Source: a virus. Taken from it: 53,874 bases of DNA. Position 1 is the first letter of the stretch. Every line of letters begins with the position of its first letter. This document shows, piece after piece, positions 1 to 53,874 of the stretch. The notes beneath the pieces were generated by a model. That model searched no databases, was not told the DNA's origin, and saw only the letters and a list, made by a program, of their open reading frames with translations. Both the position numbers and the translations under genes were made by a program. The stretch is from the IMG/VR virus record IMGVR_UViG_3300031787_000162, positions 1-53,874 of that record. The stretch is one strand, 5' to 3'.

Positions 1-3
1 GGG

Positions 4-48
4 GGTTTTTTCGTTTCCCTCTAATGGGGGATGATACCCCCAAAAACC
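4..48. repeat. GC-rich nested inverted repeat at left edge
   Basis: Five G (26-30) face five C (37-41) around a six-base loop, and GGTTTTT (4-10) can pair with AAAAACC (42-48) outside it. A further five-G run lies at 1-5. This is far richer in G+C than its surroundings. Neither strand has a U-tract directly after the hairpin, so it is not a standard terminator. It lies downstream of the leftward glycosyltransferase gene. Bases 1-134 hold no gene I can support. Confidence 0.4.
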
Positions 49-134
49 GGCGGTGGTGAAAAAAAAATAAGCACCCTCTATAACAATTGGCCGTTTTCTT
101 TTATGTTTGAAATAATTATGTTGTATCTAGATAT

Positions 135-1397
135 TTAGTTCCAATGAATATAATGTCTCAAATCTTTTTCATACTTATGTACTAAATTTAAATTGCTATC
201 TATTCCATAGATTATATATTTCATTGGTGTGTTGTCGCTATTACATAGTATATTAATACTATCATTATTAAAAATATGAGATCCACACATTTGAGAATAA
301 ATAATTTTTCTATGTAAACTAATTAAATCTAGCTTCACCAAACTAATTGCATCTATTTTTTTTATAAAAACTTCTTTATCAAATTCATTAATTTTGATTG
401 GTATTATTTTTCTAAAACCATTGTTCCACTCTATTTCAGAATCATAACTCACTGGTGGCTCTACTCCATGAATAGCACTTTGCTGTATTCTACGATTTTT
501 AAAATCAAATCCCCCATATTTTTCATAGTCCTGTATGGTTCTTTGATTCCCCAATCCATATATACCAAGATCTATACCATAGTCTTCTTCGCCTAGCAAT
601 TGTCGTATTCTTTTTTTACTTTCAATATCTCTTTCATTCCATGTTTTTTCTATTATTCCTTGTTCTTTATGAGCACTGTTATGATCGCCCCAATGCTTAA
701 TACTATTATTTCGTCCATAATAATGCCACACCAAATTAATATTAGGATGATATAAATCATAACCCATAGTAAAAGAACGCGCACTTAAAGCTATCTCATC
801 TCCTGCAAAATATAAGTTTGGATCATAGATATATTCTTTACAATGTAAACCAGTAGTAAAAAAATAATGACCGCTAACAAATCGTGCTCTAATTGGTCTC
901 TTAAGTTCTTCATCATTTGTTATTTGCATAGGATTAAACCATATAGTACCACTACTTTTAAAGTCTATTGGTAATATTTTGCATGGTTGATAGTTTAGAA
1001 TCTCGTTTGTATTAGCATCATACGAAGCAGCATATGATGTTAGTAGTGGTTTTTGAGATATTGGTAATAGAGAACTATACATCTTAATTAATTCTTCATC
1101 CCAATTTTGAGCAAATCTATGATGACTATCTAACTGAAGAGTAAAATCTTCATTCTCATATAAACTTTGAGTTAAGCTTCTGGCCCATCCTAGACCTTTA
1201 CTATTTTGCCAATCACAATCAATAATTCTAACATTTGATTGGTGAGCAAATTCGTCTATAGATTCTGTTTCATCTTTTTGCCACACTATTCCAAAAGTTA
1301 GTTGATGATTTTTGCTACTTTTATCAACTATATCTCTTAGTGTGGGTAATAATTCTCTATCTCTATAACTAGCTATTTGTATAAATATGCTACTCAT
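135..1397 (-). CDS. GlcNAc-type glycosyltransferase (GT-A fold)
   Basis: This 420-residue protein begins with the IFIQIASYRDREL type of N-terminus seen in the GlcNAc glycosyltransferase family (Pfam PF11397). Residues 88-95 contain LDSHHRF, which matches the metal-binding D-x-H motif of that family. Members transfer a sugar from a UDP-sugar; donor and acceptor cannot be read from the sequence here. It has no signal peptide or membrane segment, so it should act in the infected cell's cytoplasm. The ATG lies directly after the U-tract of a terminator-like hairpin (1398-1439) and has no Shine-Dalgarno site, which is unusual. It is separated from the other glycosyltransferases at 41-44 kb. Family assignment is fairly sure; the target is unknown. 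Confidence 0.8.
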   Translation of the reverse strand: MSSIFIQIASYRDRELLPTLRDIVDKSSKNHQLTFGIVWQKDETESIDEFAHQSNVRIIDCDWQNSKGLGWARSLTQSLYENEDFTLQLDSHHRFAQNWDEELIKMYSSLLPISQKPLLTSYAASYDANTNEILNYQPCKILPIDFKSSGTIWFNPMQITNDEELKRPIRARFVSGHYFFTTGLHCKEYIYDPNLYFAGDEIALSARSFTMGYDLYHPNINLVWHYYGRNNSIKHWGDHNSAHKEQGIIEKTWNERDIESKKRIRQLLGEEDYGIDLGIYGLGNQRTIQDYEKYGGFDFKNRRIQQSAIHGVEPPVSYDSEIEWNNGFRKIIPIKINEFDKEVFIKKIDAISLVKLDLISLHRKIIYSQMCGSHIFNNDSINILCNSDNTPMKYIIYGIDSNLNLVHKYEKDLRHYIHWN

Positions 1398-1439
1398 AAA
1401 ATAAAGTGGCCAAAGCTACCACTAATGATAGCTTTGACC
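1398..1439 (-). terminator. Terminator-like hairpin before the glycosyltransferase start
   Basis: On the minus strand, GGTCAAAGCTA pairs with TAGCTTTGGCC with one mismatch, followed by ACTTTATTTT. The stem is 1408-1418 with 1429-1439. The U-rich tail runs straight into the ATG of the glycosyltransferase gene. It would end transcripts of the upstream HTH gene or act as an attenuator for the glycosyltransferase. Confidence 0.6.
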
Positions 1440-1449
1440 AAAATATTGT

Positions 1450-1662
1450 TTAGTTATTAGTTGTGGCCTCAGTATTTTTACGTGGGCGACCTCGTTTTTT
1501 AGCTATGCCACTCTTTCGTCTTTGTCTGCGTACCATGCTTTGACTAACAATTTGACCAGTTATTTCTGTTAATTTAGCCGCAATATCTTTATCTAGCATT
1601 TCTTGATGATCTAGAATAAACTGAATATCTGTTTGGTTCCATTTTTTATATGTTTTGGTCAT
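1450..1662 (-). CDS. Small helix-turn-helix protein with AT-hook tail
   Basis: This 70-residue basic protein has an N-terminal half starting with KWNQTDIQFILDH and containing KDIAAKLTEITG, a pattern like the Myb/SANT-type helix-turn-helix proteins of phages. Residues 55-62 read KKRGRPRK, a classic AT-hook core (RGRP) that binds the minor groove of AT-rich DNA. The start is an ATG with GGTG six bases upstream. It is read from its own promoter (1709-1736), divergent from the virion operon, so it may regulate that intergenic region. DNA binding is a good inference; the regulatory target is speculation. Confidence 0.65.
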   Translation of the reverse strand: MTKTYKKWNQTDIQFILDHQEMLDKDIAAKLTEITGQIVSQSMVRRQRRKSGIAKKRGRPRKNTEATTNN

Positions 1663-1679
1663 AATTTCACCATTATCCT

Positions 1680-1706
1680 TTGCTTAGTGTAAAAAGTAAC
1701 TATAAT
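1680..1706 (+). promoter_or_regulatory. Sigma-70-like promoter for the plus-strand operon
   Basis: TTGCTT (1680-1685) and a perfect TATAAT (1701-1706) are separated by 15 bases, slightly shorter than the ideal 17. It faces the 51-residue gene at 1745 and the sigma factor. It overlaps the region of a promoter facing the other way. Confidence 0.45.
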
Positions 1707-1708
1707 AT

Positions 1709-1736
1709 ATTGTAAGCCATAATTTAAATAAGGCAA
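1709..1736 (-). promoter_or_regulatory. Divergent sigma-70-like promoter for the HTH gene
   Basis: Read on the minus strand, TTGCCT (1731-1736) and TACAAT (1709-1714) are 16 bases apart. It points at the HTH/AT-hook gene 47 bases downstream. The two divergent promoters interlock within 60 bases, so one bound protein could affect both. Confidence 0.4.
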
Positions 1737-1744
1737 GGTGAAAA

Positions 1745-1900
1745 ATGACTAATTCCAATAATTGTCCAATTTTTATAGATTCTACACTTAAGATAGTTGC
1801 TAGTGAGGATCTAAATATTCATCAAGATCTAGAGAATGAACAAGTAAATTTACCAATAGAAGAATTATTACATAATCAAGAACATGCGAAAAAAGAATGA
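1745..1900 (+). CDS. Small acidic protein upstream of the sigma factor (51 aa)
   Basis: I do not recognise this 51-residue protein. It starts at an ATG with AAGGTG six bases upstream, a good ribosome binding site, and its TGA lies 17 bases inside the sigma factor gene. It is acidic overall, with clusters such as EDLNIHQDLENEQ and PIEELLHNQEH predicted to be helical. The position and overlap suggest translational coupling to the sigma factor. A role as its partner or inhibitor is only a guess. Confidence 0.55.
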   Translation: MTNSNNCPIFIDSTLKIVASEDLNIHQDLENEQVNLPIEELLHNQEHAKKE

Positions 1901-2522
1901 CATTTTTAAAAGAAAAAAAATCAAAGAAGAAGATTTTTTAAAAGTTCTAGACACTATTAGCAAAAAATTAATATATAAATTTAAATTTGGATATCATGAT
2001 ATAGAGGATATGAAGCAACAAGCTGCTATTTTTGCTCTAGAAGGTTTAGAAAATTACGATAATAGTCGCCCACTAGAGAATTTCTTGTGGACCCACGTAC
2101 ATAATCGTTTATTTAATTTTAAAAGAGACAAATATTTTCGCCCAGATAATGTTTGTGTTACCTGTCCCTTTTATGATCCTAAAAATCTGAAATCAGATAA
2201 TCAGTGCGCCAAATTTAAAAATAAAAATGATTGTGATATTTATTCACAATGGCAAACCCGTAATCAAATTAAAAAAAATCTCATGCAACCCGTGCATATT
2301 GAAAATGATAACTCTACCTCACACACATCCACAGACTTCACCAATTTATTATCTAACGTAGAAATTTTATCCTTAATAGAAAATAATCTATCAATTCAAT
2401 ATAGAGAAACATACTTAAGACTAAAGGGCGGTGGTAAAGTAAACAAACAAGATTTACTCAAACTAAGAGATCATATATCACATATTCTGCACAATTTTAA
2501 TATAAATATGGATAATTTATGA
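1884..2522 (+). CDS. Phage RNA polymerase sigma factor with Cys cluster
   Basis: This 212-residue protein has a sigma region 2 pattern at about residues 36-86: HDIEDMKQQAAIFALEG, then NFLWTHVHNRLFNFKRD. This region binds core polymerase and the -10 element in the sigma-70 family. The C-terminal 50 residues look like a degenerate region 4. Between them lie four cysteines (C91, C94, C108, C117) that could bind zinc. The size is similar to T4 gp55, a late sigma, but I see no detailed match. It overlaps the small protein upstream by 17 bases and the next gene by ATGA. Its place at the head of the virion operon suggests late-gene control. Sigma identity is likely; the role is inferred. Confidence 0.7.
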   Translation: MRKKNDIFKRKKIKEEDFLKVLDTISKKLIYKFKFGYHDIEDMKQQAAIFALEGLENYDNSRPLENFLWTHVHNRLFNFKRDKYFRPDNVCVTCPFYDPKNLKSDNQCAKFKNKNDCDIYSQWQTRNQIKKNLMQPVHIENDNSTSHTSTDFTNLLSNVEILSLIENNLSIQYRETYLRLKGGGKVNKQDLLKLRDHISHILHNFNINMDNL

Positions 2523-3334
2523 GTAGTAAAAAACGTGGCCAACTTAGTTTAGATGAAGAAAAATTTATTAGAGATAATATTAATACTTTATCTATACAGC
2601 AAATAGCCGATAAAATTAATCGTAATTTAGCTCCGGTACAAAGATATATTACAGAAAATAGACTTCTAGAAGATAGTGAAGTTTTAAATGATGAAACATA
2701 TCTTAAGCATAAATTACATAGTAAAACATTTTGGCAAGAAATTAAAAAACAATTTGATAATGATAGTGGAGAATTAGAATATTTTGAAAGCATATGGATT
2801 AATCTTATTCGTCAATTTAGAGAAGACGTATTACCAGCGGAGGAACTTCAAATCAAACAATTTATTACTATTGATATTCTTATTAATCGTAGCATGAAAG
2901 AACGCAAAAGACACATTTCAGAAACGGAAAAATTACAAAAAGAAGTAGATAAAATTTATGCATTACCAGAAGATCAAAGAGATATACCAAGACTAACTAA
3001 TTTAGAAACACAATTAAGTTTTGCTCGTAATAGTATCGCTAATTATACTAATGAATATACTAAATTATTAAACGAACAACAAAAAATTAGTAAAGATCTT
3101 AAGGCCACCAGAGAACAGCGTATTAAACGAATAGAAGACGGCAAAAGTAGTTGGGTTGGATTAATACGCATGTTAGAAGATGAAGAAATTAGGGAAAAAG
3201 AGGGTCGAGAAATGGAAATTATCAGGATGGCAACTGAAAAATCAGTTCAAGGATTGGAGCAATATCATGAGTTTGCAGACAAAACTGTAGATAGACCATT
3301 CTTGACACCAGAAAGTGTGATTTTAGATTCTTAG
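2519..3334 (+). CDS. Probable terminase small subunit (HTH plus coiled coil)
   Basis: This 271-residue protein has an N-terminal helix-turn-helix at about residues 8-48 (LDEEKFIRDNI, then IQQIADKINR). A long charged helical or coiled-coil region follows at about 120-215, including LKATREQRIKRIEDG. DNA-binding HTH plus oligomerising helices is the usual plan of small terminase subunits, which recognise the packaging site and feed DNA to TerL. The gene lies two genes upstream of the large terminase. It overlaps the sigma factor stop by ATGA. A transcription regulator is the main alternative, and no clear family motif settles this. Confidence 0.55.
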   Translation: MSSKKRGQLSLDEEKFIRDNINTLSIQQIADKINRNLAPVQRYITENRLLEDSEVLNDETYLKHKLHSKTFWQEIKKQFDNDSGELEYFESIWINLIRQFREDVLPAEELQIKQFITIDILINRSMKERKRHISETEKLQKEVDKIYALPEDQRDIPRLTNLETQLSFARNSIANYTNEYTKLLNEQQKISKDLKATREQRIKRIEDGKSSWVGLIRMLEDEEIREKEGREMEIIRMATEKSVQGLEQYHEFADKTVDRPFLTPESVILDS

Positions 3335-3484
3335 ATTCAGCATAAAATTTATTTTTAAGACTATTAGCAATTAGAAAAATTAAATATGAATATTATTTTA
3401 TTAGTATAAATAATTAGGCCACAGATCAAATTGCAGTAATTTGACTTGCCATTACTACTATTATTCCTACATCTGCATAATATT

Positions 3485-3748
3485 ATGTTCCGAAACTTTA
3501 AAGATCCTCAATATACTCAATGGCGTAAAAGTGTCTATCAAAGAGATAATTTTAAATGCCAATGGCCAAATTGCAATCAAAAACAAAAACTTAATGCACA
3601 CCATATAAAAAATTGGGCTAATTTTCCTGGTTTAAGATTTGTAATAGATAATGGAATTACTTTATGTAAATATCATCATGATATGATTAAAGGATTAGAA
3701 GAAACTTATGCTTCTACATTTATGAGAATTATAGCGAGCAAAAAATGA
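3485..3748 (+). CDS. HNH endonuclease beside the terminase genes
   Basis: This 87-residue protein carries C-x4-C (CQWPNC), then NAHHIKNW, then DNGITLCKYHHD, the three parts of an HNH nuclease with its zinc site. The HH pair and the final H would be catalytic and metal ligands. I chose the ATG at 3485; an in-frame TTG at 3446 would add only a Leu-rich stretch atypical of the family. Neither start has a clear Shine-Dalgarno site. HNH proteins next to terminases are established parts of packaging machines in HK97-like phages. The stop overlaps the ERCC4 gene by ATGA. Bases 3335-3484 upstream hold only AT-rich DNA and a weak hairpin. Confidence 0.85.
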   Translation: MFRNFKDPQYTQWRKSVYQRDNFKCQWPNCNQKQKLNAHHIKNWANFPGLRFVIDNGITLCKYHHDMIKGLEETYASTFMRIIASKK

Positions 3749-4221
3749 ATACAGAAGATAATTTTACCATTATAATAGATACTAGAGAACAGCACCCATG
3801 GCATTTTCCATATCACTCTAAAGCTAATCGTAAATTAGATACTGGTGATTATAGTATAGACGGCTTAGAAAATATATTATGTATTGAAAGAAAAAATGGT
3901 ATAGCAGAAATTGCAAATAATATGACAGAGCCCAGATTTAAAGATGTTATTGAGAGGATGAAAACATATAAACATGCATATATTCTTATAGAATGTAACT
4001 ATGAACAAATGATGAACTATCCAGTAGGATCAGACGTTCCTAAAAAAGCTTGGTCAAAAATTAGAATTAGTCCAGCATTTATACTAAAATTTCTTACGGA
4101 ACTTTCTGTGCATCATAATATACATGTTATTTTTTGTAGTAATCCTGAATGGGCTGAAAAAACAGCATTATCTATAATGAAGAGAGTATATAAGTTATAT
4201 GAGCCAAAAAATTCAAAATAA
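3745..4221 (+). CDS. ERCC4/XPF-type nuclease
   Basis: This 158-residue protein shows the ERCC4 nuclease signature: DTREQ (12-16), LDTGDYS (31-37) and IERK (47-50), matching the D...GDY...ERKxxxD active site of XPF/Mus81 nucleases. It consists of the nuclease domain only, without a helicase or helix-hairpin-helix tail. Family enzymes cut flaps and branched DNA near single/double-strand junctions. It sits between the HNH gene and the large terminase, overlapping the former by ATGA and the latter by 23 bases. A role in clearing branches from concatemers before packaging is inferred. The family call is strong. Confidence 0.85.
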   Translation: MNTEDNFTIIIDTREQHPWHFPYHSKANRKLDTGDYSIDGLENILCIERKNGIAEIANNMTEPRFKDVIERMKTYKHAYILIECNYEQMMNYPVGSDVPKKAWSKIRISPAFILKFLTELSVHHNIHVIFCSNPEWAEKTALSIMKRVYKLYEPKNSK

Positions 4222-6241
4222 ACACGCTTTTGAAGACGCCTGGTTAAATCTTGGCGACTTGTCAAAAATTATTATACCTAAAAATCTTATGATTAATAGG
4301 GTTAAAAGCGATATTGAAAATCCAGACCTTCATTTATTAAGACTAATGAGGAATCCAAAATATTTTGGTATGACTGTTAAATTATTATTTGGTATAGAAT
4401 TACATCCAATACAGATTGCTATTTTGCAAGAATTTTGGGTTAGACCATTTCCAATGTATATAGCCAGCCGTGGCTGGGGTAAAAGTTTTCTTTTAGCCTT
4501 ATATTCAGTATTAAAATGTATATTTTTTCCAGGTACAAAAATTGTTATTGTCGGTGCTGCATTTAGACAGAGTAAATTAGTTTTTGAATATATGGAAAAC
4601 ATTTGGAGATCTAGTTCTATATTAAGAAGTATTTTTAATGGTAATGATGATGGACCAAGACGAGACGTAGACAGATGTACAATGAGATTAGGAGAAAGCT
4701 GGGCAATAGCGATTCCAATGGGCGATGGTAGTAAAATTAGAGGTTTAAGAGCACATATTATTATTGCAGACGAATTTGCCTCTATTAGTCCAGATATTTA
4801 TGAAACGGTTGTGTCGGGTTTCGCCGCTGTAAGTGCAAGCCCTATTCAAAATGTAAAAGAAGAAGCTAAGAAAAAAGCGATGAGAGATGCTGGTCTATGG
4901 AATGATGAATTAGAAACATTAGAATATAAAATGGGCAATCAGGCTATTATTAGCGGCACAGCAGATTATGCCTTTAAACATTTTGCAAGTTATTGGAGAA
5001 GATATAAGGCTATTATAGAAAGTCGTGGAGATACTAGAAAATTAGAAGAAATATTTAAAGGAGAAATACCAAGTAGTTTTAATTGGAAAGATTATAGCAT
5101 TATTCGTATTCCATATGAGCTTATTCCACTAGGATTCATGGATGATAAACAAGTTAGTAGAGCTAAAGCTACTATTCATACTGGTATATATAATATGGAA
5201 TATGCAGCATGTTTTACTGCTGATAGTGATGGTTTTTTTAAAAGAAGCCTAATAGAAAGTTGTGTAACAGATGAAGATAAAAATATTATACTGCCCAGTA
5301 GTGGTAAAATTGTTTTTGATCCAGTAATTAAAGGAGATAGTACTAAGCAGTATGTATATGGTGTAGACCCAGCATCAGAACAAGATAATTTTAGTATTGT
5401 CATTTTAGAACTACATAAAGACCATAGCAGGGTTGTTTATTGTTGGACTACTAATCGATCTAATTTTAAAGAAAGACAAAAAACAGGATTAGTACAAGAA
5501 CATGATTTCTATAGTTTCTGTGCAAGAAAAATTAGAAGTTTAATGAATTATTTTCCTCCAATAAGAATAGGTATGGATGCACAAGGTGGCGGAGTTGCTA
5601 TTGAGGAAGCATTACACGATCCACAAAATCTGTCTGATGGAGAAAAATTAATTTGGCCTATTATTAATTTTGATAAATCTAAAGATACTGATATACAGCC
5701 AGGACTACACATATTAGAACTGATTCAATTTGCTAGAGCGGAATGGACAGCTCAAGCGAATCATGGATTACGCAAAGACTTAGAGGATAAAGCATTACTT
5801 TTTCCAAGATTTGATAATCTTACACTCGGACTAACATTGGAAATGGAAGGTAAAGATATTTTAAATACAGATTTAACTAATCCTTTATACGATAGTTTAA
5901 GCGAATGTATTTTAGAAATCGAAGAACTAAAAAACGAATTAACTACCATAGTAATGACTCATACAAGCGGAGCTTCTGGTTCTAGAGACAGATGGGACAC
6001 TCCAGAAGTTAAAACCGCAAATGGCAAAAAGGGTAGATTAAGAAAAGACCGATATAGTGCTTTAGTTATAGCCAATATGTTAGCTAGACAAATGAATAGG
6101 ACTTTATCTGGTCCAGAATATAATTTAATTGGTGGAACTACCAAAGATGTTGGTAAAATAACTGGTCAACTTTATAAAGGGCCAGAATGGTTTACGTCTG
6201 CTGCTAATGAAGAAGGTATATATGGTGGCATATATAGATAA
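4199..6241 (+). CDS. Terminase large subunit
   Basis: This 680-residue packaging motor has an N-terminal ATPase: Walker A-like ASRGWGKSF (about 89-97) and Walker B IIIADE (about 186-192). The C-terminal RNase H-like nuclease shows YGVDPASEQDNF (about 384-396), RIGMDAQGGG (about 456-465) and KDRYSAL (about 614), giving the expected acidic residues. It pumps DNA into the prohead and cuts the concatemer. The ATG lies inside the end of the ERCC4 gene, with a 23-base overlap. Length is within the family range. Portal and protease follow directly. Confidence 0.96.
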   Translation: MSQKIQNKHAFEDAWLNLGDLSKIIIPKNLMINRVKSDIENPDLHLLRLMRNPKYFGMTVKLLFGIELHPIQIAILQEFWVRPFPMYIASRGWGKSFLLALYSVLKCIFFPGTKIVIVGAAFRQSKLVFEYMENIWRSSSILRSIFNGNDDGPRRDVDRCTMRLGESWAIAIPMGDGSKIRGLRAHIIIADEFASISPDIYETVVSGFAAVSASPIQNVKEEAKKKAMRDAGLWNDELETLEYKMGNQAIISGTADYAFKHFASYWRRYKAIIESRGDTRKLEEIFKGEIPSSFNWKDYSIIRIPYELIPLGFMDDKQVSRAKATIHTGIYNMEYAACFTADSDGFFKRSLIESCVTDEDKNIILPSSGKIVFDPVIKGDSTKQYVYGVDPASEQDNFSIVILELHKDHSRVVYCWTTNRSNFKERQKTGLVQEHDFYSFCARKIRSLMNYFPPIRIGMDAQGGGVAIEEALHDPQNLSDGEKLIWPIINFDKSKDTDIQPGLHILELIQFARAEWTAQANHGLRKDLEDKALLFPRFDNLTLGLTLEMEGKDILNTDLTNPLYDSLSECILEIEELKNELTTIVMTHTSGASGSRDRWDTPEVKTANGKKGRLRKDRYSALVIANMLARQMNRTLSGPEYNLIGGTTKDVGKITGQLYKGPEWFTSAANEEGIYGGIYR

Positions 6242-6243
6242 TA

Positions 6244-6261
6244 TTGGTGTATTATCAGTTA
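6244..6261 (+). promoter_or_regulatory. Copy 1 of an 18-base motif repeated before portal and tail tube
   Basis: TTGGTGTATTATCAGTTA here matches 16 of 18 bases of 15710-15727. Both copies directly follow a stop codon and precede a virion gene start by about 30-40 bases. It may be a phage promoter element or another leader signal. Confidence 0.35.
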
Positions 6262-6300
6262 ATAGAATTACAATACAATTACAAATATATTAAAAAAAAT

Positions 6301-8472
6301 ATGGCTAAAAAATATCCAAAAAGTGACGCAATTCATGATGCTCAAATTTCAAATGAAAATGCTTATGTCACGTGGGGAGAAGACCTAAGCAGCAAAGAAA
6401 AAGCTCTACAAGAATCTTCATTATCATTATCAGAATTTAATGGTATAGAGAGATCTTCTGCAAGAAGAACCAGATTAGATTTTTCTAATTTAGATACCAA
6501 TGTTAGCGGAAGACCAGGATTAACCAAAAAAGACTATTACGCTTTTAGGCCAGAAGAGGCTATACCAAATAAGGTTAAAGAAATCATTAGATCCGCTGAT
6601 GATATTTATCAAAGAGTGGGTTTGGTTAAAAATGTTATCGATCTTATGGGAGATTTTGCTAGCCAAGGCATTAGAATTGTACATCCAAACAAAAGAATTG
6701 AAAGATTTTTTAAGGCTTGGTTTAAAAAAATTAATGCAAAGGATAGAAGTGAAAGATTTTTAAATAATATTTATCGTACTGGTAATGTTGTAATTAATAG
6801 GCAGACAGCTAAATTAAATAATAAAATTATAGATAAGATGTATAGAGCAACAGCTTCTGCTGATATTATGGATCCAGAAACTGGAGATATTGAATTAGCT
6901 AAAAAAGAAATACCATGGAGATATACATTTATAGATCCAGTTTATGTGGAAGTAATAGGTGGATCTTTATCGGCATTTTCGAATAAGAAATTTTACGGAG
7001 TAATATTGCCGTCACATATAAGAAAAGTTATTAATAATCCAAAAAATGATACGGAAAAAGAAATTATTCAACAATTACCTACTGATATAATTGAAGCAGC
7101 TAAAACCAGAAAACCATATCTATTAAATCCAGATAAAACAATTGTTTATCATTATAAAAAAGACGATTGGCAAATTTGGGCATTTCCTATGATTTATGCA
7201 ATCATGGATGATATTACTATTATTGAAAAGCTAAAATTAGCTGATATGTGCGCTTTAGATGGTGCTGTATCTAATATTAGAATCTTTAAACTTGGCAGCC
7301 TTGAACATAAAATTGCTCCAACAAAAGCAGCCGCTTCAAAACTATCCGCAATATTAAGTAATAATGTTGGTGGTGGTACAATGGATTTGGTTTGGGGTCC
7401 AGATATCGAATTATTAGAAAGTAATACTAATGTACATCAATTTCTTGGAGAAGGTAAATATATACCGCATTTAAATAGTGTATATGCTGGATTAGGTATT
7501 CCTCCAACGCTTACTGGTACATTTGGAGCTTCTGGTACTACCAATAATTTCATTAGTCTAAAAACACTAACCCAGAGACTTCAGTATGGTAGAGATGTAT
7601 TAGTTAATTTTTGGGAAAAAGAAATAGAACTAGTACAAAAATCTATGGGATTCAAATATCCTGCTAAAATAGAGTTTGATAGAATGGATCTAAGTAATGA
7701 AGATGCTGAGAAGGCATTGTTAATACAACTCGCTGATCGAAATATTATTAGTGATGAATTAATTCAAATGAAATTTGGTATAGATCCAAATATGGAAAAA
7801 TTTAGACTTAATAGAGAAAGTAGAGACAGGAATTCAGAAAGAATGGTACAAAAGGCCGGGCCATATTATGATGCTAATTTTGAGAATAATCTTAAAAAGA
7901 TAGCACTACAACTTGGTATTGCCACGCCAAGTCAAGTTGGTTTGGATCTAGAACCTAATAAACGAGGAGAAAAAAACGCTATTCAAATGAAATCAGAATT
8001 TCCACCAGCATCTAAAATTGGAACAAGTTCTGGCCCAATTGGAGTTTCTGGTCAAGGAAGACCCAAAAATAGTCGAGATAGTAAACAAAGAAAAGAAAGA
8101 GATTTTGCTCCAAGAACTGGTGCTTCTTTAGCCGTATGGGCAAATGATGCTCAAGAAAAAATTAGTCAAATATTAAATCCTATAATGTTAGAATTTTATA
8201 ATAAAGATAACTTAAGAAAATTATCGGCTAAGGAATCATTTGAGTTAGATAATCTTAAAACTAAAATTTTATTAAATACTCAACCTAATATTAATATTGA
8301 CGAAAATTATATTAATAAAACTATTTCTAGTATTGATACAGATATTATAACCCATAAACTTAATGGTTTAAATTATTGGATTAAAAATATTAGTAATGAA
8401 TTAAATAAACAACTAACAAATGAAGAAATCAAATTAATTAAATCATCATTTTATGCATCGGTGTATGAATAA
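6301..8472 (+). CDS. Portal protein
   Basis: This 723-residue protein is the expected dodecameric portal that connects head and neck and through which DNA passes. The stretch from YRTGNVVINRQTAK through the GIPPTLTGTFGASGTTNNF region and the following long helix is typical of large phage portals. It has a charged, probably disordered segment near RGRPKNSRDSKQRKERDF and a C-terminal helical extension. I chose the ATG at 6301; an in-frame TTG at 6244 falls within the repeated 18-base motif and adds an atypical hydrophobic leader. There is no clear Shine-Dalgarno site. It lies between TerL and the prohead protease, as expected. Confidence 0.9.
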   Translation: MAKKYPKSDAIHDAQISNENAYVTWGEDLSSKEKALQESSLSLSEFNGIERSSARRTRLDFSNLDTNVSGRPGLTKKDYYAFRPEEAIPNKVKEIIRSADDIYQRVGLVKNVIDLMGDFASQGIRIVHPNKRIERFFKAWFKKINAKDRSERFLNNIYRTGNVVINRQTAKLNNKIIDKMYRATASADIMDPETGDIELAKKEIPWRYTFIDPVYVEVIGGSLSAFSNKKFYGVILPSHIRKVINNPKNDTEKEIIQQLPTDIIEAAKTRKPYLLNPDKTIVYHYKKDDWQIWAFPMIYAIMDDITIIEKLKLADMCALDGAVSNIRIFKLGSLEHKIAPTKAAASKLSAILSNNVGGGTMDLVWGPDIELLESNTNVHQFLGEGKYIPHLNSVYAGLGIPPTLTGTFGASGTTNNFISLKTLTQRLQYGRDVLVNFWEKEIELVQKSMGFKYPAKIEFDRMDLSNEDAEKALLIQLADRNIISDELIQMKFGIDPNMEKFRLNRESRDRNSERMVQKAGPYYDANFENNLKKIALQLGIATPSQVGLDLEPNKRGEKNAIQMKSEFPPASKIGTSSGPIGVSGQGRPKNSRDSKQRKERDFAPRTGASLAVWANDAQEKISQILNPIMLEFYNKDNLRKLSAKESFELDNLKTKILLNTQPNINIDENYINKTISSIDTDIITHKLNGLNYWIKNISNELNKQLTNEEIKLIKSSFYASVYE

Positions 8473-8491
8473 TTATTAAAGAGGTATAAAT

Positions 8492-9937
8492 ATGCAATTA
8501 TTTCAACAAGAATATGACGATGACATAGCAGATAAAATACAAGCCTCGGCTAGCATATCATATGCTGCTGCAATTGAGCCTTGTAATTCAGAGATTAAAT
8601 CTAAAGCATTTAAGGCTTTGGCTTCTATTCAAGATAGCGATTTATATTATACTCAATCTATTTTAGTGAGTAGTAGTTGGAATAAAAATGATGATATTTT
8701 TGATAAAAATGAAGTATGGGCGGCAAGACATAGTCCAGAACATAAACCAACTAATCTTGAGCATGATGAAGAAACTATTATTGGTCATATAGTTTCTAAT
8801 TATCCAATAACAGAAGATGGTATTCTAATTGATGAAAATACTCCAATAGAAAATTTACCAGAAAAATATCATATTCTTACAGGCGCTGTAATTTATAAAT
8901 CTTATACAAAACCAGAACTGCAAGAAAGAACACAGGCATTAATTAAAGAAATTGAAAATGGCACCAAATACGTTAGTATGGAATGCTTTTTTAAAGGCTT
9001 TGATTATGGTTTAATTAATAAGAGTACTGGTGAGTACAAAATATTAACAAGAAATAACAGTACTGCTTATTTAAGCAAACATCTTAGAGCTTATGGTGGA
9101 TTGGGAGAACACGATAACTATAAAATTGGTAGGGTTTTAAGAAATATTACATTTAGTGGTAAAGGTTATGTAGACAAACCCGCAAATCCAGATAGTATAA
9201 TATTTAGTAAAGAATCGTTTAAGTTTATGGAAAATAATATAAATTTACCAAAAAATGAAGATATTTCAAAATCAGGTGTAATAACAACTCAGTCTAATAT
9301 TAATTCGGAGAATCAAATTATGAGTGAAGACAACAAAGTAGTAGTATCAGATTGTGCCGAGGCAACTCAAGCCGCTGAGACTACAATTGCTGAACTAAAA
9401 TCCCAACTCGAAACTCTCAGTACTTCACATGCAGAAGAACTTTCTGTTTTAAGTACCGAGAAAAATGCGTTGGCATTAGAACACGAAGAAGCTGCTAAAA
9501 AAATGAAAGATATGGAAGAAGAAAAGAAAAAAATGATGGCTTCAATTAGTGATCTAGAACTCAAATTAGAAGAAGCCAATACATCAATAGCGGCTTATAT
9601 GAAGAAAGAAAAGAAAATGATGCGCAAAGCCTCTCTAGTTGAGCATGGTTTTGATGCTAATGAGCTTGATAGTATTCTAGACAGATTTGAGAATGTTAAT
9701 GATGAAACATTCGCTGCTATGACAGAAATGTTAACAATGAAAAAGAAAAAAAATACAAAAGCTGAAGAATCTGTTGCTGAAACACCAGATTTAACTGAAG
9801 CTCTTGAGAATGTAGAAGAACCAACAGATGCGACTGTAACTGTTGGTGGCGAAGATAATACTGTCGAAAATACTCGCGCAGCATTAGTAGATTTTGTTTA
9901 TGCTAGACTAGGTAAAAAACTAAATAAGGGAGAATAA
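8492..9937 (+). CDS. Prohead protease fused to scaffold domain
   Basis: This 481-residue protein has two parts. Residues 1-245 look like a capsid maturation protease: an early LEHDEETIIGHI segment may provide His, KYVSMECFF a nucleophilic Ser, and NITFSGKGYVDKPANP is typical of the end of such domains. Residues about 280-390 are a charged coiled coil with long Glu/Lys runs, as in scaffold or core proteins, and the tail is acidic. Protease-scaffold fusions guide capsid assembly and are then cleaved. AAAGAGG is nine bases before the ATG. An internal ATG at 9320 could yield the scaffold alone. It lies between portal and capsid genes, as usual. Confidence 0.8.
   Translation: MQLFQQEYDDDIADKIQASASISYAAAIEPCNSEIKSKAFKALASIQDSDLYYTQSILVSSSWNKNDDIFDKNEVWAARHSPEHKPTNLEHDEETIIGHIVSNYPITEDGILIDENTPIENLPEKYHILTGAVIYKSYTKPELQERTQALIKEIENGTKYVSMECFFKGFDYGLINKSTGEYKILTRNNSTAYLSKHLRAYGGLGEHDNYKIGRVLRNITFSGKGYVDKPANPDSIIFSKESFKFMENNINLPKNEDISKSGVITTQSNINSENQIMSEDNKVVVSDCAEATQAAETTIAELKSQLETLSTSHAEELSVLSTEKNALALEHEEAAKKMKDMEEEKKKMMASISDLELKLEEANTSIAAYMKKEKKMMRKASLVEHGFDANELDSILDRFENVNDETFAAMTEMLTMKKKKNTKAEESVAETPDLTEALENVEEPTDATVTVGGEDNTVENTRAALVDFVYARLGKKLNKGE
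9320..9937 (+). CDS. Nested in-frame scaffold protein (internal start)
   Basis: Codon 277 of the protease-scaffold gene is an ATG preceded by CGGAG nine bases upstream, a credible ribosome site in the middle of a gene. Initiation there would give a 205-residue protein containing only the coiled coil and acidic tail. Lambda Nu3 is made in the same way from the 3' part of gene C. This is inferred from the sequence pattern and the domain boundary. Confidence 0.4.
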   Translation: MSEDNKVVVSDCAEATQAAETTIAELKSQLETLSTSHAEELSVLSTEKNALALEHEEAAKKMKDMEEEKKKMMASISDLELKLEEANTSIAAYMKKEKKMMRKASLVEHGFDANELDSILDRFENVNDETFAAMTEMLTMKKKKNTKAEESVAETPDLTEALENVEEPTDATVTVGGEDNTVENTRAALVDFVYARLGKKLNKGE

Positions 9938-9938
9938 C

Positions 9939-10388
9939 ATGGCTCTTAAACCAGATCGTATTGAACACTTAACAGATATTTCATTTTTCATGAACACAGT
10001 TGCTGAAAGAGGCGGCGTAGTTTCTTTTGTTACTAGTGGTGTTGGCGTATCGATGGATGATGCCGATGCTGTAGTAGCATACGCAACAGCTGCTTCAGGC
10101 AGTGTGCCAGCAGGCGTTTTGCTTAACGATGTAGTTAATCTTGACCTAACAAGACAGCATATTAACTGGCATAAGGATGAAGTACAAGTTGGTGGTAAGG
10201 TGACACTATTAAGAGTAGGTCAAGTTACTACAGATCTTGTTGATGGTAATCCAGAAGCTGGTGATGGTGCTTATGTTGGTCCAAGTGGAACAATTTCCAC
10301 CACATCAACAAACGCTGTCAAAATCGGTACATTCCTTAGCGGTAAGGATGCCGATGGTTACGCTAAAGTCTCAGTAAACATTCAGTAA
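9939..10388 (+). CDS. Probable capsid decoration protein
   Basis: This 149-residue protein is rich in Gly, Ala, Val and Thr, with a beta-rich pattern. It ends with GTFLSGKDADGYAKVSVNIQ-type strands. Small beta-rich proteins encoded between protease and major capsid genes usually decorate or stabilise the head. AGGGAG lies seven bases before the ATG, consistent with high expression. I see no signature that proves the family. A head fibre or another minor head protein is possible. Confidence 0.6.
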   Translation: MALKPDRIEHLTDISFFMNTVAERGGVVSFVTSGVGVSMDDADAVVAYATAASGSVPAGVLLNDVVNLDLTRQHINWHKDEVQVGGKVTLLRVGQVTTDLVDGNPEAGDGAYVGPSGTISTTSTNAVKIGTFLSGKDADGYAKVSVNIQ

Positions 10389-10409
10389 TTAAGAAACGGA
10401 GAAATAAAA

Positions 10410-11420
10410 ATGTCAGCTCATACTAAGTCATTTCAACCAAATCCAGAACTAACTGACCTCTTAGTTCGATCTGGTTCACTGAATAAAGAGGAGGCTTTAG
10501 CCGCAAATTCTGAATTTGCAAAAGCCTTAGAATTACCACTTCGTCAGGGTATTCTAAATGGTAATATTCTAGATAATATCTTTGAACCAATCGTATTGGC
10601 TCAAAGTGCTACTCCAGAATTTCCATTAGATTTTCTTGCTCCTGGTACAGAAAAAGATTTCGTCGCTTACACTATCCCAAATCACGGATATATTCCAGAG
10701 CGTCATGTTGAAGGCGATTATGTTATGGTTCCAACCTATGATATTGGCGCTAGCATTGATTATCTCTTAAAGTATGCTCGTGATGCTCGTTGGGATGTTG
10801 TTGGTCGTGCTATGGAAGTTATGGAAGCTCAATTCGTCAAAAAGATGAATGACGATGGCTGGCATACACTTCTTGCTGCTGGTACAGATCGCAATATCGT
10901 TGTATTCGACAGCGATGCTGATAGTGGCCAATTTACCAAGAGACTAGTATCTCTCATGAAAACAGTAATGAGAAGAAATGGTGGTGGTAATAGTGCTAGT
11001 AATAATCGTGGTTTATTAACTGATCTTTATGTTTCTCCAGAAGCAATGGAAGATATTCGCAACTGGGGAGTTGATCAAGTTGATGAAGTTACTCGTCGTG
11101 AAATTTATGTTGCTGCTGATGGTACGCTTAACCGTATATTCGGCGTCAATCTTCATGATCGTGATGAACTAGGAGAAGGTCAAGAATATCAACTATTCTA
11201 TGACAATGTACTATCTGGCACACTACCAGAAGGTGACGTTGAATTAGTAGTTGGTTTAGATCTTCGCAAGAGAGATAGCTTCATAATGCCAGTTCGTCAA
11301 GAAGTTCAGATCTTCGAAGACGATACTCTTCATCGTCAGAAGAGAGCTGGTTTCTATGGTTGGGCAGAACAGGGTTTTGCTGTTCTCGATAACCGTAGAG
11401 TACTACTTGGCTCACTATAA
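10410..11420 (+). CDS. Major capsid protein (HK97-like fold)
   Basis: This 336-residue protein is in the correct position after protease and decoration genes and before a strong terminator. The N-terminal 40 residues are helical and charged, and may be removed in maturation. The body has the length and alpha/beta pattern of HK97-fold capsids, including a long central helix (YLLKYARDARWDVVGRAMEV) and a late EVQIFEDDTLHRQKRAGF segment. Arg is encoded mainly by CGT/CGC here, whereas neighbours use mostly AGA, which suggests selection for high expression. CGGAG lies eight bases before the ATG. Confidence 0.9.
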   Translation: MSAHTKSFQPNPELTDLLVRSGSLNKEEALAANSEFAKALELPLRQGILNGNILDNIFEPIVLAQSATPEFPLDFLAPGTEKDFVAYTIPNHGYIPERHVEGDYVMVPTYDIGASIDYLLKYARDARWDVVGRAMEVMEAQFVKKMNDDGWHTLLAAGTDRNIVVFDSDADSGQFTKRLVSLMKTVMRRNGGGNSASNNRGLLTDLYVSPEAMEDIRNWGVDQVDEVTRREIYVAADGTLNRIFGVNLHDRDELGEGQEYQLFYDNVLSGTLPEGDVELVVGLDLRKRDSFIMPVRQEVQIFEDDTLHRQKRAGFYGWAEQGFAVLDNRRVLLGSL

Positions 11421-11457
11421 TAATTAGATATAATTTATCAATTATCATAAGAAGAAT

Positions 11458-11487
11458 GGCTGGCCTAGTGCCAGCCTTTCTTTTTTT
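11458..11487 (+). terminator. Rho-independent terminator after the capsid gene
   Basis: GGCTGGC (11458-11464) and GCCAGCC (11470-11476) form a perfect seven-pair stem with a five-base loop, followed by TTTCTTTTTTT. It closes the packaging/capsid operon. The remaining 54 bases before the next gene are AT-rich and contain GGTGTAT, a partial match to the motif at 6244 and 15710. Confidence 0.93.
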
Positions 11488-11541
11488 ATAAAAGGTGTAT
11501 ATCTATATACTTAAATCACAATATCTAGCCAAGAGGATATT

Positions 11542-11940
11542 ATGTCTGCTACTAAACACGATTTTCCAATTGAGCAAGGTAGTTCCTTTAAACTACAATT
11601 GATATATAAGGATCAAAATAATAATCCTATAGATTTAACTGATTATTGCGCTAGACTAACATGGACTACTAATAGTGGTGAAACTTCTATTTTTACTACA
11701 GAAAATATGGATTTATCATTATATAGTTTTACTATAGATGGACCAAATGGCACATTGGTTTTAATGTTACCAGCGTCAAAAACAAACACATTAAATTTCG
11801 ATATTGCTCAATATGATTTAGAAATTCAATCTAATATTGATTTATATACTGGTGGAGGAAAAGAAGTAATAAGACTACTATATGGAACCATTACGCTAAT
11901 TAAAAGGTATAGTCAAACAAATACACTATTACAATGTTAA
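11542..11940 (+). CDS. Conserved beta-rich phage structural protein
   Basis: This 132-residue protein has the phrase QGSSFKLQLIYKDQNNNPIDLTDY, then a segment with VLMLPASKTNTLNF and a final RLLYGTITL strand. The same arrangement is seen in small beta-sandwich phage proteins and in the N-terminal domain of some baseplate upper proteins. It has no catalytic motif. AAGAGG lies eight bases before the ATG. It is the first gene after the capsid terminator, next to connector genes, so a neck or head-surface role is likely. The exact function is unknown. Confidence 0.55.
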   Translation: MSATKHDFPIEQGSSFKLQLIYKDQNNNPIDLTDYCARLTWTTNSGETSIFTTENMDLSLYSFTIDGPNGTLVLMLPASKTNTLNFDIAQYDLEIQSNIDLYTGGGKEVIRLLYGTITLIKRYSQTNTLLQC

Positions 11941-11955
11941 TATAAAGGTAATATT

Positions 11956-12486
11956 ATGGCATGGCAAAATGAAATAGTAACAATTATTAGAGTGCTTATT
12001 AATGATTTAAGTTCTACTCCACAATATAGTGATGCTAGACTACAGCAGTTAGCGGTAGTAGCGGCTCAATATGTACAGTTTGATGTAAATTTAGATAATA
12101 AATATGTAATTAATATAGCTTATCCAAGCATTACTCCAGATCCTACTCTAGATCCTAAAGATGATATTTTTATAAGTTTAGTATCATTAAAGGCTTCATG
12201 CTTAGTTGACCAAAGTACATTTAGAACTAAAACAGCTTTAGAAGGTATTAGGGCGGCATTAGGACCTGCTAGTTTAAGTGTTGGTGGTAACTTAGCTGGA
12301 TATAAAACATTATTAGCAGAGGGACCATGTTCAATGTATGAACAATTAACTCTTCGTTGGGATGTTTCCAATGCTAGTGCTGTTAGAGCTATATTTAGTC
12401 CATTTATTGGCAATAATTTTGATCCACAAAATCTAAATAATCCTAACTACAACCATAGTAGATATGAAGATAATCAATATTATTAA
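11956..12486 (+). CDS. Probable head-tail connector (adaptor) protein
   Basis: This 176-residue protein is helical at its N-terminus (WQNEIVTIIRVLINDL, YSDARLQQLAVVAAQYVQFDV), with a later helical part around LKASCLVDQSTFRTK. This resembles gp6-type adaptor proteins, which dock under the portal. It follows the capsid gene by one gene, where adaptors usually lie. AAAGGT precedes the ATG. The call rests on gene order and fold pattern rather than on a diagnostic motif. Confidence 0.55.
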   Translation: MAWQNEIVTIIRVLINDLSSTPQYSDARLQQLAVVAAQYVQFDVNLDNKYVINIAYPSITPDPTLDPKDDIFISLVSLKASCLVDQSTFRTKTALEGIRAALGPASLSVGGNLAGYKTLLAEGPCSMYEQLTLRWDVSNASAVRAIFSPFIGNNFDPQNLNNPNYNHSRYEDNQYY

Positions 12487-12497
12487 AGAGAATTATA

Positions 12498-13031
12498 ATG
12501 TCTACTTATGATACTAATATATTGATAAATACTACTAGCAATAATATAGAAGTTATAAAATATACTAATAATATTATAATTAGTCAGAGTAATCAGGGAA
12601 TTATTCCACATAATCACGAATTATCTGATATTACTAATATTGATGATTTAATTATTACATATCCACAATTATCTACTAATAGTAGTGTTCAACTTAATGT
12701 TTCTAAAAGAACAGCATCAGCATGGATTAATTTTAACGCTGTTGGTATAGTTAATATTAGAGATAGTTTTAATATAAGTAGTATTATTGATCAGGGAGTT
12801 GGTCGCTATACTGTTAATTTTACTTATCCATTTATTAATACTAATTATACTTTTACAGCATGGGCTAGGGATTTTAATACTGATACATATATTATTAATA
12901 CATTAGGAGCAAAGGCTAACTCTGTTAAAACTACTAGTAGTGTAGAAATTATATTTAACGATATATTAAATGGATTAAATTATGATAGCTCAGAATGCAA
13001 TCTGGTATTTTTTGGAGTTTTAAATGTATAG
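12498..13031 (+). CDS. Fibre-like protein in the neck gene cluster
   Basis: This 177-residue protein carries two features typical of phage fibres. HNHELSDITNI (38-48) resembles the H-x-H-x3-DITN repeats of tail fibres. The stretch from AWINFNAVGIVNIRDSFNIS (75-94) through YTVNFT is like the C-terminal domain of many trimeric fibres. It should form a short beta-structured trimer on the virion surface and may bind host. Its place between connector genes rather than after the tape measure is odd. A head fibre, collar fibre or tail fibre is possible. Confidence 0.6.
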   Translation: MSTYDTNILINTTSNNIEVIKYTNNIIISQSNQGIIPHNHELSDITNIDDLIITYPQLSTNSSVQLNVSKRTASAWINFNAVGIVNIRDSFNISSIIDQGVGRYTVNFTYPFINTNYTFTAWARDFNTDTYIINTLGAKANSVKTTSSVEIIFNDILNGLNYDSSECNLVFFGVLNV

Positions 13032-13251
13032 AATAATATATCCAAATAACAATAGTTCTATAAATATTATCATTCCAGTAGATGATCAAAATTTGGATCA
13101 TGTCACACAACTAGCTCATAATCAAGTGCCAAAAGATGTAGTATTTAAAATTATAACTATTAATGATCTTCCAGAAGATAGAGTATTTAGAGATGCTTGG
13201 ACATATGATTTTACCAATTATGATGGAATAGGAAATGGTGGTGATATATGA
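13024..13251 (+). CDS. Small conserved phage protein (fibre-associated, 75 aa)
   Basis: This 75-residue protein starts MYRIIYPNNNSSINIIIP and contains LPEDRVFRDAWTYDF. A similar D-R-x-F-R-D-A-W core is found in small proteins encoded near fibre genes in many phages. It overlaps the fibre-like gene by eight bases and the next gene by four, so the three are translationally linked. Function is not established. A fibre assembly helper or minor virion protein is the best inference. Confidence 0.5.
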   Translation: MYRIIYPNNNSSINIIIPVDDQNLDHVTQLAHNQVPKDVVFKIITINDLPEDRVFRDAWTYDFTNYDGIGNGGDI

Positions 13252-13499
13252 TCACAATTAATATGGATATAGCTAGGCAGATATGGAAAAATAAAATTAG
13301 AATCAATAGAAAAACCATATTTGAAAAATTAGATATTTTATATTTACGAGCTATCGAAAACAATAATAGTGTAGAGCAACATAATATAGCTATTCTTAAA
13401 CAAAAATTAAGAGATGCTCCGTCTGATTCTAGAATTGAAAATGCTATAAGCCCGTCAGAACTATTAATCATTAATCCATTATTAGAAATAAATATATGA
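13248..13499 (+). CDS. Small helical phage protein (fibre-associated, 83 aa)
   Basis: This 83-residue protein is mostly helical. It starts MITINMDIARQIWKNKIR and includes KQKLRDAPSD before a short C-terminal segment. This pattern, directly after a protein with an F-R-D-A-W core, recurs in phages next to fibres and resembles fibre assembly chaperones in size and position. It overlaps both neighbours by ATGA. No enzymatic motif is present. Confidence 0.5.
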   Translation: MITINMDIARQIWKNKIRINRKTIFEKLDILYLRAIENNNSVEQHNIAILKQKLRDAPSDSRIENAISPSELLIINPLLEINI

Positions 13500-14026
13500 G
13501 TAATTTTACAGGTATTATCACACCTCAATTTAAACAAATATTTAAAGATGCTATATTAGCTCTCTTAGAAGATACTGCATTAACTGTACCGTGTAAACTA
13601 TATTTTGATAATACAAAATTAAGCGACTGTCCCAATTGTGTTTACGATCCAATTAATCAAAGATCTAGTAATCAATACCAAACAGGCGGACCAATACCAT
13701 TTGTTAATGGTCAAGTTTGTCCATACTGTATAGGTGCTGGTAGTCTAACATTCTCTTCTGAAGAAACTGTATATTTAGGTATTATTAAACCTGTATTTTT
13801 TGGTATGGATCAATTAGAATTAAATAATGTAAACTTTGTGGACGGCATGATACAGTCTTTATCATCAATAGATATTTATGCTAAACTTAAAAATGCATCA
13901 TATATTATTGTTGATACTAATATTACAAATTTAACTAATACTAAATTTATTAGACACAGAGATCCAATACCTGTTGGTTTTGGAGATAATTCTTTTATTA
14001 TTACCACCTGGCAAAATGTGCAATAA
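13496..14026 (+). CDS. Probable head-closure/neck protein with zinc site
   Basis: This 176-residue protein contains CPNC (45-48) and CPYCIGAG (75-82), two C-x2-C pairs that probably bind one zinc ion. The second resembles a DnaJ-type zinc knuckle. The rest is beta-rich. It lies between adaptor-like and tail-completion-like genes, where head-closure proteins are found. It overlaps the gene before by ATGA and the next gene by one base. The zinc site is visible; the neck role is inferred from order. Confidence 0.5.
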   Translation: MSNFTGIITPQFKQIFKDAILALLEDTALTVPCKLYFDNTKLSDCPNCVYDPINQRSSNQYQTGGPIPFVNGQVCPYCIGAGSLTFSSEETVYLGIIKPVFFGMDQLELNNVNFVDGMIQSLSSIDIYAKLKNASYIIVDTNITNLTNTKFIRHRDPIPVGFGDNSFIITTWQNVQ

Positions 14027-14673
14027 TGGTAAATTTATCAGGATTTTTAAAATTAGAAGAAACTGAAAGTCAAATAAATAAAAAAATACTAGAAGCATTA
14101 CTTCCGGAAGTTGACAAATATCTCAATAAATTATTTAATAAAGTATCTGTACAAATTAAGGATACTATTATTGAAGCAATTAAAAAAGCACCAGAATATT
14201 CATCATTATTATATGGTCAATTAAAAGCTGAGTTTGGTTTACCAGATAGTGATACTAGAGTTAATTCAATTGTTAATTTTTGGCAAGATATATCAGTAGA
14301 ATACAAAAATACTAAAATTAGTAGAAATACTTTAAGTGGAGGCTTTAAAATTAGTATGATTAAGAGAGATTTTAGTGATGTTCTAGGATCCTCTGATGCT
14401 ACATTTATTACTGAAAAAGGAGATACTCTTAATTGGTTGGAGTGGTTATTATTATTTGGCAATAAGACTATTATTAAAGAATATAATATTGAACTAGGTC
14501 CTAACCCCAGATCAAGAACAGGTATGGCTATTATGAAAGGTGCTGTAGCTGGAAAGTGGTCGGTACCCAGTACTTATTCTGGAACAATAAATAATAATTG
14601 GATTACCAGATCTATCGATTCTGTTGATTCTACTATAAATAGCATATTATCTAAAGCATTAAAGGACACATGA
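14026..14673 (+). CDS. Probable tail completion/neck protein
   Basis: This 215-residue protein has an amphipathic helical N-terminal half. It is followed by TLNWLEWLLLFGNKTIIKEY, ELGPNPRSRTGMAIM and a C-terminal NNNWITRSIDS. The helix plus the P-x-SRTG-x-AIM phrase is like HK97 gp10-type tail completion proteins of large phages. These cap the tail or join it to the head. It abuts genes on both sides within two bases. The call is based on pattern and gene order. Confidence 0.5.
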   Translation: MVNLSGFLKLEETESQINKKILEALLPEVDKYLNKLFNKVSVQIKDTIIEAIKKAPEYSSLLYGQLKAEFGLPDSDTRVNSIVNFWQDISVEYKNTKISRNTLSGGFKISMIKRDFSDVLGSSDATFITEKGDTLNWLEWLLLFGNKTIIKEYNIELGPNPRSRTGMAIMKGAVAGKWSVPSTYSGTINNNWITRSIDSVDSTINSILSKALKDT

Positions 14674-14674
14674 T

Positions 14675-15709
14675 ATGGCGTTTACATATGGTAATGAAAA
14701 ATTTAGCGGAGTTTCTAGCATAGGCGAGAAACTAATACTTGCTCAAATAGAAAATAATATTAAGTCTTTTCTTGAGTGGGGATTTTTAAATATCGGTGGC
14801 TTTATTAATGTTCAAAGAAATCAAACAAATATCTATAATAATCCATTATCAAAATTAAAACCCACAGAGGATCCTAATTATCAAAATGGACAAGTATGGC
14901 AAACCATTAGAAAAGATTGGATTTGGGAAAATGATATTACATACACAAGATGTATTACTCCTGTTGGAGAAACCACTAGTGATCCATGTCCGTCACCATA
15001 TGTGCAAACCTCATCGCCAGTATTAATTAATGGTATATACGTTAATAACGTATTTTATCCATTAAATACAATAGGTCAATATGCTTATAAGATAGATTAT
15101 ATTAATAGTAGAGTTATATTCAATAATCCAATTAATTTAAATTCTATAGTAGAAATGGAATATTCATATAGATGGGTTCAGGTATATAGTTATGATAATG
15201 CTAAATGGTGGCAACAATTACAATATAAAACAGATGATAATCTAGCTCATTTTAATCAATTAAATAAAGGAGATTTTAGTATACTAAGTAACAATCGTGT
15301 ACAATTACCAGCAATTATTATAGAATCTATTGCTAGAGGATTATCTAAACCATTTCAATTAGGAGATAAATCTCTTGTGATGAAACAAGAAATTATGTTA
15401 CACATTGTTGCTGAAAATATGGCTGATAGAAATAATTTAATAGATATTCTTCGATTACAACAAGATAAATTTATTAGAATGTATGACACCAATCTAGTAA
15501 TATTAGATGGAGTTCAGCCATTTAATATTGATGGTACTTTAAATCCTGATAGATTAAATTATGGGGATTTAATTTTTGATAATGATTATATATGGTTAAA
15601 TGCTAGATTGACCGATATTTTTGCTTCTGAGGTTCAATCTTTTAGTCCATTTTTATCAGAAGCGAATGTAAAACTAACCGTTGAGACAATTTCTGAAATT
15701 AATAATTAA
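14675..15709 (+). CDS. Neck/tail structural protein of unknown role (344 aa)
   Basis: I do not recognise a family. This 344-residue protein is aromatic-rich (WQTIRKDWIWENDI, YSYRWVQVYSYDNAKWWQQL) and mostly beta structured. It has a Cys-Pro-Ser segment, SDPCPSPY, near residue 109. It lies directly before the tail tube gene and after a tail-completion-like gene, which suggests tail terminator or neck. The length is larger than a usual tail terminator. The next gene is preceded by the 18-base repeated motif. Confidence 0.5.
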   Translation: MAFTYGNEKFSGVSSIGEKLILAQIENNIKSFLEWGFLNIGGFINVQRNQTNIYNNPLSKLKPTEDPNYQNGQVWQTIRKDWIWENDITYTRCITPVGETTSDPCPSPYVQTSSPVLINGIYVNNVFYPLNTIGQYAYKIDYINSRVIFNNPINLNSIVEMEYSYRWVQVYSYDNAKWWQQLQYKTDDNLAHFNQLNKGDFSILSNNRVQLPAIIIESIARGLSKPFQLGDKSLVMKQEIMLHIVAENMADRNNLIDILRLQQDKFIRMYDTNLVILDGVQPFNIDGTLNPDRLNYGDLIFDNDYIWLNARLTDIFASEVQSFSPFLSEANVKLTVETISEINN

Positions 15710-15727
15710 TTGGTGTATTATTAGCTA
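15710..15727 (+). promoter_or_regulatory. Copy 2 of the 18-base motif, before the tail tube gene
   Basis: TTGGTGTATTATTAGCTA differs from the copy at 6244-6261 at two positions. It begins right after the stop codon of the previous gene and lies 29 bases before the ATG of the highly expressed tail tube gene. A TATAAT occurs downstream at 15740-15745, close to the ribosome site. Confidence 0.35.
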
Positions 15728-15756
15728 GCAACACACTTTATAATGGAGAATTCCAA

Positions 15757-16671
15757 ATGCCAAACAAAAGAATTTTTTATGCTAGTCATGCTGTAGGCGT
15801 AAACGGCACTGTTGTCGTAGGTGCGCAAAGTGTTGGATTAAATACTAATTTTAATCTAGAACAAGTATTCCAATTAGGCAGATTAGCAATTTATGACAAT
15901 ATAGCTACTGATCCAGATGTGGAAATCACAATTAGTAAGGCTTTGGATGGATATCCAACTATCTGGGAGTTGGCTACTGGTGGTGGTTCATTAGTAGAAA
16001 ATGCTAATGATCAAAGCGAAATAGTATTAGCTGTTGATGACGAAACACAAGATTTTGTCGCAGCTCCACATACAGCAGCTGTCACTATGACTGGTTGTTA
16101 TGTTAGTTCATTAACCTATACATTTCCTGTTGATGGTAATTTAACAGAAGAACTCGTATTTGTTGGCAGTCACAAAGCTGTTGGAGGCACGGTTATAACT
16201 CCACCAGCTAATCCAAATGAAAGAGTATTACGTAGACAAAATGTCAAGATTGGAGATAGTACATTACCAACCATGGTAAGCGGTAGAAGACTAAGTCAAA
16301 TTAGTATTAGTGCTGATCTTGGTAGAGAAAAAATGTTTGCTCTAGGTCAATTAGCTCCATTTCATCGTTTTGTTAATTTCCCTCTTGAAATTACAGTATC
16401 TTTTGATGTTATTTCAGATGGTGAAAACGCAAATGTTCTTGCTGGTCCATCATTTGATGAAACTTCAGGTGAATGCGTAGGTATTGATATTCAGAAAGAA
16501 CCCATTGTAATTAAATTGTGCGATAGCGATGGAATAATTGCTTATACTTTCGATTTAGGCAGCGGTTGTTCATTACAGAGCGTAAGTTATAGTGGTGGCG
16601 ATACTGGTGGTGGTAATGTTACTGAAACATATACTTATATTACCTATAATGAATTGACTATCACTGGCTAA
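15757..16671 (+). CDS. Major tail tube protein
   Basis: This 304-residue protein is beta-rich, with VVVGAQSVGLNTNFNLEQVFQ near the start and VTMTGCYVSSLTYTFPVDGNLTEELVF-type strands in the middle, typical of tail tube proteins of long-tailed phages. It should polymerise into stacked rings around the tape measure. A good GGAG site precedes the ATG. It lies before the assembly chaperones and tape measure, as in other siphoviruses. No sheath gene accompanies it, supporting a non-contractile tail. Confidence 0.8.
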   Translation: MPNKRIFYASHAVGVNGTVVVGAQSVGLNTNFNLEQVFQLGRLAIYDNIATDPDVEITISKALDGYPTIWELATGGGSLVENANDQSEIVLAVDDETQDFVAAPHTAAVTMTGCYVSSLTYTFPVDGNLTEELVFVGSHKAVGGTVITPPANPNERVLRRQNVKIGDSTLPTMVSGRRLSQISISADLGREKMFALGQLAPFHRFVNFPLEITVSFDVISDGENANVLAGPSFDETSGECVGIDIQKEPIVIKLCDSDGIIAYTFDLGSGCSLQSVSYSGGDTGGGNVTETYTYITYNELTITG

Positions 16672-16697
16672 TTGATAATTTTTAATAAGGATGCGGT

Positions 16698-17750
16698 GTG
16701 GAACTTGATATTGAAGATACTCTATATAGAATTATTAATGGATATTTTTATATAGAAGTTAATAATATAAATTATAAAATAGTGATGCCTGGTATTGAAG
16801 AAAAATACCAGGCTCATTGTTTTTATAAGAATATCTTATCTAGTAATAAATATAGCGATAGCTGGATATCCGAAGAATCTATTAAAAGATTGCTCGTTAA
16901 ATATAATATTTGGAATGATAATAAAGAACAAGACTTTAAAAAATTACTAGAAGCTTTAGATAAGACTAAAATAGAATATTATCTTAATTTTAATACGATT
17001 ACTAAAAAAAATCAAATTAAATTAATAATTAATAATCTTAATGATAGTATAAATAAAGCTTATATAGAAAAACATCACTTTGATCATCTAACACTTGAGT
17101 ATTATGCTCAAAATATGAAAAATCAATATCTGATCTACACCATGGTGTATAAAGATAGTGTAAGAGTTTTTAATGATGATTTTGAATCTATAGATGCAAA
17201 TTATTTACATCAAATTATTGCAGAAATTCATAATAATACATTAGGAAATGAGGACATTAAAGCAGTAGCTAGACACGATTTGTGGAAGTCATATTGGACA
17301 TCTAATAAAGACAATGTTTTTGGTACTAATATTAGAAATTTAACGGACGAACAACGATCTTTAATTAATTTTTCCAGGACTCTGGATGCTATTAGAGAAC
17401 ATCTCGAAGCCCCAACAGAAGAAATAATTAATGATAATGATGCTTTAGACGGTTGGTTATTATATCAAAATGATAAATCTATTAAAGAGAAAAAACAAAA
17501 GATAATTACAGAAAAATATGGATTAGATAAAAAAGATGTTGGAGAAGTTTTCGTTATGACTAATAATAAGGAAGAGATGAAAGAAATATATAGCTTAAAT
17601 GATAATCAAACTAATAAAGATATTAAAAATATGCAAAAATTAGCTCTAAACAATATTGATAAATCAATTCCATGGTCAGAGGTGCCTCATGTGAAAAGAG
17701 AATTACAACAACAAGCAATGACAATGCAAAAAGATAGACTGAAAGGATAA
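16698..17750 (+). CDS. Tail assembly chaperone-like protein (350 aa)
   Basis: This 350-residue helical protein starts at a GTG, with AAGG seven bases upstream; no usable ATG lies nearby. Residues about 25-100 align by eye with the start of the protein at 18051: a helix, then a Ser/Leu segment, then IWNDNKEQ versus LWDDKKELQ. The C-terminal part has EAPTEEIINDNDALDGWLLYQ, an acidic block before a basic helix. It lies between the tail tube and tape measure genes, where tail assembly chaperones are encoded. The role is inferred from position. Confidence 0.55.
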   Translation: MELDIEDTLYRIINGYFYIEVNNINYKIVMPGIEEKYQAHCFYKNILSSNKYSDSWISEESIKRLLVKYNIWNDNKEQDFKKLLEALDKTKIEYYLNFNTITKKNQIKLIINNLNDSINKAYIEKHHFDHLTLEYYAQNMKNQYLIYTMVYKDSVRVFNDDFESIDANYLHQIIAEIHNNTLGNEDIKAVARHDLWKSYWTSNKDNVFGTNIRNLTDEQRSLINFSRTLDAIREHLEAPTEEIINDNDALDGWLLYQNDKSIKEKKQKIITEKYGLDKKDVGEVFVMTNNKEEMKEIYSLNDNQTNKDIKNMQKLALNNIDKSIPWSEVPHVKRELQQQAMTMQKDRLKG

Positions 17751-17752
17751 TT

Positions 17753-18058
17753 ATGAACGATCAAAATAAAATTATACAAAATATTGAAAAAAGATTCAAA
17801 ACTTTAATGATAGGTAGTATTTCTAGATTTGAACAAGCGTTTGGATATTTATGGAATCATGGACACGAACCAACCAACGAAAAAGAAGAATTCTTTAGAG
17901 ATAAATGGGAGGATTTGAGATACGAATTGTTAAATCATGGTAATCATCAAATAAGATCAGCTATAAACGAATTAGATGATTTTATTAATCATGATTCAAA
18001 ATATAAATATAATTATAATTTTCTATTAAAACCTAAGAATGGAGATCGCAATGTTTGA
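17753..18058 (+). CDS. Small conserved phage protein between tail chaperones (101 aa)
   Basis: This 101-residue protein contains FEQAFGYLWNHGHEP and KWEDLRYELLNHGNHQIR, a helical plan with conserved-looking aromatic and His residues. I recognise the pattern as typical of small proteins encoded just before tape measures in large phages, but no function is established. AAGGA lies six bases before the ATG. Its TGA overlaps the next gene's start by eight bases, so the two are coupled. Confidence 0.5.
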   Translation: MNDQNKIIQNIEKRFKTLMIGSISRFEQAFGYLWNHGHEPTNEKEEFFRDKWEDLRYELLNHGNHQIRSAINELDDFINHDSKYKYNYNFLLKPKNGDRNV

Positions 18059-18890
18059 TAACAATTTTACTGTAAATATTGATGGCATAGATACTGTTTT
18101 TGAAATTAAGGCCACTAATGTTAATGAGCAAAGAGAAGCTCAAAAAATATATAATCAAGCATTCTCCGATGCTGTTAAATCTGGTTCTATAGTTAGAGCA
18201 AGACTCGACGATTTGCTTAAAGAGCAAGGTTTATGGGATGATAAAAAAGAGTTACAATTTGTCACTGTACAAAAACAAATAGCTAATAATGATAAATTAT
18301 TATCTAAGGGCGGCATATCTCTTAAAAAGGCTAAAAGTTTAGCATTGGAAATTAAAAAATTAAGAGAAGAACTACGAGAATTAATCTCGGTTAAAACTAG
18401 TTTAGACACTCATACCGCTGAAGGTCAAGCTGATAATGCACGATTCAATTATCTTGTTTCGGCCTGTGTGGTGTATAAAGATACTAAGAAACCATATTTT
18501 AAAGGATATGATGACTACATTAATAGGTCAACCGATCCTGTTGCCTTATTAGGTGCTCAAAAATTAGCCTCATTAATGTATGGATTGGATAGTGATTTTG
18601 AGAAAAAATTACCAGAAAATAAGTTTTTAATTAAATATAAATTTGTTAATGAAAACTTAGAATTGGTTGACGAAAAAGGCAGATTGGTAGATGAAGAGGG
18701 TAGATTATTAGATAAAAATGGAAGATTTATTAATGAAGATGGTAAATTTGTTGATAAAGATGGTAATTTAGTGGATGATAGTGGAGAATATATTGTTGAT
18801 TTTCAGCCATTTTTAGACGATGAAGGTAAACCAGTACTGGTGGATAATAATAATGATTCAAATCCAACATCAGAATCAACAAAAGACTAA
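18051..18890 (+). CDS. Tail assembly chaperone-like protein with heptad repeats
   Basis: This 279-residue protein has an N-terminal part related by eye to the 350-residue protein two genes upstream. A long helix pair follows, with LALEIKKLREELREL. The segment EGQADNARFNYLVSACVVY is striking and probably conserved. Residues 205-246 are six tandem seven-residue repeats of the form L-V-D-x-x-G-R. I chose the ATG at 18051 because GGAG lies seven bases upstream; an ATG at 18039 contains that site. A terminator follows, then the tape measure gene. The chaperone role is inferred from position. Confidence 0.55.
   Translation: MFDNNFTVNIDGIDTVFEIKATNVNEQREAQKIYNQAFSDAVKSGSIVRARLDDLLKEQGLWDDKKELQFVTVQKQIANNDKLLSKGGISLKKAKSLALEIKKLREELRELISVKTSLDTHTAEGQADNARFNYLVSACVVYKDTKKPYFKGYDDYINRSTDPVALLGAQKLASLMYGLDSDFEKKLPENKFLIKYKFVNENLELVDEKGRLVDEEGRLLDKNGRFINEDGKFVDKDGNLVDDSGEYIVDFQPFLDDEGKPVLVDNNNDSNPTSESTKD
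18663..18788 (+). repeat. Six tandem 21-base repeats encoding (L/F)(V/L/I)(D/N)xxG(R/K/N/E)
   Basis: Six consecutive in-frame units of 21 bases encode LVDEKGR, LVDEEGR, LLDKNGR, FINEDGK, FVDKDGN and LVDDSGE. The protein pattern is better conserved than the DNA, so the repeat is old or under selection. Confidence 0.9.
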
Positions 18891-18920
18891 AAATAAATTA
18901 TATCATATATTTCATAACTT

Positions 18921-18963
18921 ATATCCCCATAGAGTATTTCTATTGGGGATATTTGTTTTATTT
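18921..18963 (+). terminator. Rho-independent terminator before the tape measure gene
   Basis: ATATCCCCATAGA pairs with TCTATTGGGGATAT with one bulged T, closed by a five-base loop and followed by TTGTTTTATTT. It lies between the chaperone genes and the tape measure, so the levels of head/tail tube and tape measure transcripts may differ. TTTGGAG in its tail is the ribosome site of the next gene. Confidence 0.85.
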
Positions 18964-18974
18964 GGAGTTAAATA

Positions 18975-21900
18975 ATGGCAGCAGCATTTAATCTAACAGC
19001 TCAAATTAATTTAAGAGGCCCAGCCAATATTAAACCTATTGTATCTAAAATACAAAAGGATATTAATAATGCTAAAATTAAACTAAATCTAGATGTTAAT
19101 CAAAATGCAGCTAAAAGCATAACATCAATTACTACTCGACTAAACAATCTATCTAAAGCCGCAATTAGTGCTAATACAAATATTAGTAATTTAAATATAT
19201 CACTTGGCGCAATGGTTGCGTCACTTAATAATATTAATTCAGCAGCAACAGCCAATGTAAATAGTATAGCTAAAACTAGTAGAGCAGTATCGTCTGCTGG
19301 TAAATCTATTTCTCAAACTCGTACTCAAGTAGAAGAATTCGGCAAGCAATCAGGTTTGGCTATTAAAAGATTTGCAGCATTTAGTACTGTTACAACTATA
19401 GTTTATGGATTAGTCAATGCTTTTGATAGTGCATTTAAGGAATTTTTTAAATTTAATCAAGAAATTGTAAGATTATCACAAGTTACCGGAAAATCAGTGT
19501 CCGAATTGGGTGATGTTAGTAAAGAGATCACTAGATTGTCTACTAGTCTTGGTGTAGCGTCTTCTGACTTATTAACCGTTGCTACAACTTTAGCACAGGC
19601 TGGTTTATCAGCAGAGGATACTAAAATAGCTTTGGAAGCATTGGCTAAATCTGCACTCGCTCCATCATTTGATAGTTTAACAGATACTACAGAAGGAGCT
19701 ATTGCAGCATTAAGACAGTTTGGTTTGCAGTCTAAAGAACTAGATTCAGCATTAGGTAGTATCAATGCTGTTGCTGCTGCATTTGCTGTTGAAGCTAGCG
19801 ATATTATTGCTGCGATTCAGCGTACTGGTGGTGTGTTTGCTTCTGCTAGTAGGGGTGTCAGTCAGGGAACAGATGCATTAAATGAATTTATTGCTATCTT
19901 TACTAGTGTTCGTGCTACTACTCGTGAAAGTGCAGAAACAATTGCAACTGGTTTAAGAACTATTTTTACTAGAATTCAAAGAACCAAAACAATTGAACAA
20001 TTAAGAGAATTTGGTATCGAGCTTCAGGACACAGAAGGTAAATTTATTGGATTATTTGAGGCTACTAGAAGATTAAGCGAAGGCTTAAGCAAGATAGATC
20101 CAAGAACAGCAGAATTTGCTACAATTACAGAAGAACTTGGTGGATTTAGACAAATTGGTAAGGTTATTCCATTAATTCAACAATTTGCCGTTACTGAACA
20201 AGCCTTAGCAGTAGCCCAAAAGGGTTCTACATCAACAGCAAAGGACGCATTAGTGGCCCAACAATCTTTAGCTGTGCAGTTTGCTCGCACTAGAGAGAAT
20301 TTCCTTGCATTAGTAAGAGAGATTGGAGATAGTACATCATTTAAAGCTTTCGTGACGGTATCTTTAACATTAGCTGATTCTTTTATTAATTTAGCTAGAG
20401 CATTAAAACCAATATTACCTCTTTTATTAACATTTGCAAGCATTAAGGTTGGAGGAGCTTTAACTGAATATTTTTCAGGATTTAAAACAGGTTTATTCGG
20501 AGGCGGAGGTCCAGCCGGAGGTGGTGGTATTACTCCATCAGGAGGCGGAGGTGGCGGCGGTGGAACTAGAGGCGGTGGAGGTACTGGCGCAGCAGCATTA
20601 TCAGCTAATACTTCATCTTTAAATACTCTTGGGCAAACATTAACATTATTAAATCAATCTATATTAGCTTTAAATCAAAACATAGTTAATACTAATAGCT
20701 TATTATTAAATAGACCAGTCAGAGGTTTTGCTAGTGGAGGCTTAGTTCCTGGTAGTGGTAATAGCGATACATTTAGAGCAAATTTAACTCCTGGTGAATT
20801 TGTTATTCGTAAAAGTGCAGTGCAAGCTATTGGTATTGAAAATTTAGCTAGAATGAATAGTGGTGGAGAAGTTCAAAAATTTAAAGATGGTACTAAAGGA
20901 AGAGGAGTTAAAAGACGCAGAGGCGCTCGTAGTAAATTTATTGAATTATCTCCCGAAGAAGTTGATCGTCTTTCTACCGAAGATTTTATTAAATATGCTA
21001 AAGCACAAGCATATGATATAATGACTACTGGAGGTAGCGGTATCGCTATTGGTAGAGAATTTATTGAAGTACCAGAATCTAAAATTACTGCTGATCTTGA
21101 GAAAGATTTAACCATTGGTCCAGATGGAAAGAAAGGATTTTTTAGAGAAAAAATTGCTCCATTTGGATCACAAATAGCAACCAAAGCACCAAAATCAGAT
21201 ACACAAAAAAGAAGAGAAAGATTTTTTGATAGAGGACGAGAATTATTGATGGCTGCTGCTCAGGGAATTATGTCTCCCGCTAGCGCACTATCTAAAGAAA
21301 AGAAAGCTGAATATGCTCCAGAATTAGAACAAGTTATTAGTGACTACGGCTTATCACTAGCTGCTATTCCTCGTATGAAAGCAGAAACGGCTAGTGCTAC
21401 TTCTACACTATTAGATACTATTAAAAATCCGTTATCTTCTTTTAGACAAAGCGGTGGTAAAACTAGTTTAGCTGGAGTATTTCCAGGAAATTCAGCTGAA
21501 AAAATTAAATTAGCTATACCAAAATATATAGCATCATTAGGAGATAGTGAACCACAAAAAGTAGCAAAAGCAAATACGGCTTTACAATATTTTGATAGTT
21601 TTATTAGTGGAGGCGTAGCAGCTAAGCCAGGACACGCTACTGCATTTACAGAAACAATCAATCAACTTTTAAAAAGTGGACTAGTACAAGAATTCGCCAG
21701 AGGTGGATATGTACAAAAATTTAAGGAAGGCTCCACAAGTAAGGGAGTACTAGCGCCACTAAAAGATAGCGATATACTTAAGAGCATATTTGGAAATGAT
21801 ATTGTGGACGATAATGGCAATATAACTGCTCCTAATCCTATTGTTCTTAAACAAGGCTCAAACAAGGGTCAATCAATACCAAGAATAGTAACGCCAAATG

Positions 21901-24900
21901 ATATTAGAAAAAATAATAAAAATGCATTAAATAGTGGTTTGGATATAACAAAAATAAAACAAGCGCAAGATAAACTAACCCAAAAAAGTGTAGCGGTATC
22001 AGAAGCTAAACAAGCTTTACAAACCCAAGCATTATTAGGTAAACAGCAAGCTGTTACTGAAGATATTACTAGAGGTCAACAAGGTCTGGCTAATAAAATT
22101 ATGACATTTGGTTTAGTTGGATTAAGATATGGTTCTGGAGCTAAAGGAGAATCGTCTTTAGGTACTTTTCCTGTTGAAGTTCCACCCGCATTTTCATCAA
22201 AAGATTATCAAAATATTAGAGGAATAAATGTTGGTACAGCAGATGAGCCCCAACAAAAATTTATTAAAATTATTACTAGCACTATTAGTAGTCAATTAGG
22301 CAAGGACTATGCTGAAAAATTACAAAACATGCTATACACAGGATTTGAATCTTCTGTAGTAAATATAGCTAAAAGCTTGTCTTCTGAGTCTGGTCTTGGT
22401 GCTTCTGTTAGTGATAATTCTAGCCTTATCCAAAAATCTATTGAAAATGCTGGTTTTTATAATGTTGTTGGCGCGGGTCTAGAGTCTGCTTTAAATATAC
22501 TTGGTGCTCCATTAACCTCAAAGGATGAGGATACGAAATCTATTGATTTTCCCACAGGATTAAAGTCAGCATCTAAAATATTTGGATCTGCTTTTACAAA
22601 TATACCAACAGATATTACTAGAACTATTGGTCCAGGAGGTAAAGATGCTACTAAATTTATAGCTCAAATTGAAAGATATTTTAAAACTCCTATGGGTAAG
22701 GCAAATTTAGCATTAAGTAGATTTGCTATGGGTGGTTCAGTTTCCGAAGAAGATACTGTTCCAGCTCTCTTAACTCCTGGTGAATTTGTATTTAATAAAA
22801 AAGCAGCAAAAAGAATTGGTTATGGTAATTTAAATAGACTAAATAAAGCTGATAAAGTACAAGGTTTTAATAAGGGTGGAGTTGTAGGATATGCCCAAGG
22901 TGGTGCTGTAGATATGATAGGAGGTGCTCCTGGTGTGATAGCTGCTATTACAGCGGTTATTTTACCACAAATTGAAAAATTATCATCTAGTTTTGGTAAA
23001 TTAGATGGCACTATAGGTATGTTTGGTACAGCATTGGGTGGGGCTATTAGAGAAGCTAGTAGTTTAACATTAAGTGCTGGCATAGCTTTAAATACTGTCG
23101 GAGCAAGTAAAGGAGTTGTTGCTGCTGGACAAGCTGGTACGGCTATTAGTGGATTAGTTAGTGGAGCTTTAACTGATACTACTGGTAAAGCTTTAGAAAA
23201 AGCATTATTAAAGAATGTAGATATTTTTGGTAAGTTTGATAAAACAGTACAAGCTATTAGTAGTGCTCCAACAGAAGAATTAAGATTGCAGGCCGCGCAA
23301 GATTTACAAAAAACATTTACGGAATTAGATGCTTCTGTACAAAGCACTAAGGGAGAGATTGATAGTTTAGAAATAGCGAATAATTTTGGTTCAGCTATTA
23401 ATGATATTACTTTAACTATATTAACTAGCGTTACAGCTATTACAGCATTAAGTAATGCTGCTAATAAAGCAGCATCAGTTACCGCAGCATATAATGCTGT
23501 GCGTCTACCAGCAAATGTAGCAGGTCCAGTACAAGTTGCAGCTCCTGGTGTTGCGGCACAGTTATTGGGAGCATTCAAGAATCTTATTCCGTGGGTTGGA
23601 GCTGCAATTACTGTTATAGAAGTAGGAGTTCAATTATTTGGAGCTTTTAATAGTGGATTAAAAAAGAGTAGTGAACAATTAGATAGATTATATAAGAATT
23701 TAGATGAAGCTACTAAAAATTCTCAAGCTTTTAGTTTAGCTAACGCTACTTTTGTGGATAAAATTTTACCACAGTTTACTCAACTTAAAAATAGAGGATT
23801 CACTGGAGAGTCTTTAAGAACAGAAGTTGGTCGTACTCCACAAATAGGAGCTATCAATGAATTAAACTTCACATTTAGAACATTATTAAAGAGTAGACTA
23901 GTGGCTGAAGGTATTCCATTTAGCGACATGTCCACTATGCAAGAACTTGTAGATAGTCAACGTAATAATTTGGGTAACTTCAATAGAATATTTGATGAAA
24001 CTACCAAAGATTTTATACAGCGTCAATTTGTAAGAGCAAAAACTGAAACTGGAGATATTACTACAGCAGAAGCAGAAAGACAATTCTTTGCTCTTGGGGG
24101 AGCAAACAGTGATGCTGTAAAAAGAGTTGTTGAGAATTATGTTGGTGCTAAAAACGTAGAGATAGCAGCATTAAGAGAATTAACTAATGCTAATAATAAA
24201 TTTAAATTAAGTTTAGTAACTCTGGATAATGTTTTAGTAACATTAGCTGGTCGTGTAGAAATGTCTCTTGGTAAAACTATGGATCAGTTTGATGACTTAG
24301 AAAGAAGGTTATCTATTCTTGGTGGAGAACCAAGAATTCAGGGTGGAGAAGTCTTAAGAAGACAAATAGGTGTACTCAATAATTTGAGCGGCGCTAGTGC
24401 AGAAGATTTAAGCGCTGTATCTAGTACAGTTTCTGGCTTGTTAAATATTCAAGGATCTTCGCCAGAACAACAAAAACTATTTGAAGAATTAAGAAGTCAA
24501 GTAGAAGCTGCTCGTGTTATACAACAAGAATTGCCAGCCGTATTAAAAGAAATACAATCTTCTCCACAAGGTAGAGCTGGAGATGCTTTAAGAGATCAAC
24601 TAGAAGAAAAATTAGGACCATCATTAAGTAGAATTACTAATGAAGGTGGAGTACTTAAAAAAATATTCAATGAACTAGCAGCTAGTGTTAATAGTACTTT
24701 GGATGGAAATAAAGAATCAATTAATAGTGTTAATGAATTAATTCAAAATAATGCAGCATTATCCGCATTATTAAAAACATCCGAAAAATCACAAAAGGCA
24801 TATTCAGAAATAATAGAAGCTACTGCTAAAATTGAAGATAAATTAAATGAACAAATAAAATTTAGATTGGATCTAGAAAGTAAATTAATTGAATCTACAA

Positions 24901-26696
24901 CACAAAGATTACAATTAGAGGCTCAAGAGGCTAATGAATTAAATAGATTACTAGGAGTTACAGCTTCTTTATCTGATCTTAATAAGCCTTTCGATATTGC
25001 TATTCAACAATTAACTAAGAATATTGGAGGAGGTATTCCACAAGCTGGTACCACAGATCCTAGAGTAATAGTAGCAGAATTAAATAAGCGTAGACAAATA
25101 GCTCAAAGTTTAGATGAAAATATAAAAAAGAATCAAGCAGATATAAAAGCCAAAGCGCCACTCAAAAATTTATATGAAAAAGAAATATCTGCTATAGCAA
25201 GATTGAATCAAGCATTAAATACTATTGCTACTAGTGGAGAAAAAACCAAAAACGCTCTTGATAAGATAGCAGAGGCACAAAATAAATTTGATACTAGTAC
25301 AGAATTATTATTTGAATTTTTAGATGCGGCAGAAAATCCAGAACAATTTATTAAATTACAACAAACCATAGAGTCTATTAATGCGGCACAAACTAATAGA
25401 TTCACAGATGCTGCACAAGCTAGATTATTTAGAACCGAAGGTACAAGATTCTTAAAAGCTAGAGGAGTAAGCGATGCAGAAATTAGAGGACTAGTAGCCA
25501 GAGCAGCTAGGTTTGTAGTTGGTACCGCTAGACCTACTAATGAAGCTGAGCGTAGAGCACAAGTTCAAGTTCTTGGTGAATTATTTGCTGAAGGTAGAAA
25601 TATTGGAGATATTATTGGTTCTTATTTACCAGAAGCATTCAAACCATATTTATCTACAATTTTCCCAAATGCTCCAGGGCTGGCTGTTGCTGCTGGACAA
25701 CAACAAAGAAGAATTGCTGGAGAGGCCATTGAAGCATCATTATTAACACAAATGGAAACTTCCCAACAAGAAACTACCAGAATATTCAATAACTTTAATC
25801 TAGAACTTACAGGACTATTTCCCGCAATAATAGAGAATATTCAAAGAATTGAAGCTCAAACTAGAGCTAGTGAACAAAAACTTATTAGTAGGCAGCAACC
25901 AATACCAGCATTGGCAGAATTTGCTCAACCATTATCAGATATTTTATCTAAAATTAGCCAGCCAACAGTTAAAAACTTTGGGATAGCAGAAGTTGATTTT
26001 ATTCTAACTCCAGGAGCCTTATCTAAAGAACAAGCAAAAACTGTTACAAGTGATTTTGGATCAGCCCAAACAGCAACTGATCAAATCAGAGCTTTAAACA
26101 GGGCTTTATTTGAATTAGATACTACAACAGAGGCTGGTCGAACAGCAGCCGAACAAATAAAGTCTTTAAGAGATGAACTTGAAGCCGCGGCAAGAAAAAT
26201 AAATATTAATAAAGCTGCACAGTCAATGAGTGAACAAATTCAAGGACAAATGGAAAAAGCATTAAGAGATGCGGAAAGAAATAATGGGTCTAGATCTCCA
26301 ACTGTTGCTCCTCCACCACCTGGAGATATTTATAATCTACAACGTAATCGTAATACTCCATCAAGTCAAATATTCGATCAAACAATAGATAAGTTTAGTG
26401 CATCTACGAATGCTATTATTCAACCAATGCAAGACTTGTCAACAAATATGAGCATCTTTAAAACTACTGCTGAAAAACTAAGTGAAACACTAAATAGATT
26501 TAGTGTAGAATTTAATAAAGAAATTAAGGCTAGTATTTCTCATTCTTATACTGGAGATGTTAATCTAAATCTTAATGATACTTTGGATGTTAATATTCAG
26601 AATAATCCAAATAGAGATACTCAATTAGTACAAAATATTTATGATAAAGTAATACCAGTGATGAAAGAAACTATCATGAAAGCTCTTTTAGGATAA
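18975..26696 (+). CDS. Tail tape measure protein
   Basis: This 2573-residue protein sets tail length. It has long helical, Ala/Gln/Lys-rich stretches, hydrophobic segments (for example near residues 135-150) and a poly-Gly linker at about 508-538. Two copies of a typical tape-measure motif are present: LTPGEFVIRKSAVQAIG (about 603) and LLTPGEFVFNKKAAKRIG (about 1264). Both lie near GG-x-V-Q-K-F-K-like repeats (about 632, 910 and 1290). At the usual 0.15 nm per residue the tail would be near 0.39 micrometres. GGAG lies eight bases before the ATG. Open frames on the other strand here are compositional shadows. Confidence 0.95.
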   Translation: MAAAFNLTAQINLRGPANIKPIVSKIQKDINNAKIKLNLDVNQNAAKSITSITTRLNNLSKAAISANTNISNLNISLGAMVASLNNINSAATANVNSIAKTSRAVSSAGKSISQTRTQVEEFGKQSGLAIKRFAAFSTVTTIVYGLVNAFDSAFKEFFKFNQEIVRLSQVTGKSVSELGDVSKEITRLSTSLGVASSDLLTVATTLAQAGLSAEDTKIALEALAKSALAPSFDSLTDTTEGAIAALRQFGLQSKELDSALGSINAVAAAFAVEASDIIAAIQRTGGVFASASRGVSQGTDALNEFIAIFTSVRATTRESAETIATGLRTIFTRIQRTKTIEQLREFGIELQDTEGKFIGLFEATRRLSEGLSKIDPRTAEFATITEELGGFRQIGKVIPLIQQFAVTEQALAVAQKGSTSTAKDALVAQQSLAVQFARTRENFLALVREIGDSTSFKAFVTVSLTLADSFINLARALKPILPLLLTFASIKVGGALTEYFSGFKTGLFGGGGPAGGGGITPSGGGGGGGGTRGGGGTGAAALSANTSSLNTLGQTLTLLNQSILALNQNIVNTNSLLLNRPVRGFASGGLVPGSGNSDTFRANLTPGEFVIRKSAVQAIGIENLARMNSGGEVQKFKDGTKGRGVKRRRGARSKFIELSPEEVDRLSTEDFIKYAKAQAYDIMTTGGSGIAIGREFIEVPESKITADLEKDLTIGPDGKKGFFREKIAPFGSQIATKAPKSDTQKRRERFFDRGRELLMAAAQGIMSPASALSKEKKAEYAPELEQVISDYGLSLAAIPRMKAETASATSTLLDTIKNPLSSFRQSGGKTSLAGVFPGNSAEKIKLAIPKYIASLGDSEPQKVAKANTALQYFDSFISGGVAAKPGHATAFTETINQLLKSGLVQEFARGGYVQKFKEGSTSKGVLAPLKDSDILKSIFGNDIVDDNGNITAPNPIVLKQGSNKGQSIPRIVTPNDIRKNNKNALNSGLDITKIKQAQDKLTQKSVAVSEAKQALQTQALLGKQQAVTEDITRGQQGLANKIMTFGLVGLRYGSGAKGESSLGTFPVEVPPAFSSKDYQNIRGINVGTADEPQQKFIKIITSTISSQLGKDYAEKLQNMLYTGFESSVVNIAKSLSSESGLGASVSDNSSLIQKSIENAGFYNVVGAGLESALNILGAPLTSKDEDTKSIDFPTGLKSASKIFGSAFTNIPTDITRTIGPGGKDATKFIAQIERYFKTPMGKANLALSRFAMGGSVSEEDTVPALLTPGEFVFNKKAAKRIGYGNLNRLNKADKVQGFNKGGVVGYAQGGAVDMIGGAPGVIAAITAVILPQIEKLSSSFGKLDGTIGMFGTALGGAIREASSLTLSAGIALNTVGASKGVVAAGQAGTAISGLVSGALTDTTGKALEKALLKNVDIFGKFDKTVQAISSAPTEELRLQAAQDLQKTFTELDASVQSTKGEIDSLEIANNFGSAINDITLTILTSVTAITALSNAANKAASVTAAYNAVRLPANVAGPVQVAAPGVAAQLLGAFKNLIPWVGAAITVIEVGVQLFGAFNSGLKKSSEQLDRLYKNLDEATKNSQAFSLANATFVDKILPQFTQLKNRGFTGESLRTEVGRTPQIGAINELNFTFRTLLKSRLVAEGIPFSDMSTMQELVDSQRNNLGNFNRIFDETTKDFIQRQFVRAKTETGDITTAEAERQFFALGGANSDAVKRVVENYVGAKNVEIAALRELTNANNKFKLSLVTLDNVLVTLAGRVEMSLGKTMDQFDDLERRLSILGGEPRIQGGEVLRRQIGVLNNLSGASAEDLSAVSSTVSGLLNIQGSSPEQQKLFEELRSQVEAARVIQQELPAVLKEIQSSPQGRAGDALRDQLEEKLGPSLSRITNEGGVLKKIFNELAASVNSTLDGNKESINSVNELIQNNAALSALLKTSEKSQKAYSEIIEATAKIEDKLNEQIKFRLDLESKLIESTTQRLQLEAQEANELNRLLGVTASLSDLNKPFDIAIQQLTKNIGGGIPQAGTTDPRVIVAELNKRRQIAQSLDENIKKNQADIKAKAPLKNLYEKEISAIARLNQALNTIATSGEKTKNALDKIAEAQNKFDTSTELLFEFLDAAENPEQFIKLQQTIESINAAQTNRFTDAAQARLFRTEGTRFLKARGVSDAEIRGLVARAARFVVGTARPTNEAERRAQVQVLGELFAEGRNIGDIIGSYLPEAFKPYLSTIFPNAPGLAVAAGQQQRRIAGEAIEASLLTQMETSQQETTRIFNNFNLELTGLFPAIIENIQRIEAQTRASEQKLISRQQPIPALAEFAQPLSDILSKISQPTVKNFGIAEVDFILTPGALSKEQAKTVTSDFGSAQTATDQIRALNRALFELDTTTEAGRTAAEQIKSLRDELEAAARKININKAAQSMSEQIQGQMEKALRDAERNNGSRSPTVAPPPPGDIYNLQRNRNTPSSQIFDQTIDKFSASTNAIIQPMQDLSTNMSIFKTTAEKLSETLNRFSVEFNKEIKASISHSYTGDVNLNLNDTLDVNIQNNPNRDTQLVQNIYDKVIPVMKETIMKALLG

Positions 26697-26702
26697 AATA
26701 TT

Positions 26703-28484
26703 ATGCCAACTTCAACATGCGATGTATCTACAATTTTTTCTGGTGGCGGTCCTAGTAATGCTGGGGCTTCTGTAATGGTTGGAGGTAAGCAATTAATACC
26801 TTCTCCATTCTTAAATATAGCTTTAGAAAAATATAAGGCTGGAGATTTAACTATAGGAGGCGTACTCAAAGTAACTCTTAATGGTAGTGTTGTTGGTAGT
26901 AGTTTTAATGAAGTAGTAACTACTGGTGCTGGTGGGGTTACTGGCTTAAAAGATATATTACAAATAGGACAATATAGAGAATGTGTTTATGTAGAAATTA
27001 AATGTGATAGTACAATTATTAAAGGTTATGGAAGAATCACTTCATTAAATATTAGTGAAGGGAATATGCCTACATGGGTTAATATGGCTCCATATACTAT
27101 TGAAATTGATCTTTATACTAATGATATTGGATTATCTTTTGGTGAACGTCCAGCATATCCTGGTAAAATAGAATCATCGGGCAGCTCATCATCTATTTTA
27201 AATGGATTAATGCTTAATAATTTATCAGAACAATTTTCTGTTAGCATCAATGATGATACATTCAACTGGTCTGGTGGCAGTTATCCTGTCCCAATGTCTC
27301 AATGGTCAGATTTTAAGGGCTGGGGTAATAGACATATTAAGACTAATTTTAGTATAAGCGCTGGTGGTATTAGGGGCTTAACGGATTGTAATGGTGGAAG
27401 TACAGAAACAGGACACACATATGGATTAGCAGCTGCTGAAACATATATTCGTGACAGAATTGAAAAATTACGAGATATAAATATTGCTGGAGTATTTAAT
27501 CCTCCAACATCTGAATTGACCACCGCTTTTGCAACATATACAGGAGGAATATCTCTATTAGATTTTAGAACTATTGATATTAATCCTATAGAAAATAGTA
27601 TTAGCGTTACTGGTGAAATTATATATAGGCCGAGTGGATGTTCTAGTGGACCTGAAGATAAAGTATTTACAACTCTTAATGTGGAACAAAGTTTGGATGG
27701 AGAAGGAGAAACTATTACATTAACGGGCAATATACAAGGATTAGTTGATAATAATTTTGATAAAATTATTAAAATGTCAGCTGGTATATCAGACAATACA
27801 ATTACTAATTGTAATCTAAATGAAAAAATTGGTAATGCTAATAATTTTTTAACAAGATTTGCTAAAGAAGAAAATTTAAAAAGTATTGCTAATTATTATT
27901 ATAATAGTGAGGGTTTTTTTGATAGTGTTGCTAATCGTGGTTATATAAAAGATAATTGTGCCTTGAGCGCTACTAGTGATCCGTGTTCATCGGCATCTCC
28001 ATCACCATCTCCAACTACACCCGAATTATGTGATCTTAGATTAGTTAGTTCACAAATTAATAGAAATTTATCTCAAGGTGAAATTAACTTTACATTTGTA
28101 TTATCTAATAAAGCAAATTGTAATATATTAGGAGCTAAAAAAGTTGATGTAGAAATTACACATGATAAACCAAGAGATAATATAGTAGAATTTATAATAC
28201 CTGGACGAGGAGATAAGGGTGTACTTATTCAAAATCTATGTTGTAAGTCAGCTGAAAAATATGATATAGCCGTAACTGCCACACTCAATAAGAATAGTTG
28301 CAACTTTAATATGTCTCAATCTACTATTCAAGAATTGAGAGCTTGTGCGGAAAAAGTTTTACAAGACTTACAAAATGATAATAATATAAATTTAGATTGT
28401 TGGTTCAAAGTAAATGATCAAGAAACAATAGGTAATAACGTATTTAGACTTAATATGTCATATGTAAAACCATCTTGCCCATAA
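26703..28484 (+). CDS. Distal tail / tail-tip protein (593 aa)
   Basis: This 593-residue protein is the first after the tape measure, where distal tail proteins are encoded. It starts MPTSTCDVS and is beta-rich with many Gly. Its main domain (about 1-420) is joined to a C-terminal domain by a Cys/Ser/Pro linker, SDPCSSASPSPSPTTPELC (about 424-442). The C-terminal domain contains Cys pairs (NLCCKSAEK) and a beta-sandwich-like pattern. It probably forms the ring at the end of the tail tube. The linker type recurs in downstream tail proteins. I see no enzymatic motif. Confidence 0.55.
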   Translation: MPTSTCDVSTIFSGGGPSNAGASVMVGGKQLIPSPFLNIALEKYKAGDLTIGGVLKVTLNGSVVGSSFNEVVTTGAGGVTGLKDILQIGQYRECVYVEIKCDSTIIKGYGRITSLNISEGNMPTWVNMAPYTIEIDLYTNDIGLSFGERPAYPGKIESSGSSSSILNGLMLNNLSEQFSVSINDDTFNWSGGSYPVPMSQWSDFKGWGNRHIKTNFSISAGGIRGLTDCNGGSTETGHTYGLAAAETYIRDRIEKLRDINIAGVFNPPTSELTTAFATYTGGISLLDFRTIDINPIENSISVTGEIIYRPSGCSSGPEDKVFTTLNVEQSLDGEGETITLTGNIQGLVDNNFDKIIKMSAGISDNTITNCNLNEKIGNANNFLTRFAKEENLKSIANYYYNSEGFFDSVANRGYIKDNCALSATSDPCSSASPSPSPTTPELCDLRLVSSQINRNLSQGEINFTFVLSNKANCNILGAKKVDVEITHDKPRDNIVEFIIPGRGDKGVLIQNLCCKSAEKYDIAVTATLNKNSCNFNMSQSTIQELRACAEKVLQDLQNDNNINLDCWFKVNDQETIGNNVFRLNMSYVKPSCP

Positions 28485-28494
28485 AGGAAAAGAT

Positions 28495-29616
28495 ATGCTC
28501 TCAGGAATAAATGTGGACTTTAGTATTAAGGGCGATTACACTAAATTAAATCCGCCTATATTTTACGAAATTATGAATCTACATAATACTATTTTGATTC
28601 CTAAAAATTTGCTATCTAATTTTAATATTAATATTGGAGATCAAATTATTATTATAGACCAAACTACCCAAAAAAAATATACACAAACAGTAGTAATTAA
28701 TTGTGGAGATATAAATCTTGGATACCAAAACTATTATTATTTTTATATAGCTAATGGATTAAAGATTAAAAATGGTCACTCTTATTCTATCATACTAAAC
28801 GATATTACCATACCCTTATCTTTAACTATAAATATGCAGTCATCAGCTAAATTAATTATTGGTTTATTAATTTTATCAGATAATTATAAATATGAATTTA
28901 ATATAAAAGAAAATATTATACTTAATATTGATACAAAACAATATAAACTATCAATTATAGATATTTTAAATAAATTTAATTATTATGCAGCTAATAAAAA
29001 TACTACTATAGTAAATATTTTAGATAATAAAAATTTTAATAGTATTCAAGCTATTAATAGCGACGGTATCTATAGCAATAAGTTTATTAGGCCATTATAT
29101 AGGCAAAATTTTCCATTGGGATCTATAAGTATAGATATTGATGGTGTATCTGATAATATAGAATATCAAATATATTTAAATAATAGTGGATATTTAGTTA
29201 ATAGCAAAAAAATAACAATTCAAAATTTGCAATCGGGACAATATTCTATTAAAATAATAGATAGGAATGGACCAGTACTAATTACGAAGTTAAATAATAA
29301 TTCTTGGAATAAGGACTGTTTTGAAATTAATATTCCGCAAATTCAACCAAATATAATTGATAAATATAATATTCCCCAATTACCACAATTTTACGAAAAA
29401 ACACAACCCAAGCCAGGATTTGGCAATCTTATGATTAATTTAGATTCCACTATACCAATACAAATAACAGGACCGAATAATTTTACTTATAATTCTAACA
29501 CTGGATATGTTGTATTAAATGATATGATTTGTGGAGATTATATTATTAAGCAGCAAAATCTCACCAAGACCGCTCGCGTTCATACCAACGACACTACTTA
29601 CGTGCATAATGTATAA
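28495..29616 (+). CDS. Tail-tip structural protein with beta-sandwich repeats
   Basis: I do not recognise a family for this 373-residue protein. It is strongly beta structured, rich in Asn, Ile and Tyr. It has two or more short modules of the form GSISIDIDG...LNNSGYLVN...LQSGQYSIKI and GNLMINLDS...NSNTGYVVLN...MICGDYIIK, similar to carboxypeptidase-regulatory or PEGA-like beta domains. AAAGGA lies seven bases before the ATG. Neighbours are tail-tip genes on both sides, so a tail-tip or fibre attachment role is likely. Confidence 0.5.
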   Translation: MLSGINVDFSIKGDYTKLNPPIFYEIMNLHNTILIPKNLLSNFNINIGDQIIIIDQTTQKKYTQTVVINCGDINLGYQNYYYFYIANGLKIKNGHSYSIILNDITIPLSLTINMQSSAKLIIGLLILSDNYKYEFNIKENIILNIDTKQYKLSIIDILNKFNYYAANKNTTIVNILDNKNFNSIQAINSDGIYSNKFIRPLYRQNFPLGSISIDIDGVSDNIEYQIYLNNSGYLVNSKKITIQNLQSGQYSIKIIDRNGPVLITKLNNNSWNKDCFEINIPQIQPNIIDKYNIPQLPQFYEKTQPKPGFGNLMINLDSTIPIQITGPNNFTYNSNTGYVVLNDMICGDYIIKQQNLTKTARVHTNDTTYVHNV

Positions 29617-29618
29617 AT

Positions 29619-30791
29619 ATGTCTACATTTGAATTTCCGTTCCAAACATTTGAAACTGATCCTTGTAATACCGATCCTTGTCCTTCATCAAGCGATTGTT
29701 TTATTTGTGGCTATGATCCAAACGGATGTGGTGCTAGTGGATGTGCAGATTATTTTACTAATCAAAATATACAAACTAAATTTTTAAATTGTTTTATTTT
29801 AGGTTTTAGTAGTAAATTAGGTATTGGTGGATCAGAATCTACTGTTAATGTAGACTTACTAAGTTTTAAGGAAGAATGTGCTCCATCTGGTTGTTCGCCA
29901 TTATGTCCGCCAGGACCAAATTTATTACCTTATGATGGAAGACTAGGTTATATATATACTTTTATTATGGGTAATTTTTGTTTTCGTGGAATCTTAAGTA
30001 ATCATACTTATAGTGAAGACAATGGTGGATATAAATATAGATTAACATTGAGTGATGGTAGAAATTTATTATCTAAAATCACTATAATTCTTAATACTAT
30101 TTATGATAGACCACCATCACAACTTGAACATACAGTATTAAACACTTTATATTTCTTAGAACCATCCATTGATGATTGTGACGGTATTGAAAAATGTAAA
30201 GATTTTATGAAATCTGGGGCTAACTATAAAGGTATATTTTTAAAAAAGGCGCTAACTGAGTTAAACGGTAAACAAATACAAATTCCAATATCTAAAGTAT
30301 GCCTGAAATTAAAATTAGATAGATTAATAAATATCATACCAGATAATTATAGAACTTCTAATGATGAAATGTCACTATTAGATTTAATTGAATTAGCGTG
30401 TGAAGAAGTTGGTCATGATTTTTTTATTGATATTACTGAAGATAATGAATTGGAAATTATTCCAGTTGACTATACAAAACCAATTAATAATACTCCATTA
30501 CTAACATTTATTAATCAATTCAGTATAGACGATATTGCTATGACTAAAGAATATGGTCAGGAAATGACATATGAAAAAAATAAACGTTTAGTTTTTGGAG
30601 ATTATTTTCATTACTTAACCACAATAGACGAACCAGAACCAAGCTTTTCGCCTCCGTGTGAATATATTTCTCCAGTTTCAACTCAATGTAATATTGTGAA
30701 TCCTCCATATTCTAAATTAGTGACTAGAGATACTGATGTCCCTATTGATGCAGAATCGCCCCCATCACCAGAGTGTTCATCGACACCATAA
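29619..30791 (+). CDS. Cys-rich baseplate hub-like tail protein
   Basis: This 390-residue protein starts with a Cys/Pro/Ser-rich segment with about ten Cys in residues 15-45 (DPCNTDPCPSSSDC, FICGYDPNGCGASGC). The central part (LSDGRNLLSKITIIL, then MSLLDLIELACEEVGHDFF) resembles hub proteins of tails, the gp27/Tal type. It ends ESPPSPECSSTP. The next gene's start repeats PSPEC, as if one hub polypeptide had been divided there. No start ambiguity is seen. The hub role is inferred from gene order and this weak pattern. Confidence 0.5.
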   Translation: MSTFEFPFQTFETDPCNTDPCPSSSDCFICGYDPNGCGASGCADYFTNQNIQTKFLNCFILGFSSKLGIGGSESTVNVDLLSFKEECAPSGCSPLCPPGPNLLPYDGRLGYIYTFIMGNFCFRGILSNHTYSEDNGGYKYRLTLSDGRNLLSKITIILNTIYDRPPSQLEHTVLNTLYFLEPSIDDCDGIEKCKDFMKSGANYKGIFLKKALTELNGKQIQIPISKVCLKLKLDRLINIIPDNYRTSNDEMSLLDLIELACEEVGHDFFIDITEDNELEIIPVDYTKPINNTPLLTFINQFSIDDIAMTKEYGQEMTYEKNKRLVFGDYFHYLTTIDEPEPSFSPPCEYISPVSTQCNIVNPPYSKLVTRDTDVPIDAESPPSPECSSTP

Positions 30792-30805
30792 AGCAGGAAA
30801 TTATT

Positions 30806-33800
30806 ATGTCAGATTGTAATTGCGATCCATTACCGTTACCGTCTTGTAATCCAATACCATCACCTTCACCAGAATGTGGTCGTATAAGAATGTTTTTTGG
30901 TTATGAAGAATCGCCAGGAGCTATAGCTCCAGGACAATTAGATAAATTATTTTACACTTCAACAGTAGACAAGGATTTTATCCAAAAAGGATTCACAATA
31001 CCTCAGTTCTCGTGCTCTATACTTAAAAAGTCAAATATTTTAAAGAATCTAACAGAATTTACATTATCTGAAGCTGAATTATTGAGTACAGGTTCTTTTG
31101 AGTCATGGATATTATTTGGTAGTTATTATATAACAGCTTCTGATGGCGTTTTAAGTCAAAATCCGGCACCATTCTCTATAGAATGTATGAGAGACGCGGC
31201 TATAAATATAGATATGGCTAAATTTAAGCAAGAAGCAGCAAAAATGTGGGTATCGTTTAATAGATATGCAGATACTCAATCTATTTATAGCGTTTTGAAA
31301 ACTATATTTGGTGGAGATGATGCTGAACCCAAATTAACAAATGTAACCATTACTGAATGCGATGCTGTTAAACTAAATCAAAGAATAGAAAAATTAAGAG
31401 TATGTTATGAGTGGATTAAAAATATTCATGATACTTATTATGGTCGTGAATTTTTAGTCAAAATAGCGGATCCTAAAGGTAGTGATCCGAATTCAACTTT
31501 TCCAGGTATCTGTATTAAAAATGAGCAAGGAGATAATCCACAATTTAATATTAACGACCCTAAAGCATTTTATATAGAAGGTAACGGAGCATCTCAAGGA
31601 TTTTATACCAGTGATGAAATTGCTGATGGTGGTTTTCCAAAAAAGGGAACATCAGATATATTAGGATTAACCAATATTAATTGGGTGCAAAATAATGATG
31701 GTAAAATAGAATCATTTGTTAAAGTTGGTAAAATTAGTGGTGGTAGTGACGCATCATGTCCTGAATTAACAACTCACTATTTATATAAAAAATTTACTAC
31801 TTATGATGCTGGTAATAATACTGAGCGTTGTGTAGACTGGAATATAGATTTAACTAAATTAGATATTAGTAATTATTATATAGATAATAATTATTTATAT
31901 TTAAAAAGTAATATCGAAAACAGATTTTATGTTAATAGTGAAGGCACTTGGATTAAGATCACGCTATCTGAAAAAGTACCACTAACATCAATTGATAGTA
32001 ATGTTATTGGTGGTGTAGTTTTATTTTCTTATTTATTAAATATGACTAATCGCAATAACCATCCTGAAATAGATGGAAATCCAAAACAAAGCATAGTAAA
32101 TTATTATAATTATTTTAAAAATAATAATAATATTGTTTTAGATGGAGCTAGAGGCAATTCTTCTCAATTAAATTTAGCTAAAACTGAACCTCCATGCCTT
32201 ATACCACAAGGAGTAGTAATACCTCTTAAAAGCAATGTATATAGATATGGTCCATATTATTATGCGGGAGATCCAACTACTGAAGAAGGCGGTGGTGCCG
32301 AATTAATTATACAAGAAAATATAGCTCCTTGGAATTTTATTAAAGCTAACGACACCTCATTCCCAGGTACTTATCCATATTGTGCTATGGATAGTTTTGG
32401 TAAAAATTTAGCTAAATTAGCACCAAAAGGATTACAAAAATTAGAAAAGGGTAGAGTTACAGCAGCGGGATTACCATGTCATAAACTTGGAAAATCTGTG
32501 GATGTCGGATATGATCCCACAAAAGGTAGCGGACCAACACTTTTAACAGATATTAATGTAGACTTTGGTAGCGGTGGTTTTACAACCACATATAATTTTT
32601 CTACTTATTCTCCTAGACTTGGTAAAACAGAAAAATATTTATTAGACAATTGGCAAGACAATATCAAAAATAGTCAATACATTAATAGTTATTTAAGAAA
32701 TGAGCAAAATAAAGTACAAACTATTAAAAAAGACTATAATAAAAAACTTATAGAAAAGCAATATTATTTTACCCCATTAACTAAACATAAACATTCCACA
32801 CCCAATAGATTAATATTTTCTGGATATTATTTAATACCAGAGTCACAATTAACACCATTACCAAGTCCATCAATTTATCCTAGTCCAGAAACGTCTTTTC
32901 CTCCAGACGCATCATGCGACCCTAGCGGTGTGCCTAATTATGGTATTAATGGTAGCGTTCCACCAAATTTTGATGGTAGTGAAGATCGTCGAAGATATAT
33001 TTTTGCGGAAAGTACCGAAGCGTACTCTATAGAGTATTTACAAAATACTTATTTTCAATTAGCTGGTATGAGTATGGATGGATTTTATTCTCCTGTCTCA
33101 TTAAGAGGAGTAGGAGATAATCCTAAAGATAATAAAGAATTTAATAAAAGTTCAATAAATAAATTTACTAGTAATAGTAGTTGGAAAAATAAAGCTAGAT
33201 TACCTAGATTTGCTATGAGATGTAATTTTAATGGTAAATTTATTGAATGGGATAGTAAAACAGATATTGATGATTTTACTAATTATGACAAATCTGGCTA
33301 TCCTATAGCATCAAAAACAAGAGATGAAATACCTCCATTTAAGTTTAAAACATCATCGTCACAAGGATCAAATTGTTATTTATTACCAATTAATCAAAGA
33401 TATTTAAATCCATATACTACTAGAGCTATGCTATTTGCAGAGGATACATCTCAAGGTTATGAGCCATGGGATGCTCGCAAAAATAATACACAAAAAGGTT
33501 TTGTGATGTCTTCTATAGTATTTGGCGATACTTATGCTGAATATCAAATTACACATACAAATACATATGATGCTATACCTGGTAGTATAAATATATATGA
33601 TACAGATGAGGCTATTAGACAACAAATCAATAACTTCAGAATTCCTGCTTTAAGAGGACCTTTAGTATTACAGGGTTGGGGTTATGATACAACCGGTAAA
33701 CCAATTCCTAACAGCGCTGATGCCGCAATTAATACCGAGCTAGGCCAGTTTAGAAAAGATCAACTAACAGACAAATTTCAAACAGGCTGGCTATCAAATC

Positions 33801-36800
33801 CAAGATCATGGCCGGTTGGACCTATTGATTTAAGATTTGACAGAGAGCGTGGAGTTTGGACTTGTCCATCACCAAATAAAATTATAGTTGCTAGATTAAA
33901 AGAAAAATTAAATCCTAATGGTAAGGCCAAAGCTGAATTAATTAATCCTAAAGCTGATGATATTAATTTTTATGAAAAATATCATATCTCTGGGCCAAAT
34001 GGCGAGAATATTAAGCTTAATATGGATCAAACAGAAATCTTTGTATATGATTTCTTAGGACAAACTATAGATGCATGTACTAATATTTATGTTTATTATG
34101 ATGACAATAGATATATTGTGCTTAACTCTGTTCAAGATAGCACACCAACACCAGTTACTAATATTATTAGATTTAGAAATATTAATATTTGTAATATAGT
34201 AGATGATCAAACTGAAAAGCCAGAAGATTATTATGGTGTTGAAACATGGGGGGCACATGCTGGATATGGTGATAAATATTATAACCATCATACTTTTGGT
34301 ATAAGAATAGATTGTGATGGTAATCCAATAGATTCAGAAGGCAATTCGCCTAACGAGACGTTTACCATCGACCTTATTAAAGAAGAACCATCAAAATGGC
34401 TAATACAACTATTAGACAATGCTGGTAAATTTGGTCCTTCATTTGGTAGATTTGAGGATGAGCAACAATGGAAAAACGAAGCATCCACTGGTTATGCTGT
34501 ATATATACCTCCATCGTCTGGTAATTTAACAGAGATTGATCCAGCCGATGCTGAAGGTCGGGGTGATTTTCCTGGTATTACAAATGATCATACAATTATA
34601 ATTCCGGGTGATTATAGTATTAAATTTAATTACGAAATTATATCTAGCGCTCAAAATGGTATTGTAGATCCTCTTAGATTTCAAATTTTATGTAATGATG
34701 AGTTATTAGTAGATACTGGTTTTATAGGAGATGATCAATTTCAGAATATTTTCCCATATAACGAAAAATGGGGAGGCACAGAGACCACTGGTTGTTCCAC
34801 TTTTGATATTACATCAGATTGCTCTTCATTACAAATCAAAATTATTGGATCATCAAACTATAAATATTCATTAAGCGCTGCATCCGAATGCTCTCTTGGC
34901 CTAAAGCCACATTGCAAAATGAATAATTCATGTTCTGATATGAGTAAATATGATATACTATTTATAGAGAGCTATGCTAGATTTCTAGAAGGTTTTTTGT
35001 CAGAAGATTTATATTTACCAAGTGGTTCTCCTCCACCGTCATCAGAACAATATAAAATAGATAATCCAGATGGTAATGCAGCAATTACTGGGATAATCTG
35101 TTATGGAGATAGTCCAAATGGACAGACACCAATATATCTAGACTCTGACTACAACCGACTTTCAGTGAGAGTATTTGATCCATTTAGAGATACTCCTGAA
35201 GAACAAAATCCATTCATTAAATTAAAATCTGGAGATAAAGTTTTAACCATTTTTGATGAAAGAACTAAAAAATATCATATATGGCAATCATTAAAAAAAG
35301 AAGATAAAGTAGTTAAATTTGCTTTGATGCAAGATAAGAATATAACCGATATTACAGTATCTGGCGTATTGGTGGATCAGTGGTCCAGACCCTTAGATAG
35401 AAAAGGTAATTTAATTACAGAACAAGATAATTTTAGTGGAGCAACTATTGTAATTAGAGATCCATATGTAAGTAGATCGCAGTACGCCCCAGTACCCAAT
35501 AATGGTAGTTTGGGACCTAATTTAACAGCATTTGGTCCAGCATTAGGTTCGGATATTCTCGATGAACACTATAATGGTATTCCATTAGAATCATTAAGTG
35601 GAACTATATACGTACCACCATTCGTAGGGTTTGCACTACAAAGAATTCTACCTAATGAGGAAGATGAAGATGTAACCACTTACGAGATGTTCACACTAGA
35701 ACATTTTGCGCAATATGTTAAAGGTAAAATTTGTACTAAGACTCCTTCATTTGGTTTAAATAATGATAAATATTATTTAGGTACCAAATTACCAACTAAA
35801 GGATTAGGATATAGTGATGGTATTGTTCCAGTAGCTAGAGAAACGTCTGAATTACCAAAAGGCGATTTAATAGTAAGATATCCAATATTTTTTGGTAGCG
35901 GTCTACCACCAATAGGTGGAGATTTAGTAGTTGGAGCTACTGATAGTACTTACGAGAATATTGACGGATGTGAATTTACAGCCATGCTAGATACATATTT
36001 ATCTAGTACAACTAATTTAGTTTATAAAATCACAGAAACCGTTAAGTTTGCACCAGAAGGTAAAATAACTTTTCTAGATTATGGTGCGGCTGATGAATTA
36101 AATAGATCTGATACTACTGTACCTATGTATATTAACATTGATGGTCCTCCTAATCCCTATATGAAAGTTGAATGGTATGAAGGATTTATGTGGGATACTA
36201 GTAGAAGTTTAAGTAATCTAGAAAAAACAAAAGTATTTAATAGAGACGAATGGATGGAAAAAGGATTATTCATCCAAGGTTCATCAGTTACTGTTTATTT
36301 TAAAAATTTAGATGAGAATGGCGATCCAGAATATAGTGTAGACAATGGTGGAACTGTAGCTAGAGTTATACAAAGGGTTAATGATGCTAGCAAGCCCGGC
36401 TTATTTGGTTTTCCTGGCGGGGTACCAAGGACTGATAGAGAAATTAAAAAAGAAGATGATTTTATGCTAGGTTTACGTTTTGAGGATGAGTATCTTGATA
36501 TGGCTATTGAAAAACCTATCATTGATATGACAGACAATCAACAATGGATGACCTATCAATCAGGTATAATAACTGGTATATGGGATGAAACTTTAGATCC
36601 AGAGGTAAAAAATTGCAAATATAAGATCATATATGCACAAGAAGCTCCAGTTATAATTACTGGTCAAGCAATAGCTAAATTCTCTCCTACCCAAACATCT
36701 GCTGTTATAGCAATAAGCGCTCTGTATGCTACCTGTGATGGCAAATCAAGAGATCCTATACCTAATCTACTAACGAAAGTCAGTAATCCTATGGGTTATG

Positions 36801-36922
36801 GAGCTATGGCAGGAGACCATGTCACAATACAAAGAGTATATACTGGCGTTAATGCAAATAATGCAAATTATAATTATATTATTATAGGTACAGGAGATCC
36901 TCCAGGAGCGCTGAAATCATGA
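30806..36922 (+). CDS. Very large tail-tip protein (2038 aa)
   Basis: This 2038-residue protein is the largest tail protein after the tape measure and lies where host-specificity (J/Tal-like) proteins are encoded. It starts MSDCNCDPLPLPSCNP with PSPSPECG soon after, and has another Pro/Ser linker (PLPSPSIYPSPETSFPP, about residues 684-700). It is mostly beta with many aromatic residues and scattered Cys. I chose the ATG at 30806 because CAGGAA lies upstream; an earlier GTG at 30773 has none and overlaps the previous gene. No enzyme motif is visible. The receptor-binding role is inferred. Confidence 0.55.
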   Translation: MSDCNCDPLPLPSCNPIPSPSPECGRIRMFFGYEESPGAIAPGQLDKLFYTSTVDKDFIQKGFTIPQFSCSILKKSNILKNLTEFTLSEAELLSTGSFESWILFGSYYITASDGVLSQNPAPFSIECMRDAAINIDMAKFKQEAAKMWVSFNRYADTQSIYSVLKTIFGGDDAEPKLTNVTITECDAVKLNQRIEKLRVCYEWIKNIHDTYYGREFLVKIADPKGSDPNSTFPGICIKNEQGDNPQFNINDPKAFYIEGNGASQGFYTSDEIADGGFPKKGTSDILGLTNINWVQNNDGKIESFVKVGKISGGSDASCPELTTHYLYKKFTTYDAGNNTERCVDWNIDLTKLDISNYYIDNNYLYLKSNIENRFYVNSEGTWIKITLSEKVPLTSIDSNVIGGVVLFSYLLNMTNRNNHPEIDGNPKQSIVNYYNYFKNNNNIVLDGARGNSSQLNLAKTEPPCLIPQGVVIPLKSNVYRYGPYYYAGDPTTEEGGGAELIIQENIAPWNFIKANDTSFPGTYPYCAMDSFGKNLAKLAPKGLQKLEKGRVTAAGLPCHKLGKSVDVGYDPTKGSGPTLLTDINVDFGSGGFTTTYNFSTYSPRLGKTEKYLLDNWQDNIKNSQYINSYLRNEQNKVQTIKKDYNKKLIEKQYYFTPLTKHKHSTPNRLIFSGYYLIPESQLTPLPSPSIYPSPETSFPPDASCDPSGVPNYGINGSVPPNFDGSEDRRRYIFAESTEAYSIEYLQNTYFQLAGMSMDGFYSPVSLRGVGDNPKDNKEFNKSSINKFTSNSSWKNKARLPRFAMRCNFNGKFIEWDSKTDIDDFTNYDKSGYPIASKTRDEIPPFKFKTSSSQGSNCYLLPINQRYLNPYTTRAMLFAEDTSQGYEPWDARKNNTQKGFVMSSIVFGDTYAEYQITHTNTYDAIPGSINIYDTDEAIRQQINNFRIPALRGPLVLQGWGYDTTGKPIPNSADAAINTELGQFRKDQLTDKFQTGWLSNPRSWPVGPIDLRFDRERGVWTCPSPNKIIVARLKEKLNPNGKAKAELINPKADDINFYEKYHISGPNGENIKLNMDQTEIFVYDFLGQTIDACTNIYVYYDDNRYIVLNSVQDSTPTPVTNIIRFRNINICNIVDDQTEKPEDYYGVETWGAHAGYGDKYYNHHTFGIRIDCDGNPIDSEGNSPNETFTIDLIKEEPSKWLIQLLDNAGKFGPSFGRFEDEQQWKNEASTGYAVYIPPSSGNLTEIDPADAEGRGDFPGITNDHTIIIPGDYSIKFNYEIISSAQNGIVDPLRFQILCNDELLVDTGFIGDDQFQNIFPYNEKWGGTETTGCSTFDITSDCSSLQIKIIGSSNYKYSLSAASECSLGLKPHCKMNNSCSDMSKYDILFIESYARFLEGFLSEDLYLPSGSPPPSSEQYKIDNPDGNAAITGIICYGDSPNGQTPIYLDSDYNRLSVRVFDPFRDTPEEQNPFIKLKSGDKVLTIFDERTKKYHIWQSLKKEDKVVKFALMQDKNITDITVSGVLVDQWSRPLDRKGNLITEQDNFSGATIVIRDPYVSRSQYAPVPNNGSLGPNLTAFGPALGSDILDEHYNGIPLESLSGTIYVPPFVGFALQRILPNEEDEDVTTYEMFTLEHFAQYVKGKICTKTPSFGLNNDKYYLGTKLPTKGLGYSDGIVPVARETSELPKGDLIVRYPIFFGSGLPPIGGDLVVGATDSTYENIDGCEFTAMLDTYLSSTTNLVYKITETVKFAPEGKITFLDYGAADELNRSDTTVPMYINIDGPPNPYMKVEWYEGFMWDTSRSLSNLEKTKVFNRDEWMEKGLFIQGSSVTVYFKNLDENGDPEYSVDNGGTVARVIQRVNDASKPGLFGFPGGVPRTDREIKKEDDFMLGLRFEDEYLDMAIEKPIIDMTDNQQWMTYQSGIITGIWDETLDPEVKNCKYKIIYAQEAPVIITGQAIAKFSPTQTSAVIAISALYATCDGKSRDPIPNLLTKVSNPMGYGAMAGDHVTIQRVYTGVNANNANYNYIIIGTGDPPGALKS

Positions 36923-37254
36923 GTACAACACCAAGCTCAAGTCCATGTCCGTCTAATATATTTCCACAAACATCACCAAATTATAGATATTTTAATCAAT
37001 CTATAGAATTAATACCAGGATGGGATCCATTAAAAGATCAAGTTTTAGTTCATGCAAAAGATTCTGGCTTAGTGTGGGTAGAAGTAGTATGCCTACCAGT
37101 GGTTACATGTATTAAACTAGATGTATTAAGCGGAAAATTGATTGCAGAACGTAGGAATATAAGTATTATTACAGACTTTGATGAAATAAGTTGCAATATT
37201 AATGTAACAGAATGCTTACCAAGTCCATCACCAAGTCCATCACCAAGCCCATAA
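36919..37254 (+). CDS. Tail-tip paralogue A, Pro-Ser tail (111 aa)
   Basis: This 111-residue protein and the next share MST-x-CPS-x-IFPQ, PNYRYFNQ-x-IEL-x-PGWD and HAK-x-SGL, so they are tandem duplicates. This copy ends in a PSPSPSPSPSP tail encoded by three 12-base repeats. The stop codon lies inside the last repeat. It overlaps the large tail protein by ATGA. Both paralogues probably sit at the tail tip. Function is not recognisable. Confidence 0.55.
   Translation: MSTTPSSSPCPSNIFPQTSPNYRYFNQSIELIPGWDPLKDQVLVHAKDSGLVWVEVVCLPVVTCIKLDVLSGKLIAERRNISIITDFDEISCNINVTECLPSPSPSPSPSP
37219..37254 (+). repeat. Three 12-base tandem repeats encoding PSPS
   Basis: CCAAGTCCATCA occurs twice (37219-37230, 37231-37242) and then as CCAAGCCCATAA (37243-37254). 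In the last unit, TCA has become the TAA stop codon of paralogue A. Slippage here could change the tail length in steps of four residues without loss of frame. Confidence 0.9.
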
Positions 37255-37277
37255 CCTAGTTAATTATAATAAAAAAT

Positions 37278-37979
37278 ATGAGTACACCATGTCCATCTGG
37301 AATTTTTCCACAAATATTTCCGAATTATAGATATTTTAACCAACCTATAGAATTAGTACCAGGGTGGGATCAAGAACGAAACCAAGTTGTAGGACATGCT
37401 AAAAATTCTGGTTTACAGTGGATTGGAATTGATCAATGTATGCCAGTAGTTACCTGTTTAACTCTTGAGCCTGTAGGATTAATAGCAGAACGCAAAACAA
37501 TACCAATTTTTTCAGAACTTAATACTACAGATTGTACTATAGATACGACAGATTGTAGTTGTTGTGAATGGAATGGTATTGGAAACATATTTTTCGATAT
37601 CATATGTAATGGCCAAAAGATTTGGAAATCTATCCCCATTACTTGGACTAAGATATCTAATTATAAATGGATATATAATGGACAAGTACCAGGATGCATT
37701 AATGAAAATTTAAATTGGCAGATAACATGTAATTCAGATTTACCAGCTACTAATTGTTCATCTAAGTGGCAATCTACTGTATTCAATTTTCCATGTAGAA
37801 TTGGTCCATTTAATCCTATTATGATTACTTCATCAAATATTAATACATTTGGATTTCCACCAGAAATTATCCAGTCTATTCAATCTTTACCATATTGGCC
37901 AAATGCTTGTGCGTGTGACACGCCAGCAATATGGTATGTTAATGCACAATTAGTTCCTAATTGTGGATGTTGTCCATAA
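37278..37979 (+). CDS. Tail-tip paralogue B, Cys-rich (233 aa)
   Basis: The first 90 residues match paralogue A closely. The other 140 residues are a unique Cys-rich, Trp-rich domain (CSCCEWNGIGNIFFDIICNG, PNACACDTPAIWYVNAQL, ending NCGCCP). It may be disulfide or metal stabilised and exposed, as expected for a receptor-binding or tip domain. It is the last gene of the virion block, and converges with minus-strand genes 26 bases away. I see no convincing terminator there. No known family is recognised. Confidence 0.55.
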   Translation: MSTPCPSGIFPQIFPNYRYFNQPIELVPGWDQERNQVVGHAKNSGLQWIGIDQCMPVVTCLTLEPVGLIAERKTIPIFSELNTTDCTIDTTDCSCCEWNGIGNIFFDIICNGQKIWKSIPITWTKISNYKWIYNGQVPGCINENLNWQITCNSDLPATNCSSKWQSTVFNFPCRIGPFNPIMITSSNINTFGFPPEIIQSIQSLPYWPNACACDTPAIWYVNAQLVPNCGCCP

Positions 37980-38005
37980 GAATAATAATTATATTTTTAA
38001 ATTAA

Positions 38006-38329
38006 TTATTTACTATCTTTAGTCCACTTATGCCAACCTTTATTGGATAAATAATTACCTTCATCATCTTTTCGTTTAGGGAATAGAGTTCCACCTTTTT
38101 TATGTTGTCCAAAAGCTAATACGGCTCCACAATCGGAACAGCGTAATTCATAATAATCATTACCATCAACATTACGCACAACAAAACGCAGATTGGTCTT
38201 ATTACAAAGACCACACTTTTCCTCAGCAAAAATTTCTTGAATTAGAGCTAATTCTTTAAATATTTCTTTTTGACCAGCACCTTCAAGTTCAAACTCTAAT
38301 TTATCTCCAACCTTATATTTGACTTTCAT
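38006..38329 (-). CDS. Zinc-ribbon protein paired with the annealing protein
   Basis: This 107-residue protein has C39-G-L-C42 and C64-S-D-C67, a zinc ribbon, around VRNVDGNDYYELRC. GQHKKGGTLFPKR and a C-terminal GWHKW are also notable. I chose the ATG at 38329 because GGAG is six bases upstream; an ATG at 38341 would contain that site. It follows the Rad52/ERF-like gene directly. Proteins of this kind beside annealing proteins are common in large phages, but the function is not established. Nucleic acid binding is inferred from the zinc ribbon. Confidence 0.6.
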   Translation of the reverse strand: MKVKYKVGDKLEFELEGAGQKEIFKELALIQEIFAEEKCGLCNKTNLRFVVRNVDGNDYYELRCSDCGAVLAFGQHKKGGTLFPKRKDDEGNYLSNKGWHKWTKDSK

Positions 38330-38331
38330 AT

Positions 38332-39051
38332 TTATCTCCATGAAGCATCATAACCAACTAATTTTGGTGGAATATCACCAATATTTTGTTGATATTTAGA
38401 CAATTCTCTTATGATACTAACTCCAGTATCATGACTTATATTTTTTATATTAGTTGGATCTATAGATAAACCAAGCATTAATTCATTAATATTAATATTA
38501 CTACGTTTAGCTAATACATCAATAAAATTAATTTGCTGATCACTAATTTTGTCCACATTATCACTAGTTGGATCATCTTCAATATTTTTGGCTAATTCTT
38601 CAGCCGCTACTACTTTTCTTAATTTTAGTCCTCGTCTTAATGCTCTACCTTCTGCTCTTGTTTCGGCTACTGCTACAGGATGATTTCTGTATATTTTATC
38701 ACAATTGCCATAATATACATCAGCAGCTCCGCTTACTATTTTCTTCAGGTTTAAATTTACCTTGTCTGACCCTTCAGAATTTAAAACATAGCCTATAGTA
38801 TGCACTACAGTGGCTCTTTTTTCATTATTTGGCTCAGGACTCTGCACAACCTGACTAATAGATTCCACAACTATACAATTAAGAGCTATTTCAAATATTC
38901 TCCTTAGTCCATCCGTAGTTGGATTACCATCAATTTTTTCATCTTCTGATAATAGACCTAAAACATAGTCATTCCATTCCAGACTATTGGTGTCAAACTT
39001 GGCAGTTTTGCTGCTACTGTCATCTGTAGATACTTTATTGTTTTTAGCCAT
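38332..39051 (-). CDS. Putative Rad52/ERF-type single-strand annealing protein
   Basis: This 239-residue protein contains NPTTDGLRRIFE (43-54), ATVVHTIGYVL (80-90), and AETRAEGRALRRGLKLR (129-145). The last resembles the conserved helix of Rad52/ERF-superfamily annealing proteins. The C-terminal ISDQQINFIDVLAKR is like the separate C-terminal domain of phage annealing proteins. It would anneal single strands during recombination and repair of replication intermediates. It lies between a zinc-ribbon gene and a Vsr-like endonuclease gene. The fold call is moderate, as no diagnostic catalytic residue exists. Confidence 0.55.
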   Translation of the reverse strand: MAKNNKVSTDDSSSKTAKFDTNSLEWNDYVLGLLSEDEKIDGNPTTDGLRRIFEIALNCIVVESISQVVQSPEPNNEKRATVVHTIGYVLNSEGSDKVNLNLKKIVSGAADVYYGNCDKIYRNHPVAVAETRAEGRALRRGLKLRKVVAAEELAKNIEDDPTSDNVDKISDQQINFIDVLAKRSNININELMLGLSIDPTNIKNISHDTGVSIIRELSKYQQNIGDIPPKLVGYDASWR

Positions 39052-39053
39052 TT

Positions 39054-39848
39054 TTAATCCTCTATTGTTAGAATATTATTTGTAAGTTTATTATTTTTAA
39101 TATTTTCGATATGTTCTTTTAATTTAGAATAAATGATCTGTGATCTACTTTTAGAAAAGTCTTTTGTTTGTTTTATTCTAATTAATTTTAAACCTTTTCC
39201 TATTAATAGTCCTTCTTTTTTTTGATCATAAGACTGATTACGTTTTAACGCATCTTCACCCCATACAGGCAAAAAATGAGAAGGTCCATCTACTTCGATA
39301 GCTAAATTTATACTAGGTATAAAAAGGTCGATTTGCAACTTTGTATTTGATAAAATTTGCTCCTGATGAAAGTTTACAGTATACCCATCAGCTAATAGAT
39401 TATGTAATAGAAATTTCTCTAATTTAGATCCCACTTTACTGCTATGTCTGACTGCATTAGTGGCTTTATTATGCATATTTTTCTTTTGATCATCAGATAG
39501 ATTCTCCCAATTATTTTTAGCAATTAATTTTCTCTGTGTGAGTTCATTATCTGATAAACGTTCCCAAGCCTGAAGAACTCCTAAACCAATTTTTGTTTTA
39601 GTTGTATCATCTCTGATTTTACCCTTAGTTGGATGACAATGTTTGCCGCTATTTAGTGCATTTTTTTGTGCTGAACTTTTATCTCTAATATTGATTTTAA
39701 ATTTTATAGCATCTCTTCTTACTTTATTTGAATAAGTACCAACCATATCTGCGATATCTTTAAAACTTTTTTTATCTTGTTCGTATAATTTTTCAATTAA
39801 ATGACGCTTTTCATTATCTGACAGCTGATCATACTTTTTGATATTCAT
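39054..39848 (-). CDS. Vsr-like (PD-(D/E)XK) endonuclease, possible homing enzyme
   Basis: This 264-residue protein has an N-terminal helix-turn-helix (SFKDIADMVGTYSNKVRRD). A NUMOD3-like phrase follows, HPTKGKIRDDTTKTKIG (about 72-88), and then a nuclease domain with LQIDLFIPSINLAIEVDG (about 169-186) and KLIRIKQ. Asp and Glu around the IEVDG strand fit a Vsr or DUF559-type active site. Vsr-like free-standing homing endonucleases are known in large phages. It overlaps the 122-residue gene by 20 bases. Homing is a guess; a nicking or repair role is possible. Confidence 0.6.
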   Translation of the reverse strand: MNIKKYDQLSDNEKRHLIEKLYEQDKKSFKDIADMVGTYSNKVRRDAIKFKINIRDKSSAQKNALNSGKHCHPTKGKIRDDTTKTKIGLGVLQAWERLSDNELTQRKLIAKNNWENLSDDQKKNMHNKATNAVRHSSKVGSKLEKFLLHNLLADGYTVNFHQEQILSNTKLQIDLFIPSINLAIEVDGPSHFLPVWGEDALKRNQSYDQKKEGLLIGKGLKLIRIKQTKDFSKSRSQIIYSKLKEHIENIKNNKLTNNILTIED

Positions 39849-40197
39849 AATAGTTCTCTTTTAAAAAGTTTTCTAAATCATCATCTAGGTCTATATATTT
39901 ATATCTATTATCTGTTGGCATATGAACAAGTTTATTATATACAATACAAAAATTGTGATTTTTAAAATTTACAATATAATCTATATGATCAAAATCAGTT
40001 AAAATTATTTGCTTATAAAAATGTTGATTGATATAAGACGAATGAAATATTGGAATATCTGCAAATTCAATATTGTATGTATCACAAAATATTATAGGTT
40101 GATATGCCTGATTTTTGGCAATTACACTTTTAAATTTAATAAATGATGGTGTGGTTAAATCTGTGAATTCTTTTTGAAAATAAGCTATTTGATACAT
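39829..40197 (-). CDS. Small Rossmann-like glycan cassette protein (122 aa)
   Basis: I do not recognise a named family. This 122-residue protein alternates strands and helices (FKSVIAKNQAYQPIIFCDT, IPIFHSSYIN, QIILTDFDHIDYIV, FCIVYNKL). By eye this is like the N-terminal half of GT-B glycosyltransferases, with the second half absent. It overlaps the nucleotidyltransferase gene by 13 bases and the endonuclease gene by 20. A glycan-related role is inferred from the cassette. Confidence 0.45.
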   Translation of the reverse strand: MYQIAYFQKEFTDLTTPSFIKFKSVIAKNQAYQPIIFCDTYNIEFADIPIFHSSYINQHFYKQIILTDFDHIDYIVNFKNHNFCIVYNKLVHMPTDNRYKYIDLDDDLENFLKENYYEYQKV

Positions 40198-40880
40198 AAT
40201 TTTTCTCTAATGGCCTGAATACTATTTGCGTTGTCGATACATGATAATGCTTTTTTTGTAATATTAATTGGTTTAATATTAATGTTTTCTTCAATACATT
40301 TGTTAATAATTTCAAATAAATAATACTGATAAATATTACTATCGCAAACTTTTAAAAATTTATCCATATCTTTATTTGTAATATATAAACAATCAAAAAT
40401 AGTTTTAGGTAAATCATAATAACAATGTATAATACTATTATTGTGTTCTATATATCCAATATTTCCTTTTGAGTCATTATTGACGAGTACAAAAGACGTT
40501 AATAAATTTTGTGTAATAAATTTTTTTACAGAGTTATGTAACACTAATGACGAATTAATAATCAAACAGTTTGGATTTTGTATTAATCGATGAGCGTGCT
40601 TAATACTTGTGCCAATATTTGTATTGCTATCTATAGGATGTTCTATATATTTAATATTATGATTGTATAAATTATGATCTATATATTTTTTAAGTCTTTT
40701 GCCATCAAATCCGCCAACAATAATAATTTCGGGATTATCAAATAATGTATTTAAAAAATCGATCTGATAATCAACTAGATGATATTTTTTATTGATCTTT
40801 ATTAAGTATTTGTTACCTAATGATTTAATTTTTTTATCTGGTAATGCATTTAAAATAATAATTGAATATTTATTGTTCAT
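40185..40880 (-). CDS. Sugar nucleotidyltransferase-like protein
   Basis: This 231-residue protein has a degenerate nucleotidyltransferase N-terminus: IIILNALPDKKIKSLGNKYLIKI, in which the usual Gly-rich loop is replaced but the GNKYLIKI strand remains. It is followed by YQIDFLNTLFDNPEIIIVGG and NTNIGTSIKHAH. This matches the plan of phage NTP-transferase proteins that activate sugars or phosphoryl headgroups. The loss of the Gly-rich loop raises doubt about activity. It overlaps both neighbours, by 11 and 13 bases. Confidence 0.55.
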   Translation of the reverse strand: MNNKYSIIILNALPDKKIKSLGNKYLIKINKKYHLVDYQIDFLNTLFDNPEIIIVGGFDGKRLKKYIDHNLYNHNIKYIEHPIDSNTNIGTSIKHAHRLIQNPNCLIINSSLVLHNSVKKFITQNLLTSFVLVNNDSKGNIGYIEHNNSIIHCYYDLPKTIFDCLYITNKDMDKFLKVCDSNIYQYYLFEIINKCIEENINIKPINITKKALSCIDNANSIQAIREKLCIK

Positions 40881-41295
40881 TTTTTTGAGCTACTATAAAA
40901 TATTCAAACACATTTATATATCTTTTATTAAGAATAGTAAAATTATGTTTTAATAATAATTGTTCTATATCATACATATTATGAATAGACTTTTTGTGTG
41001 GATAAAGAATAATTTTAGCCATAGTTTCATCCACAGTACCATTTGCGACACCAATCATTAGTTGTAACAAATCTGTTGATTGAACTTGTATCTGACCCTT
41101 TGGAGCTAATTTGTTGGATATTTTATTTATAATTTTATTACATTCATCATCTATATGATAATCTAATACATCAGTAATCATTAAATATTCTATTGTATTA
41201 TCGGCATATTGATATATATGATCTAAATTTTCATATTTAATGCCAACAGGTAAATTATCTGGATAAAAAATATGTGTATAGATTATATCTGTCAT
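40870..41295 (-). CDS. Methyltransferase-like protein lacking SAM motif I (141 aa)
   Basis: This 141-residue protein contains LDHIYQYADNTIEYLMITDVLDY, then IINKISNKLAPKGQIQVQ, as in the second half of class I SAM-dependent methyltransferases. The Gly-rich SAM loop (motif I) that should come first is missing. It may be a pseudo-enzyme, may work with a partner, or may be a fragment. It overlaps the nucleotidyltransferase gene by 11 bases and the upstream gene by ATGA. The family call is moderate. Confidence 0.5.
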   Translation of the reverse strand: MTDIIYTHIFYPDNLPVGIKYENLDHIYQYADNTIEYLMITDVLDYHIDDECNKIINKISNKLAPKGQIQVQSTDLLQLMIGVANGTVDETMAKIILYPHKKSIHNMYDIEQLLLKHNFTILNKRYINVFEYFIVAQKNEQ

Positions 41296-41759
41296 AGTTG
41301 AAATACTTTCTTACTGGTTTGAAATAATAGTTCTTTCCATAGTGCAATATTTTCATTACTATTTATGTCATATGACAATACTTTATCATGAATAGAATGC
41401 CAAGACTTATATATAGACATATTAGTAGCAATTTTAAATAAACATGGTAAATTATCTATAAATTTTATTTTATCATTATCTAATAAATCAGTTTTAGCAT
41501 AATGGTCAACTGTAATAATTGGTATATGATATCTAATAGATAATTCTCTACATATATCATAATGAGTAATTTTATTATTACAAATAATGAGATTTGGATG
41601 ATAATTACCATAATACAAATTATCATATAAAATGTATTTATGAGATAGCTTATTTAAAAAGTCTAAAAATGCTTTTGGTTCTTGTCCAAGAAGCACTATG
41701 TTTAATATTGAATTTTGAGTAAGTAACTCTCGGTCCAGTATAGATTGTGTCATATTCAT
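41292..41759 (-). CDS. Half-glycosyltransferase-like protein (155 aa)
   Basis: This 155-residue protein has a Rossmann-like pattern: NIVLLGQEPKAFLDFL, LIICNNKITHYDI, IPIITVDH. It ends with a Trp-containing helix (LWKELLFQTSKKVF). That is the plan of a GT-B glycosyltransferase N-terminal domain without the nucleotide-sugar-binding C-terminal half. It overlaps both neighbours by ATGA. It may pair with another half in the cassette. No named family is recognised. Confidence 0.45.
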   Translation of the reverse strand: MNMTQSILDRELLTQNSILNIVLLGQEPKAFLDFLNKLSHKYILYDNLYYGNYHPNLIICNNKITHYDICRELSIRYHIPIITVDHYAKTDLLDNDKIKFIDNLPCLFKIATNMSIYKSWHSIHDKVLSYDINSNENIALWKELLFQTSKKVFQL

Positions 41760-42865
41760 ATTAATATATGATCCTTAATACTATTCATATCGAATATTTG
41801 TTTCTGATAATTATTAATTAATTGCTCTTTATTATCTTTTGACATATTATATGCTGATCTCATTTGAGATTGTAATGATATAATATTAGGTTCGTTCCAT
41901 TCTTCATATATGGTAAATATATTTTTATTTAAAATAGAATTTGACATATAAACACTAGAATTAATACTATCTACCATAAGAGCATTGGAACTATTTAAAT
42001 ATGTTGAGGATCCAATATTTTTTGTTGTAATAATTAATTTATTTGCGAGCATAGCTTCAATAGCACATGACCCCATACCGTCAGCTTTACAAGCATTAAC
42101 ATAGCAATCTCCATCTTTGTGGAGTCTTATTATATCTTGATCTGACAAACGACCAACAACGTAATCAATATCACAATATTGTGGTTTCCTCAAAGCTACT
42201 TTAATTTCATTAATATCATATTTTATTGATTCTTGTAATTCTTCTGGTTTTTTATCATAGTCATCTGTCTTAATAAAAAGTCTTACATTATCCTGTCTAT
42301 TAAACTCTAACAAATAAGCTAATATGATACCTTTAATATTTTTTTTATCCGTATATTGTCCAATAGTATAAAAGATAAAAGGATTTGTTTCTTTTTTATC
42401 TACAAAAAATGGACTATAAGATTGTTCATAGGCTCCAATATTGTATGGTTCTGGCAATAATCTGATTGGTTTAGTAACACCAGCATCATATGCTGAATGT
42501 AATGCATTAGTGGAATTAACAAGTATTTCATCCATCAGATTTAATTTTGATGACCAGCCAGATCTATTTATAGATCTTGTTTCAATTTCAACTATACCAA
42601 TATTTTTACCAAATCTTTTGTCATATACATAATATTCTGGATACCCATACTGAATAACAAAATCATAATAATTATAATATGCATTTTCATAAGGTTCAAA
42701 TGTTTTCAAGTCGAGTGGATTTTGAATATGACTATTAGTAAAGAATAAAGGCTTGATAGATAGATTAATATCAGATTTAGTAGCTAAACAATTAATATAT
42801 CTTCTGGAGGCATATCCTAAACCATTACTATCTCTATATGGACCTATAAATAATATGTTTTTCAT
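41756..42865 (-). CDS. GT-B glycosyltransferase (GT4-like, 369 aa)
   Basis: This 369-residue protein starts with NILFIGPYRDSNGLGYASRR, the glycine-containing acceptor-domain loop of GT4 enzymes. It later has FIFYTIGQYTDKKNIKGIILAY and the GT4 signature region DGMGSCAIEAMLANKLIITT, with the E-x7-E-like acidic residues for the donor. It should transfer a sugar from a nucleotide-sugar. It overlaps both neighbours by ATGA. Target and sugar are unknown. Confidence 0.8.
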   Translation of the reverse strand: MKNILFIGPYRDSNGLGYASRRYINCLATKSDINLSIKPLFFTNSHIQNPLDLKTFEPYENAYYNYYDFVIQYGYPEYYVYDKRFGKNIGIVEIETRSINRSGWSSKLNLMDEILVNSTNALHSAYDAGVTKPIRLLPEPYNIGAYEQSYSPFFVDKKETNPFIFYTIGQYTDKKNIKGIILAYLLEFNRQDNVRLFIKTDDYDKKPEELQESIKYDINEIKVALRKPQYCDIDYVVGRLSDQDIIRLHKDGDCYVNACKADGMGSCAIEAMLANKLIITTKNIGSSTYLNSSNALMVDSINSSVYMSNSILNKNIFTIYEEWNEPNIISLQSQMRSAYNMSKDNKEQLINNYQKQIFDMNSIKDHILI

Positions 42866-44508
42866 TTTTTACTATATTCAAAAAAAGATATGAGTTTGGG
42901 TAAGGATTGATAATTATTACTAATTCTCATCATTTCTATTGCGTGTTTATTATTTGCATATACTTCTAATAATTTAATTGCATCTTGTCTTTTAAATTGA
43001 TATACTTGTTGACCATTTACAATAGTTTCATCATCTAAAGAACGTATTAAATCCTCAATAAATGTTGTAGATTTTAATTTTTTATCTTTAATTATATTAT
43101 CGACAATATCATATATAAAATCTCTATTATTTTTAATATTCATTACAGAGTGTTTTAAATTAATATCAAGCATTGGAGCATTCCATGCTCTTTTAGCATT
43201 AATATTAATATTATCAAATATTTCTTCATATACTTTAGCCGTAAAATCCCAGCTATATTTAGTTAATAATTTTTGTCTAGTATTTTTACCAATTGTATTT
43301 AATTGTGTTAATGGCATGTTGATTAAATTATTCAACACATCAAAACATTGTTCATTATCTGGATAACACCTATCAGCATTAGTTTCTTGTTCTCTAAATA
43401 TTCTCTTAACTGGTATTAGTTTGGCTTCAACATTACGACCAACCTCGCCCATTGCTCCATACTCTACGGTTACTACAGGTATTCCAGCTGATGCAGCTTC
43501 AACAGGAGGGATACCAAATCCTTCGCAAATAGCATATTGTACATAAATATCAAATAGATTATATATTTGATTTAATTCAGTATCGCTTAATCCATTGTTC
43601 GGATTCCATAAGTAATTACGCTTTACATTACATTTATGACATAGTTTTTTAGGACCTTTATATGTTGAGCAAGAAACATGATTACATGCTTTACATTTGT
43701 AGGTAAATATAATATTATTAGCAATATTATGTTCTAGTAATAATGCAGGAATATCCCAGCATAAAGCATCTGGAAAAGATGTATGAAGATAGAGTAATAA
43801 TTTTTTATTTTTATTTTTATTTACCAGTTCGCTAAAAATTTTAATTAAATCGGGTATTAGTTTTCTTTTTTGATTTCTCATAACAGTACCTATAATTATA
43901 GAGTCTGTTGGTAAATCAAATTGATTTTTATGAAATTTTTTATTAAAACCCAGAGGCTTAAAAGTATTTGTATCTACAGCATCACTAGCTACAGGTCCAA
44001 TATTATTTTGATTATAATAATATTTTTGTATTAAGTTTTGTTTTGCCCATTCTGTGTGAAACAATACTAGATCAGCATTTTTCAATGTATTAATACTATC
44101 TATTTTTTGAGGATCAGAATCATATGTTGGATTAATAATCCAATGATAATAATCTCTCAGTGGTGATACTTCTTCAAAAGTATAATTCCAAAAATCCCTA
44201 ACATCAAATACGATATGTGGCTTAAAATCTAACAAAGCAAATTCAAATCTCCATTGTCCATATTGATTGGTTGGACTAGAGATATACTCAGCATACAAAG
44301 GGTCTTGCTGAGCAACAGCAACAGGATATACTTTCCATTTTTCAGTTTTTGGTATATTTGGTGTTCTATAGCACGACAATTCTGCTATTTCATACTTATC
44401 GGTATTATATAATCTAGTTAAAATTTCTTTAGTATAATTACCAAATCCAGACTTTATATGACTAGATTCGCCAACCATTAATATTCTTTTTTTAATATGA
44501 TGGGACAT
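42862..44508 (-). CDS. GT-B glycosyltransferase with inserted zinc ribbon (548 aa)
   Basis: This 548-residue protein starts ILMVGESSHIKSGFGNYTKE and has CEGFGIPPVEAASAGIPVVT, the GT4 family nucleotide-sugar site. Between the two domains lies an inserted C-x2-C ... C-x2-C module (CKAC, CHKC; about residues 268-292), probably a zinc ribbon, which is rare in GT4 enzymes. A helical C-terminal extension of about 120 residues follows. The ATG is 15 bases after the stem of the SSB terminator and has no clear Shine-Dalgarno site. It heads the overlapping glycan cassette. Confidence 0.8.
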   Translation of the reverse strand: MSHHIKKRILMVGESSHIKSGFGNYTKEILTRLYNTDKYEIAELSCYRTPNIPKTEKWKVYPVAVAQQDPLYAEYISSPTNQYGQWRFEFALLDFKPHIVFDVRDFWNYTFEEVSPLRDYYHWIINPTYDSDPQKIDSINTLKNADLVLFHTEWAKQNLIQKYYYNQNNIGPVASDAVDTNTFKPLGFNKKFHKNQFDLPTDSIIIGTVMRNQKRKLIPDLIKIFSELVNKNKNKKLLLYLHTSFPDALCWDIPALLLEHNIANNIIFTYKCKACNHVSCSTYKGPKKLCHKCNVKRNYLWNPNNGLSDTELNQIYNLFDIYVQYAICEGFGIPPVEAASAGIPVVTVEYGAMGEVGRNVEAKLIPVKRIFREQETNADRCYPDNEQCFDVLNNLINMPLTQLNTIGKNTRQKLLTKYSWDFTAKVYEEIFDNININAKRAWNAPMLDINLKHSVMNIKNNRDFIYDIVDNIIKDKKLKSTTFIEDLIRSLDDETIVNGQQVYQFKRQDAIKLLEVYANNKHAIEMMRISNNYQSLPKLISFFEYSKK

Positions 44509-44510
44509 AA

Positions 44511-44544
44511 ATTTAAAATAAAACCCCCACGTCTTAGGTGGGGG
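44511..44544 (-). terminator. Rho-independent terminator after SSB
   Basis: On the minus strand CCCCCAC (44538-44544) pairs with GTGGGGG (44524-44530) with a seven-base loop, followed by TTTTATTTTAAAT. It lies 19 bases after the SSB stop. The next gene in the same direction begins two bases past its tail, so cassette expression would need readthrough. Confidence 0.88.
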
Positions 44545-44562
44545 AATTATGATTAGGGTTTA

Positions 44563-44940
44563 TTAGAAAGCAACAACTTCTTGATTATCTTCACTTTTCA
44601 GTTTTCTTTTACTAGATTTATTAATTTTAGCAAAATTATTAACCCTAACTTTCATAGTTGAGTGCTTATGACCATCCTTTTCCCAACTATCATTTCTTAG
44701 TGATCCTTCTACCATAACTAAATCACCCTTTTTTAATGATTCAGATATAGCTTCGGCACCAGTATCCCAAGCCTCACATTGAACAAAAGTGGTGATCTTA
44801 TCCGTTTCTCCATTTTGTTTAGTAAATTCTCTAGATACAGCAACTGTAAAGTTTGCTACTGAAGTTTGTTTACCATTAATATTAATATTTTTTACTTCTG
44901 GATCTCTAGCTAAATTTCCTTTTAAAATCACAAGATTCAT
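44563..44940 (-). CDS. ssb: Single-stranded DNA-binding protein
   Basis: This 125-residue protein is an OB-fold SSB: MNLVILKGNLARDPEVK, TSVANFTVAVSREF, FVQCEAWDTGAEAI, KGDLVMVEGSLRND are standard elements of bacterial SSB. The C-terminal tail is short and ends VVAF, unlike the acidic DDDIPF tip of bacterial SSB, so it may recruit different partners. AAAGGAG lies before the ATG. It has its own consensus promoter, a nearby palindrome and its own terminator, so it may be a single-gene transcription unit at high level. Confidence 0.95.
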   Translation of the reverse strand: MNLVILKGNLARDPEVKNININGKQTSVANFTVAVSREFTKQNGETDKITTFVQCEAWDTGAEAISESLKKGDLVMVEGSLRNDSWEKDGHKHSTMKVRVNNFAKINKSSKRKLKSEDNQEVVAF

Positions 44941-44966
44941 TTAAATTCTCCTTTAGAAAAACCAAT

Positions 44967-44980
44967 TGGTCATTTGACCA
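44967..44980. promoter_or_regulatory. Operator-like palindrome downstream of the SSB promoter
   Basis: TGGTCATTTGACCA is a perfect inverted repeat (6+2+6). It overlaps a second palindrome, CCAATTGG, at 44962-44969. It starts ten bases past the -10 hexamer, overlapping the expected transcript start region or the early leader, where a repressor would block transcription. No dedicated repressor is identified. Confidence 0.45.
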
Positions 44981-44989
44981 TACACACAT

Positions 44990-45017
44990 ATTATAGCTGC
45001 GTCAAGAGTTTTGTCAA
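44990..45017 (-). promoter_or_regulatory. Consensus sigma-70 promoter for SSB
   Basis: On the minus strand TTGACA (45012-45017) and TATAAT (44990-44995) are both perfect and 16 bases apart. The leader to the SSB ATG is about 40-45 bases. This is the strongest promoter I see in the window. Confidence 0.85.
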
Positions 45018-45019
45018 TC

Positions 45020-46558
45020 TCACAGCTGCCAACACTTTTTGATAATTAAACTATCTTTTTTCTTTGTTTGTTCTAAATTAAACATAATAGTATTATTTTT
45101 AAATAATAAATGTTTATATGTGTCAAATTCTTTTGGGAAAGCAATAATGTCGCACGATCCGGTACTATCAGAGATTTTGATAAATGCCATTTCTTGACCA
45201 GGATTAGCACCCTTCTTTGTCTTGATAATGCTAATATCATCTATTTCCGCACCAACTATAATAGTTTTTAATCCTAGGCACGACTTACTTAGTGATTGAC
45301 AATCTGTATTGGCGGCTTCTAAATCTCGTCCATCAATGACAGAACACGTTATACTAACTCCCAATAGTTGTTTTTCTGAAGTAGCTATCCATTCATAATT
45401 ATCATCTAAACTATATGCTGGTTTTTGAATTGCTGATATTAGAGAAGAAATTGTTTGCAGTCTTTTTTTATTAACAAATTTTAATAATTTAGATAATATA
45501 TTTTCTATATTGTCGTTTAAATCAATATTATTTATAATGATTTCTTTTTCTCTAGCGCTCAAATTAGATATGATATCTAAGTAAAATAATATTTTCTTTC
45601 TAGACACCTTTAAATAATCAATAGCTCCAACAGAAACAATAGCTTTAGCTGCTTTGCTATTAATTTGATCTAATATAAAAAATAATAATTCATTTATTGT
45701 AATATTATTAATATCTATTTTAGTAGAAGATACTATATCTAGTATTTTATTATAAACAGATTCACCAACACCTTTAATATTTGTTAAACCAAAATATATA
45801 ATATTTTGATCTAGAATAAATTCTTTATTTAATTTACGTAAGTCTGGTCTATATATATTAATATGGTTCTCATGGGCATTATGTACTAATTCTGCCACCT
45901 CTTTTATTGGATCTATTTTATCTTTTGCAAACTTTAAGTATGAGGTAAAAAATTCTTTAGTATAGTGCGTTTTAGCATAGGCTGAGACATAGGCATTAAG
46001 AGCATAACTAATAGCATGGCTTTTATTAAATGAATATCTTTGACTTTTTTCTATCCAGCTAAAAATTTGCTCAGCCTCATGCTCATTAACAATGTTAGCA
46101 GATTTAGTTTTTTCCATGAATAATGTTTTGATTTTAGCCATTTCTTCAGGTTTTTTCTTGCCAATAGCTTTTCTTAACATGTCAGCTTCTGATAAATTAA
46201 AGTTAGCTATGCTTTGACATATTTGCATTGCTTGTTCTTGATAAACCATCTCACCATATGTTTCTTTAAGAATAGGTTCCAAACTATGATGAAAATAATC
46301 AATAGACTCAGTTCCATTTTTTTTATCTATATAGTGATTAGAAACTGTTTTTCCTTCTCTAACGGCTTCTAAACAACCAGGTCTAAGAATACTGATTAAA
46401 GCCGCTAAATGTTCTATAGTTTCTGGCTTTAATTTTTTAGACATACTTTGACCAAGTCTTGACTCTAGTTGAAATATCCCTTTTGTATTACCAGAGCCAA
46501 TTAAATACCAAGTTTTTGGACAATTTAAATCAATACTATTAAAATCTAGTCTTGTCAT
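45020..46558 (-). CDS. DNA polymerase III alpha, C-terminal fragment
   Basis: This 512-residue protein begins where bacterial DnaE residue about 580 would continue: GIFQLES (27-33), YQEQAMQICQ and AIGKKKPEEMAK (about 100-140), YSFNKSHAISYAL (about 175-187). A helix-hairpin-helix (NIKGVGESVYNKI, about 257) and an OB domain at the end (GQEMAFIKISDSTGSCDIIAF) follow. It contains the rest of the fingers and the DNA-binding domains, but no catalytic Asp. No clear beta-clamp-binding motif or tau-binding tail is seen. It overlaps the DnaQ gene by ATGA. No intein is visible at its N-terminus. Confidence 0.9.
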   Translation of the reverse strand: MTRLDFNSIDLNCPKTWYLIGSGNTKGIFQLESRLGQSMSKKLKPETIEHLAALISILRPGCLEAVREGKTVSNHYIDKKNGTESIDYFHHSLEPILKETYGEMVYQEQAMQICQSIANFNLSEADMLRKAIGKKKPEEMAKIKTLFMEKTKSANIVNEHEAEQIFSWIEKSQRYSFNKSHAISYALNAYVSAYAKTHYTKEFFTSYLKFAKDKIDPIKEVAELVHNAHENHINIYRPDLRKLNKEFILDQNIIYFGLTNIKGVGESVYNKILDIVSSTKIDINNITINELLFFILDQINSKAAKAIVSVGAIDYLKVSRKKILFYLDIISNLSAREKEIIINNIDLNDNIENILSKLLKFVNKKRLQTISSLISAIQKPAYSLDDNYEWIATSEKQLLGVSITCSVIDGRDLEAANTDCQSLSKSCLGLKTIIVGAEIDDISIIKTKKGANPGQEMAFIKISDSTGSCDIIAFPKEFDTYKHLLFKNNTIMFNLEQTKKKDSLIIKKCWQL

Positions 46559-47268
46559 ATGAGTTGAGTTTGAGCAAAAGAATTTTTAAACTTAATTTTA
46601 GAAGATAGATTTCTATGAAGCCTCATAAATCTTATCAAGATTTCAGCACAGTCTTTGACATCTTTAATAGCGTCATGAGCATTGGTTTTATCTATACCGA
46701 GATAATCTCTAAGAGTATCTAATGATAGTGATTTAATATCAGAAGAATTTTCTAGCCATAACCAAGCAATATTCATTATATCAATTTGATCTCGTGGATG
46801 AAATAAGTTAGTATTATTTTCTTTATTAACATTGCCATATTTTTGGCTAAGTCTATGTACTATTTTCATATCAAATCTAATAATGTTATATCCACACGCT
46901 ATAGGTGAACTAAATTGACTTTTAGTTTTTCTATTTTTTAGATGATAATTATCTAAATAACCAATAAATTGTTGCCAACTATGTTTTTGTGATGGATATT
47001 TAGTCCACGTATTAAAAATTTCTGATTTATCCACTCCTTTCACTTTGCCGTGCCACTCTAGTATATCGCTATCGTCATATAAAGTAGCATCAGATTTTGG
47101 ATTATCTTCAATTCGCTCAGGTTTTAGATAAACATTAAATTCTGAATCTTTAATAATTTCTAGTCTATTATTGTCTATCATTACTGCCGATAATTGGACT
47201 GGACTACACTCTAATGGATTTGAGCCATCAGTTTCAAAATCGAACACGCAAATATTATTTTTAATCAC
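46555..47268 (-). CDS. DnaQ-like 3'-5' proofreading exonuclease
   Basis: This 237-residue protein has the DEDDh exonuclease motifs: FDFETDG (9-15), NIIRFDMKI (Exo II) and NAHDAIKDVKD (Exo III, with the H-D-A-x3-D catalytic pattern). It is the epsilon-type subunit that removes mismatched nucleotides. It is encoded between the two polymerase III alpha fragments, overlapping the C-terminal one by ATGA and the 57-residue gene by GTGA. It starts with GTG at 47268. Translational coupling to its polymerase is likely. Confidence 0.93.
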   Translation of the reverse strand: MIKNNICVFDFETDGSNPLECSPVQLSAVMIDNNRLEIIKDSEFNVYLKPERIEDNPKSDATLYDDSDILEWHGKVKGVDKSEIFNTWTKYPSQKHSWQQFIGYLDNYHLKNRKTKSQFSSPIACGYNIIRFDMKIVHRLSQKYGNVNKENNTNLFHPRDQIDIMNIAWLWLENSSDIKSLSLDTLRDYLGIDKTNAHDAIKDVKDCAEILIRFMRLHRNLSSKIKFKNSFAQTQLI

Positions 47269-47438
47269 TCTGTCACCAATTCTACTTCTTGATTAGGGGA
47301 TACCATTATTTTATTTTGGTCAGTATTATTTACAGCATTGAGCCTTTTGCAGCATGATACTTTAATTTCATCTGTTTTTGTATATTCAATATTATTGAAC
47401 TTAAACTTTTGACCCACAGCTACTTCAGCAAACTTCAT
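47265..47438 (-). CDS. Small basic protein between polymerase fragment and DnaQ (57 aa)
   Basis: This 57-residue protein starts MKFAEVAVGQKFKFNNIEYT, with KVSCCKR later and PNQEVELV near the end. It looks like a small, beta-rich phage protein of a type found in several phages with no known function. AAAGGAG lies six bases before the ATG. Its TGA overlaps the GTG start of DnaQ. Its place between polymerase and exonuclease suggests a replisome accessory, which is inference. Confidence 0.6.
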   Translation of the reverse strand: MKFAEVAVGQKFKFNNIEYTKTDEIKVSCCKRLNAVNNTDQNKIMVSPNQEVELVTE

Positions 47439-47458
47439 AGTTATCTCCTTTAATTTAA

Positions 47459-49336
47459 TTAAGAATTAATCATATCATTGACACACATTATTTTATCTAA
47501 AAGGGCTATACCCAATATGTCAAACTTTATCACACCAAGAGCGTCCAAATCATTCATCTCCAAACCAGCAATATTTTGTTCGGTTTTAGTATCAAAAATC
47601 ATTGGACATATTTCGTTTAGTGGCATAGCAGCTATTGCAATACCAGCAGCATGCTTAGATTGATTATATTTTGTGCCCTCTATTCTTATAGCCTGCTCAA
47701 ATCTTTTTGCAAGCTGCCCTGTTAATTGACCATTTTCATCAATCTCACACCAATCTTTAAATTTATCAGGATTATTCTCTAATGCCCATTTAATAATTGA
47801 TGCGGATCCTTCCTCTTCTTTAATTTCTTGTAATTCATCAGCAATCTTAGCTTCGTCAGGAATATTTTTTGTAATATTATTCATCTCTTCAAAAGATAAA
47901 TTATCATATACTCTTAAAACTTCCTTCAGGGCTCCTCTACCCTTTAGAGTATTAAAAGTGATCATTTGTGATACTTTATCATGCCCATATTTATTTTTAA
48001 TATATTCTATAATAGTTTCTCTTTGATTAATAGGCACATCTACATCAATATCTGGCATACTAATTCTATCTTTTGTATTTCTACCAGCATTATAAAATCT
48101 TTCAAATAGTAAATTATATTTAATTGGATCAATATCTGTAATGCCAATTAAATATGATACTAAGCAACCAGCAGCACTACCTCTCCCTGGGCCGGGTAAC
48201 CATCCATTACTCTTCACGAAATTGAGTATATCCTGTACTATTAAAAAATAACTAGATAGACCAGCACCCTCTAAAACCTCAAGCTCATATTTGATTCTAT
48301 CAACATAAATTTTATGATTATCTTTTGAAATATTAGATTCTATCTTCTTTTTCCACCCCTCTCTACACAATTGTCTTAAATATTCAGATTCTGACTTATA
48401 TTGTTTTGGATAATCAAATTTTGGTAAGATTGGCTTATTTAATGGATTAAATGGCTCGCACATTTCTGATATTTTAATAGTGTTAGCAATCTCTTCTTTA
48501 GTATATAGTTCCGCAATAGTTTCGTTATCTAAAATATAGAAAGATTCGCTATTGAAAAAATGATTAACGCCAATATTTTGTCCAGCAACTATTTTTTTTG
48601 AGATTTCTGGAAGTGTAGTTTTTAGACTGCTACATAATAGTATTCTTTGATCAACTGCATCATTACTATTAGAATAGTAACTCTCTATACCGGCAACAGT
48701 ATTATGATAATTATTTGTTGCGCAAAAATCTCTAAATGTATTAAATATATTTTTTTGATTATAAAAATTATCAAATTGTTGAATTTCTATAAACGTATTA
48801 TCTTCAGTAAACATTTGATGTAACTGATCTAGATGTTGATTAAAGCTGGTTTGCCAATTAGGTATTAGTTCATTTTCTATGGTAACAGTATTCCATAATG
48901 TAGAACCATAATATCCAGTAATACAAATCAAATGTTCTGTATTGATTTGAGATAATGCAGTTAAGTCTATGCGTGGTTTTTTATAAAAAAAGTCAACACC
49001 ATTACATAAAGATATAATCTTAATAAGATTTTTCCATCCATCAAGATTTTTACATAGTAAAGTTATTCTAGATAATTGGTCATTATGTGAATTATGTATT
49101 TTAGCAGAATCTTTACATATGAAAATTTCACAACCTAAAATTGGCTTTATATCATAATTTTGCATTTCTTTAAAAAATGCTACAGAACCAGCAATTGTAC
49201 CAGCGTCGGTAATTGCACACGCATTAATTGATAATTCTTTACATCTTTCCGCAATATCTTTAGGTTTTGATAAGCCTAATTGTAAACTATAATGAGAATG
49301 TACATGCAATGGTATATATTTCATATTTCTATTCAT
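47459..49336 (-). CDS. DNA polymerase III alpha, N-terminal fragment (PHP and catalytic core)
   Basis: This 625-residue protein has an N-terminal PHP domain (PLHVHSHYS, 8-16) and palm/thumb elements. GWLPGPGRGSAAGCLVSYL (about 376-394) is the incoming-nucleotide site. MPDIDVDV (about 426) holds the two catalytic Asp. VIKFDILGIAL (about 602) holds the third. It stops 15-20 residues later, where bacterial DnaE continues without a break. The two fragments total 1137 residues, close to E. coli DnaE at 1160. The ATG overlaps the nuclease stop by ATGA; an alternative ATG lies at 49324. No intein segment is seen at its C-terminus. Confidence 0.95.
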   Translation of the reverse strand: MNRNMKYIPLHVHSHYSLQLGLSKPKDIAERCKELSINACAITDAGTIAGSVAFFKEMQNYDIKPILGCEIFICKDSAKIHNSHNDQLSRITLLCKNLDGWKNLIKIISLCNGVDFFYKKPRIDLTALSQINTEHLICITGYYGSTLWNTVTIENELIPNWQTSFNQHLDQLHQMFTEDNTFIEIQQFDNFYNQKNIFNTFRDFCATNNYHNTVAGIESYYSNSNDAVDQRILLCSSLKTTLPEISKKIVAGQNIGVNHFFNSESFYILDNETIAELYTKEEIANTIKISEMCEPFNPLNKPILPKFDYPKQYKSESEYLRQLCREGWKKKIESNISKDNHKIYVDRIKYELEVLEGAGLSSYFLIVQDILNFVKSNGWLPGPGRGSAAGCLVSYLIGITDIDPIKYNLLFERFYNAGRNTKDRISMPDIDVDVPINQRETIIEYIKNKYGHDKVSQMITFNTLKGRGALKEVLRVYDNLSFEEMNNITKNIPDEAKIADELQEIKEEEGSASIIKWALENNPDKFKDWCEIDENGQLTGQLAKRFEQAIRIEGTKYNQSKHAAGIAIAAMPLNEICPMIFDTKTEQNIAGLEMNDLDALGVIKFDILGIALLDKIMCVNDMINS

Positions 49337-50325
49337 TCGCCAGGAGCTTTATAAAAACCAAATGTGTGATTGGGATGTTTATATTCTTGAATCACCGAGT
49401 TCATACCCTTGATCTCTATGTCGTGGTGTATTTGTTCACACTTAGACATTATAGCACCACATGGGGTGGTTTGTCCATACCTATATTCTTCCAACGGAGC
49501 TATGGAAGTGCCGTCAAAGGTTGTTTTTCCAAAATGGCATAACTTGCTACACATCCAACTCTTATGTAATTGCGGTTTTTTAACTGTAACAATTTTTTCA
49601 AATTTTTGTTTTATCATTTGTTCAGTTTTTAAAAGATCCTTTTTTTCAAAACAGATAGAGAATGGTCCTCCATCATTAATAAAATTAATTGTTACCATAA
49701 TGTGATCCACATTAGGATATAACTGACTAGCAGCATAATGATATATTCTTAACTGAGGATCATTTTCTAAACATTCTTGGCTTTTTTGTTTACCGGTAGC
49801 CCAGTTTAATCTTTTGCCAGTTTTCCAGTCTACAATCTCATAAAAATTATCGTCTATTTTTGTAATTAGGTCTATAGTTCCTTTTAGTGCCAATTGACCT
49901 TCTAATTTTCCATCGGGAGTATCAAATGAATATTTAGACCACGGTTTATCGATAATAAAGTCAAAATGTTGTTCTGGACAAACAATATCTCTATTTCTTG
50001 GGTCAAACATGCCATTATTAAAAGATAATGTTTTTTCTACCCATTTTGTACAATCTATTTTGTCCTTTTCTGTCCACTTATGATGTTTGTTTGCGGTGCT
50101 ATAGTAATCATATACTTGATCAATAATAGTATATAAATTATAATTCATAGTATCTATATCACCAACAATATCATCAGTAATATTGTTTATATTGTCTTGA
50201 TTAGCTTTTTTAATAAATGCTAATATTTCTAAAATTTTATGTACGATAGTTCCTTTATCGGCCTTTTGATTTGATGGACCTCGCCATCCAAGAACATATT
50301 CAATAAAGTATTGTTGTTCACACAT
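49333..50325 (-). CDS. RecB/Cas4-like PD-(D/E)XK nuclease with Fe-S cysteines
   Basis: This protein has MCEQQYFIEYVLG, then KGTIVHKILE, DLITKIDDNFYEIVDWKTGK (the D ... E-x-D-x-K-like active site) and QLRIYHYAASQLYP, the QxxxY helix. A Cys in the first helix plus C-S-K-L-C and later Cys could bind a 4Fe-4S cluster, as in AddB/Cas4. The first ATG gives 330 residues, but the frame is open upstream and encodes YFRSSSYNTHS, which is the expected start of this family. A non-ATG start (ATT at 50370) would add 15 residues. It lies between kinase and polymerase genes; end processing in replication or recombination is likely. Confidence 0.85.
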   Translation of the reverse strand: MCEQQYFIEYVLGWRGPSNQKADKGTIVHKILEILAFIKKANQDNINNITDDIVGDIDTMNYNLYTIIDQVYDYYSTANKHHKWTEKDKIDCTKWVEKTLSFNNGMFDPRNRDIVCPEQHFDFIIDKPWSKYSFDTPDGKLEGQLALKGTIDLITKIDDNFYEIVDWKTGKRLNWATGKQKSQECLENDPQLRIYHYAASQLYPNVDHIMVTINFINDGGPFSICFEKKDLLKTEQMIKQKFEKIVTVKKPQLHKSWMCSKLCHFGKTTFDGTSIAPLEEYRYGQTTPCGAIMSKCEQIHHDIEIKGMNSVIQEYKHPNHTFGFYKAPGE

Positions 50326-50363
50326 ACTGTGTGTATTGTATGAACTACTTCTAAAGTAAGTAA

Positions 50364-50963
50364 TTATAATGGTAGGACGCCTTTCTTTTTTAGGAAAGAT
50401 AATACAGCATAAGTTTGTTGTTCTATTGTCAGCATATGATTAAATATAACGGTATCAAAATTTTGTTGATTATAGTTTTTTGGATCTAGTGCTGTTTCAC
50501 TATCATGATTAGAATTAAATGGATTTCTGGTTAATTTGATTACTAATCCTCTAGCGTCTTTAATGGCATCTACTTCATTAGGAAATCTGCAATCAGCAAT
50601 TATGGCCAGTTGTGGCTTATCTTCATTAATTTTCTGAATAGTGGCATTAGCCCATATATTATGTTGTAGTTTCCTAAAAATATCAGTTCCAACAAATTGC
50701 ATTACTTCTCTTGCGGTTAATTGTTTTCCATCCCAATAATTATTAGTTAATTCATTCTTATTATCGTCAGTTCCATAACACTGATCATAAGTTAGACCAA
50801 GTAATTTTATACAAATATCTTGCTTTAAAGGATCTGCAAAGTTATATATTTTGACATCATTAGATATTTCAGGATAAAATGTGTTATAATATCTAATAAT
50901 ATCTTGCGAACATGTGGTTTTGCCAGATTGTTTTCTTCCGGCAAAAGCTATAATTTGTGTCAT
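50364..50963 (-). CDS. Deoxynucleoside monophosphate kinase
   Basis: This 199-residue protein has a Walker A loop, AGRKQSGKTT (8-17), and a T4 gp1-like plan: IYNFADPLKQDICIKLLG, then AREVMQFVGTDIFR, then IADCRFPNEVDAI. It phosphorylates dNMPs to dNDPs, raising DNA precursor supply. It overlaps the primase gene by ATGA. Its TAA lies within the probable upstream start region of the nuclease gene. Confidence 0.88.
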   Translation of the reverse strand: MTQIIAFAGRKQSGKTTCSQDIIRYYNTFYPEISNDVKIYNFADPLKQDICIKLLGLTYDQCYGTDDNKNELTNNYWDGKQLTAREVMQFVGTDIFRKLQHNIWANATIQKINEDKPQLAIIADCRFPNEVDAIKDARGLVIKLTRNPFNSNHDSETALDPKNYNQQNFDTVIFNHMLTIEQQTYAVLSFLKKKGVLPL

Positions 50964-52084
50964 ATAAATTTCCTTATTTCGTTATGTACTTCTTCATCAG
51001 ACATTTCAGCAATATCATTTTTACTAATTTTAATATTATGTATATTATATGTTCTATAACATTTATTATAAATTTGCGTCCTAGCTTTTTCCCCAGCTTC
51101 ATCATTATCCATTATTACTATAATAGACATAGCTCCAGATATATCCAATAATGTTTTTTGCCTATCGCTTAGATTTGATCCAAAAATAGCTACAGAATTA
51201 TGAATATTATTTTGTTCTAATTTCCATACATTTCCTGGACTTTCAACCAAAATTACATAACCAGATGATTTTATATAATCTTTTGCAAACCATAGATTAT
51301 AAAGATTTTCTTGAGTTTTAAATCCTGTACTATGTCTCCATTTTGGAAATTTGTTGATACAGTCTTGGTTTTGTTCATGATAATTGGCACACTGTTTACA
51401 TTTGTCATAAATTATTCTACCAGTACATCCTATCATGTGAGTATAATCTATATCATAGATAGGTACTACGGCCCTATGAGACATTTCTTTATTGTCTGCG
51501 ATACAATCGCCTACATCATATTTATTTAAAATCTCTTGAGAAAAACCACGATCCATAAAGTATCTACTAGGAATTTCAAGATTTTTGCGTACTATGTTCC
51601 TTGTTACGCTTCTATTATTTGGATTGGTATTAGTGCTAACAGGTGCTAGTAATTTACTATTATTAATAAATATATTTTTATTTTGTTCATCATTAGATAC
51701 CTTGATCTCAGATAATGACAAATTTAAAAAATCAATTGCATAATTTAATGCTTCTTGAAAAGAAACTGTTGGGTTTCCATTTTTATTCCACTGTTTATTG
51801 TTATGAGACAAAACACCTCTAATAAAACCAATAATTGAAGCTTTGAAAGTATGTTCACAATGGTGTGTACGACAATTCCAATTGCCTCTATATGTATCTC
51901 CAGTATAATACAGATTCAATGCGCTATCATTATCTCCGCCATGAATTGGACAACTCATAGTAATGAATCTACCATTATCTCGATATTCTAAATTTAGATG
52001 ATCTAATAAATCATAAATACGATCACATATCTTATCGCATATTATTTTAATTTTATTTTGATTAATTGAAGTTGATTTGGTCAT
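50960..52084 (-). CDS. DnaG-like DNA primase
   Basis: This 374-residue protein begins with a zinc-binding domain: CPIH (45-48) and C71-x4-C76, of the CHC2 type. A TOPRIM domain follows, with VILVESPG and MDNDEAGEKA, supplying the Glu and D-x-D catalytic metal ligands. A middle segment with SRYFMDRGFSQEILNKYDVGD is the usual RNAP-basic domain start. It makes primers for replication. I chose the ATG at 52084; an ATG at 52132 would overlap the helicase by 71 bases and add residues not expected in the family. Confidence 0.92.
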   Translation of the reverse strand: MTKSTSINQNKIKIICDKICDRIYDLLDHLNLEYRDNGRFITMSCPIHGGDNDSALNLYYTGDTYRGNWNCRTHHCEHTFKASIIGFIRGVLSHNNKQWNKNGNPTVSFQEALNYAIDFLNLSLSEIKVSNDEQNKNIFINNSKLLAPVSTNTNPNNRSVTRNIVRKNLEIPSRYFMDRGFSQEILNKYDVGDCIADNKEMSHRAVVPIYDIDYTHMIGCTGRIIYDKCKQCANYHEQNQDCINKFPKWRHSTGFKTQENLYNLWFAKDYIKSSGYVILVESPGNVWKLEQNNIHNSVAIFGSNLSDRQKTLLDISGAMSIIVIMDNDEAGEKARTQIYNKCYRTYNIHNIKISKNDIAEMSDEEVHNEIRKFI

Positions 52085-53525
52085 CTTGCTCTTCTTCAAT
52101 AGCAAATCCTGTACCATTTTTTGAGTCCCCACTATGTAATAATTCTATTCTAGTTTTACCTTCGGTGATTTTGGCACACCAACCTTTCATATGACAATTG
52201 ATATAGTCATTATCTTCGATTCCAGATCCATGTCTGCTAATAACAGGTATTAATTTTCTATTACCATGATTGCTTCCATCTTCGGCTATCTCTTCATCGC
52301 TTTTGCGTTTAAAAATCGTAAAATTACTACATAGCCAAATAATTCTATCGGATCCACTAGCAGTATCTGTTGTTTCTTTAGTTATTCCATCTCTATTTAA
52401 TTGTACAAATGCTACTACTGGTATCTTATATTTGCAAGCAAAATTATGTAAGGATGTCATCATAAATCCTAACACTTGATATTCTTTCATATCTTGACTA
52501 ATACCAGCACTATCCATAAGCTTTAGATAATCATAAAATATTACACACGGTTTGGCTGTACCGTCACTATTTAATCCCACATCTTTAATTATCCATCTTT
52601 TCATAATAGATAATTGTTCTTCAAATGGTTTGCCTGCTATTGGTTTATAATATAGTTTAGCCTCTTTTAATTCCTTCATACCCTTTAATATTTTATCTCT
52701 AAGTACAGTAGATTCATTAAATTTGCCAGTTTCTATTTTATTAATTTCTATTTCACTAATCATTGCTAATAATCTATTAATATGATCCTCTTTAGTCATT
52801 TCAGTGTCTAGATTAAGAACTGGAATTTTAAGTTTACTAGCAATATGAAAGCCCATATTATCAGCCAATAACGTTTTACCGGTTTTGGGTCTGGCCGCAA
52901 TAACATTAATTGTACTTTTTCTTAATCCTCCACCAATAGCAGCATCATAGGCTGGAAATCCTGTAGAAATACCAACTTGATTTATTGGATTTTTAATTAG
53001 ATTATCTATATAATCATCTATACCAACAGAAACATGGGTCGCATTATTTTCTGTATCATTCAGTGTAGATGCAAAATTAAATATTCTATCTTCAGCAAGA
53101 TTTAATATAGAAGTAATACTTTCTGAGCCATTTACTTCTAATATTTTTTCTTGAGCTGTTTCTAACTCTTTATGTAATTTTCTAGCTATTTCTAATTTTT
53201 TTATTTTTGCTGCAAATGTAATTAGATTATCTTTACTAGCTGGAAAATCAAGAATCGCTTTTAAATGTAATGTTTCATCTTTACGATTTAAAATATGATC
53301 TAGTGATAAATCTTTTGCAGCAGAATATATAAGTGCTATGTCGATTTGAGTATTTTTACTGCCAGCATCAAAGATATATTTTAGGCATTTATAAATAATT
53401 TTATTACTATCTATAGTAAATGTCTGATCATTAATTAAATCAGAAATCTCAATATATGCTTCATCGCCAAATTTACATAATATTGACAATAAAGCTCTTT
53501 CTGCTGACGGATCTGTTAAAATCAT
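52062..53525 (-). CDS. Replicative DnaB-like helicase
   Basis: This 487-residue protein starts MILTDPSAERALLSILCK, the DnaB N-terminal helical domain. It contains a RecA-type motor with Walker A AARPKTGKTLLA (about 207-218), NLDTEMTKEDHINR and CVIFYDYLKLMD, plus FVQLNRDG. It would unwind the fork and recruit the primase, encoded next. I chose the ATG at 53525 because AGGA lies six bases upstream; an ATG at 53549 lacks a good site. Walker and DnaB signatures make this secure. Confidence 0.94.
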   Translation of the reverse strand: MILTDPSAERALLSILCKFGDEAYIEISDLINDQTFTIDSNKIIYKCLKYIFDAGSKNTQIDIALIYSAAKDLSLDHILNRKDETLHLKAILDFPASKDNLITFAAKIKKLEIARKLHKELETAQEKILEVNGSESITSILNLAEDRIFNFASTLNDTENNATHVSVGIDDYIDNLIKNPINQVGISTGFPAYDAAIGGGLRKSTINVIAARPKTGKTLLADNMGFHIASKLKIPVLNLDTEMTKEDHINRLLAMISEIEINKIETGKFNESTVLRDKILKGMKELKEAKLYYKPIAGKPFEEQLSIMKRWIIKDVGLNSDGTAKPCVIFYDYLKLMDSAGISQDMKEYQVLGFMMTSLHNFACKYKIPVVAFVQLNRDGITKETTDTASGSDRIIWLCSNFTIFKRKSDEEIAEDGSNHGNRKLIPVISRHGSGIEDNDYINCHMKGWCAKITEGKTRIELLHSGDSKNGTGFAIEEEQDDQINFN

Positions 53526-53527
53526 AT

Positions 53528-53874
53528 TTATCCTGCGTTTGTTGAACAATTATTACATTTATATCTATCTACAGAATCACTAATCAAAACTGGATTTACA
53601 GATTCTTTTTTGCCACAAGATCTACATACTACAGATATTGGTTTAAAAGATCTATTTCTTGGTGTTGGTGGAAATTTATTTAATGCTTTATCGACTATAG
53701 TATCTTCCTTATGCAAGTCTTTAACTCCCATGGTTAAAAATCTATTATTCGATGAAGGATCATACTTAGGCGATCTAGTTTTTGATCTAATATTATTTTG
53801 TTTCTGTATTTTAGTTTTTGGTTTTGTTTTTTTAGATTTTTTAGGAGTATTTTCATTTGGCAATAAAGACTGTA
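53528..53874 (-). CDS. Zinc-ribbon protein, 5' end outside window
   Basis: This minus-strand reading frame ends at 53528 and stays open to the right edge, so its start is probably beyond it; a TTG at 53863 is only a possible start. The N-terminal part is very basic (KKSKKTKPKTKIQKQ). It ends with VCRSCGKKES and RYKCNNCSTNAG, two C-x2-C pairs of a zinc ribbon. It directly precedes the helicase gene with a two-base gap. A nucleic-acid-binding or replication accessory role is inferred. Function is not recognised. Confidence 0.65.
   Translation of the reverse strand, partial: QSLLPNENTPKKSKKTKPKTKIQKQNNIRSKTRSPKYDPSSNNRFLTMGVKDLHKEDTIVDKALNKFPPTPRNRSFKPISVVCRSCGKKESVNPVLISDSVDRYKCNNCSTNAG

Follow-up and report, generated by a model that had tools for sequence, protein, structure and literature searches.

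The window, the whole 53,874-nt stretch analysed here (IMG/VR virus record IMGVR_UViG_3300031787_000162, positions 1 to 53,874), encodes DnaE in two genes, and the phage replicase is very likely a non-covalent two-part DnaE. We propose a C-family polymerase whose catalytic subunit would be made as two polypeptides, each translated on its own. Of these, the N protein would bring PHP, thumb and the palm with its three catalytic aspartates, and the C protein would bring fingers, HhH and OB fold. The cut lies in the loop between the last palm helix and the fingers, sparing every conserved element, and the two proteins would dock through the normal palm/fingers interface with no covalent joining.

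A polymerase subunit encoded in two pieces

Profile searches placed the N fragment on positions 3–575 and the C fragment on positions 581–1053 of PRK05673 (1146 positions), leaving a gap of five positions between the two matches. Together the fragments total 1137 residues and cover almost all of DnaE, as the initial annotation had stated; the tau-binding C-terminal region, beyond position 1053 and accessory rather than defining, has no match in the C fragment. In Pfam searches, the N fragment matched PF02811 and PF07733, the latter over its full length (1–260/260), and the C fragment matched PF17657, PF14579 and, weakly, PF01336. The domains of a DnaE-type Pol III alpha are present, spread over two chains: an N-terminal PHP domain, a three-Asp palm, then fingers, HhH and OB. 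The single chain, a usual but not strictly defining property of DnaE, is absent, with two genes in 195/195 loci. The N fragment continues for 19 residues past D606, within the 15–20 first annotated, whereas the C fragment begins 26 residues before GIFQLES and not about ten.

Structure prediction agrees with this assignment. Modelled alone with AlphaFold, the N fragment reached a pLDDT of 85.5 and the C fragment 90; Foldseek returned Pol III alpha 2hpi as the best structure match for N and Pol III alpha among the top matches for C. Low confidence in the N model (~50) lies mainly at palm residues ~385–425, among the most conserved stretches, as would be expected if the C partner were missing; other causes are possible.

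Table 1. Features of the replication block in the window
Feature	Position	Strand	Evidence
Single-strand binding protein, next gene of replication block	44563..44940	(-)	PF00436 3.4e-26
DnaE C fragment, 512 aa: fingers, HhH, OB fold	45020..46558	(-)	PF17657, PF14579, PRK05673, AlphaFold
DnaQ-like 3'-5' exonuclease (DEDDh), 237 aa	46555..47268	(-)	PF00929, phrog_192
Small ORF, 57 aa, (V/I)SCCK...NA motif	47265..47438	(-)	Conservation among relatives
DnaE N fragment, 625 aa: PHP, palm, thumb; catalytic Asp D429/D431/D606	47459..49336	(-)	Pfam, PRK05673, AlphaFold
Codon D606 (KFDILG), third palm catalytic residue	47519..47521	(-)	Invariant in 43/43 relatives
Codons D429-I-D431 in PDIDVDV, palm catalytic residues	48044..48052	(-)	D429/D431 invariant in 43/43 relatives
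PD-(D/E)XK nuclease, directly upstream of N fragment	49333..50325	(-)	PF12705 1.4e-14
Toprim-domain protein, probable primase	50960..52132	(-)	PF13662 7.7e-11
DnaB-type replicative helicase	52062..53549	(-)	PF03796 2.4e-27; phrog_19

The genes run in the order N, 57-aa ORF, DEDDh exonuclease, C, with N and C 0.9 kb apart, each a separate open frame with its own start and stop. The initial annotation was silent on what fills this gap. N starts within the last 4 nt of the upstream nuclease gene; the 57-aa ORF has an AAAGGAG ribosome site upstream and a 4-nt overlap with the GTG start of the exonuclease gene, whose stop in turn overlaps the start of C as ATGA. N, the small Cys-motif protein, the exonuclease and C probably share a single transcript and are translationally coupled, an arrangement that would balance the amounts of the replicase components.

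The exonuclease matches PF00929 (E 3.7e-09) and phrog_192, a DNA polymerase exonuclease subunit (3.5e-20), and its DEDDh residues are present in FDFETDG, YNIIRFD and AHDAIKD. The 57-aa ORF is kept between N and the exonuclease in most nearer relatives and had no match in Pfam and PHROG searches. The metal site of the PHP domain is degenerate in the window (HHLAERYEY), compared with the HHDHEH[C/H]DH motif of active PHP exonucleases (PMC12926913). Proofreading would most likely be supplied by the gap-encoded exonuclease.

Conservation of the arrangement among relatives

N, exonuclease and C follow one another in this order, in separate frames, in all IMG/VR and MAG loci that hold both ends (195/195, or 157 after duplicate collapse). 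No locus carried a fused N–C gene (0/195), nor did three viral scans find one inside the clade. The search of related phages that the initial annotation had suggested thus recovered its palm/fingers-border split in about 157 distinct environmental loci, and the assembly or sequencing error it had named as a possible refutation is excluded by the shared layout. A fused contig (L302) lies outside the clade; in L304, palm is joined to fingers, with a separate PHP-like gene and an exonuclease gene ahead.

The sequences of both halves are strongly constrained. Palm residues D429, D431 and D606 are invariant in 43/43 relatives, as are fingers residues of the C half, and the PHP consensus residues D20, H45, H90, H142 and H220 are kept in 40/43. 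Between the window and its relative L002, dN/dS is 0.07 for N, 0.05 for the exonuclease and 0.04 for C, and by this measure both halves are under purifying selection. Distances for N and C across 39 relatives correlate at r=0.92, a value reached in 0/2000 permutations.

Twenty records of 54–233 kb each hold one PF07733 region and one PF17657 region, in separate frames. PolA, PolB and DnaN (PF00476, PF00136, PF02767) were absent from these 20 records while positive controls matched; no completeness estimate accompanies these IMG/VR contigs, and a polymerase lying outside them or too divergent for the Pfam models would be missed. The phage sliding clamp model PF02916 had no match here, nor any in the control sequence. 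By these searches, the split DnaE is the only recognisable DNA polymerase in these phages, which could use the host polymerase as well.

The same arrangement occurs in two MAG contigs, assigned to Lokiarchaeota (L130) and Flavobacteriales (L131); both may be misbinned viral contigs, so we claim no host. TerL gave weak matches (~23–29% identity) to Bacillus, Microcystis, Clostridioides and other phages, so we make no phage placement. Gut 'Bacteriophage sp.' records were rejected as nearest phage relatives, since they are unverified and unannotated and MT835501 holds an intact, bacterial-looking DnaE. The open-access literature searched gave no description of this clade's split; an earlier mention elsewhere is possible.

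Alternative explanations for the two genes

Cyanobacterial DnaE is split before CFNKSHS and rejoined by a split intein. The window is like it in having two genes, but the CFNKSHS region is intact, reading YSFNKSH as initially annotated, and no intein was found. The halves could be rejoined after translation as in cyanobacteria or in phage 'fractured genes', and inteins do occur among the relatives: a cis intein with an HNH-like endonuclease interrupts the C gene of three (L063, L030, L034), and the N gene of another (L110) contains a split intein together with a free-standing endonuclease. The Pfam and NCBIfam intein models (TIGR01445, TIGR01443, PF14890) match those relatives, which served as positive controls, but not N or C of the window; the profile search that might have overturned the claim of intein-free ends thus upheld it. 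N tails extend past LDKIM by only ~8–20 unconserved residues, and C proteins begin either where homology begins or 20–33 residues earlier, there with a CGC motif; in no case do they begin with an intein end. In place of the homing endonuclease that a fractured gene carries in its break, the break here holds the 57-aa ORF and the DnaQ-like exonuclease gene. We regard rejoining by an intein as extremely improbable.

Nearly as improbable is a single chain made from the message, with the gap an intron or a bypassed stretch. Introns can occur in phage polymerase genes, and Bacillus phage Jayan has a short palm interruption that may be one. Against this, Rfam gave no match up to E 1 in window positions 44000–50500, nor any at gathering scores in eight relatives, and the stretch from N stop to C homology, 669 to 3573 nt long among the relatives' loci, encodes two conserved proteins and separates two open frames, each with its own start and stop. 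Somewhat less remote, yet still improbable, is that the halves have degenerated or taken on other tasks, for example PHP nuclease for N and DNA binding for C, while another polymerase replicates the genome. The decayed PHP metal site would fit such a history, as would the part of the PHP region that fails to align in some distant relatives (for example, L250). The invariant palm and fingers residues, dN/dS far below 1 and the lack of another polymerase in the 20 records argue against it.

The two-part DnaE, by comparison, has a precedent in another polymerase family: in Aeromonas phage 25, a family B polymerase is split into 43A and 43B, which co-purify and are active (PMC2988022). It too is a two-gene phage polymerase, but with a different fold and cut. 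We infer that the window's genes are co-transcribed, that their products assemble into an active polymerase and that the exonuclease is its proofreading partner. A more ambitious version, which we consider doubtful, would give a large clade of uncultured phages a four-subunit core without DnaN: an obligately two-part DnaE, split since the clade ancestor, plus the exonuclease and the small Cys-motif protein as permanent subunits that keep the halves in contact or control how they join. In this version, the palm/fingers loop would be a general C-family cut point.

Recurrence, origin and meaning of the split

The initial annotation considered this split unusual; the two-gene DnaE is real, but it is no singularity, with at least three further phage lineages cut at this loop. 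In our tree, splits at the palm/fingers loop fall in at least four phage lineages, including the cultured Fowlmouth/Cuke, P1201 and phiT1. In GenBank, both members of some split pairs already carry the annotation 'DNA polymerase', and the literature searched mentions one such pair in passing. Mycobacterium phages Fowlmouth (gp85/gp86), MrMiyagi and Cuke share adjacent genes and the same loop with the window, but belong to a different DnaE lineage and have their two genes in direct overlap, without an intervening ORF. Rossellomorea phage phiT1 (gp20/gp18) and Corynebacterium phage P1201 (gp59/gp58) are likewise cut into two genes at this loop, but on separate tree branches and with no exonuclease between; phiT1 has a 49-aa ORF between its halves and the P1201 genes overlap. 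Splits at the PHP/palm border also recur in phages: in actinophages Sienna, Rie18, Erudite, Wollypog and Grayson, DnaE also occupies two genes, but the cut lies ~330 residues earlier and palm to OB stays one chain. Group 2.2 jumbo phages encode a minimal split Pol III alpha, whose C-family catalytic module is divided between two proteins believed to come together again; other Pol III domains are lacking, the genes are distant and a family B polymerase is present (PMC7824862). In the window, by contrast, PHP to OB is complete, the genes are close together and no PolB was found.

How the split arose is a separate matter, compatible with the two-part DnaE in either case. It might have been made by a split intein or homing endonuclease, a mobile element since lost and replaced by the exonuclease and small ORF, rather than by a small frameshifting insertion. 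Inteins and HNH genes in and between these genes (L063, L110, L083, L084) fit this origin, and mobile endonucleases are known to split T4-like phage genes (PMC2988022). Yet the close intact/split pair shows the same loop cut without any element: relative to intact Indlulamithi, 17 extra nt shift the frame in Fowlmouth and Cuke, and a Met codon in the loop serves as the new start. That split is probably recent, as Indlulamithi is intact. In P1201, the C gene begins at a GTG behind AAGGAGG, inside the end of the N gene. A mobile-element origin is conceivable but the less likely course.

Replicative polymerases almost always have a single-chain catalytic subunit. The widespread group of phages described here seems to rely on a DnaE made of two chains, with the break between palm and fingers. 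Because unrelated phages have reached the same cut, the main subunit of DnaE can apparently work as two parts. Whether a C-family polymerase can assemble from two halves, by what route a split of this kind originates and reaches fixation, and whether the exonuclease and small protein act in assembly are now testable. The palm/fingers loop would offer a natural split site for engineering a switchable DnaE, and annotators should be aware that a single enzyme can lie behind a pair of 'DNA polymerase' genes.

Architecture of the divided polymerase

By sequence, the two separately encoded DnaE fragments, N and C, make up a nearly complete polymerase. Against PRK05673 (NCBIfam, 1146 positions), N matches positions 3–575 and C positions 581–1053, in agreement with the initial annotation of a DnaE split into two genes. 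N carries the PHP and the whole PF07733 domain, whereas C carries the PF17657 fingers, the HhH and a weak OB, leaving the C-terminal tau-binding region as the sole missing part of DnaE. Alignment to solved structures takes N to E. coli alpha residue 573 and begins C at 584, placing the cut in the stretch that links the last palm helix to the fingers.

The divided polymerase of the window and the genes in its gap
Feature	Coordinates	Strand	Product
DnaE N fragment	49336..47459	minus	625 aa
Small ORF	47438..47265	minus	57 aa
DnaQ-like exonuclease	47268..46555	minus	237 aa
DnaE C fragment	46558..45020	minus	512 aa

The window spans an entire IMG/VR virus record of 53,874 bp. These genes sit in a minus-strand block that runs DnaB helicase, Toprim protein, dNMP kinase, PD-(D/E)XK nuclease, N, small ORF, exonuclease, C and SSB, with 4-nt overlaps at three junctions (nuclease/N, small ORF/exonuclease and exonuclease/C) and AAAGGAG preceding the small ORF. 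Elsewhere in the window, two very large ORFs (18975–26696 and 30773–36922; 2573 and 2049 aa) lie among virion-type genes, and there are three glycosyltransferase genes (135–1397, 41756–42865 and 42862–44508). By eye, a lookalike of the 42862–44508 protein also follows the polymerase in two more distant loci, L303 and L304.

Palm residues D429, D431 and D606 are invariant across 43 relatives, as are fingers residues including K26, R59, R129, K130, K134, K135, N178, S180 and H181. Between the window and related locus L002, dN/dS is 0.07 for N, 0.05 for the exonuclease and 0.04 for C. Distances for N and C correlate at 0.92, which shows co-inheritance rather than contact. We infer that the halves would assemble into an active polymerase.

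AlphaFold2, run separately on N and C with 43-row alignments, gave mean pLDDT values of 85.5 and 90, and Foldseek returned Pol III alpha structures as the best matches for both models. Confidence falls to about 50–58 in the last 15 residues of N and at its palm residues about 385–425, a stretch that ranks among the most conserved. The low pLDDT at 385–425 is compatible with an absent partner in the model, without proving one.

Under the active-site definition of PMC12926913, the PHP site of the window (HHLAERYEY) counts as inactive; six of its nine residues differ from the consensus (D20L, H45A, H90R, H142Y, D218E and H220Y). The consensus residue is kept at D20, H45, H90, H142 and H220 in 40 of 43 relatives. 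The window would thus resemble E. coli, with proofreading left to DnaQ.

Age of the split and contents of the gap

Of the loci supplied by three viral scans and one genome scan, 207 were examined, 12 of which did not hold both ends. All of the other 195 (157 once duplicates were collapsed) carry N, then the exonuclease, then C, each in its own frame, and none has a fused N–C. Identity to the window drops to about 40–45% among split relatives, so the split is older than a large clade. The split is real, not an artefact of assembly or sequencing, and old. In each of 20 records of 54–233 kb, PF07733 and PF17657 are matched once apiece and in different frames; in the L076 record, the palm domain reads as pieces with stops, probably sequence errors. 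PolA, PolB and DnaN were not found in these 20 records by searches that detected their controls, a lack that is suggestive only, since the records may be incomplete.

The 57-aa ORF bears a (V/I)SCCK...NA double-Cys motif and has no family match. It is kept in most nearer relatives and absent from L053, L057 and the L037 group. Most nearer relatives also have a 20–33-residue N-terminal extension on C with F.CGC.F (for example, L026:10749–10833), which the window C lacks and whose motif possibly binds metal. As a guess, the small ORF product and the C extension may have a part in holding the halves together.

Gap contents vary further. The L037 group has a methyltransferase-like gene, recognized by eye, between the exonuclease and C genes (L037:10802–11520). 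In the deep split relative L303, N and C are separated by an RNase HII-like gene together with further ORFs (2785–3975), with no exonuclease among them. L304 (1331–5560) is arranged differently: a PHP-like gene, an exonuclease-like gene and a small ORF precede a DnaE core in which palm and fingers form one chain, so here too the break contains the exonuclease.

Inteins and recurrent cuts at one loop

Intein models found no match in N or C of the window while registering in the relatives L063 and L110, as expected from the earlier reading of a split without an intein, and Rfam had no match in the window polymerase region, which leaves it without a known intron. Inteins and HNH genes do visit polymerase genes of this clade. 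In L110 (5105–6317), the N gene is broken after GPGRG by a split intein whose halves flank a free-standing endonuclease. DnaE of this locus is therefore made from three coding pieces, and trans-splicing should join two of them. L063 (8186–8892), L065, L030, L034 and L035 have their C gene interrupted after RPG by an insert, which in L063 (site between RPG and C), L030 and L034 can be read as a cis intein containing an HNH-like endonuclease. In L083 (2090–2997) and L084, the N gene is separated from the exonuclease gene by one for an HNH-type endonuclease. In Bacillus phage Jayan (L129:5212–5483), about 270 nt, which may be an intron, interrupt the DnaE palm just before the catalytic DIDTD.

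Jumbo phages have a minimal split alpha (PMC7824862), which differs from that of the window in content and gene placement, and Aeromonas phage 25 has an active split family B polymerase (PMC2988022). A bacterial survey (PMC3919608) is confined to fragmented sequences and to the intein splits of cyanobacteria. Searches of open-access papers found no account of this clade, of its gap exonuclease, or of the loop being cut more than once.

The initial annotation was sound, but it understated the spread of the split, present in 195 loci, and overstated its singularity, as the same loop is cut in other phages. Cultured phages with a two-gene DnaE were mapped onto a Thermus DnaE (open-frame numbering). 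The cut falls within 661–670 in Fowlmouth, P1201, phiT1 and the window, and within 310–337 in Sienna, Rie18, Wollypog and Grayson. In the tree, the environmental clade and L303 form one group (support 100), phiT1 lies among Bacillus phages, and P1201 is sister to the intact NadineRae (support 100), with Fowlmouth branching outside that pair. Parsimony gives at least four splits at the palm/fingers loop, although re-fusions may also have occurred and several deep branches are weak (support 57–73).

The split of P1201 seems genuine rather than a sequencing slip, since its C gene can start with GTG behind AAGGAGG. Split Cuke and intact Indlulamithi share 81% and 69% DNA identity with Fowlmouth, respectively, and alignment of the split pair with Indlulamithi reveals a 17-nt difference in the loop. 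The extra 17 nt shift the frame, end N, supply an SD-like AAGGCAGG and leave the loop Met as the C start. Hence, given a permissive loop, a mobile element is unnecessary for a split such as that of Fowlmouth and Cuke.
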